A stretch of DNA of 35,611 nt from an uncultured Pelagibacteraceae bacterium (GTDB lineage Bacteria; Pseudomonadota; Alphaproteobacteria; Pelagibacterales; Pelagibacteraceae). A program made the translations under genes and the position numbers. Each line of letters opens with the position of its first letter. Within the stretch, counting starts at the first letter, position 1. The stretch is taken from positions 1-35,611 of the forward strand of contig CACGMR010000008.1 in assembly GCA_902574215.1 (NCBI GenBank), written 5' to 3'. The notes beneath the pieces are model-generated. The model did no database searches and was not told the DNA's origin. It saw nothing but the letters and a program-made list of their open reading frames with translations. This document shows positions 1 to 35,611 of the stretch, piece by piece.

Positions 1-274
1 TCAAATTACAGCAATCAAATAATGTCATATGGAAACTAGATGGGGGTAAATAGAAGTAAGTATTTTCAGGGTTAAAATTTTCTATACTTTTTTGAAAACT
101 AATAATTTGCTCAGATAAATGAGTATCTAAAGGAATATTACAAATTATTGTGCAGCCTGGAAATGGTAAAGGATTTCCTTTGTCATCAAATTTATTTTCA
201 GCACCTTTTAAAGTATAACCTTCAAGTTTTCCTGCTAAAAATTTTTCCTCATTATTGACTATGTTTAAATCCAT
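1..274 (-). CDS. DUF1868-like 2H phosphoesterase (partial, cut by left edge)
   Basis: The first 91 codons of a gene reading leftward off the window from an ATG at 274. The fragment contains GNPLPFPGCTIIC (about residues 33-45) and an H-M-T triplet at residues 82-84 (FHMTLFD). This combination matches my memory of the DUF1868 family, which has the 2H phosphoesterase / RNA-ligase-like fold with two HxT motifs; only the first motif is inside the window. Substrate is unknown. It starts 9 bases after the stop of the glycerophosphodiester phosphodiesterase gene, so it looks like the last visible gene of the ugp operon, which suggests (inference) a role on a phosphodiester released in that pathway. 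The family call rests on a short fragment. Confidence 0.68.
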   Translation of the reverse strand, partial: MDLNIVNNEEKFLAGKLEGYTLKGAENKFDDKGNPLPFPGCTIICNIPLDTHLSEQIISFQKSIENFNPENTYFYLPPSSFHMTLFDCCNL

Positions 275-283
275 TAAAATAAA

Positions 284-1204
284 CTAGAACCAGTTTATAT
301 TTTCTTTTTCACAAAGTTCCTTCAACCTTAGTGGGTAGTCTGTCATGATGCCATCTACACCGTACTCAATCATTTTTAACATTTCGTGCTCTTTATTTAC
401 TGTCCAAACATTTACTGGCAAATCTTCTTGATGAGAAATATCTACTAGTTCTTTTGTAATATCTTTTCTGTATGGATGCCAAGCTTTTCCACCTTGTGAC
501 TTTATAATTTTTGGCAATTCATGATCTTCATAATAAGGCAAAAAACTCAACCATGGAGATCTGTTGTAAATAGTTTGATTAATATTAATTCCTGTCAAAT
601 GTTGAGTTAAGTAAGCTCTTGGAATTTCAGGATAGTGATTTTTAATTACTGATAAAGTTCTCCAATCAAATGATGAAACGATTATTTTATCTTTTAAAGA
701 TGATTCATTTATATCGTTCATAATTAATTTTACTGTATCTTCTGGTTCTGGTGTCAAATTTTCTTCCTCTGGTGTAGATTTAATTTCTAAATTTATTAAT
801 AATTTTTCAGATTTATTTTTTGAAGACATTTCTAATAATTCAGAAAGTTTTGGTATTCTTTGGTTTTCTAATTTTTTTTGATTAATAAATCTTCTTCCGT
901 ATCTGGATAATTTATTTACTGAACCTACATCAAACTTTGAAAGTTCTTCATAAGTTAAATCAAATATTTTTAAATTTTCATCCTCTATCCAATTCCCCTC
1001 ATTATCTTTTGTTCTACTTGGATCTAATTTAAAATCATGAGCAACAACTGGTATAAGATCCTTAGAAATTAATATATCTGTTTCGTATGCATTAATATTG
1101 TTTTCAAATAAATATTTGAAACTTTCTAAAGTATTTTCAGGAAGATCTCCCCTGGCTCCTCGGTGTCCGTAAATTTTTATATGATTTGGTTTGCTTAAAA
1201 TCAA
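284..1204 (-). CDS. ugpQ: Glycerophosphodiester phosphodiesterase (UgpQ-type, cytoplasmic)
   Basis: Predicted to hydrolyse glycerophosphodiesters to sn-glycerol-3-phosphate plus an alcohol. The GDPD signature is intact: H14-R15-G16, P22-E23-N24-T25, E41-T-D43 and H56-D57, with a C-terminal I-M-T-D-Y-P segment typical of the barrel end. There is no signal peptide, as expected for the cytoplasmic UgpQ form acting after uptake by the Ugp importer. The start is TTG at 1204, two bases after the ugpC stop; no upstream ATG is possible without running into ugpC, and the HRG motif sits at residue 14, about where UgpQ has it, so the rare start is credible. At 306 residues it is somewhat longer than E. 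coli UgpQ, with an insert around residues 60-110. Gene order ugpB-A-E-E-C-Q supports the assignment. Confidence 0.9.
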   Translation of the reverse strand: MILSKPNHIKIYGHRGARGDLPENTLESFKYLFENNINAYETDILISKDLIPVVAHDFKLDPSRTKDNEGNWIEDENLKIFDLTYEELSKFDVGSVNKLSRYGRRFINQKKLENQRIPKLSELLEMSSKNKSEKLLINLEIKSTPEEENLTPEPEDTVKLIMNDINESSLKDKIIVSSFDWRTLSVIKNHYPEIPRAYLTQHLTGININQTIYNRSPWLSFLPYYEDHELPKIIKSQGGKAWHPYRKDITKELVDISHQEDLPVNVWTVNKEHEMLKMIEYGVDGIMTDYPLRLKELCEKENINWF

Positions 1205-1206
1205 AT

Positions 1207-2259
1207 TTAATTAACTCTTTTACCGGTGCTTTTATCAAAAATATAATATTTATTGTTATCAATATTAAGACTTAAATTTGAACCTTTTTCAATAGTTTGA
1301 TTTCCTGGACACCTATAACAAAAGTCTTTTTTATTTTTCAATTGACCATAAACAAGATTATCTGAACCAAGTTGTTCCACTAATTCTACTCTTAAACTAA
1401 TTAAGCCATTTTCACTTTGACTTAAATGTTCAGGTCTTATTCCTAATGTAACTTCTCCCTCAAAGTCACTATTAATATCTTTAATTTCAAAACCTTCTGC
1501 AGATAATGTTTTATTTTTTAAATTACCATCTAAAAAATTCATTTGCGGTGAGCCAATAAAACCAGCAACAAATAAGGATTTTGGATTATCATATATCTCA
1601 ATAGGAGTTCCAAGCTGTTCAATAATTCCATTGTTAATTACTGCTAACCTATCAGCAAGTGTCATAGCCTCAACTTGATCATGCGTAACAAATATACTTG
1701 TTACCCCAACTTTCTGCTGAAGTTTTTTAATTTCAAGTCTCATCTGAATTCTTAATTTTGCATCTAAGTTTGATAGAGGTTCGTCAAACAAGAATATTTT
1801 TGGATTTCTTACAATTGCTCTACCCATGGCAACTCTTTGCCTTTGACCTCCAGATAACATTGAAGGTTTTCTCTGTAAATAATCTGAAATTTGTAGCAAC
1901 TTAGCTGCATCATTTACTTTTTGCTCAATTGTCTCTTTATCAATTCCTCTATTTTTTAGACCATAGGCTAAATTATTATAAACATTCATGTGTGGGTATA
2001 ATGCATAGTTCTGAAACACCATTGCTACATCTCTTTCAGATGGATCAACTTCATTCATTAATTTTCCATCAAGATTAATATCACCCTCTGTAATATCCTC
2101 TAAACCTGCGACCATTCTTAATAAAGTTGATTTTCCACATCCACTAGGACCTACAAAAACCATAAACTCTCCTTCATCAATACTTAATGAGGTCTCATGA
2201 ACAGCCTTAGTTCCGTTTGGGTAAATCTTAGTAACATTTTTTAAATCTAAAAAACTCAT
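1207..2259 (-). CDS. ugpC: ABC importer ATPase UgpC (sn-glycerol-3-phosphate)
   Basis: ATPase that powers the Ugp importer on the cytoplasmic face. Visible elements: Walker A GPSGCGKST at residues 37-45, Q-loop Q83, signature LSGGQ at 135-139, Walker B ending D159-E160, and H-loop H193. The C-terminal third (about 240-345) looks like the TOBE/regulatory domain of the MalK/UgpC group, as do the 350-residue length and the LSNLDAKLR segment. The ATG directly abuts the stop of the preceding permease gene (TAAATG) and has a GGAGA Shine-Dalgarno just upstream, so translation is probably coupled. Sequence alone cannot separate UgpC from other sugar ATPases of this class; the ugpB and ugpQ neighbours decide it. 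Confidence 0.9.
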   Translation of the reverse strand: MSFLDLKNVTKIYPNGTKAVHETSLSIDEGEFMVFVGPSGCGKSTLLRMVAGLEDITEGDINLDGKLMNEVDPSERDVAMVFQNYALYPHMNVYNNLAYGLKNRGIDKETIEQKVNDAAKLLQISDYLQRKPSMLSGGQRQRVAMGRAIVRNPKIFLFDEPLSNLDAKLRIQMRLEIKKLQQKVGVTSIFVTHDQVEAMTLADRLAVINNGIIEQLGTPIEIYDNPKSLFVAGFIGSPQMNFLDGNLKNKTLSAEGFEIKDINSDFEGEVTLGIRPEHLSQSENGLISLRVELVEQLGSDNLVYGQLKNKKDFCYRCPGNQTIEKGSNLSLNIDNNKYYIFDKSTGKRVN

Positions 2260-3111
2260 TTATTTCTCCGTTTGAATTAATCCTTTTATGAACCATTTTT
2301 GTAAAAATACTACCACTAAAACAGGTGGGATCATTGACAAAATGATATATGCAAATCTTTCTGCTGTTCTTGGCAGAGCAACTCCTTCATAGCTTTCCGT
2401 GTAAATAATTTTCATTCCCATTACAACAGTCCAATATTCTTCTGCAGTTGTCATTATTAGCGGCCATAAATATTGGCTATATCCATATACAAACATGAAT
2501 ATAAACATTGCTGCTATCATAGTTTTTGATAATGGAACCAAGAAATCTATGAAAAAACTCCAACCATTTGCTCCATCTAATTTTGCCGACTCCAAGAGTT
2601 CATCTGGAATTGTTTTGTAAAATTGTCTGAAGAAAAAAGTTGCTGTTGCTGAGGCAACTAATGGAAGAATAAGGCCTGTATATGAATTTGTTAAACCTAA
2701 GTCAGATACAATTTTATAGCTTGGAAAAATTCTTACCTCCAAAGGAACAAGTAGAGTAATGAAGATTAGCCAAAAAATTGGTACAGCTAATTTAAATCTA
2801 TAATAAACTAATGCGTAAGCTGACATAGCAGAAATAGCAACTTTAAGTGTTGCAATTCCTAATGCCATTATAAAACTATTAATAAACATTTTTGCAGCAG
2901 TCACTTCTTCTGACCAACCACCTTTTTCATTTAAAACTTCGTTATAGTTTCTTGCTAGCTGATCTCCTATATGAAACTTCATACCTTCCGTCAGTATAGT
3001 TACAGAATCATGCGAAGAACTTGCAAAAGATATCCAAATAGGAACTACCATTAACAAGACTCCTAATATTAAAATAATATGAGCTATTATTTGAAGTGGT
3101 TTAATTTTCAT
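2260..3111 (-). CDS. ugpE: ABC importer permease UgpE, copy 1
   Basis: Inner-membrane permease of the glycerol-3-phosphate importer, 283 residues with about six hydrophobic segments. The cytoplasmic EAA loop (ESAKLDGANGWSFFIDFLVP, about residues 173-192) contacts the ATPase. It is a close paralogue of the gene immediately upstream: the two share long near-identical runs such as FFRQFYKT.PDELLESAKLDGAN and EYWTVVMG. Copy 1 has a longer loop before the last membrane segment, with ALPRTAERFAY where copy 2 has only VHRFAF. It overlaps copy 2 by four bases (ATGA). Either copy could be the canonical UgpE. Confidence 0.86.
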   Translation of the reverse strand: MKIKPLQIIAHIILILGVLLMVVPIWISFASSSHDSVTILTEGMKFHIGDQLARNYNEVLNEKGGWSEEVTAAKMFINSFIMALGIATLKVAISAMSAYALVYYRFKLAVPIFWLIFITLLVPLEVRIFPSYKIVSDLGLTNSYTGLILPLVASATATFFFRQFYKTIPDELLESAKLDGANGWSFFIDFLVPLSKTMIAAMFIFMFVYGYSQYLWPLIMTTAEEYWTVVMGMKIIYTESYEGVALPRTAERFAYIILSMIPPVLVVVFLQKWFIKGLIQTEK

Positions 3112-3929
3112 TTATCTTGAAAAACCCCCTTAATAAAATGTTTCTGTAACACAATTATAATTAAAATTGGTGGAACCATAGACATAATCACGAAAGCAAA
3201 ACGATGAACAATAGATCCTGACATCATTTTTAGTCCCATAACCACTGTCCAATATTGTTCTGAAGTTGTTACCAATAGCGGCCATAAGTACTGATTATAA
3301 CCAAAAACAAACATAAATATTAACATTGCTACTATCATTGTTTTTGACAAAGGAATTAAAAAATCAACAAAAAATCTCCAAGTATTCGCCCCATCAAGTT
3401 TTGCGGATTCAAGTAATTCATCTGGTACAGTTTTATAAAATTGTCGAAAGAATAATGTTGCTATAGCTGAGGCTGATATAGGAACTATTAATCCAAAGTA
3501 AGAATTTACTAGATTAAGCTCAGCCATTACTGAATATGTAGGAAAAATTCTTAACTCTAGTGGTACTAAAATTGTAATAAATATTATCCAAAACAATAAC
3601 GTTGCATGTTTTATTCTATAATAAACCAAAGCATACGCAGCCATTAAAGATGTAACAACAGATAATATTGCAACTCCGGTTGCCATTATAAAACTATTAA
3701 AAAACATTTTTAATGCTGTTATCTCCTTAAAAAAACCACCCTGATATAATAAAACCCTTAAGTAGTTTTCGTAAAAGCTATCTCCTAAAAACATTTGAAG
3801 ACCATTCATATTAATCATTGAACTTGTGTGAGTTGAGCTAGCAAAAATCATCCATACAGGAACTACCATGATAAGTATTCCAATAAGTAAAATTAAATGT
3901 GAAAAACTTGATGTGATAAATCTAGTCAT
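3108..3929 (-). CDS. ugpE: ABC importer permease UgpE, copy 2 (tandem paralogue)
   Basis: Second UgpE-type permease, 273 residues, about six membrane segments, EAA loop ESAKLDGANTWRFFVDFLIP at about residues 172-191. It lies between ugpA and copy 1 and overlaps both (one base with ugpA, four with copy 1). The two copies clearly come from a tandem duplication but have diverged at their N-termini and in the periplasmic loop at about residues 35-70, the region likely to face the binding protein. Importers of this class normally pair one UgpA with one UgpE, so an operon with UgpA plus two UgpE-like subunits is unusual: either UgpA pairs alternately, or one copy has specialised. Confidence 0.86.
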   Translation of the reverse strand: MTRFITSSFSHLILLIGILIMVVPVWMIFASSTHTSSMINMNGLQMFLGDSFYENYLRVLLYQGGFFKEITALKMFFNSFIMATGVAILSVVTSLMAAYALVYYRIKHATLLFWIIFITILVPLELRIFPTYSVMAELNLVNSYFGLIVPISASAIATLFFRQFYKTVPDELLESAKLDGANTWRFFVDFLIPLSKTMIVAMLIFMFVFGYNQYLWPLLVTTSEQYWTVVMGLKMMSGSIVHRFAFVIMSMVPPILIIIVLQKHFIKGVFQDK

Positions 3930-4807
3930 TAATTATAATGTATTTTCCCTTCGATATATCTAAATTGAAAAATTGTAATTACTAATACAATCAACATCAT
4001 CATTATTGATTGAGCCCCTGCACTTCCTAAATCTAGTCCTCTAAATCCATCCATGTAGGCTTTATAAACTAGAGTTCTTGTTTCACCTGAAGGAGCACCT
4101 ATTGTTGTGGTATCAATAATTCCAAATGTATCAAAGAAAGCATATGTTATATTAATAATTATTAAAAAAAATGTAGTTGGCATTAATAATGGAAATGTAA
4201 TTGTCCAAAATCTTCTAAAACTGTTTTTACAGTCAATCATGGATGCTTCAATTACAGATTTTTGTATAGCTTGAAGTCCTGCCAAAAAGAAAATGAAATT
4301 AGCACTGATTTGCTTCCAAGAACCAGCTATTATTACATAAATATAAGAGTCAAAAACACTTTCATACCAATTAAATCCCCAAAGCTCGTGAAATAAATGA
4401 TAAAGAAGTCCAAATCTTTCACTAAAAAAATAATTTGCCATTACACCCACAACCGCAGGCGCAATTGCATAAGGCCAAATTAAAAGTGTTTTATAAGTGC
4501 TTTTACCATGCATTACATTATTTGCCTGAACGGCAAGCAATAATCCAATTGAGCCTGTAATTAATGTAATTACAAAACTATAAATAATAGTAAATTTGAA
4601 AGCTATGAAATAAGCTGGATCATCAAAAATAAATAAAAAATTATCAAACCATACAAACGTCGCTCCAAATCCAAAAGCATCTTGCATTGTAAATGCATCT
4701 TTAAAAGTTTGTATGATTGGCCAATATAAAAAAATTAATAAAATTCCTAACTGAGGCGCTAAGAATAAATATTGTGAATAGCTAGATTTAAATTGGACTT
4801 TTTTCAT
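3929..4807 (-). CDS. ugpA: ABC importer permease UgpA
   Basis: Permease partner of UgpE, 292 residues, close to the length of E. coli UgpA. The N-terminus (LFLAPQLGILLIFLYWP) is the usual start of MalF/UgpA-type permeases, with about six membrane segments, and the EAA-type loop reads EASMIDCKNSFRRFWTITFP at about residues 187-206. It is the second gene of the operon, separated from ugpB by 58 bases that contain a strong hairpin (4822-4855), which would allow high ugpB expression and lower expression of the membrane subunits. No Shine-Dalgarno is obvious before the ATG at 4807. Confidence 0.88.
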   Translation of the reverse strand: MKKVQFKSSYSQYLFLAPQLGILLIFLYWPIIQTFKDAFTMQDAFGFGATFVWFDNFLFIFDDPAYFIAFKFTIIYSFVITLITGSIGLLLAVQANNVMHGKSTYKTLLIWPYAIAPAVVGVMANYFFSERFGLLYHLFHELWGFNWYESVFDSYIYVIIAGSWKQISANFIFFLAGLQAIQKSVIEASMIDCKNSFRRFWTITFPLLMPTTFFLIIINITYAFFDTFGIIDTTTIGAPSGETRTLVYKAYMDGFRGLDLGSAGAQSIMMMLIVLVITIFQFRYIEGKIHYN

Positions 4808-4821
4808 ATAAGTAAAATAAA

Positions 4822-4855
4822 AAATAAGGAGGGTAAATCAATACCCTCCTTATTT
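4822..4855 (-). terminator. Intra-operon hairpin between ugpB and ugpA
   Basis: A perfect 14-base-pair inverted repeat (4822-4835 with 4842-4855) around a six-base loop, containing seven consecutive pairs made up of six G-C and one A-T. On the minus strand it is followed by a T-rich run (TTTATTTTA). It sits 11 bases after the ugpB stop. This is the usual place for a partial terminator or 3'-end-stabilising hairpin that leaves binding-protein mRNA in excess over the downstream permease message. Structure is read directly from the sequence; its role is inferred. Confidence 0.75.
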
Positions 4856-4865
4856 AAATTATTAA

Positions 4866-6173
4866 TTATAAAGTTTTAGCAAATTGTTTTAACAATTTAG
4901 CTGCACCTTTATCCATGTTCTTCAATCCTTTTTCGATTGATATTTTGCCGTTTAACATTGGCTCAACATTTTCGTAAATTACTTCACGAATTTGTGGCCA
5001 GTTACCAGCTCTATATCCACCAGGAATAGTCGAACCTTCTAAGCTTAATTGTTCACCAACTGCTTTATGATATGGAGAAGCTCTATAGAAGTTTATAGTT
5101 TCAGCTAACGCTATACCACCTTTAGTAACTGCAGAGTAACCAGTCATATTATGATAATACAGATCCATTTCTGGAGAACCCATAAATTCTATAAATTTAG
5201 CAAGTCCTTTATACTCTTCTTCTGTATGACCATTTAATATCCAGTTAGCAGCACCACCGATAAACGTTGGATACTCTTTACCACCTGTTACAGAATCCCA
5301 GTAAGGAATATGATTTACTGTAAAGTTAGGCACAACACCTTTCATTCCACCAAAAGATGCAGCTGAACCAAACCAAAACGCAGCTTCACCAGCTATAAAT
5401 GGAGCTTGGTTATCTCCCCATGCTCTTCCTTTATAACCATAAAAGCCTTTTTCATACCATTCCTTAACTTTTTTCCAATGCATTACAAATGCATCTGTTT
5501 CAGCAAATAAAGTTTTTGTTGGAACAGCATCGTAACCATTGTTTCCATCAGTCATAAGTAGATTATGTCTTGAAAAGAAATTTTCTGTCCAGATCCAAGG
5601 AAAGTGACTTTGAACTAAAGGTATGTATCCAGCAGCTTTAATCTTTGGAGCCATAGCTTCAAATTCTTCGTAAGTTTTTGGAACTGATTCAATTCCTACT
5701 TTTTTCAAGATGTCCATGTTTGCATACATTAAACAAGTTGAACTATTAAAAGGAACACCAATCATTTTCCCATCAGAGTCAGCATAGAAATTTTTAATTC
5801 CTGGAATATAATTGTCTGCGTCGACTTTAATTCCATATTTCTCTGCCATATCTTCAAAACCAATGACAACACCATTTTTAACTTGCGCTACCATTATCGC
5901 AGCACCAGCATCATAAACCTGTGAATAGTGTGGTTGGTCTCCTGCTCTAAATGCAGCAATAGTTGCTGCCATGTTATCTTCATAACTTCCTTTACCTGTA
6001 GGAATGACCGTATATTGATCTTGTGAAGCATTAAATCTATTTGCAATTTCAATAATTACATCACCAAGAAAACCACTGTTTCCGTACCACCAATGAATTT
6101 CTGTCTTTGAATAACTGTGTGATGTAAAAGAGAATGTAAATAGAATAGTTAAAATACTAAGTATTTTTTTCAT
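4866..6173 (-). CDS. ugpB: Periplasmic sn-glycerol-3-phosphate binding protein UgpB
   Basis: Extracytoplasmic solute-binding protein of the glycerol-3-phosphate/glycerophosphodiester importer, 435 residues. An N-terminal signal peptide (KK, a hydrophobic core at about 4-17, then a short polar end near 22) is visible. Segments that line up with E. coli UgpB from memory: VIPTGKGSYEDN, IAAFRAGDQP, VPFNSSTCLMY, FIGGAANWIL, HNMTGYSAVTKGG and RAGNWPQIREVIYE. These are UgpB-specific enough to favour glycerol phosphate over other sugars. The start has a clear AGAGAGGG Shine-Dalgarno. It is the first gene of the operon, with its promoter in the 122-base gap to 6296; an 11-base-spaced TTAAC direct repeat there (minus strand, 6225-6240) is only a weak hint of PhoB-like control. 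Confidence 0.92.
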   Translation of the reverse strand: MKKILSILTILFTFSFTSHSYSKTEIHWWYGNSGFLGDVIIEIANRFNASQDQYTVIPTGKGSYEDNMAATIAAFRAGDQPHYSQVYDAGAAIMVAQVKNGVVIGFEDMAEKYGIKVDADNYIPGIKNFYADSDGKMIGVPFNSSTCLMYANMDILKKVGIESVPKTYEEFEAMAPKIKAAGYIPLVQSHFPWIWTENFFSRHNLLMTDGNNGYDAVPTKTLFAETDAFVMHWKKVKEWYEKGFYGYKGRAWGDNQAPFIAGEAAFWFGSAASFGGMKGVVPNFTVNHIPYWDSVTGGKEYPTFIGGAANWILNGHTEEEYKGLAKFIEFMGSPEMDLYYHNMTGYSAVTKGGIALAETINFYRASPYHKAVGEQLSLEGSTIPGGYRAGNWPQIREVIYENVEPMLNGKISIEKGLKNMDKGAAKLLKQFAKTL

Positions 6174-6295
6174 TTTTTCCCTCTCTTTTTAATTTATGTA
6201 TTTACAATTAAGTAAAATATAAGTGTTAAGATAACGTTAAATTAAAATTACTTAAATATTAAAATATATTATTTTTCTAAATCAGGTTGTATCTG

Positions 6296-7423
6296 TTAAT
6301 AACTTTTAAGATATTTTAATCTTCCAATTATTTCATCTCTATCCATGTAATATCCTTGGAGATGTCTATGACCAGAATTAGGATCAAACTCAGTTCTTCC
6401 ATGAAGCAATCTTCTATTGTTAAATGAAAAAATATCACCTGGCTCTAGTCTAAAATTGATTTGAAATTTAGCATCATGCAATAAATTTCCAAATCGATGA
6501 TGAGCTTTATAAACTGAATCCATTATATCTGGATGACAATCAAGAGCATCTAGTGTTGCAATACTATAACGAATATCATTGTAGTCTCCGTCTTTAGTAA
6601 GTGATATTGCGGTGCCATAGACACTTCTAACTGCTTCTTGAGTGTAGTCTTTATCTCTAAATTTAAGCGGAGTATTTACCAATATATCAAAAGTATCTTT
6701 TTCATTATTTTTTAAATAATCTGCCACAGCAAATGCATCAACAGCAGATGAGTCGCCACCCTTCGCTGAATTTATCAAACAGTGTAAAAATTGATAACCA
6801 GGCGGATTTTCAAACCAAGGTAAATCCATATGATTTCTTAAAGCGTGCGCTGTATACGCAGAATTATTTGGCTTTGGAATATTAATTACTTCAAAAGGTG
6901 TTTTAAAAAAGGTTTCTCGAGTATGACTTATACGATTTAGAACTTTTAATGCAGAGTTTTTTTCTACTGGAGCTTTTTTAACAATAGCTATTCCAGTATA
7001 ATGTAAAAGCTCTAACCATTTAATCAAACCATCGTCCGAATTTACAATTTCATCATGATCAATTTGAATAGATTTTAAGTTCTTTTCTAAAGAGCTATCC
7101 CAAAGTTTATAAGGTGAGACATACTTTTGCTTATTTTTTAAAGTATAACAATTTTCTCTTAACCATTTTGGATCATAATAGCTTGTATGATCTCCTTCGC
7201 TCCATTCAATTTCTAATTTTCCGTCTGAACTTATAGAATATTTTGTGGGATTAATATTTTGTGAGACTTCCAAAATATTAAACATTCTATGTCTCGAATC
7301 TTTATCATGAGCAGTTGGACAATTATCTCTTAGCCAGAGATAATTAAACTTACTCTCTTCACCATCATTCCAAATAACTTTTAAATACGTTGAATTTTTT
7401 TCTAGTTTAGAAATTGAGCTCAC
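6296..7423 (-). CDS. Gamma-butyrobetaine dioxygenase-like 2-oxoglutarate oxygenase (GBBH/TmpA family)
   Basis: Fe(II)/2-oxoglutarate oxygenase, 375 residues, with an N-terminal GBBH_N (DUF971) domain (about 10-95) and a TauD-type catalytic domain (about 115-370). The iron triad is H198-M-D200 and H341; R353 should bind 2-oxoglutarate. Aligned by eye with human BBOX1, the trimethylammonium-cage region is aromatic (F172, F173, F177, Y190, Y359). Of the four zinc ligands in the N-terminal domain only C35 and H79 are kept; two cysteines are replaced, so the zinc site is probably lost. Expected reaction: gamma-butyrobetaine to L-carnitine. Carnitine dehydrogenase, BKACE and thioesterase genes nearby support this. 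The same family includes TmpA, which hydroxylates choline phosphonate, and a TmpB-like gene is also nearby, so the substrate is not certain. Start is GTG at 7423; an in-frame stop lies 12 bases upstream. Confidence 0.82.
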   Translation of the reverse strand: MSSISKLEKNSTYLKVIWNDGEESKFNYLWLRDNCPTAHDKDSRHRMFNILEVSQNINPTKYSISSDGKLEIEWSEGDHTSYYDPKWLRENCYTLKNKQKYVSPYKLWDSSLEKNLKSIQIDHDEIVNSDDGLIKWLELLHYTGIAIVKKAPVEKNSALKVLNRISHTRETFFKTPFEVINIPKPNNSAYTAHALRNHMDLPWFENPPGYQFLHCLINSAKGGDSSAVDAFAVADYLKNNEKDTFDILVNTPLKFRDKDYTQEAVRSVYGTAISLTKDGDYNDIRYSIATLDALDCHPDIMDSVYKAHHRFGNLLHDAKFQINFRLEPGDIFSFNNRRLLHGRTEFDPNSGHRHLQGYYMDRDEIIGRLKYLKSY

Positions 7424-7540
7424 ACTTAATTTTTATATAAAAGAGTAATCAAATCAACTCAATTAATAGTTGTATTAACAATTCAAAGCTTGTTTTTTAT
7501 CTACATTCATTATTAAATCTCTGTATTAAAACTTAACCTT

Positions 7541-7546
7541 AAGGAG
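7541..7546 (+). promoter_or_regulatory. Shine-Dalgarno of proX
   Basis: AAGGAG eight bases before the ATG at 7555. It fixes the start of the binding-protein gene and is one of the few strong ribosome-binding sites in the window, consistent with high expression of an osmolyte-binding protein. The 131-base divergent region 7424-7554 must carry promoters for both this operon and the oxygenase gene on the other strand; I cannot assign convincing -35/-10 boxes there. Confidence 0.7.
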
Positions 7547-7554
7547 ATAATTTA

Positions 7555-8571
7555 ATGAAGTTTTTAAAGAGATTAACAATCTCAATTTTCCTTCTGTCAT
7601 CTTTGATTGTAAGTAATGCAAACGCTGGTGATTGTAAGGCAAGATTGGGAGATTTTGACTGGAGTAGTGCAAACATCCATACAGCTATCACTACCTTCAT
7701 CCTTGAAAAAGGATACGGGTGTGAAGTTTCTGTAACCAAGGGAAGTACTACCCCAATAATGGCTGCTCATTACGACGGTCAATTAGATGTTATTACTGAA
7801 GTTTGGTATGACAACATTATTGCTAATTACGAGCCACATGAAAAGGCTGGTACTATTATTAATATTGGAGTTAACACACCAGACTCTCAACAAGCATTCT
7901 ATGTAGATAAAACAACAGCTGATAAATACAATTTGAAATCAGTTGATGATATGAAAGATCCAAAAATTGCAGCTTTATTTAAAGATCCAGAAGATCCTTC
8001 AAAAGGAAGAATGACTAGCTGTATATCTGGTTGGACTTGTTATACTGTAAACTTGGTTAAGCAAATAGAATATGGTTTAGATAAATACTATACTAACTTT
8101 GACCCAGGTTCAGGTGGAGCATTAGATGCTGCTATTGCAGGAGCTTTTGCCAAGAAAAAACCAATCTTTACATATTACTGGGCACCAACTGGTTTAATGG
8201 GTAAAGTTGACCTTGTTAGACTTACAGAACCAAAATTTGATTCTGATTGTTGGAACTCTATGTCCGCAGTTGTTGAAGATATTAAAGCAAACGGACCAGA
8301 TGCTTACAAGAAAAGCTGTGCATGTGAATATAGAGATATGGCTTTGACAAAATCTGTTTTAACTGATTGGGCGAAAGCTAATCCTAAAGAAACTGATTTC
8401 TTAAAGAAATATACTATTCCAACAGCTACAGTTAACAAAATGTTAGCTTTTTACGAAGATGAGTCAGATGGTGATATGGAACTTACCGCGATGCACTTCT
8501 TAAAAAATGAAAGCATGTGGAAAGATTGGGTGCCTGCAGACGTTGCTAAAAAAGTTAGCGCCGCTCTATAA
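7555..8571 (+). CDS. proX: Betaine-type ABC binding protein (ProX/OpuAC)
   Basis: Periplasmic substrate-binding protein of the OpuAC/ProX family, 338 residues. The signal peptide runs to about residue 24 (ending NANA), followed by the mature GDCKARLGDFDW start. Three tryptophans at W84 (EVWYDN), W160 (SGWTCY) and W209 (YYWAPTG) are spaced as expected for the aromatic box that holds a trimethylammonium or dimethylsulfonium head group in this family. Likely ligands are glycine betaine, proline betaine, carnitine, gamma-butyrobetaine or DMSP; sequence alone cannot choose. Flanking carnitine and gamma-butyrobetaine genes favour quaternary amines used as nutrients, not only as osmoprotectants. First gene of proX-proW-proV, and separated from proW by a UUCG hairpin. 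Confidence 0.9.
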   Translation: MKFLKRLTISIFLLSSLIVSNANAGDCKARLGDFDWSSANIHTAITTFILEKGYGCEVSVTKGSTTPIMAAHYDGQLDVITEVWYDNIIANYEPHEKAGTIINIGVNTPDSQQAFYVDKTTADKYNLKSVDDMKDPKIAALFKDPEDPSKGRMTSCISGWTCYTVNLVKQIEYGLDKYYTNFDPGSGGALDAAIAGAFAKKKPIFTYYWAPTGLMGKVDLVRLTEPKFDSDCWNSMSAVVEDIKANGPDAYKKSCACEYRDMALTKSVLTDWAKANPKETDFLKKYTIPTATVNKMLAFYEDESDGDMELTAMHFLKNESMWKDWVPADVAKKVSAAL

Positions 8572-8593
8572 TCCAATATATTAAATAATTTAT

Positions 8594-8620
8594 GAAAGAG
8601 CCCTTCGGGGCTCTTTCTTT
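8594..8620 (+). terminator. UUCG-tetraloop hairpin between proX and proW
   Basis: A perfect 10-base-pair stem (GAAAGAGCCC with GGGCTCTTTC, 8594-8603 and 8608-8617) closed by C(UUCG)G, one of the most stable RNA tetraloops, followed by only three T residues. It starts 23 bases after the proX stop and ends 18 bases before the proW ATG. The short T tract suggests partial termination or protection of the proX 3' end more than full termination. Confidence 0.85.
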
Positions 8621-8635
8621 AACTAAATTTAAATT

Positions 8636-9667
8636 ATGGAAGCATTAAAGAAAAATAAAAAAATAATTTTTAATATTGGTTTATTGGTTGTTTTTGTGTG
8701 GTTGTTAATAACTAGCTATTCTCAGTCAAAAAGAAAACCAGATAATATTGGAGAATTATTAAACGATTTTTCTTGGTTAGGAGGTAAATGGCCAAAGTGG
8801 TTAGATTTACCATTAATGAATTGGATCAACGTTGGTTTTAAAGCACTTAATGAAAAATATGGATACATATTTGAAGCTATTAACAATGTTCTTCTTTATA
8901 TGTTAATGCTTGTAAAAAACTTTTTAATTCAAGCTCCATGGCCATTGGTTATACTTGGCGTGGTGGTTCTAACTTATTTTGCAAGTGGTAGAAAAGTTGG
9001 AACAACAGTATTTGTAGGATTTTGTACTTTTTTTATAGGTTTTCTCCACCCAATATTTTGGCAAAAAGCAATTGAAACAACTGCGATAATGTTAATTGGA
9101 ATATTTCTTTGTGTTGTTGCAGGCATTCCATTAGGTATAGCAATGGCAAGAAGCGTAAGAACAAGAAATGTAATTTTACCAGTTTTAGATTTAATGCAAA
9201 CTATTCCAAGTTTCTGTTACCTAATTCCAGGTATTATGTTATTTGGCTTGGGTGCGGTTCCAGCAATTATAGCCACATTTATTTATGCGGTGCCTCCTTT
9301 AGTCAGACTAACAGATTTAGGAATAAGGTTAGTTGATACTGAGGTTATCGAAGCTGCAGATGCGTTTGGCGCAAGTAAAAAACAAAAGCTATGGGGAGTA
9401 CAAATGCCATTAGCTTTGCCAAATATTATGCAAGGAATTAATCAATGTACAATGATGGCATTAGCGATGGTTGTTATTGCATCGATGATTGGTACTAGAG
9501 GTCTTGGAGATGAAGTTTTGCTAGGTCTCCAACAATTAAACGTAGGAAGAGCTGCTGAAGCAGGAATTGCAATTGTACTTTTAGCAATAGTTCTTGATAG
9601 AATAACTCAATCTTACGGAGAAACACTACAAGAGAGAACAGCACCAAATACAAAGAAAGGTAAATAA
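8636..9667 (+). CDS. proW: Betaine-type ABC permease (ProW/OpuAB)
   Basis: Inner-membrane permease, 343 residues. An N-terminal helix (about 10-26) and a long poorly hydrophobic stretch precede the BPD_transp_1 domain (about 140-330), which contains the ABC-contact loop around EAADAFGASKKQKLWGVQMP. The extended N-terminus is typical of ProW. No Shine-Dalgarno is visible before the ATG, which follows the UUCG hairpin by 18 bases, so its expression is probably much lower than that of proX. Its stop overlaps the proV ATG by one base (TAATG), indicating coupled translation. Confidence 0.9.
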   Translation: MEALKKNKKIIFNIGLLVVFVWLLITSYSQSKRKPDNIGELLNDFSWLGGKWPKWLDLPLMNWINVGFKALNEKYGYIFEAINNVLLYMLMLVKNFLIQAPWPLVILGVVVLTYFASGRKVGTTVFVGFCTFFIGFLHPIFWQKAIETTAIMLIGIFLCVVAGIPLGIAMARSVRTRNVILPVLDLMQTIPSFCYLIPGIMLFGLGAVPAIIATFIYAVPPLVRLTDLGIRLVDTEVIEAADAFGASKKQKLWGVQMPLALPNIMQGINQCTMMALAMVVIASMIGTRGLGDEVLLGLQQLNVGRAAEAGIAIVLLAIVLDRITQSYGETLQERTAPNTKKGK

Positions 9668-10692
9668 TGTCTAAAATTGAGATTAATAATGTTTATAAAA
9701 TCTTCGGTAATAATCCTCAATCTGTAATGCCTATGGTAAAAGATGGAGCGAACAAAGAAGAGGTTTTAGAACAAACTGGTCATACTGTTGGTCTTGATAA
9801 TGTTTCGTTAAAAATAGAAGAAGGTGAAACTTTTGTTTGTATGGGTTTGTCAGGATCTGGAAAATCAACTCTAATTAGACATTTAAATAGATTAATCGAT
9901 CCTACTGACGGTGAAATAATTGTAGAAGGAAATAATGTTATGTCTTTCAACAAAGAACAATTGATAGATTTTAGAAGACACAAGATGAGTATGGTTTTTC
10001 AAAGATTTGGTTTGTTTCCACATAAAACAGTTATTCAAAATGTAGGGTATGGATTAGAAATGCAAGGAAAACCGTTGGAAGAAATAAACAAAACCGCTAT
10101 GGAAAAAATTGAAGCAGTTGGTTTAAATGGTTTTGAAAATCAATTTCCAAATCAATTATCAGGTGGTATGCAACAGCGTGTTGGTCTTGCAAGAGCACTT
10201 GCTACTGATAGTGATATCATGTTAATGGATGAAGCCTTTAGTGCCTTAGATCCTTTAATTAGAAGTGATATGCAAAAACAACTATTAGATCTTCAATCAG
10301 AGTTAAAAAAAACAATCGTATTTATCACTCATGATTTAGATGAGTCTTTAAGACTTGGTGATCACATTGGAATATTAAATGCTGGTAAACTTGTTCAAGT
10401 TGGAACACCAGTAGACATTATAATGAATCCAGCTGATGATTATGTTAAGGCATTTGTTAAAGACGTTAATAGAGCAAAAGTAATTAAAGCTAAAATTATA
10501 ATGAAGAGTGTTAATGAATCTAACGATATAGATAAATCTAATTTAATAAAAGTTAATGAAGATCAATTTATTGAGGAATTTTTACCTCAGATTGTATGCT
10601 CGAATTCTAATTGTGAAGTGGTTGACAAAAGTGGAAACGTTAAAGGTTATATATCTAATAAAGAATTACAGACATCATTAACAAAATCATAA
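9667..10692 (+). CDS. proV: Betaine-type ABC ATPase (ProV/OpuAA), shortened C-terminus
   Basis: ATPase of the ProXWV importer, 341 residues. Walker A GLSGSGKST at 60-68, signature LSGGMQ at 164-169, Walker B ending D188-E189, H-loop H222. The N-terminal NPQSVMPMV segment and the insert before Walker A are typical of ProV. E. coli ProV is about 400 residues with two CBS domains; here only one weak CBS-like segment remains after about residue 280 (NGNVKGYISNKEL-like end), so ionic-strength control through paired CBS domains may be reduced or absent. That is an inference from length. Followed after three bases by an SDR gene. Confidence 0.9.
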   Translation: MSKIEINNVYKIFGNNPQSVMPMVKDGANKEEVLEQTGHTVGLDNVSLKIEEGETFVCMGLSGSGKSTLIRHLNRLIDPTDGEIIVEGNNVMSFNKEQLIDFRRHKMSMVFQRFGLFPHKTVIQNVGYGLEMQGKPLEEINKTAMEKIEAVGLNGFENQFPNQLSGGMQQRVGLARALATDSDIMLMDEAFSALDPLIRSDMQKQLLDLQSELKKTIVFITHDLDESLRLGDHIGILNAGKLVQVGTPVDIIMNPADDYVKAFVKDVNRAKVIKAKIIMKSVNESNDIDKSNLIKVNEDQFIEEFLPQIVCSNSNCEVVDKSGNVKGYISNKELQTSLTKS

Positions 10693-10695
10693 TTA

Positions 10696-11484
10696 ATGGT
10701 TAACAAATCATTAAAAAATAAAAAAATTATTATTTCTGCAGGCGCATCTGGAATAGGTTTAGCAACAGCTAAGGTTTGTCTTTCTCGTGGAGCATACGTT
10801 TACCTTTGCGATATTGATAATAAATCCCTAAATAAATTAAACAAAAATCCTCTTATAAATAAGAGGCTGTTTAAATATAATTGTGATGCTTCTGACGAAA
10901 GCCAAGTATTAGATTTATTTAAAAGAATAAGTAAAAAAACGAAAAAAATTGATGCTTTGATAAACAATGTTGGAGTCGCTGGACCAACTGGATCTTTGGA
11001 GAAGTTAAAATCTAAAGACTGGGAAAAAACTATTCAAGTAGATGTTAATAGTCATTTTTATTTTACTAAGAAGGCTATACCTTTGATTAAAAAGTCTAGA
11101 AATGGATCAATAATAAATATTTCATCAACTGCTGGAATACTTGGTTTTCCTTTAAGATCACCTTATGCAGCAAGTAAATGGGCAATTATAGGAATTACCA
11201 AAACTCTCGCAATGGAACTTGGAAAATACAATATAAGAGTTAACGCAGTATGCCCTGGTTCAATTAAAGGCGAAAGAATGAAAAGAGTGATAAGAGATAA
11301 AGCAAAATTTACAAAAGTTTCGTCAAAAAAAATTGAGAAAGATTTTATTTCAATGAGTTCTATGAAAAAGTGGATTCTTGAAGAAGATATAGGGAAGATG
11401 TGCGCATTTTTGATTTCAGACGATTCCAGTAAGGTTTCAGGACAAGTAATTTCTGTAGATGGTCACACAGAAAGAAATGATTAA
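10696..11484 (+). CDS. Short-chain dehydrogenase/reductase
   Basis: Classical SDR of 262 residues. The nucleotide motif reads S-A-G-A-S-G-I-G (14-21), a variant of TGxxxGIG with the first glycine replaced by alanine. D39/D41 after the second strand suggest NAD(H) preference. NNVG at 90-93, catalytic N118, S144, Y157 and K161 (YAASK), then the PGSI segment, are all in place. It follows proV by three bases and is probably co-transcribed with the betaine importer, so a hydroxylated quaternary amine or a related alcohol is a reasonable guess for its substrate, but nothing in the sequence proves this. It ends one base from the convergent carnitine dehydrogenase gene, with no room for a separate terminator. 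Confidence 0.88.
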   Translation: MVNKSLKNKKIIISAGASGIGLATAKVCLSRGAYVYLCDIDNKSLNKLNKNPLINKRLFKYNCDASDESQVLDLFKRISKKTKKIDALINNVGVAGPTGSLEKLKSKDWEKTIQVDVNSHFYFTKKAIPLIKKSRNGSIINISSTAGILGFPLRSPYAASKWAIIGITKTLAMELGKYNIRVNAVCPGSIKGERMKRVIRDKAKFTKVSSKKIEKDFISMSSMKKWILEEDIGKMCAFLISDDSSKVSGQVISVDGHTERND

Positions 11485-11485
11485 T

Positions 11486-12427
11486 TTATCTAAGTTTTTT
11501 TTCGTATTTCTTTCTTAACTTTTGAATATCAACCAAATACTGGTCTCTTATATTAGATATTATTGCAACCGATTTACCTTTAGCCTGTTTTGCTGTTCCT
11601 GAAATCAATCTAGAAGATAATTTTTTTGATAGCTTAGGGGCCTTTAATTTAGTCCATGGTAATTTTAAAGCTGGTCCAAATTGTTCCAACATATGTTTCA
11701 TTCCCGTTTTTCCTCCAGCAAGATGAAAGGTTAAAAATGTACCCATCAAAGACCATCTTAATCCTGGGCCATCTTCAATTGCTCTATCTAATTCTTCAGT
11801 AGTTGCATATCCTTCATTAATAATATGAAGCCCTTCTCTCCATAAAGCTTCTTGTAATCTGTCAGACAAATATCCAGGTAATTCATTTTTAACCATAATT
11901 GGATTCATAGAAATTGATTTGTAAAATTTTTTAGCTAAATTTAAACTTTTTTTTGAAGTTCTCTTACCTGGAACAATTTCTACAGCAGGCAATAAATATA
12001 CAGGATTGAATGGATGTCCAATTATTCCCCTCTCTGGATTTTTACATTTTGAATAAATTCTAGTTGGCAACAAACCCGATGAGCTTGAAGCAATTATTGA
12101 ATTAGATTTTGCATATTTTCCAATAGTGCTAATCAATTTAGTTTTTAAAGAATAATTTTCAGTTGCACACTCCTGAATAAAATCTGCGTCTTTTAATGTT
12201 TGTTCTATTGATGTAAAAAAATGAAAATTTTTTAGATTTAATTTGTTTTTATTAAATAATTTTTTTACAACTGGCCAAGTTCTTTTTATTTCAGATAATA
12301 AATTTTTTTTTAACTTAATATCTTTATCAAATGCATAAACAATTTTGTTATGAGCTAAACAACGTATGATCCACCCTGCCCCAATTACCCCAGTTCCAAT
12401 TATTGCAACTTTTTTAATTGATGACAT
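11486..12427 (-). CDS. lcdH: L-carnitine dehydrogenase (3-dehydrocarnitine-forming)
   Basis: NAD-dependent oxidation of L-carnitine to 3-dehydrocarnitine. It belongs to the 3-hydroxyacyl-CoA dehydrogenase fold: GTGVIG at 11-16, acidic D34 for NAD, HPFNP at 138-142 with the catalytic histidine H138. The region GLRWSLMGTFLTFHLAGG followed by TGMKHMLEQFGPALKLPWTKL is the hallmark I remember for carnitine 3-dehydrogenases and separates them from crotonyl-CoA-type enzymes. Length 313 residues, without the fused thioesterase domain seen in some relatives; here a thioesterase is encoded separately at 13362. Its ATG overlaps the stop of the BKACE gene by one base, so the two are co-translated. Confidence 0.9.
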   Translation of the reverse strand: MSSIKKVAIIGTGVIGAGWIIRCLAHNKIVYAFDKDIKLKKNLLSEIKRTWPVVKKLFNKNKLNLKNFHFFTSIEQTLKDADFIQECATENYSLKTKLISTIGKYAKSNSIIASSSSGLLPTRIYSKCKNPERGIIGHPFNPVYLLPAVEIVPGKRTSKKSLNLAKKFYKSISMNPIMVKNELPGYLSDRLQEALWREGLHIINEGYATTEELDRAIEDGPGLRWSLMGTFLTFHLAGGKTGMKHMLEQFGPALKLPWTKLKAPKLSKKLSSRLISGTAKQAKGKSVAIISNIRDQYLVDIQKLRKKYEKKLR

Positions 12428-13314
12428 TACTTGTGTTTAACAAGTTTTAATTTTTCTCTAGTTTCTGCTGGTGTCATTGGGATATAGCCAAGTTCATCTA
12501 TAATTCTTACTGCTTTTTCTACTAATTGAGCGTTAGTAGCTAATTTACCTTTAGATAAATATAAATTATCCTCTAATCCAACTCTTGGGTTCCCTCCCAT
12601 CAAAACGGTTTGAGCAACAAATGGCATTTCATTTTTTGAAATTGCAAAACCTGACCAAATCCCTTCTTTTGGCATTATATCTTTCATGGCTTGCATAGCT
12701 AATGTTGTAGCAGGTGCTCCCCATGGAATTCCTAAACACATTTGAAACATTGGTGGATCACTTAATAACCCTTCTTTATATAATTGCGCACCAAACCACA
12801 TGTTTCCTAAATCAAAAGCTTCTATTTCTGGTTTAACTTTTATCTCTTTTAATTTCTTTGCTGCTTTTCTTAAATCATTTGGTGTATTAACTGTAATTAC
12901 TGAGCTATCACCAAAATTTAAAGTACCCGCATCTAGAGTGCAAATTTCTGGAAGAAATTGTTCAGCGTTTGCAATTCTTTCCATTACATTTGCCATATCA
13001 GTCATAGGACCAAAATCTAAAGGATTTTTACCTTGTCCAATATCAAGATCACCCCCCATACCTGTTGTTAAATTTAATATTACATCTGCGTCACTTGAAC
13101 GAACTCTATCTACAACCTCTTTATATAACTCTAATCTTCTACTTGGTGTTCCGTCTTCTTCCCTCACATGTATATGAGCAATAGCAGCTCCTGCTTTTGC
13201 AGCTTCAATTGATGCTTTAGCAATTTGTTCTGGTGTTTTTGGTAAATCTGGATGCTTGCTTGCGGTATCTCCTGACCCCGTAACAGCACATGATATGAAT
13301 ACCTTGTTGTTCAT
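12427..13314 (-). CDS. Beta-keto acid cleavage enzyme (BKACE, DUF849), predicted for 3-dehydrocarnitine
   Basis: Zinc-dependent enzyme that condenses a beta-keto acid with acetyl-CoA and cleaves it. For the carnitine subgroup: 3-dehydrocarnitine + acetyl-CoA gives acetoacetate + betainyl-CoA. Metal-binding H47 and H49 (AHIHVR) and E248 (GLEDN) are present, with the N-terminal SCAVTGSG and the PDLPKTPEQIA segment characteristic of the family; 295 residues is normal. The substrate is assigned from its one-base overlap with the carnitine dehydrogenase gene and from the divergent thioesterase; the DUF849 family covers many beta-keto acids. A perfect TATAAT box lies on the minus strand at 13334-13339, about 20 bases before the ATG. 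Confidence 0.88.
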   Translation of the reverse strand: MNNKVFISCAVTGSGDTASKHPDLPKTPEQIAKASIEAAKAGAAIAHIHVREEDGTPSRRLELYKEVVDRVRSSDADVILNLTTGMGGDLDIGQGKNPLDFGPMTDMANVMERIANAEQFLPEICTLDAGTLNFGDSSVITVNTPNDLRKAAKKLKEIKVKPEIEAFDLGNMWFGAQLYKEGLLSDPPMFQMCLGIPWGAPATTLAMQAMKDIMPKEGIWSGFAISKNEMPFVAQTVLMGGNPRVGLEDNLYLSKGKLATNAQLVEKAVRIIDELGYIPMTPAETREKLKLVKHK

Positions 13315-13339
13315 TTTAAGTAAGATTTATACTATTATA
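13304..13339. promoter_or_regulatory. Candidate overlapping divergent promoters of the carnitine operons
   Basis: The gap between the divergent genes is only 47 bases. Plus strand: TTGTTG (13304-13309), 18-base spacer, TATACT (13328-13333), placed for the thioesterase gene, so its -35 lies inside the BKACE coding start. Minus strand: TATAAT (13339 down to 13334) for BKACE, without a recognisable -35. The two -10 boxes are adjacent, which would make the operons compete for polymerase or share one regulator. In AT-rich DNA such boxes arise by chance, so confidence is limited. Confidence 0.35.
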
Positions 13340-13361
13340 AAAAGGACGAGGGAATAAAAAA

Positions 13362-13829
13362 ATGTCTTTTCACATAACAAACCAAAAAATCAAAAAAGAA
13401 TGGACTGATTATAATAATCATATGAACATGGCTTACTATGTCTTAGTTTTTGATCAGACTTGGGAGATAATTCTAGAAAAATTTAAGATGGGTGAAAAAT
13501 CTGCAAAGGATACCCAAAGAAGTACCATGGTTGTTGAAACTCGAACTACATATGATGGTGAAGTTAAAGAGGGAGATGAAGTTGAAATTGTTTTAACCTT
13601 TTTTGATCATGATAGAAAGAGATTACATTTTAAGATGGAAATGATTGAAAAATCATCAAAAAAATTATCAGCAACTATTGAAATGTTAGCGCTTTATATT
13701 GATCTTAGTAAAAGAAAAGTTACAGAATTTGAAGATGAAAAAATTAAAATTATGGACGACTTTATAAATGAAAATAAAAACGAATTTAATTCTGACAATT
13801 TATCCATTATTGGAAAACTTAAAAAATGA
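13362..13829 (+). CDS. Hotdog thioesterase, predicted betainyl-CoA thioesterase
   Basis: Hotdog-fold acyl-CoA thioesterase of the 4-hydroxybenzoyl-CoA thioesterase type, 155 residues. The motif W-T-D-Y-N-N-H-M-N (14-22) carries the expected aspartate D16 and the HMN turn at the start of the central helix. In carnitine clusters of other bacteria such a gene releases glycine betaine from betainyl-CoA after BKACE; the divergent BKACE/carnitine dehydrogenase pair 47 bases away gives the same context here. A GAGGG Shine-Dalgarno lies nine bases before the ATG. Its stop overlaps the next ATG by four bases (ATGA), linking it to the oxygenase/HD pair. Confidence 0.83.
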   Translation: MSFHITNQKIKKEWTDYNNHMNMAYYVLVFDQTWEIILEKFKMGEKSAKDTQRSTMVVETRTTYDGEVKEGDEVEIVLTFFDHDRKRLHFKMEMIEKSSKKLSATIEMLALYIDLSKRKVTEFEDEKIKIMDDFINENKNEFNSDNLSIIGKLKK

Positions 13830-14656
13830 TTGATGTAAAATTATTATCAGGAGCATTAGGTGCTGAAATAAGTGGAATTGACTTGACTGACGTTTCAGAT
13901 GAAAATTTTAAAAAAATAAATAACTTATTATTAGAACACAAAGTTATTTTTTTTCGAAATCAACCTTTGACATCAGAACAACATGTTGCTCTAGCTTCGA
14001 AATTTGGACCATTAGAAACACATGCTTATGTAAGAGGTTTAAGTGAATTCCCTGAAATAATAAGAATAATAAAAAAACCTGAAGAAAAAACACAATGGGG
14101 TGAAGGTTGGCATTCAGATGTTAGCTATAACGAAAAACCAACTAAAGCTGTAATTTTAAAATCAATTAAAATTCCACCAGTTGGAGGAGATACTGTTTTC
14201 TCAAACATGGAACTTGCGTGGGAGACCCTAGAAGAAGAGATAAAAAATAAAATCAAAAATAAAAAAGCAGTTCATTCTTCACTTGGAGGTGGGTTTTTCC
14301 TTGATAAATATAAAGCAATGCAAAGTAATGGAAATATGGATGAATACTCAAACACTCATCCAATTTTAAGAACTCATCCAGAAACAGGTAAAAAAATTCT
14401 TTTTGTAAATTGGACTTACACAAAAGAAATTGTTGGTATGGACAAAGAAGAAAGTAAAGAGATATTAAATTATTTATTTGAACATCAGGCAAGATTAGAT
14501 CTTACTTGTAGATTTAAATGGACCGAAAATGCAGTGGCTATTTGGGATAATAGAAGTGTTCAGCATTATGCTATTGCTGATTTTTATCCAAATAAAGGGC
14601 TTGGTTTTGAAAGAGTAATGGATCGTATAGCTGTTGAAGGGGATCATCCGCAATAA
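13826..14656 (+). CDS. TauD/TfdA-family 2-oxoglutarate dioxygenase
   Basis: Fe(II)/2-oxoglutarate oxygenase of 276 residues, typical TauD length and without the GBBH_N domain of the gene at 6296. N-terminal GALGAEISGIDL is a TauD/TfdA hallmark. Iron triad H96-S-D98 and H247; R263 (or R267) for 2-oxoglutarate. Substrate unknown. It lies between the thioesterase (four-base overlap) and an HD oxygenase (three-base gap). Because HD oxygenases of the PhnZ/TmpB type act on an alpha-hydroxylated phosphonate made by a partner 2-oxoglutarate oxygenase, this enzyme is a candidate for such a partner (inference). PhnY and TmpA belong to different oxygenase subfamilies, so this pairing would be non-standard. 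Alternatives: taurine- or alkylsulfonate-type desulfonation, or oxidation of a quaternary amine. Confidence 0.87.
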   Translation: MIDVKLLSGALGAEISGIDLTDVSDENFKKINNLLLEHKVIFFRNQPLTSEQHVALASKFGPLETHAYVRGLSEFPEIIRIIKKPEEKTQWGEGWHSDVSYNEKPTKAVILKSIKIPPVGGDTVFSNMELAWETLEEEIKNKIKNKKAVHSSLGGGFFLDKYKAMQSNGNMDEYSNTHPILRTHPETGKKILFVNWTYTKEIVGMDKEESKEILNYLFEHQARLDLTCRFKWTENAVAIWDNRSVQHYAIADFYPNKGLGFERVMDRIAVEGDHPQ

Positions 14657-14659
14657 TAA

Positions 14660-15196
14660 ATGAAGATAATTTATAAAATCATTTCAAATTTTATAAATAA
14701 TAAATCTTTATACATTGGTGAGAAAGTAACTATGTCAGAACATATGATTCAGTCAGCAATGCTTGCTGAAAAAGCTAAATGTAATGATGATTTAATTTGT
14801 GCATGTTTACTTCATGACTATGGTCATTTTCTTTTAGAAGATCCTGAAGAATTAGTTAAAAATAAATTAGATGGAGAGCATGAAAATATTGGATATCAGT
14901 ATTTAAAAAAATTTTTTGGACAAAAAATTGTTGAGCCAATTAAATACCATGTTTTGGCTAAACGTTATTTGGCTCGAGACAAAAAATATTTTGATTTTTT
15001 ATCAGATGCGTCAAAAATAAGCCTCAAGTTACAAGGCGGCGTTTTAAATGACAAAGAAAGTAAAAAGTTTGAGAATAAATCTTACTTTAAGCCATCAATT
15101 CTGCTCCGAAAGTTTGACGAAGCCGCTAAAAGAACTGACATAAAAATGAAATCTATTCATGACTATGAAAAGTTGTTAAGTTCAAAACTTATATGA
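14660..15196 (+). CDS. PhnZ/TmpB-type HD-domain mixed-valent diiron oxygenase
   Basis: HD-domain protein, 178 residues. Compared from memory with PhnZ, which cleaves the C-P bond of 1-hydroxy-2-aminoethylphosphonate, all metal-ligand positions are present: H28, H52-D53, H74, H97 and D153. The Y18/E21 pair matches the PhnZ induced-fit residues. Other family landmarks: GEKVTMSEH, LLHDYGH, HVLAKRYLA (K101), LSDAS, QGG (125-127) and LLRKFDEAAK (R150). These are shared with PhnZ and TmpB, which give glycine or glycine betaine plus phosphate, and not with HD hydrolases. In a betaine-forming neighbourhood, choline phosphonate (2-trimethylaminoethylphosphonate) is an attractive substrate, but this is inference. 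It sits three bases after the TauD gene and overlaps the GMC gene by four bases. Confidence 0.85.
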   Translation: MKIIYKIISNFINNKSLYIGEKVTMSEHMIQSAMLAEKAKCNDDLICACLLHDYGHFLLEDPEELVKNKLDGEHENIGYQYLKKFFGQKIVEPIKYHVLAKRYLARDKKYFDFLSDASKISLKLQGGVLNDKESKKFENKSYFKPSILLRKFDEAAKRTDIKMKSIHDYEKLLSSKLI

Positions 15197-16773
15197 ATTT
15201 TGATTATTTAATCATTGGCGCTGGAAGCGCGGGCTGTGTGCTTGCAAACCGATTGACAGAAAATGATCAAAACAATGTAGCCATATTTGAAGCTGGAAAA
15301 CCTAGTGATATTTGGAAAGTTAACATGCCACTTGCGATTTTATACACAATGCATGATCCAAAGTATAACTACAAATATTATTCAGAACCAGAAACTCATC
15401 TACATAATAGAAGATTATTTTGTCCTAGAGGAAAAATGATTGGTGGATGTTCTGCGCATAATGGAATGGTATTTGTGAGAGGTAATCCGAATGATTATCA
15501 AAGATGGGCATCATTTGGATTGGAAGATTGGTCTTATGAAAAAGTTCTTCCCTATTTTAAAAAAGTTGAAACATGGTCTGAAGGAGAAAATGAATATCGG
15601 GGTGGCAGTGGAATACTACCAGTAAACCAATCTAAAAATAAAAACCCTTTATTCAAAGCATTTGTCGATTCAGCTGGTGAAGCAGGTTACAAAATAAATA
15701 ATGACATGAATGGTAAAGAGCAAGAAGGTTTTGGAATGTACGATGTTACTATCCATAAAGGAGAGAGAGCAAGTGTATCTAAGTATTATTTAAATCCTGC
15801 TAAAAAAAGAAAAAACCTTAAAGTGTTTACAGAAGCTTTTGTTGAAAGAATTATTTTTGATGGAAAAAAAGCAATTGGAATTGAAGTAAAAATAAAAAAT
15901 AAAGTCGAAAAGATTTATGCCAATAAAGAAGTGATTTTAAGTGGAGGTGCAATTAATTCACCGCAATTACTAATGCTTTCTGGAATTGGTCCAAGCCAAC
16001 ACTTAAAAGATAAAGGTATTAGTGTTGTTCACAACTTAGACGGTGTTGGAAAAAACTTACAGGATCACTTGGAAACTTATGTTCAGCAAGAATGCAAAAC
16101 TAAAGACACCTTATACTCATACGTTAATAAGTTAAATATGGTTAGAATTGGAATTCAATGGTTTTTGAATAGAAGTGGTCCTTGCTCTACTTCTTTCTTG
16201 GAAGCTGGAGGATTTTGTAAATCATCTCCAGAAAGAGAGTATCCAAATATTCAATTTCATTTTTTTCCTGCCTTTGTAATCGATCATGGATTAGTTGATC
16301 CAGATAGGCATGGTTACCAGTTACATGCAAGTCCAAACCATCCAAAAAGTAGAGGTCATATAACTTTAAACAGCTCAAACCCTTATGATTATCCAAAAAT
16401 TCAATTTAATTATCTAGAACATGAGGATGATTTAAAACAAACAATAGAATGTATTCATGTAGCTAGAAAAATTTTAGGACAAGACTCTTTGAAGCCTTTT
16501 GCAGGAAAAGAAATTGGACCAGGAGAACATGCCCAAACTAATGAGGTATTCGAAGAATACATCAGATCTAAAGCTGAGACTGCTTACCACCCATCTTGTA
16601 CTTTAAAAATGGGAGTAGACAATATGGCTGTTGTAGATCAAAAACTAAAGGTTCATGGTGTTGAAAATCTAAGAGTAGTTGATGCGTCTGTAATGCCTGA
16701 AATTACAAGTGGAAACCTTAACGCTCCAACATTAATGATTGCTGAAAGAGCATCCGAATTTATTTTAAATTAA
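15193..16773 (+). CDS. GMC-family FAD oxidoreductase, choline dehydrogenase-like (BetA-type)
   Basis: FAD-dependent alcohol oxidoreductase, 526 residues. GAGSAG near residue 9 binds FAD; the GMC signature PRGKMIGGCSAHNGM lies near residues 76-90; the catalytic pair is H466 (AYHPSCTLKMG) and N510 (GNLNAPT). Overall it resembles choline dehydrogenase, which oxidises choline to betaine aldehyde, but GMC enzymes with this signature also act on other alcohols and no betaine-aldehyde dehydrogenase gene is adjacent (the nearest aldehyde dehydrogenase is at 26262 in another operon). Last gene of the thioesterase-TauD-HD-GMC operon. It converges on the ureohydrolase gene with two bases between stops and no visible hairpin. 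Confidence 0.85.
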   Translation: MNFDYLIIGAGSAGCVLANRLTENDQNNVAIFEAGKPSDIWKVNMPLAILYTMHDPKYNYKYYSEPETHLHNRRLFCPRGKMIGGCSAHNGMVFVRGNPNDYQRWASFGLEDWSYEKVLPYFKKVETWSEGENEYRGGSGILPVNQSKNKNPLFKAFVDSAGEAGYKINNDMNGKEQEGFGMYDVTIHKGERASVSKYYLNPAKKRKNLKVFTEAFVERIIFDGKKAIGIEVKIKNKVEKIYANKEVILSGGAINSPQLLMLSGIGPSQHLKDKGISVVHNLDGVGKNLQDHLETYVQQECKTKDTLYSYVNKLNMVRIGIQWFLNRSGPCSTSFLEAGGFCKSSPEREYPNIQFHFFPAFVIDHGLVDPDRHGYQLHASPNHPKSRGHITLNSSNPYDYPKIQFNYLEHEDDLKQTIECIHVARKILGQDSLKPFAGKEIGPGEHAQTNEVFEEYIRSKAETAYHPSCTLKMGVDNMAVVDQKLKVHGVENLRVVDASVMPEITSGNLNAPTLMIAERASEFILN

Positions 16774-16775
16774 AA

Positions 16776-17738
16776 TTACTTGTTACGATAAACTGAAATT
16801 AAACAAATAATTTCAAACATTATAGAAGCTGCAACCATTGCTGTAATTTGATTTGGACTATCTTTTGTTGGCATTAAACAAGCAACATCTCCACCAATTA
16901 CATTTTTTCCTTTTAAACATTGAATAAGTTTTCGAGCTTCATCCATATTAAATCCTTTGTATGCAGGTTCTATATTTGCTACCCCAGGTGCAACTGTTGG
17001 ATCTAAACAATCTAAATCAAATGTAACGTAAATAGGATTGTCTCCTAATCTATCTAAAATCATTTTCACACATTTTTCATGACCCCACTCCCTGTATTCA
17101 TCCATTGTAATTACTTGATAACCAATATCGTAACTTGCTTGTAACCAATCTAATGTTCTTGGATTTCCTCTTATACCTATCTGAGTACTTGTATGTGGAT
17201 CAACATTTCCTTGTTTAACTAAATAAGAAGCCCAATGTGCTGCTGATTTTTTTGCGCCTAAAAAATGATCTAATTTTTCAAAACAATCTGTATGGGCATC
17301 AAAATGTAGGAATGTTATTTTTTTTCCTTTAGTTAATTTTGAATTCTTTTTTGCTAAACTTTGAACAATTCCTCCAGTTACTGAGTGATCTCCACCTATT
17401 GAAACAACAGGTTTTTCAGCTTGTTCTATATGATCATAAAAAGCTGAAATTCTCTCAATACATTTTTCATTATCATTAGCTTCTGGAAAAGGAACATCTC
17501 CCAGGTCATGTATTTTATTATCTTTCCATGGATCAATTTTATAATCAAAGTGTGAACGTCTCAGCATTGCAGAAATATTTCTAACTGCTCTAGGACCTAA
17601 ATGCTGATCTCTTTCTGTAGTTCCATTTCCAGTACTGTGAGGAACACCTACCAATGCAATATCACAATTCTTTGGATCTGGGTCATTCTTACATCTAAAT
17701 AAAGTTGGAATACCCCACCAATAAAGGGTTTCCATCAT
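16776..17738 (-). CDS. Agmatinase/ureohydrolase-family protein (guanidino substrate uncertain)
   Basis: Manganese ureohydrolase that releases urea from a guanidino compound. Counting from the longest reading frame (GTG at 17777), the metal ligands are H131 (GGDH), D160, H162 and D164 (DAHTD), D254 and D256 (FDLDCLDP), all intact. The loop after APG reads VANIEP, not the GTGTPE-type sequence of typical agmatinases, so the substrate may be guanidinobutyrate, guanidinopropionate or another guanidino acid. I place the start at ATG 17738 (METLYWW...), where GAAGAAGA precedes it and where relatives begin; the frame stays open to GTG 17777. It stands alone on the minus strand, divergent from the DMT transporters. 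Confidence 0.8.
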   Translation of the reverse strand: MMETLYWWGIPTLFRCKNDPDPKNCDIALVGVPHSTGNGTTERDQHLGPRAVRNISAMLRRSHFDYKIDPWKDNKIHDLGDVPFPEANDNEKCIERISAFYDHIEQAEKPVVSIGGDHSVTGGIVQSLAKKNSKLTKGKKITFLHFDAHTDCFEKLDHFLGAKKSAAHWASYLVKQGNVDPHTSTQIGIRGNPRTLDWLQASYDIGYQVITMDEYREWGHEKCVKMILDRLGDNPIYVTFDLDCLDPTVAPGVANIEPAYKGFNMDEARKLIQCLKGKNVIGGDVACLMPTKDSPNQITAMVAASIMFEIICLISVYRNK

Positions 17739-17824
17739 TATTTTATCTTCTTCAGAAATCATAATTAAATATGACACAAATTTAATAAATTTAAAAACAT
17801 ATTCTTTTTTGATATAGAGCGTAA

Positions 17825-18775
17825 ATGAGCGCTCAAAACAATAATCCTAAAGGAATAATCTTCATATTAATATCGATGATGGTTTTTTCTGTACAGGATG
17901 GAATTATGAAGCATATTTATAATTTTGTTTCTCTTTATGAAATTTACTTAATAAGAACAGTAGTCAGTTTTGTGCTTATTTTATTATTTTTAATAATTAC
18001 AAAAAAACCAATAGTATTTAAAACCCAATATCCTCTTTTAACATTTACACGTGTAATACTTTTTTTCTTTGGTTTCAGCTCTTTTTATGTTTCTTTGACC
18101 GTGTTACCACTTGGTACAGCTACAGCTTTATTTTTTGTTACTCCATTTTTAATTACAATATTCGCTCATTTTTTTTTAAAAGAAGAAATAGGATTGAGAA
18201 GATGGTCTGCTGTAGTTGTGGGATTTATTGGAGTTTATGTAACATTAAATCCTGATTTTAGTAATTTTAACTATTTAAGTTTATTACCTATTTTATGTGC
18301 GTTTTGTTACTCATTATCCATGATAATTATTAAAAAAACATCTGATAAGGATAGCGTTTATACCCAAACGTTTACATTTTATATTGGTGCAATTATTCTA
18401 AGTATAATTTTCTATTTTGTTATTGGTGACGGTCAATACAACACTTCAAATCATCCGGCTTCTCAATTTATATTTAGAGAATGGTTTGTTGATTTTAACT
18501 CTAATATTCTATTAATGACAGCAACTGGAGTAACAGCAACTCTTGCATTCTTTTTTTTATTTACAGCTTATAGTATTGCCTCTCCAGCTGTTGTTTCACC
18601 TTTTGAATATTCAATATTATTTTGGTCGCCGCTTGTAGGATGGTTATATTTTGATGAAATACCTTCATTAAATACAGTGGTTGGAATTTTAATAATAGTA
18701 TCAAGTGGTGTTTATATTTTTATGCGTGAAAAGGTACAAAATCAATCTATTGCTACGGAAAAACCTCTTAGATAA
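17825..18775 (+). CDS. DMT/EamA-family membrane transporter, copy 1
   Basis: Drug/metabolite-transporter family protein, 316 residues, about ten membrane helices made of two EamA repeats. Visible family features are the IKHIYN-type first loop, FSSFYVSLTVLPLGTATALFF and the RRWSAVVVGFIGVYVTLNP segment closing the first repeat. The direction (usually export) and substrate cannot be read from the sequence. It is followed directly, with no spacer, by a paralogue; the two share REWF, RRWSA, GFIGV, YSLSMIIIKKTSDKDS/YAASMTITKYTSDKDD and C-terminal IATE.P.R segments, showing tandem duplication. Confidence 0.85.
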   Translation: MSAQNNNPKGIIFILISMMVFSVQDGIMKHIYNFVSLYEIYLIRTVVSFVLILLFLIITKKPIVFKTQYPLLTFTRVILFFFGFSSFYVSLTVLPLGTATALFFVTPFLITIFAHFFLKEEIGLRRWSAVVVGFIGVYVTLNPDFSNFNYLSLLPILCAFCYSLSMIIIKKTSDKDSVYTQTFTFYIGAIILSIIFYFVIGDGQYNTSNHPASQFIFREWFVDFNSNILLMTATGVTATLAFFFLFTAYSIASPAVVSPFEYSILFWSPLVGWLYFDEIPSLNTVVGILIIVSSGVYIFMREKVQNQSIATEKPLR

Positions 18776-19729
18776 ATGACAAAAGATAATAATTCTAAAG
18801 GTATTATTTTAATAATCATTGCAATGACATTATTTGCGATGCAGGACTCTTTAATTAAATATATTTTTGAGAAGGCCTCTCTTTATGAAATCTTTTTTGG
18901 AAGATATTTTGTTGCAGCTATTTTACTTTTTAGTTACATAAAATTTAGAAAACAGAAAGTTTCACTAAAAACTTACTATCCTGTTTGGACAATTATTAGG
19001 GTGGTTCTTCACTTTTTAGCATTTTCAGCTTTCTTTATTTCTCTTACTTACATGCCACTAGCAACTGCAAATGCCTTATTTTTTTCTTGTCCTTTTTTTG
19101 TATCTATTTTTGCTAAATTTTTTTTGAAAGAATTTATTGGAATAAGAAGGTGGTCAGCAATTGTCTTTGGTTTTATAGGAGTTTTTATTGTGCTAGACCC
19201 AAACTTTTCTGATTTTGAATACAAAAGTTTACTCCCAGTAGTATGTGCATTCTTTTACGCTGCATCCATGACTATAACAAAATACACATCTGATAAAGAT
19301 GATGTAAATACTCAATTATTTTATTTTTATTTAATAGCTCTAATTTTATGTGGTCTTATTTATTTGTTTATGGGAAACGGACAATTGAATAACCCCGACT
19401 TTGATCCAACTACACAATTTATTTTTAGAGAATGGTTTTCAAACATTGAATATACGTGGAAATTTATCTTGTTTTTCGGTTTTGTCGCCTCAATTGCTTT
19501 TCTATGTATATTTTCAGCTTACATAGTCGCTTCACCTTCTGTGGTTTCCCTTTTTGAATATTCATTAATTATAATGTCTATGATACCTGGGTATTTTCTA
19601 TTTAATGAAATTCCATCAGGAAGAACATTTTTTGGAGTAGCTTGTATTATAGCTGCAGGGATTTATATTTATTTAAGAGAAAAAGCTAGAGATCAATATA
19701 TTGCTACAGAAACACCTGTAAGAAGATGA
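18776..19729 (+). CDS. DMT/EamA-family membrane transporter, copy 2 (tandem paralogue)
   Basis: Second EamA-type transporter, 317 residues, about ten helices, immediately after the stop of copy 1 (TAAATG). Its overall plan matches copy 1, including the QFIFREWF segment before the seventh or eighth helix. The copies differ most in the first two helices and in the last repeat, which may mean separate substrates or an obligate heterodimer. Its stop overlaps the IPNS-like oxygenase start by four bases (ATGA), so the transporter pair and oxygenase form one operon. Confidence 0.85.
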   Translation: MTKDNNSKGIILIIIAMTLFAMQDSLIKYIFEKASLYEIFFGRYFVAAILLFSYIKFRKQKVSLKTYYPVWTIIRVVLHFLAFSAFFISLTYMPLATANALFFSCPFFVSIFAKFFLKEFIGIRRWSAIVFGFIGVFIVLDPNFSDFEYKSLLPVVCAFFYAASMTITKYTSDKDDVNTQLFYFYLIALILCGLIYLFMGNGQLNNPDFDPTTQFIFREWFSNIEYTWKFILFFGFVASIAFLCIFSAYIVASPSVVSLFEYSLIIMSMIPGYFLFNEIPSGRTFFGVACIIAAGIYIYLREKARDQYIATETPVRR

Positions 19730-20694
19730 CAAAAAATTATATCCCAACAATTAATATATCCTCACTAATTAAAAACAATTTTGAAACACAAAGAGCATTA
19801 AAAACAATTAAAGAAATTGAAAAAGCGTGTGTAAATGTAGGTTTTTTTCAAGTTACGGGACACGGGCTTAATTTAAAAGAAATAAAAAAAATATGTGATG
19901 TTGGAAATAAATTTTTTAATTTATCTGATAATAAAAAAAGAAAATTGTCACCGAAAAAATGGAATAAAAAAAATAAAAATCTTTACCGGGGATATTTTCC
20001 TAATGATGTAAATGGAAAAGAAGGTTTGGATATAGGTGATTTAAAAGTAACCAAAACATATTCCTCTAAATTAAAAAACCAATATATTGAACACTTAAAT
20101 CTAAATAAATGTTTTAACAAAGCTTCTGTTAATGACTTAAATAAATATTTTGATAGCATTTATAGTTTAAGTGAAACGTTATTTAAAAGTGTGATAAAAT
20201 TAAATAAAAAAAATCCAAACATATCAAGCAAAGCTTTTTCAAGATTAAAAACACTAAGCACTTTAAGATTTAATTATTATCCCAAACAAACAAAACCTGT
20301 AGAAATATCAAAACAAGATGGAGTGGCCCTTGGATGCGAAACGCATGTTGATAGTGGAATATTCACAATTCTTTACCAAGATAGAAAAGGTGGTCTTCAA
20401 GTTCAAAATAGAAAAACAAAGAAGTGGTACGATGTACCTTTTAATAAAAAGGCTTTAGTGGTGAATACTGGTCGAGCTTTAGAATTTTTAAGCAAAGGCA
20501 AGTTTAAAGCAACAAATCACAGAGTATTGTGGAATAAAAGTAAGAGACTCTCAGTTCCTTTCTTCTTTGAGCCATCTTACGACTTCAAAATGAATAAATC
20601 TTTCCTAAACTCAACAAAATATTCAAACTCTGGTCAGATTTATGAAAAATTTTTAAATCAATCTTTAAAGAAATTTGTTGAATATCAAAGATAA
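19726..20694 (+). CDS. Isopenicillin-N-synthase-like Fe(II)/2-oxoglutarate oxygenase
   Basis: Oxygenase with the DIOX_N plus 2OG-FeII_Oxy layout, 322 residues. N-terminal IPTINISSLI and VGFFQVTGHG are family landmarks; iron ligands H207-V-D209 and H265; R274-x-S276 for 2-oxoglutarate. Bacterial members act on varied small molecules, and I cannot name the substrate. The protein is unusually lysine- and asparagine-rich, as expected for AT-rich DNA. It overlaps the upstream DMT transporter gene by four bases and is followed by 57 bases with no feature I recognise before glpD. Confidence 0.85.
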   Translation: MTKNYIPTINISSLIKNNFETQRALKTIKEIEKACVNVGFFQVTGHGLNLKEIKKICDVGNKFFNLSDNKKRKLSPKKWNKKNKNLYRGYFPNDVNGKEGLDIGDLKVTKTYSSKLKNQYIEHLNLNKCFNKASVNDLNKYFDSIYSLSETLFKSVIKLNKKNPNISSKAFSRLKTLSTLRFNYYPKQTKPVEISKQDGVALGCETHVDSGIFTILYQDRKGGLQVQNRKTKKWYDVPFNKKALVVNTGRALEFLSKGKFKATNHRVLWNKSKRLSVPFFFEPSYDFKMNKSFLNSTKYSNSGQIYEKFLNQSLKKFVEYQR

Positions 20695-20751
20695 AATACT
20701 TTAAGTCATTGAAAATTTATAATTACATTTTATAAACAATTCATTATTTAA

Positions 20752-21903
20752 ATGTCTAAAGTATTTGATTTATTTATCATAGGTGGCGGTATAAACGGTG
20801 CAGGTATTGCAAGAGATGCTGCTGGAAGAGGATTGTCTGTTTGTCTAGCTGACAAAGGTGAGATTGGGGGAGCAACATCATCTTGGTCTACAAAATTAAT
20901 ACATGGTGGTCTTCGTTATTTAGAAAATTATGAATTCAAATTAGTTAGAGAGTCCTTGAAGGAAAGAGAAATTGTTTACAAAATTGCTAGACATATTTCA
21001 AAACCTATTCCATTTATTATTCCTCATACTGATAAAATTAGACCAGCATGGTTAATTAAATTTGGTTTGTTTTTGTATGACAATTTAGGGGGAAAAAGCA
21101 ATATTCCAAAATCCAAAACATATGATCTTACAAAAAAATTTCCGAATATTCTTAAAGAAAAATATAAAACTGGTTTTCAATATTTTGACATTCAAATTGA
21201 TGATAAAAAATTAACAAAATTAAATGCTAAAGATGCAAAAAGAAATAAAGCTAAAATACTAGAATATAACAAAGTTAAAAAAGCTGAAATTATTGATAAT
21301 GAGTGGGTCATCAGTCTTCAAAAAGGAAAAAAAATAAAATCAAAAGTTTTAATCAATGCATCAGGACCATGGATAAATGAGACATTACATAAAAATATCA
21401 AAATCAAATCTAAGAAAAAAATAAGACTAGTTAAAGGAAGTCATATCATTACAAAAAAATTGTATAAAGCTGATGTAGCTTTTACATTTCAAAACACAGA
21501 TAAAAGAATAATATTTGTCATTCCTTATAAAGGAAAATTTTCATTAATTGGGACTACAGAAATAGAGGTAAAATCTCCTGAAAACAAAGGGATATCTAAT
21601 AAGGAAATTAAATATTTAATTAATTCAGTAAACAATTACTTAAAAAAACAAATCAATAAGAAAGACATTGTAGATACCTATTCGGGGATAAGACCACTAA
21701 TTGAAGATTTTAAGGCAGCTTCAAAAGTTACAAGAGATTATGTTTTTGATCTAAAAATTATTAAAAAATTACCTCTATTGAACATTTATGGAGGAAAACT
21801 TACTACCTACAGAAAGTTGTCCGAAAAAGTCTTAATTGATCTAAAAAGGTTTTTACCTAAGACAAAAAAAGGACCATGGACTGATAAAAAAAAGCTTTTT
21901 TAG
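20752..21903 (+). CDS. glpD: FAD-dependent glycerol-3-phosphate dehydrogenase, lacking the C-terminal domain
   Basis: Oxidises sn-glycerol-3-phosphate to dihydroxyacetone phosphate, passing electrons to the quinone pool. The FAD motif IGGGINGAGIARDAAGRGLSV, then ATSSWSTKLIHGGLRYLENYEF, RLVKGSHI, FVIPYKGKFSLIGTTEIE, YSGIRPL and NIYGGKLTTYRKL follow E. coli GlpD closely. The protein stops at 383 residues, just after GPWTDKKKLF, where E. coli GlpD (about 500 residues) continues into a roughly 110-residue C-terminal helical domain. The stop follows an A8-GC-T6 tract that could be a frameshift site; the other frames downstream run 12 and about 38 codons and look unrelated. The catalytic FAD domain is complete, so it may be an active short form or a decaying gene. 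It fits functionally with the Ugp importer at the left end. Confidence 0.85.
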   Translation: MSKVFDLFIIGGGINGAGIARDAAGRGLSVCLADKGEIGGATSSWSTKLIHGGLRYLENYEFKLVRESLKEREIVYKIARHISKPIPFIIPHTDKIRPAWLIKFGLFLYDNLGGKSNIPKSKTYDLTKKFPNILKEKYKTGFQYFDIQIDDKKLTKLNAKDAKRNKAKILEYNKVKKAEIIDNEWVISLQKGKKIKSKVLINASGPWINETLHKNIKIKSKKKIRLVKGSHIITKKLYKADVAFTFQNTDKRIIFVIPYKGKFSLIGTTEIEVKSPENKGISNKEIKYLINSVNNYLKKQINKKDIVDTYSGIRPLIEDFKAASKVTRDYVFDLKIIKKLPLLNIYGGKLTTYRKLSEKVLIDLKRFLPKTKKGPWTDKKKLF

Positions 21904-21927
21904 ATTTCCACTGCTTTAAAAAAGTGA

Positions 21928-21950
21928 TATCGTTATTTAATAAAGCGATA
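21928..21950. promoter_or_regulatory. Inverted repeat upstream of the flavin/ThDP operon
   Basis: TATCG, 13 bases, CGATA, inside a larger imperfect dyad (left arm continuing TTATT, right arm starting AATAAAG), about 77 bases before the start of the monooxygenase gene and 25 bases after the glpD stop. Position and spacing suit a repressor or activator operator for the five-gene operon. It is read directly from the sequence, but no family of regulator can be named. Confidence 0.3.
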
Positions 21951-22014
21951 CATAACTCGTCGTTTAAATCAAGGATTTACGAAAGTGGGATCGGTCGTCT
22001 TTAAATTAACTTTT

Positions 22015-22022
22015 AAAGGAGG
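22015..22022 (+). promoter_or_regulatory. Strong Shine-Dalgarno deciding the monooxygenase start
   Basis: AAAGGAGG, four bases before ATG 22027. The same frame is open upstream to a GTG at 21985, but the perfect ribosome-binding site and the family-typical N-terminus (MKFGYF) place the real start at 22027. Confidence 0.8.
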
Positions 22023-22026
22023 CTTT

Positions 22027-23196
22027 ATGAAATTTGGTTATTTTTGTAATACCACAAACTGGACACACAAACCCTATCATCAGCTATTAGATGAAACTAA
22101 AGAAATCACAGAATACTGTGATCAAAATAAATGGAATTCAATTTGGTTTACAGAACATCACTTCAATCATGAAGGAATGGAATCTTGCACAAATCCATTA
22201 ATGATGGGTGCAGATGCTGCTGCCAGAACAAAAAATATTAGAATAGGTCAGGCTGCAAACGTTATTACTTTCCATAATCCAATAAGATTAGCAGAAGATA
22301 TTGCAACATTAGATCAACTTTCAAAAGGGAGAGTTGAAGTAGGTGTAGCAAGAGGAATTTATGGCAGAGAAGCAATAAATTTAAACAAAGAGGCTGATTT
22401 AAAAGATCAGGCTAAAAATTTCAGATTATTTGCTGAGACTTTAGAAGTATTAAAGAAAGCATGGAGCGAAAAATTTTTCAGTCACCAAGGAGAGTTTTAT
22501 ACTTATCCATCACCAAATTATGTTTGGCAGCATGATATGAGTCCTCCGAGTGAAGAATTTATGAATATGGAAGACAGTACTATGAAAAAAATTAGTGTTG
22601 TTCCACAGCCATATCAACAGCCACATCCTCCAATTCATCAAGTTGTTGATGGAATTAGATCAATTGAGTGGGCTGCTGAAAATAACATTAATGTTATTAT
22701 GTGGATTCCAACTGTAAAAGCTTTGAAACCAAAATTTGAAGCATATAAAAATAAAAGATCAGAGGTAACAAAGAAAAATATACCTCTTGGCGAAGGGGTG
22801 TCTCTTGTAAGAGATATGTTTATTGCAGATACGATGGAAGAAGCAAAAGAGAAGGCTGGTGAACATATGGTAAATTATATGAGATGGGTTTGCCATTGGA
22901 GAGGTTTAGGCAATCATATGGATCCAGGTGAAGAATTACCAGAGACAAAAGGTAAATTAGATTTATTAAATTATGAATTTTTACATAAAAGAAACATGTT
23001 ATTTGGAACACCCGAATATGTAATTGATAAAATTCATGAATTAAAATCTGAACTCAATTTACAAAATTTACAAGTTTGGTCTAATTTTCCAGGTGTGAAG
23101 CATAAAGATTGTATGAAAAGTATAAAACTTTTCACAGAGAAAGTTATGCCTCACTTCCAAGATGATTTTGATACTGAAGTAAAAAAAGTTTCGTGA
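22027..23196 (+). CDS. Luciferase-like flavin-dependent monooxygenase (LLM class)
   Basis: Bacterial-luciferase-family protein, 389 residues, using reduced flavin and oxygen. Visible: the N-terminal first strand MKFGYFCN, WFTEHHFNHEG near the second strand (EHH is the conserved luciferase-family segment), VITFHNPIRLAEDIATLDQLSKGRVEVGVARG, and a C-terminal helix. No flavin reductase is encoded nearby, so reduced flavin must come from elsewhere. It is the first gene of a five-gene operon and overlaps the next by four bases (GTGA). In other clusters such enzymes open heterocycles or oxidise amines or sulfonates; the substrate here is unknown. Confidence 0.87.
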   Translation: MKFGYFCNTTNWTHKPYHQLLDETKEITEYCDQNKWNSIWFTEHHFNHEGMESCTNPLMMGADAAARTKNIRIGQAANVITFHNPIRLAEDIATLDQLSKGRVEVGVARGIYGREAINLNKEADLKDQAKNFRLFAETLEVLKKAWSEKFFSHQGEFYTYPSPNYVWQHDMSPPSEEFMNMEDSTMKKISVVPQPYQQPHPPIHQVVDGIRSIEWAAENNINVIMWIPTVKALKPKFEAYKNKRSEVTKKNIPLGEGVSLVRDMFIADTMEEAKEKAGEHMVNYMRWVCHWRGLGNHMDPGEELPETKGKLDLLNYEFLHKRNMLFGTPEYVIDKIHELKSELNLQNLQVWSNFPGVKHKDCMKSIKLFTEKVMPHFQDDFDTEVKKVS

Positions 23197-24896
23197 ATAA
23201 AAGACGAAAAAGAATTAGCGGCGGACAAGCTGCTGTTCAATCATTAAAAAAAGAGAGAGTAAAACATGTTTTTGGACTTATTGGTTCAGCAACAATGGAA
23301 ATGTTTGATGCTCTTTATCATGAGAAAAGTATAAAATTTATTGGTGTCAGAGATGAAAGAACTGGCACACATATGGCTGATGGTTATGCAAGAGCATCCA
23401 ATAGACCTGGGGTAATCATTGCAGGACAAAACGGACCTGGTGCTACTAATTTAGTTACAGGAGTTGCTCAAGCAAAAGCAGCTTTTTCTCCAGTTGTTGC
23501 AATTGCAGGTTCGTATTCAACTAAAGATAAAATGGAAGATGCATTTCAAGGTTTAGATCAACAGTCTTTGTTTACACCTATTACAAAAAAAACTTGGACT
23601 ATAAAAAATTCAAAAATAATTCCAAAAATTATGAGTGATGCTTTTAGTTTGGCAATGAAACCTAGAAAAGGACCTGTTTGTGTAAATTTACCAAGAAATA
23701 TATTAGCAGCTTCAAACTCCTATAATATTAATACTAAAAAACAATCCTTCACAAATGAGAGTAAACAAAAAGGAAATATAGAAAATATTAAAAATGCAGC
23801 TAAATTAATTGGATCCTCAAAATGTTCAGTAATTGTTGTTGGTGCTGGAATAAAGTATAATTCTAAATACAAAGAGGTAATAAAATTAGCTGAGCTATGC
23901 AACTTACCTATTGTTACAGCAGCAGGTCATGGAGATGCAATTCCATTTGGTCATAAATTAAATGCGGGACAAATGGGTCCTAGAGGAAATCCGGTAGCAT
24001 CAAGATTAGTTAAAAATGCAGATGTCATTTTAGCAATTGGAACACGTTTAGGATTCAATTCAACTTTTTACTCCTATGAAAATATAAATAAAGAAGCAAA
24101 GATAATTCAAATTGAACTAGAAAAAACAATGCTTGGAAAATATTTTCCTGTAAAAGTAAAGATACACGCGGATGCTGCGACTGCAACTAAACAACTTTAT
24201 GAAGAGATTAAAAAAGAGAAAATTAAATTAAATGTTAAAGATTGGACTAACTCTTATTTACAAGAGAGAAAAGAATATTTGATAAATAGAAATAAAGAAA
24301 ATTTGGGTCTAAATTTTCCTATACAACCAAAAGGACTATTTAAACAATTAAGAAAGGTGCTACCAAGAAACTCAGCAATTACTCTAGATGCTGGAACATT
24401 ATGTTTGCAGGCTACAGACGCGTTAGAATATTATGATCCTCCTTCATTATTTACTCCATTGGACTTTGGTTTAGTTGGTTTTTCTTTTGCGTGTGGTCTT
24501 GGGGTCAAGGTTGCTAAGCCTAAAAAAACAGTTGTTAGTCTTATGGGTGATGGAGGTTTTGGCATGACAATATCTGAATTAAGCACTGCTGTTGAATATG
24601 GAATTAATACAACAACTATTGTGATGAACAATCAAAGCTGGGGTGCAGAAAAAGCTTATCAAAAAGATTTTTTTGGCAAAAGATATTTAGGTGCAGATAT
24701 TACCAGTCCATCCTTTGATAAGGTTGCAGAACTTTATGGTGCAAGAGGTTTTAAAGTTAAAAAAATTTCTGAGATTAGTGAAGCTGTAAGAGCAGCAATT
24801 AAATCGAATAAGCCAACTGTGATAGATGTTGATGTAGATCCAAAAGCATTATACAGTTTTAGAAGAGATAGTTTCAAACATAAATTAAAAAAATGA
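23193..24896 (+). CDS. Thiamin-diphosphate-dependent enzyme (acetolactate synthase/Xsc-like)
   Basis: ThDP enzyme of 567 residues with the three-domain acetohydroxyacid-synthase layout: N-terminal Pyr domain with the activating glutamate E55 (RDERTGTHMADGYAR), central domain (about 200-340), and C-terminal PP domain with GDG (452-454) to NN (479-480). The GQNGPGATN segment is also reminiscent of sulfoacetaldehyde acetyltransferase (Xsc). There is no small regulatory subunit nearby and the operon is catabolic in character, so acetolactate synthesis is unlikely; decarboxylation or C-C cleavage of an alpha-keto intermediate is a better guess. Start is GTG at 23193, overlapping the upstream stop. 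Confidence 0.85.
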   Translation: MNKRRKRISGGQAAVQSLKKERVKHVFGLIGSATMEMFDALYHEKSIKFIGVRDERTGTHMADGYARASNRPGVIIAGQNGPGATNLVTGVAQAKAAFSPVVAIAGSYSTKDKMEDAFQGLDQQSLFTPITKKTWTIKNSKIIPKIMSDAFSLAMKPRKGPVCVNLPRNILAASNSYNINTKKQSFTNESKQKGNIENIKNAAKLIGSSKCSVIVVGAGIKYNSKYKEVIKLAELCNLPIVTAAGHGDAIPFGHKLNAGQMGPRGNPVASRLVKNADVILAIGTRLGFNSTFYSYENINKEAKIIQIELEKTMLGKYFPVKVKIHADAATATKQLYEEIKKEKIKLNVKDWTNSYLQERKEYLINRNKENLGLNFPIQPKGLFKQLRKVLPRNSAITLDAGTLCLQATDALEYYDPPSLFTPLDFGLVGFSFACGLGVKVAKPKKTVVSLMGDGGFGMTISELSTAVEYGINTTTIVMNNQSWGAEKAYQKDFFGKRYLGADITSPSFDKVAELYGARGFKVKKISEISEAVRAAIKSNKPTVIDVDVDPKALYSFRRDSFKHKLKK

Positions 24897-25480
24897 AATT
24901 AGAATTAAGAAAATTTACAAAATTTGTAGACAAAACTTTTATTGAAGGTGGTAAAGAAGCAAAAGAACCAGTTTTAATGGTATCAGTAGCAGCAGTGTTT
25001 AAAAATCCATGGCATGGTCAGGGTTTTGTTGAAGATCTCAGACCAACTATTTTAGATCTTGCGCCTAAATTAGGTGATTTACTTGTTCCAGAATTGATAA
25101 AAGAAATAGGATCACCTGAAAAAATATTGGCATATGGCAAGGCAGGTGTAGTTGGATTGAACGGTGAAATAGAGCATGCTTCAGCTTTTATTCATACTTT
25201 AAGGTTTGGTAATAAATTTAGAGATGCTGTTGGTGGAACTTCCTATTTAAGTTTTACAAATACAAGAGGACCTGCTGGATCAAAGATTGCGATTCCTATG
25301 ATGCATAAAACAGATTCTGGATTGAGACCATATTACCTAACTCATGAATTTACTATTCATGATGCACCCTTCGATGATGAGGTGGTTATTGCAATTGGTG
25401 GGGCATCAAGTGGTAGAGCACATGCAAGAACTGGTGACAGATATCAAGACATGAAAGAAATGGGTATTGAGCCAAAATAA
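24893..25480 (+). CDS. AA_synth (DUF1185) family protein
   Basis: Protein of 195 residues matching the family named amino acid synthesis protein (PF06684/DUF1185). Recognisable pieces: EPVLMVSVAAVFKNPW, QGFVEDL, the AYGKAGVVGLNGEIEHASA stretch and the ending AIGGASSGRAHARTGDRYQDM. I know of no established reaction for the family in spite of its name. It overlaps the ThDP gene by four bases and precedes the hydrolase by six, so it probably acts on an intermediate of the same pathway, perhaps a hydrolysis or isomerisation. Confidence 0.82.
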   Translation: MKLELRKFTKFVDKTFIEGGKEAKEPVLMVSVAAVFKNPWHGQGFVEDLRPTILDLAPKLGDLLVPELIKEIGSPEKILAYGKAGVVGLNGEIEHASAFIHTLRFGNKFRDAVGGTSYLSFTNTRGPAGSKIAIPMMHKTDSGLRPYYLTHEFTIHDAPFDDEVVIAIGGASSGRAHARTGDRYQDMKEMGIEPK

Positions 25481-25486
25481 TTCTTG

Positions 25487-26269
25487 ATGACGACGGGAAC
25501 TACTGCATCAGGAACTTATTACTTATTCAATAATAAGGATCAAGATGTACCAATAGTATTTGTGCATGGTGTAGGTCTTACTCACGAAATATGGCAGCCC
25601 CAGCTTGAATTTTTTAATTATCATTCAACTCTTGCCTATGACATTTTAGGTCATGGAAAATCTTCACTAGAAAATAAGAAAATAAGTTTTGATGATTTTT
25701 CTGACCAACTAATTGGGTTAATGGACCATCTTAATATAAAAAAAATACATCTTGTAGGTTTCTCTATAGGTTCTTTAGTTGCACGAAATTTTGCAACTAA
25801 ACATAATGAACGTTTACAGACATTAACTCTTTTGTGTTCTATTTATAAAAGAACTGAGGAACAACAAAAAATTGTTAATCAAAGGTTTCAACAAGCAAAA
25901 CAAGAATTAAAACTTTCAAAACAAGCTTTAAAGAGATGGTTTACTGATAAATATTTAGAAAATAATCCAGAAATATATAAAAAAATAAGTTCAATTTTGT
26001 CTGCTAATAATATGAATAATTTTTTAAAGGTTTACGAGCTATTCGTTAATCATAAAAATGATGAAGATTTTAATAAAATTAAAGCTAATACGCTAGTTAT
26101 GACAGGTGAATACGACATTGGCTCAACTGTAAAAATGTCTCAAGAATTGAATGCTTTAATCTCTAAAAGTCAATTAAAGATCATTAAAGATGGAAAACAT
26201 CTTTGTGGTATTGAGTGTGCTGATGATGTAAATTTAACCATCAAAAATTTTATTGGATCAGATGAGTAA
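25487..26269 (+). CDS. Alpha/beta-fold hydrolase
   Basis: Hydrolase of 260 residues. Oxyanion-hole HGVG at 27-30, DILGHGKS at 52-59, nucleophile elbow G-F-S93-I-G, a later acidic residue in TGEYDIGS and histidine in KDGKHLCGIE, a complete catalytic triad. The family includes ester, lactone and C-C hydrolases (3-oxoadipate enol-lactonase-like); the substrate is not readable. I chose ATG 25487 over the TTG at 25484. It overlaps the next gene by eight bases (ATGAGTAA). Confidence 0.85.
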   Translation: MTTGTTASGTYYLFNNKDQDVPIVFVHGVGLTHEIWQPQLEFFNYHSTLAYDILGHGKSSLENKKISFDDFSDQLIGLMDHLNIKKIHLVGFSIGSLVARNFATKHNERLQTLTLLCSIYKRTEEQQKIVNQRFQQAKQELKLSKQALKRWFTDKYLENNPEIYKKISSILSANNMNNFLKVYELFVNHKNDEDFNKIKANTLVMTGEYDIGSTVKMSQELNALISKSQLKIIKDGKHLCGIECADDVNLTIKNFIGSDE

Positions 26270-27743
26270 ACTTAAACAATATAAAATGTTTATTAATGGT
26301 GAATGGGTAGACTCTGAAAGTAAAAGAACATTTGAAACTCTAAATCCAGAACATAATGAGCCATGGGCAGTTGTTCCAGAAGCAAGTGCTAAAGATGTTG
26401 ATAATGCAGTTAAAGCTGCTCAAAAAGCATTCGAGGGTGAATGGCCAAAGCTACTTCCTAGAGAAAGAGCTAAATATTTAAGAGCTATTGGAAATCAATT
26501 GAGAGAGAATGCAGAAATGCTAGGAGAAATAGAAACAATTGATACTGGAAAACTTTACAGAGAAACAAAAAAACAAGCAGTTTATATAGCAGAATACTAC
26601 GACTATTATGCTGGCTTGGCAGATAAAGTTGAAGGTACGGTTTTACCAATAGATAAACCAAATGTTCAAGCAATAACAACGAGAATACCTATAGGTGTTA
26701 TAGCTGCAATAATTCCTTGGAATTCACAAATGTTTTTAACCGCAACTAAAGTAGCACCAGCACTTGCAATGGGTAATACAGTGGTAATTAAATCTTCAGA
26801 ACTTGCACCTGCTGTTTTGTTTGAATTTGCAAAATTAGTTGAAAAAACTGGTATCCCTAAAGGTGTGGTGAATGTAATTACAGGATTTGGAGATCCTTGT
26901 GGTAAAAGTTTAACTACTCATAACTTAGTTGAAAAAGTTGCTTTTACTGGTGGTCCTGAAACAGCGAGACATATAATTAGAAACTCAGCTGAAAATTTAT
27001 CAGAAGTAAGTTTAGAATTGGGTGGCAAAAGTCCAGTCGCAGTATTTGATGATGCAGAGCAAGAAAATGCAATAAATGGGATTACAGCTGGAATATTTGG
27101 TGCAAGTGGTCAAAGTTGTATAGCAGGATCAAGACTTTATTTGCAAAAAGGAATTTACGATGAATTTTTAGATAAACTTTCAAAACGTGCATCAAAAATA
27201 AAAATTGGAGCTCCAATGGATCCAGAAACAGAAATGGGTCCTTTAAGTAATTTTAAACAATTAGAAGTAATAGAAAAAAATATTAAAGAAACAATTGATC
27301 AAGGTGGAAAAATTAAGTGTGGAGGTGAAAGACATTCTTTTTCAAATAAAGGATATTACTTTCCTCCTACAATTATAGAATGTGATAATCACAATCTGCC
27401 AGTAGCAGAAAATGAGTTATTTGGACCTGTGTTATCAGTAATGAAATTTGATACAGAAGAGGAAGTAATTTCAAAAATGAACGATAATCAATATGGATTA
27501 TCCTCTGGGGTTTATACAAGTAATTTATCTAGAGGCATGAGAGTTTCAAAAGCTATTAGGGCAGGAATAACCTTTGTAAATACTTATAGATTAATTTCAC
27601 CCTCTGCCCCTTTTGGAGGTATCAAAGATAGTGGGTATGGAAAAGAAGCAGGAATTGACTCAATTAAAGACTACACAAGGGTAAAAACAACATGGTTCTA
27701 TACCTCTGACGAACCTTCTCTAGACCCTTTCTCAATAAGATAA
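26262..27743 (+). CDS. NAD(P)-dependent aldehyde dehydrogenase
   Basis: Aldehyde dehydrogenase of 493 residues, normal for the family. PWNSQ with N154, FTGG near 228-231, general base E252 (LELGGKSP) and nucleophile C286 (GQSCIAGS) are intact; the tail FGGIKDSGYGKEAG is typical. It lacks the exact betaine-aldehyde or semialdehyde signatures I would need for a substrate call. Last gene of the five-gene operon; it presumably oxidises the aldehyde made by the flavin or ThDP enzyme. I place the start at ATG 26262; the frame is open to TTG 26253. The 107 bases after it hold only the livK promoter region. Confidence 0.88.
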   Translation: MSKLKQYKMFINGEWVDSESKRTFETLNPEHNEPWAVVPEASAKDVDNAVKAAQKAFEGEWPKLLPRERAKYLRAIGNQLRENAEMLGEIETIDTGKLYRETKKQAVYIAEYYDYYAGLADKVEGTVLPIDKPNVQAITTRIPIGVIAAIIPWNSQMFLTATKVAPALAMGNTVVIKSSELAPAVLFEFAKLVEKTGIPKGVVNVITGFGDPCGKSLTTHNLVEKVAFTGGPETARHIIRNSAENLSEVSLELGGKSPVAVFDDAEQENAINGITAGIFGASGQSCIAGSRLYLQKGIYDEFLDKLSKRASKIKIGAPMDPETEMGPLSNFKQLEVIEKNIKETIDQGGKIKCGGERHSFSNKGYYFPPTIIECDNHNLPVAENELFGPVLSVMKFDTEEEVISKMNDNQYGLSSGVYTSNLSRGMRVSKAIRAGITFVNTYRLISPSAPFGGIKDSGYGKEAGIDSIKDYTRVKTTWFYTSDEPSLDPFSIR

Positions 27744-27778
27744 TCACTAGGAATTAACCTCTATAAAATAGGATAATT

Positions 27779-27808
27779 TTGTCATTGAATATTAATTGTA
27801 TTCATACT
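27779..27808 (+). promoter_or_regulatory. Candidate sigma-70 promoter of the LIV-type binding protein gene
   Basis: TTGTCA (27779-27784), 18-base spacer, CATACT (27803-27808), 43 bases before the start codon, in the only upstream gap of the binding-protein gene. The boxes are close to consensus, but the background is AT-rich and no transcription data support it. Confidence 0.35.
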
Positions 27809-27825
27809 TAAATTAGCTTTTATAA

Positions 27826-27837
27826 ATTGTTAACAAT
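27826..27837. promoter_or_regulatory. Perfect 12-base palindrome ATTGTTAACAAT before livK
   Basis: An uninterrupted palindrome centred between 27831 and 27832, just upstream of the GAGGA ribosome-binding site and downstream of the candidate promoter. Its position fits an operator in the leader of the binding-protein gene. It contains only two G and C residues, so chance cannot be excluded. Confidence 0.3.
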
Positions 27838-27850
27838 AAAGAGGAAGATA

Positions 27851-29032
27851 ATGAGAAAACTATTTATCGCTGCTTTTATGTTTGTTTCTATTTTCGGAAC
27901 AAAAGTAATGGCAGATATTAAAATGGGGATTATTTTAGGATTCACAGGTCCTATTGAATCTCTAACTCCAGCTATGGCTGCATCTGCAGAGCTTGCTTTT
28001 AAAGAAGCATCAGACTCAGGTTCGCTATTAGGTGGAAAAAAAATTGAAGTTATGAGAGCAGACTCAACTTGTGTTGACTCAGCAGCAGCGACAGCAGCAG
28101 CTGAAGGTTTAATATCAGGTGGTGTAGCTGCAATCATGGGAGCAGACTGTTCAGGTGTAACTGGTGCAATTGCAACAAACGTTGCTGTACCAAATGGTGT
28201 AGTTATGATTTCACCTTCTGCAACTTCTCCAGGATTAACAACTCTAGATGATAAAGGGTACTTCTTTAGAACTGCTCCATCAGATGCTAGAGGTGGTCAA
28301 ATTTTAGCTGACATAACTAAAGATAGAAAAGTAAAAAGTGTTGCAATCACTTATACTAACAATGACTATGGTAAAGGTTTAGCTGATGTATATAAAGCGG
28401 CAGTTGAAGCTCATGGTATTAAAGTTACAACTGTAACTGCTCACGAAGATGGAAAAGCAGATTACTCATCTGAAGTAGCAACTCTTGCTTCTGCTGGTGG
28501 TGATGCTGTAGCAGTTATTGGTTATCTTGACCAAGGAGGAAAAGGAATTATTCAAGCTTCTTTAGACTCTGGTGCATTTGATAAATTTGTTTTATCAGAT
28601 GGTATGATCGGTCAATCTTTAGTTGACGCTTTTGGTAAAGATTTAAGTAAATCATTTGGATCAATGCCAGGTTCTACTGGCAAAGGTGCTGGTATATTTG
28701 CTGAAGTTGCAAAAGCTGGTGGTGTAGAAGCATCTGGTCCATACACAGCTGAATCTTATGATGCAGCTGCTTTAATCGTTCTTGCAATGCAAGCAGGTAA
28801 CTCTGCTGACAGAGCATCTATTGCAAAAAATGTAATGGATGTTGCTAACGCTCCTGGAAAAAAGATTTACCCAGGTGAACTTAAGAAAGGTTTAGATTTA
28901 TTAGCAAAAGGTAAAAAGATAAATTACGAAGGTGCTACTGGAGTAACTTTTACTGATGTTGGTGAAGCTGAAGGTTCTTTCTTAGAGCAAGAAGTTAAAG
29001 GTGGAAAATTTAAAACTAAAAAACAAAGATAA
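27851..29032 (+). CDS. Branched-chain-amino-acid-type ABC binding protein (LivK/Peripla_BP_6)
   Basis: Periplasmic binding protein, 393 residues, with a signal peptide of about 21 residues ending KVMA before DIKMGI. Family features: ILGFTGPIESL at the start of the mature protein, VVMISPSATSPGLT, FFRTAPSDARGG, YTNNDYGKGLADVY and GPYTAESYDAAAL. Family members bind branched-chain amino acids, other amino acids, amides or urea; ligand is open. I prefer ATG 27851 with GAGGA upstream over the TTG at 27827. It converges on the operon that encodes the matching permeases and ATPases (livH/M/G/F), ends at the shared terminator, and is separately expressed. Confidence 0.87.
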   Translation: MRKLFIAAFMFVSIFGTKVMADIKMGIILGFTGPIESLTPAMAASAELAFKEASDSGSLLGGKKIEVMRADSTCVDSAAATAAAEGLISGGVAAIMGADCSGVTGAIATNVAVPNGVVMISPSATSPGLTTLDDKGYFFRTAPSDARGGQILADITKDRKVKSVAITYTNNDYGKGLADVYKAAVEAHGIKVTTVTAHEDGKADYSSEVATLASAGGDAVAVIGYLDQGGKGIIQASLDSGAFDKFVLSDGMIGQSLVDAFGKDLSKSFGSMPGSTGKGAGIFAEVAKAGGVEASGPYTAESYDAAALIVLAMQAGNSADRASIAKNVMDVANAPGKKIYPGELKKGLDLLAKGKKINYEGATGVTFTDVGEAEGSFLEQEVKGGKFKTKKQR

Positions 29033-29046
29033 TTTTATCTTAATTC

Positions 29047-29084
29047 AAAAAACCCCAGTAATTTAATTACTGGGGTTTTTTTTT
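29047..29084. terminator. Bidirectional terminator between livK and the MFS gene
   Basis: Ten-base-pair core stem (CCCCAGTAAT with ATTACTGGGG, 29053-29062 and 29066-29075) with a three-base loop, extended by six A-T pairs. T9 (29076-29084) follows on the plus strand and T6 on the minus strand, so it works in both directions. The MFS stop codon (minus strand, 29063-29065) is exactly the loop, and one stem arm encodes the end of the MFS protein. Confidence 0.92.
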
Positions 29085-30232
29085 AAATCAGCTCTTATGG
29101 TAGAAAGAGCTATGATAATTAGAAAAATCAGACATATTAAATTCATAGTTTTCCAGCTAGTTAAGCTAAGAAATACTCCAGCAGACAAACTGGCTAATGC
29201 TTGTATAGAATAAACAATTAAATCATTATACCCTTGAGCTCTAAATTTTTCTTCTTCTCTGTAACACAAAACAAGTAAGCTTGTTCCTGAAATGAATAAA
29301 AAATTCCACCCTAGTCCCAGGAAAATAAGTGCAACCATATAGTTAATATAATTCTGTTCAAACAAACTGGTAATAATTGTGACCAAAAACAATAAAACCC
29401 CCACATGCATAATTTTACTATGACCAAACCTTTTAATTAAATTACCTGTAACTAGTGAAGGTAAAAACATAGCTGCTATATGAAGCTGAATAACAAATCC
29501 AGTCTTGGATAAACTTATTTTCTCCATCAGATGCATGCTTATAGGAGTTGCTGTCATTAAAAAAGTCATTACAGCATAGGCAAAAGCTGAAGCTACGAGC
29601 GCCTGTAGAAATCTAGGTTGAGAGATAAGCTCAAAAAAACTTCTTCCAGTTTTATATTGATTACTAGATATCGTTTTTGGTTCCTTATAAAAAATTAAAA
29701 ATATTGTTGATGAGATAGATAAAATAGCAAGTGCAAGATATGAACCAGCATACATGTGATCTGAAATAAATTCTTTAGAAATATTTGCAATATTTGGTCC
29801 AATAAACGCCGAACCTATTCCTGCTAACAAAATGATAGAAATTGCTTTTGGTGCGTAATCCTTATCTACAACCTCGACTGCTGCAAAACGATATTGATGA
29901 CTGAAAGCTATTCCTCCACCAATTAAAAAGCATCCTAAATTATATAAGATAAAGCTTTCTATTATTATAGAGTATGCAGTTAAAAGAGATGCTAGACTTG
30001 TTCCTATTGATGCATAAATAAATCCTAATTTTCGTCCAATTATACTCATTAGTTTTGCAGCAAAAAAAGCAAATAACGCAATTCCAACAACTGACAAAGC
30101 CATTGGAAGAGTTGCTAAAGATTTTATTGGACTAAATTTTGAACCAATTATACCACTTAAAAAAACGGTGACTGGGGCAGCTGTAAAAGCAAAAATCTGA
30201 CTTAAAATAAGTAACGAAAGATTTTTATTCAT
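29063..30232 (-). CDS. MFS transporter
   Basis: Major facilitator superfamily protein of 389 residues with about twelve hydrophobic segments in two halves; the loop after the second helix carries SIIGRKLGF, a variant of the GxxxDRxGRR motif, and the mid-protein loop FYKEPKTISSNQYKTGRSFF links the halves. Substrate not predictable. Its ATG shares one base with the stop of the 23-codon micro-ORF (TAATG). It is the last gene of the livGFHM operon, and its final codons lie in the terminator stem. Confidence 0.85.
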   Translation of the reverse strand: MNKNLSLLILSQIFAFTAAPVTVFLSGIIGSKFSPIKSLATLPMALSVVGIALFAFFAAKLMSIIGRKLGFIYASIGTSLASLLTAYSIIIESFILYNLGCFLIGGGIAFSHQYRFAAVEVVDKDYAPKAISIILLAGIGSAFIGPNIANISKEFISDHMYAGSYLALAILSISSTIFLIFYKEPKTISSNQYKTGRSFFELISQPRFLQALVASAFAYAVMTFLMTATPISMHLMEKISLSKTGFVIQLHIAAMFLPSLVTGNLIKRFGHSKIMHVGVLLFLVTIITSLFEQNYINYMVALIFLGLGWNFLFISGTSLLVLCYREEEKFRAQGYNDLIVYSIQALASLSAGVFLSLTSWKTMNLICLIFLIIIALSTIRADLKKNPSN

Positions 30233-30303
30233 TAAAAGAATAAATACTTATCAGCCATATACAAAGCCCAAGCAGCAGCAGCACCTAATATAATATATTT
30301 CAT
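30232..30303 (-). CDS. 23-residue hydrophobic micro-ORF between livM and the MFS gene
   Basis: ATG at 30303 starts a frame of 23 codons ending in a TAA that shares one base with the MFS ATG. The peptide begins MKYIILGAAAAWALY and ends MADKYLFF: one potential membrane helix with an Ala-rich core and a short charged stretch. It fills the livM-MFS gap exactly (start five bases after the livM stop), as expected for a real coupled gene or a leader that drives MFS translation. There is no strong Shine-Dalgarno. No family is recognised. Confidence 0.5.
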   Translation of the reverse strand: MKYIILGAAAAWALYMADKYLFF

Positions 30304-30308
30304 TTGGT

Positions 30309-31679
30309 TTACTTTATTTCTATTTTTTCAGGAAGTATACCTTTAGGTCGATACCTCATTATGAATAATAATCCTAATCCCATCATTAAAAATCTGAAAT
30401 AAGGAACACTTTCTATTAAATGTGCTTTAAGTGCATTTGTTTCAGGAATTCCAGATGTGAAAAAATTTATTAAAAATAATGATATTGGTGCAGCTTCAAT
30501 CCATAAGAACCAAACAACAAATCCTCCTAAAATTGCTCCAAAATTATTTCCACTTCCTCCGACAATTACCATCACCCAAATCAAAAATGTATATCTCATA
30601 GGTCTATAGCTTCCTGGGGTAAACAAACCATCTTGAGTAACAAGCATTGCGCCTGCTATTCCAACAATAGCTGAACCTAAAATAAAAATTAACAAATGTT
30701 GTTTAACAACATTTTTACCCATTGCATTTGCAGCTTCCTCATTATCTCTTATTGCTCTCATCATTCTTCCCCAAGGAGAATAAAGAGCTTTTTGTGTTAA
30801 AATTAAAAGAATAATTACTACTACTAAGAATAATCCAGAGTAACATAATTTTACAAATACTGATGAGCCTTCGATTACAAGTTGATTTAGAGCAGCTTGT
30901 CTATCAGCTAAATTCTCAATTACACTTAATTTTCCTGAATTAAACTTTTCAACTAATTTAATAAACCAATCTGTCGTTTGAAGATCTACTTCATATGGTG
31001 CGGGTCTTTTTAATCCAATAACGTTTTTTACACCTCTTGTGAGCCAATCTTCGTGTTTAATAATTGCAATAACAATTTCAGAAATAAGAAGAGTAGCAAT
31101 AGCTAAATAATCTGCTCTAAGACCAAGTGCAACTTTTCCAACTATAAATGCTAAACCCCCTGCAAAAAGGGCTCCAACTATCCAAGAAAATATAATAGGT
31201 AATCCAAATCCTCCTAGGAAACCAGTTTTAGCAGGATCAACTGCTTCAATAGCTTCTATGCCAGGCTCTGCAGAAAATCTAATAAGCAAAACACCTGAAA
31301 TTATTATTGCAGCTATGCTGTATGTTCTTATTTTTGATTTTTCAAATCTTTTTAAAACAAAGCGTATAACTAATACCATTACTACTATCAGCCATAACGA
31401 CATTATAATGTCGAAACCTCCTGCCCTCCAAGCTTCTTGAACAGGATCTACAGATATCAATACTGCAGCTAAACCACCTAAAGCTGTATATCCCATAATT
31501 CCAAAATTAATTAAGCCAGCGTATCCCCATTGAATATTTGCTCCCATTGTCATCACTGCAGAAATCAAACAAAGATTAAAAATTGATAATGCAATATTCC
31601 AAGATTGAAATATTCCAACCATAAGAATAAGTGCCATCATGATGCTGTAAGCTGCAATTACATTTAAATTTTTTCTCAC
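30309..31679 (-). CDS. livM: LIV-type ABC permease LivM (long form)
   Basis: Permease of the branched-chain amino acid importer family, 456 residues, longer than many LivM proteins. The core carries AGLINFGIMGYTALGG and GLRADYLAIATLLISEI, with the ATPase-contact region GRMMRAIRDNEEAANAMGKN. Extra length comes from the region between the first helices and about residue 165, and from a soluble segment at about 215-270. Start is GTG 31679, overlapping the livH stop by four bases (GTGA). Together with LivH it forms the membrane channel. Confidence 0.88.
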   Translation of the reverse strand: MRKNLNVIAAYSIMMALILMVGIFQSWNIALSIFNLCLISAVMTMGANIQWGYAGLINFGIMGYTALGGLAAVLISVDPVQEAWRAGGFDIIMSLWLIVVMVLVIRFVLKRFEKSKIRTYSIAAIIISGVLLIRFSAEPGIEAIEAVDPAKTGFLGGFGLPIIFSWIVGALFAGGLAFIVGKVALGLRADYLAIATLLISEIVIAIIKHEDWLTRGVKNVIGLKRPAPYEVDLQTTDWFIKLVEKFNSGKLSVIENLADRQAALNQLVIEGSSVFVKLCYSGLFLVVVIILLILTQKALYSPWGRMMRAIRDNEEAANAMGKNVVKQHLLIFILGSAIVGIAGAMLVTQDGLFTPGSYRPMRYTFLIWVMVIVGGSGNNFGAILGGFVVWFLWIEAAPISLFLINFFTSGIPETNALKAHLIESVPYFRFLMMGLGLLFIMRYRPKGILPEKIEIK

Positions 31680-32686
31680 AGTACTTTCCCCTTAAATATT
31701 CCTGACGGCCGATATATTAAAACTATTACAAGTATGGAGAATGATACAGCAAATTTATAATCTGTAGATAGAAGTTGAACTAAACTATCTGGTTCCATAC
31801 TTTCTGGTAAAACATACATAAAAAATTTCTTGTAGGCATAAGTTAATAAAATTTCTGAAAAAGCAATTACATATCCACCTAAAAAGGCTCCAAACGGATT
31901 TCCAATTCCTCCAACTATTGCAGCAGCGAAAATAGGAAGCATATTATTAAAGTAGGTAAATGGTTTAAAACTTTTATCTAAACCATACAAAGCATCACCT
32001 ATTGTAGCTAAAATTCCAGCAATAACCCACGTAACTAAAACTATTTTTTTTGGATCAATACCTGATAGCAAAGCAAGATCCTCATTATCAGAATAAGCTT
32101 TCATGCTTTTGCCGGTTTTAGTTTTATTTAGAAACCAAAATAATAAAGAAACCAAAACTATTGTAACAAATATTGTTAAGACTTGAGTTGATTTTATTGC
32201 AAGACCTTCGTTTAGGCCTGTCATCTCCTTAAATTCACGTGCTTTAATAATGAATTTTTCACCATCAAAAAATCTTCTGTCGCCAGGTCCAATAATAATT
32301 CTTACCACGGCTTGTGTTACAAACATTACTCCAATACTTACCATTGCAAACTGAACTGGAGGGCTTTTCTGGTGTCTATAATATTTGAAGACAAATTTAT
32401 CTATTAAAAGCATATAAAGAATCATGAAAATAATTCCAAATGGGATAGCTAATAAAGCAGTAGGTAAAACACCCAAAGAGACACCTAATGATTGAAAATA
32501 CCATGTAAACAAAATTGTCATCATGGTTCCAAAAGACATCATGTCACCAGTTGCAAAGTTTGCAAATCGTAAAATTCCATAAATTAATGTTACAAATATT
32601 GCGCCAAGCGCTAACTGAGAACCATAAGTTAATGCAGGAATAAAAATATAATTTAATAAAAGAATTATCGCATTTACAAAATCCAT
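31676..32686 (-). CDS. livH: LIV-type ABC permease LivH
   Basis: Second membrane subunit, 336 residues, about eight helices. GAIFVTLIYGILRFANFATGDMM near the N-terminus is the LivH landmark, and the ATPase-contact loop is KSMKAYSDNEDLALLSGID. A GGGAGGG ribosome-binding site overlaps the end of livF, placing the ATG at 32686, one base after the livF stop. Confidence 0.88.
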   Translation of the reverse strand: MDFVNAIILLLNYIFIPALTYGSQLALGAIFVTLIYGILRFANFATGDMMSFGTMMTILFTWYFQSLGVSLGVLPTALLAIPFGIIFMILYMLLIDKFVFKYYRHQKSPPVQFAMVSIGVMFVTQAVVRIIIGPGDRRFFDGEKFIIKAREFKEMTGLNEGLAIKSTQVLTIFVTIVLVSLLFWFLNKTKTGKSMKAYSDNEDLALLSGIDPKKIVLVTWVIAGILATIGDALYGLDKSFKPFTYFNNMLPIFAAAIVGGIGNPFGAFLGGYVIAFSEILLTYAYKKFFMYVLPESMEPDSLVQLLSTDYKFAVSFSILVIVLIYRPSGIFKGKVL

Positions 32687-32687
32687 A

Positions 32688-33395
32688 TTACCCTCCCAAA
32701 AAAGAGCTTCTTACTCTTGGATCGTCTAATAATTCTTTTCCAGTGCCTGAATAACGATTTTCTCCAGTAACTAGTACATAGCCTCTATCTGAAATGCTTA
32801 AGGCTTGTTTTGCATTTTGTTCTACCATTAAGATAGCAACGTTTGTTCTTTTTACTTTTACAATATGATCAAATAATTCATCCATAACAATTGGTGATAC
32901 ACCAGCAGTTGGCTCATCTAACATTAAAACAGTAGGTTTGATCATTAATGCTCGACCTAGAGCTACTTGTTGTCTTTGACCTCCAGATAGTTCACCAACC
33001 ATCTGATTTCTTTTCTCTCTTAAAATTGGAAATAGTTCGTAAATTTCCTCAATTATATTTTTGATTTCATCCTCAACAAGAAATGCACCCATTTCTAAAT
33101 TTTCTTCAACAGTCATGCCTGCAAAAACATTTTTGGTCTGTGGGACAAAAGAAATACCTTGTTTAACTCTATCTTGAGGAGATAATTTAGAAATATCTTT
33201 ACCATCAATCTTTACTGATCCAGATTTTAAATTAAGCAATCCCAACATTGCTTTCATAGCAGTTGATTTACCAGCTCCATTAGGGCCTAGAATAGAAACT
33301 ATTTCTCCCTTATTTACATTTACTGAACACGAACTAATAATGTCAGGACCATTACCATAACCACCTGTCATTTCTATTCCTTCAAAATATGCCAT
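32688..33395 (-). CDS. livF: LIV-type ABC ATPase LivF
   Basis: ATPase of 235 residues, usual LivF length. Walker A GPNGAGKST, the LivF-typical VPQTKNVFAGMTVEENLEMG, signature LSGGQRQQVALGRAL, Walker B MLDEPTAG, and VEQNAKQAL with the LivF pattern of histidine replaced by glutamine region (EQNA). The C-terminus GTGKELLDDPRVRSSFLGG is also LivF-like. The start overlaps the livG stop by one base. Confidence 0.9.
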   Translation of the reverse strand: MAYFEGIEMTGGYGNGPDIISSCSVNVNKGEIVSILGPNGAGKSTAMKAMLGLLNLKSGSVKIDGKDISKLSPQDRVKQGISFVPQTKNVFAGMTVEENLEMGAFLVEDEIKNIIEEIYELFPILREKRNQMVGELSGGQRQQVALGRALMIKPTVLMLDEPTAGVSPIVMDELFDHIVKVKRTNVAILMVEQNAKQALSISDRGYVLVTGENRYSGTGKELLDDPRVRSSFLGG

Positions 33396-34183
33396 TAATT
33401 TGTATCCTTTAATTTTGATCCTCTACCAAGATAACTTTCAATAACTTTTTCATCCTTTTTCGCTTCGTCAACACTTCCCTCAAATAAAACTGATCCCTCA
33501 GCCATTACAATCACTGGATCACACAATCTTCCAATAAAATCCATATCATGCTCTATCATGCAAAAAGTGTAACCTTTTTCTTTATTTAACTTTTCTATCG
33601 CAGTTCCAAGATCTTTTAACAAAGTTCTGTTAACCCCAGCTCCTACTTCATCTAATAATACTAATTTTGCATCTACCATCATCGTTCTTCCAAGTTCTAA
33701 TAATTTCTTTTGTCCACCTGAAAGATTTCCAGCAAGCTCATTAGATAAATGTCCTAAATTTAAAAATTCAACAACTTCTTTTGCTTTTTCTTTAACCACA
33801 GCTTCTTCTTGTGCTACTAAACCTGGTTTAAATAATGCTGTCATTATTTTTTCCCCAGATTGATTTCCAGGAACCATCATTAAATTTTCTAAAACAGACA
33901 AATTTGAAAACTCATGTGCTATTTGAAATGTTCTTAACAAACCTTTAGAAAATAATTCATATGATGGGACATCTGTAATGTTTTCGTCATCAAAAATTAC
34001 ATTTCCACCTGATGATTTTAAGTTTCCAGCAATTAAATTGAATAAAGTGGTTTTACCAGATCCATTCGGTCCAATAATACCAGTGATTGTTCCTCTTTTA
34101 ACTTTTATTGAACAATCTGAAACTGCAGCTAATCCCCCAAAATATTTGCTTAAATTATTAATCTCTAAAATATTTTCAGACAT
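33395..34183 (-). CDS. livG: LIV-type ABC ATPase LivG
   Basis: ATPase of 262 residues. Walker A GPNGSGKTT, LLRTFQIAHEFSNLSVLENLM, signature LSGGQKKLLELGRTM, Walker B LLDEVGAGVN and H-loop EHDMDFI match LivG. In the Walker B region the usual proline of DEP is valine (DEVGAG), a small deviation seen in some family members. It starts five bases after the stop of the P5C-reductase-like gene, so the importer is co-transcribed with that gene. Confidence 0.9.
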   Translation of the reverse strand: MSENILEINNLSKYFGGLAAVSDCSIKVKRGTITGIIGPNGSGKTTLFNLIAGNLKSSGGNVIFDDENITDVPSYELFSKGLLRTFQIAHEFSNLSVLENLMMVPGNQSGEKIMTALFKPGLVAQEEAVVKEKAKEVVEFLNLGHLSNELAGNLSGGQKKLLELGRTMMVDAKLVLLDEVGAGVNRTLLKDLGTAIEKLNKEKGYTFCMIEHDMDFIGRLCDPVIVMAEGSVLFEGSVDEAKKDEKVIESYLGRGSKLKDTN

Positions 34184-34188
34184 TTGAT

Positions 34189-34956
34189 TTATTTACTTAA
34201 TCTTCGATGAATACTATTTAAGGTTTTTTCTAGAGATTTATAAAAACCAGCTTTAGTTAATTCTTTTACACCTTGTTCATTCAATCCTTTAGGTGTTTGA
34301 GATTCTTTAACTAAATTTTTTAAATTTTCTTTTGAATTTTCTACAGCATCTTGTGATAAAGCCAAAAACAGAGAAGTGATATATTTTTGAGCATTATTTC
34401 TTTTAACTCCTCTTTTCACTAACCAATCAGTCATTACTCTCATTACTTCGTAAAAAGGTGCCATCATTCCTGAAGTTGACCAAAAATTAATTGAGGATTT
34501 TTCATTTTTAATTTCTACAGTTGTTCCCAAATTATTGAAAAATGCTTTAACTTTCGAATTAGGAGGACAAATAGGTACCGGGCCTTTCTTTAACGAAATC
34601 GGAGGTAAAGGTATTGCTCTTACAATCTTTGCTTTTACTTTAATTGCTTTCTTTAATTGAGATAAAGTAATTGTCGAAATAAAGCTAACAACAGTTTGAG
34701 TTGATTTAAATTTTAAATCTTTGATAATTTTTTCACCAACAGTAGGAGTAACAGATAAAAATACCCAATTAGATTGATCTACAATTTTTTGATTATTCTT
34801 AGCAATAACTATTTTTTTAAACTTTCTTTTTAGCCCAAGAGCTATTTTTTTATTTCTTGGAGAAATAATAATTTTCTTATAAGAAATTTTTGATTTACAT
34901 ATTCCAGTAATCACTGAAGCTGCAATTTTTCCTGTACCAATAAAACCTAAATTCAT
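34189..34956 (-). CDS. Pyrroline-5-carboxylate-reductase-like oxidoreductase (atypical)
   Basis: P5CR-fold protein of 255 residues. Rossmann GTGKIA at 7-12, ISPRNKK after the second strand (R/K there suggests NADPH), FLSVTPT in place of the usual AVKP segment, RAIPLPPISLKKGP in place of the RxMPNTP segment, and a helical C-terminal domain. The family motif SPGGTT is replaced by TPKGLN. It may therefore reduce a different imine or be a related dehydrogenase, and a proline-synthesis call would be unsafe. It lies 32 bases downstream of the glutarate hydroxylase gene and five bases upstream of livG. Confidence 0.75.
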   Translation of the reverse strand: MNLGFIGTGKIAASVITGICKSKISYKKIIISPRNKKIALGLKRKFKKIVIAKNNQKIVDQSNWVFLSVTPTVGEKIIKDLKFKSTQTVVSFISTITLSQLKKAIKVKAKIVRAIPLPPISLKKGPVPICPPNSKVKAFFNNLGTTVEIKNEKSSINFWSTSGMMAPFYEVMRVMTDWLVKRGVKRNNAQKYITSLFLALSQDAVENSKENLKNLVKESQTPKGLNEQGVKELTKAGFYKSLEKTLNSIHRRLSK

Positions 34957-34988
34957 AATTTCGGATACTTTATATTGATTATATTGAA

Positions 34989-35611
34989 TTAATTAACAAA
35001 AAAAGAACCTCTAATTCTTAGTAATTCTCTACTTAATTCCTTGTTTTCTTTGAAGGGTTTTCTTCCATGAAGCCAGAAATAATTATTTGCAACCACAGAG
35101 AATCCAACGGGTAATTTTGTAATTATTTTATTTTTACTTTCCTCTAACCCATCAGATAATCTTTGTAAAAAATTTCCTTGGTCCATATTTTGTGGTTCTG
35201 GAAATTGATCTATATAAGATATTGTTGGTCTTCCTTCGTTATCAGACGAAAAGATTGGGTGCTCTACCTTGTAATCAATATTTTTACTTTTTGGTGATCC
35301 CCAAACAAAATTTTGTCTACCTACTGGATCATTGTATAAATCATCACAATGCTCCCAGTCATCAAGATGTAACATAGCTGTTTCTCCACCTTCAACATTT
35401 TGCTCATCAATTTTTGTCATAATTAACCAATCGGTTACATCTTTAACATATGTCCCATCTGTATGAAGATCCATATTTCTATAAGCTTTTCTTAAGTAAG
35501 AGTCGCTAGTATCTTCATGTTTTACATGAAAACGAGCATAGTATTTTCCTGCCATCGCATCATGATTTGGTACACCAATTAAATGAGCTATTGCAGTTGA
35601 TAACTTAACTA
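34989..35611 (-). CDS. glaH: Glutarate 2-hydroxylase GlaH/CsiD (partial, cut by right edge)
   Basis: Fe(II)/2-oxoglutarate oxygenase that converts glutarate to L-2-hydroxyglutarate in the lysine-to-succinate route. The frame stays open to the right edge (upstream residues read STAIAHLIGVPNHDAMAGKY), so ATG 35555 is internal and the N-terminus lies outside. Segments matching E. coli CsiD from memory: GKYYARF, SDSYLRKAYRNMDLHTDGTY (iron ligands in HTD), MTKIDEQN, MLHLDDWEHCDDL, SYIDQFPEPQ, WLHGRKPF (distal iron histidine) and ELLRIRGSF. About 207 codons are visible of roughly 320 expected. First visible gene of the operon that continues with the P5CR-like gene and livGFHM. Confidence 0.9.
   Translation of the reverse strand, partial: VKLSTAIAHLIGVPNHDAMAGKYYARFHVKHEDTSDSYLRKAYRNMDLHTDGTYVKDVTDWLIMTKIDEQNVEGGETAMLHLDDWEHCDDLYNDPVGRQNFVWGSPKSKNIDYKVEHPIFSSDNEGRPTISYIDQFPEPQNMDQGNFLQRLSDGLEESKNKIITKLPVGFSVVANNYFWLHGRKPFKENKELSRELLRIRGSFFVN

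Follow-up and report, generated by a model that had tools for sequence, protein, structure and literature searches.

Four versions of oxidative carbon-phosphorus (C-P) cleavage are listed in a 2023 review, namely PhnY*Z, GmPhnY/Z, TmpAB and the fungal PhoF (PMC10574752), so that the "third lineage" proposed for the present locus by an initial annotation was an undercount. The solved proteins that best match the HD-domain protein studied here, HD-A, are TmpB of Leisingera caerulea (PDB 6npa; E 7e-31), the enzyme that follows TmpA in its pathway, and then PhnZ of bacterium HF130_AEPn_1 (PDB 4mlm, 4n71; E 4e-27). In one survey 45% of the marine phnZ sequences came from Pelagibacterales (PMC9381506), and reports on ocean data mention phnZ relatives of two types, methylphosphonate and TMAEP (PMC8316502). 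No paper naming a TauD-PhnZ pair was found in our literature search, which was made in part by title and abstract. SAR11 are among the commonest surface-ocean cells, and the ways in which they acquire phosphorus and use methylated nitrogen compounds bear on marine cycles.

The window, that is, the whole stretch of 35,611 nucleotides analyzed here, comes from a genome of Pelagibacteraceae (SAR11), and its HD-A is 97-100% identical to its nearest named relatives, which belong to uncultured Pelagibacteraceae. Four genes follow each other on the + strand. The first encodes a 4HBT-type thioesterase (TE, 13362-13829), which in profile searches showed a weak likeness to carnitine 3-dehydrogenase fusions in their C-terminal part. 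It is followed by TauD-A (13826-14656), a TauD/TfdA-family Fe(II)/2OG dioxygenase of 276 aa, by HD-A (14660-15196), a predicted HD-domain diiron oxygenase of 178 aa, and by a choline-dehydrogenase-like oxidoreductase (GMC, 15193-16773) that scored 746.3 bits against the PRK02106 subfamily (cut-off 605). TE overlaps TauD-A, the GMC start overlaps the HD-A stop, and three bases separate the TauD-A stop from the HD-A start; open reading frames, strand, coordinates and this spacing agree with the initial annotation. On the other side of TE lie a - strand gene identified by profile search (12427-13314), a carnitine-dehydrogenase-like protein of the 3-hydroxyacyl-CoA dehydrogenase family (11486-12427, - strand; PRK07066, 353.2 bits, below the cut-off of 414), an SDR-family dehydrogenase (10696-11484, + strand; profile search) and a three-gene quaternary amine importer of the ProXWV type, named from its translations (7555-10692, + strand). 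The window also holds a GBBH-type dioxygenase of the GBBH/TmpA family (6296-7423, - strand) that the annotation leaves unmentioned, and a BKACE protein is encoded among the genes around the four-gene run. The profiles of the flanking genes speak for an operon concerned with the use of carnitine, choline and betaine.

A glycine betaine island of Arctic SAR11 was published in 2025 (PMC12421898), and it resembles two of the loci that we compared (L103, L163) in its ABC importer, BBOX, CDH, BKACE, ACOT, BBOX(2), CHDH and DMT genes. By gene order we match the Arctic BBOX(2) with TauD-A. Unlike the window, the Arctic island has no HD gene in its printed 17-gene list (PMC12421898). A small transporter gene of the SMR type was observed between the thioesterase and TauD in some genomes, in the opposite direction (L103, 9084-9416), and such a gene is listed for the Arctic island as well (PMC12421898).

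By its sequence and its modelled fold, HD-A is an oxygenase of the PhnZ/TmpB kind, and residues, profiles, fold and tree agree on this point. It matched Pfam HD with 34.0 bits and the profiles Phn-HD (TIGR03276), TmpB (NF049941) and PhnZ1 of Gimesia (NF052439) with 166.6, 153.3 and 138.5 bits, in each case below the curated cut-off (214.6, 300 and 300, respectively). All the residues that the annotation had named, Y18, E21, H28, H52-D53, H74, H97, K101, Q125-G126-G127, R150 and D153, were present and invariant in the 23 rows of an HD-A alignment that includes some close relatives, as were H56 and S118. The H...HD...H...H...D metal ligands and the YxxE loop, whose roles we take from PMC8177086, are therefore complete in 23 of 23 rows. 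An AlphaFold model of HD-A (pLDDT 95.0) aligned over 168 to 175 residues with five PhnZ/TmpB entries (Z 24.5-26.7, rmsd 1.4-1.8), reaching Z 26.0 with TmpB and up to 26.7 with PhnZ, and the next structural match was MIOX with a Z of 10.7. A tree was built from 72 HD proteins. HD-A came out as a single long-stemmed clade (100/100), which adjoined with weak support (94/71) the group holding TmpB and most TmpA-adjacent proteins, and PhnZ stood apart on a long branch. The dN/dS values of close HD-A pairs were 0.02-0.04 (three pairs; a fourth had saturated dS).

HD-A shares with TmpB the metal ligands, the YxxE loop, the K, QGG and R landmarks and M29, and it shares the landmarks and the fold with PhnZ. 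However, its score stays well below the TmpB cut-off (153.3 bits vs 300), its majority residue agrees with the columns typical of the TmpB group at 3 of 23 positions (11, 29 and 85), and its clade-specific residues include M34, C47 and Y54. The neighbours differ too: HD-A adjoins TauD instead of a TmpA-type protein with the phosphonate Asn/Asn/Arg, and no PhyH-type PhnY* adjoins it as in the PhnZ system.

HD proteins were found in 65 of the 297 Pelagibacterales genomes surveyed: HD-A in 32, HD-B in 14 and HD-C in 20, with HD-A and HD-B together in one genome. In the HD tree, HD-B and HD-C were placed elsewhere than HD-A. Twelve of the 14 HD-B genomes were fetched (L035-L046) and their HD surroundings were alike; in one of these loci the neighbours were PhnG (142.8 bits, above the cut-off of 89), a PhnD-like protein (254.3, below 261.1) and a PhnF-like protein (147.5, below 156.8). 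All 20 HD-C genomes belong to the sister family of the window's family. Of six HD-C surroundings read, one has PhnX, above its cut-off, two genes off (L050), three have a gene of PhnX length at the corresponding place (L047-L049), one has PhnW, above its cut-off, two genes off (L051), and in the sixth no PhnX- or PhnW-like neighbour was seen (L052). These neighbours of HD-B and HD-C lend support, though no proof, to a role of the HD family at large in phosphonate use.

TauD-A belongs to the TauD/TfdA superfamily (PF02668, 204.6 bits, cut-off 27), and its Fe/2OG ligands H96, D98, H247 and R263 were invariant in 20 of 20 rows. Its model (pLDDT 91.3) matched structures of the AAD-1/RdpA type and of TauD about equally (Z 34-36). 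Compared with the taurine dioxygenase TauD of E. coli, TauD-A has the same fold (Z about 35) and the same Fe/2OG ligands, and it keeps an oxyanion site equivalent to His70 and Arg270; these two residues bind taurine in the E. coli enzyme, in which an amine side is also described (PMC9304159). On that amine side the two proteins differ, as Tyr73, Asp94 and Asn95 have given way to V, W and G in every one of the 20 TauD-A rows, and the score against taurine dioxygenase (PRK09553) is 231.7 bits, below the curated 313. Three aromatic residues, W91, Y101 and Y198, were invariant in the 20 rows, but we make no claim of an aromatic cage for trimethylammonium because relatives outside the order are often aromatic there too and the loop around 158-162 was aligned differently in two alignments. 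Close TauD pairs gave dN/dS values of 0.06-0.17 (four pairs).

The surroundings of TauD in the sister family, a setting distinct from the window's locus, were read in five loci. An EamA transporter gene lies beside TauD on its 5' side in all five, and a divergent alkylsulfatase was present in four (L105, L168, L170, L171), whereas the fifth (L169) has the EamA gene only. Two of the alkylsulfatases were assigned by Pfam, one of them having SdsA-type proteins as its best solved relatives, and the other two by 65-72% identity. No HD protein was seen within about 1.5 kb of 29 TauD relatives outside Pelagibacterales.

The gene order TauD-HD is not due to chance. TauD lies directly 5' of HD-A in 26 of the 32 HD-A genomes, one being cut by a contig end and one split over two frames. 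The same order was seen in named GTDB loci, 75 of the 79 that could be assessed, many of which are near-copies (80 were fetched and one was cut at HD). The annotation had counted an adjacency confined to the source genome as a refutation, and the adjacency is kept beyond it, which leaves the idea of a TauD-HD pair weakened but not dead in view of the gene contents described below. The split TauD (L032, 663-1500, genome G236) occupies two overlapping frames, a stop being read in one match, and reflects gene decay or a sequencing error; the HD gene adjoining it is one open frame.

Counted at an identity of at least 64%, TauD-A occurs in the window's family in 57 genomes and in the sister family in 26, and 14 further genomes hold only TauD relatives at 37-41% identity. 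GMC, counted at 72% identity or more, was present in 80 genomes of the window's family, and these include all 57 TauD genomes and all 32 HD-A genomes. The slot before GMC occurs in four states: TauD and HD-A in 26 genomes, TauD only in 31, HD-A only in six and neither in 17. HD-A has a fixed place in it, directly before GMC, and in HD-less genomes GMC directly follows TauD or TE. When HD-A stands alone, TE lies directly 5' of it (six of six loci). Of the 31 TauD-only loci, all fetched, 30 have TauD and then directly GMC, and in G105 the two are on different contigs; among the 17 loci with neither gene, TE is directly followed by GMC in 14, an EamA gene lies between them in one, and GMC is set elsewhere in two. 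Since these direct junctions lie within contigs, assembly gaps are not the explanation for a missing TauD or HD. A fixed operon slot with TauD, HD, both or neither constitutes a natural test of a phosphate-releasing kind of gene, and it shows that adjoining oxygenase genes should not be taken for one pathway until they have been checked for parting company.

The initial annotation had proposed TauD and HD as a possible new pair, and here the gene contents were less favourable to it. HD-A lacks TauD in 6 of 32 genomes and TauD lacks HD-A in 31 of 57, so the two do not behave as the genes of a two-gene oxidative C-P pathway that are kept together, and a dedicated new two-enzyme pair is improbable. 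The association of TauD with HD-A across the 80 genomes was not significant (Fisher p 0.13, kinship ignored). A tree of GMC proteins was built for 77 of the 80 genomes, the three with a partial dehydrogenase being left out. On this tree HD-A changed at least six times and TauD four times; in six independent HD-A contrasts TauD on average went along with HD-A in 1.7 and showed no difference in 4.3, and in none did it go the opposite way. Thus the two genes mostly change apart, although with three to six independent pairs the comparison has little power. The six HD-only genomes fall inside a clade of 20 whose other 14 members lack both genes, which makes a gain of HD without TauD probable in this clade. 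On the other side, when HD-A or HD-B was counted, HD was present in 36 of 57 TauD genomes against 6 of 23 others (p 0.003, kinship ignored), and HD-B was found in one of 26 TauD genomes with HD-A against 10 of 31 without (p 0.008, kinship ignored). The pattern resembles what would be seen if TauD were served by a single HD per genome, and both this avoidance and the co-occurrence speak for the pair idea. HD-B is commoner among TauD genomes without HD-A, and 21 of the 57 TauD genomes lack both HD types.

We looked for a hydroxylase that could supply HD-A. The phosphonate residues of TmpA are N187, N287 and R288 (PMC9296572). In HD-bearing loci outside Pelagibacterales, 27 of 29 GBBH-family proteins, counted once per locus and position, carry Arg288, and 21 of these are N-N-R; the two without Arg288 are both second copies. 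The GBBH-type protein of the window was rejected as the missing TmpA, as it reads N-I-A and lacks two of the three residues; its 18 island homologs read N-I/V/T-A. A second protein of the TmpA family is encoded on contig 1 of the same genome (6474-7523; L350, 1492-2595), and it scored 346.4 bits against TmpA (cut-off 400, not reached) vs 274.2 against GBBH. Its residues at the three positions are D-P-R. This type was found in three of three further HD-A genomes (G022, G052, G015) and in two of five HD-free genomes. As the source genome is 69% complete, the absence of TmpA from it shows little. The same three HD-A genomes are 97-99% complete, and a search at E 1e-20 or better recovered three GBBH-family proteins in each, none of them N-N/A/S-R, so that no obvious canonical hydroxylase is at hand for HD-A. 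One of the three types has D-N-Y at the phosphonate positions (L361, L362, L363). A PhnY*-like partner of the PhyH type was also discarded: of five PhyH matches in the source genome three were checked, and the best reached 29.9 bits vs a cut-off of 500. No match to a SAR11 PhnD was obtained in the source genome (69% complete; a search without control). For other bacteria, R-HAEP has been considered as a substrate used in nature (PMC8154272), so HD-A could possibly be supplied by importing the hydroxyphosphonate ready-made.

The explanation that we prefer, and to which we give about an even chance, is that HD-A is an optional TmpB-like module of the SAR11 glycine betaine island and TauD-A an independent one, the separate modules of the island converging on glycine betaine. 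HD-A would oxidize an (R)-1-hydroxy-2-aminoalkylphosphonate, probably its N-trimethyl form, with O2 at the diiron center, releasing phosphate and glycine betaine (or glycine); glycine betaine, the product of TmpB, is also the likely product of HD-A. The hydroxyphosphonate would be imported ready-made or formed by a hydroxylase, not necessarily the neighbouring TauD. The substrate of TauD-A may be an anionic quaternary amine, organosulfur or other, such as choline-O-sulfate or taurobetaine, and the enzyme would yield an aldehyde that the adjoining GMC could oxidize on to glycine betaine. With the alkylsulfatase beside TauD in the sister family and GMC directly 3' of TauD in the window's family, our preferred guess is the conversion of an organosulfur quaternary amine to betaine aldehyde. 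Several results count against this explanation, namely the three of 23 TmpB columns, the TmpB score below cut-off, the TauD gene 5' of HD-A in 26 of 32 genomes and of HD in 75 of 79 named loci, the TauD-HD association with HD-B counted (p 0.003), the avoidance between HD-A and HD-B, the lack of a PhnD-like match in the source genome and the fact that the alkylsulfatase setting comes from a different family of the order. If it is true that HD-A acts on a quaternary aminophosphonate, phosphorus scavenging would be tied to the use of glycine betaine.

AEP and taurine are phosphonate and sulfonate analogues of each other. It is unlikely, in our estimate, that TauD-A is a C1 hydroxylase of an aminoalkylphosphonate (TMAEP or AEP) whose product HD-A then cleaves at the C-P bond to glycine betaine and phosphate, and we are just as doubtful of the wider form, in which TauD-A is a member of the taurine dioxygenase family turned phosphonate alpha-hydroxylase, partnered by HD-A or, in trans, by HD-B. 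The adjacency in 26 of 32 HD-A genomes and 75 of 79 named loci, the retained His70 and Arg270 equivalents, the co-occurrence with HD-B counted and the lack of a canonical TmpA among the GBBH-family proteins of three near-complete HD-A genomes all agree with such a pair; moreover, E. coli TauD yields R-1-hydroxytaurine (PMC9304159), which fits the requirement of PhnZ for (R)-alpha-hydroxyphosphonates (PMC10574752). Yet 21 of 57 TauD genomes do without either HD and 6 of 32 HD-A genomes without TauD, the changes on the GMC tree mostly do not coincide, TauD has an alkylsulfatase setting in the sister family, and no HD was seen within about 1.5 kb of 29 TauD relatives outside the order. Quite improbable is a partner of HD-A encoded elsewhere, for instance the contig 1 protein, with TauD as a bystander. 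That protein is nearer to TmpA than to GBBH and its type occurs in all four HD-A genomes checked, the source genome included, two of which lack TauD, but it has D-P-R in place of N-N-R, scores below the TmpA cut-off and occurs in two of five HD-free genomes. The least probable alternative, to which we give a small chance, is that HD-A has no part in phosphonate use and breaks a C-C or some other bond in a diol derived from carnitine or choline, as would suit an island that handles carnitine and choline compounds and a clade with residues of its own (M34, C47, Y54) on a long stem branch. The landmarks common to PhnZ and TmpB are nevertheless invariant in HD-A, its model is far closer to these enzymes (Z 24.5-26.7) than to MIOX (10.7), and some HD relatives in the order lie beside PhnG, PhnF- and PhnD-like genes or near PhnX or PhnW.

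Two further observations concern the island. A protein of a HalD halogenase-like Pfam family, tested by Pfam in one locus (L061, 16485-17336), takes the place of part of the importer, and similar genes are found in the island versions of L154, L155 and L162. In many relatives the island is followed by a run of five genes that in the window extends from 21985 to 27743 and that, by reading, encodes LLM-type, acetolactate-synthase-like and amino-acid-synthesis-like proteins, an alpha/beta hydrolase and an aldehyde dehydrogenase.
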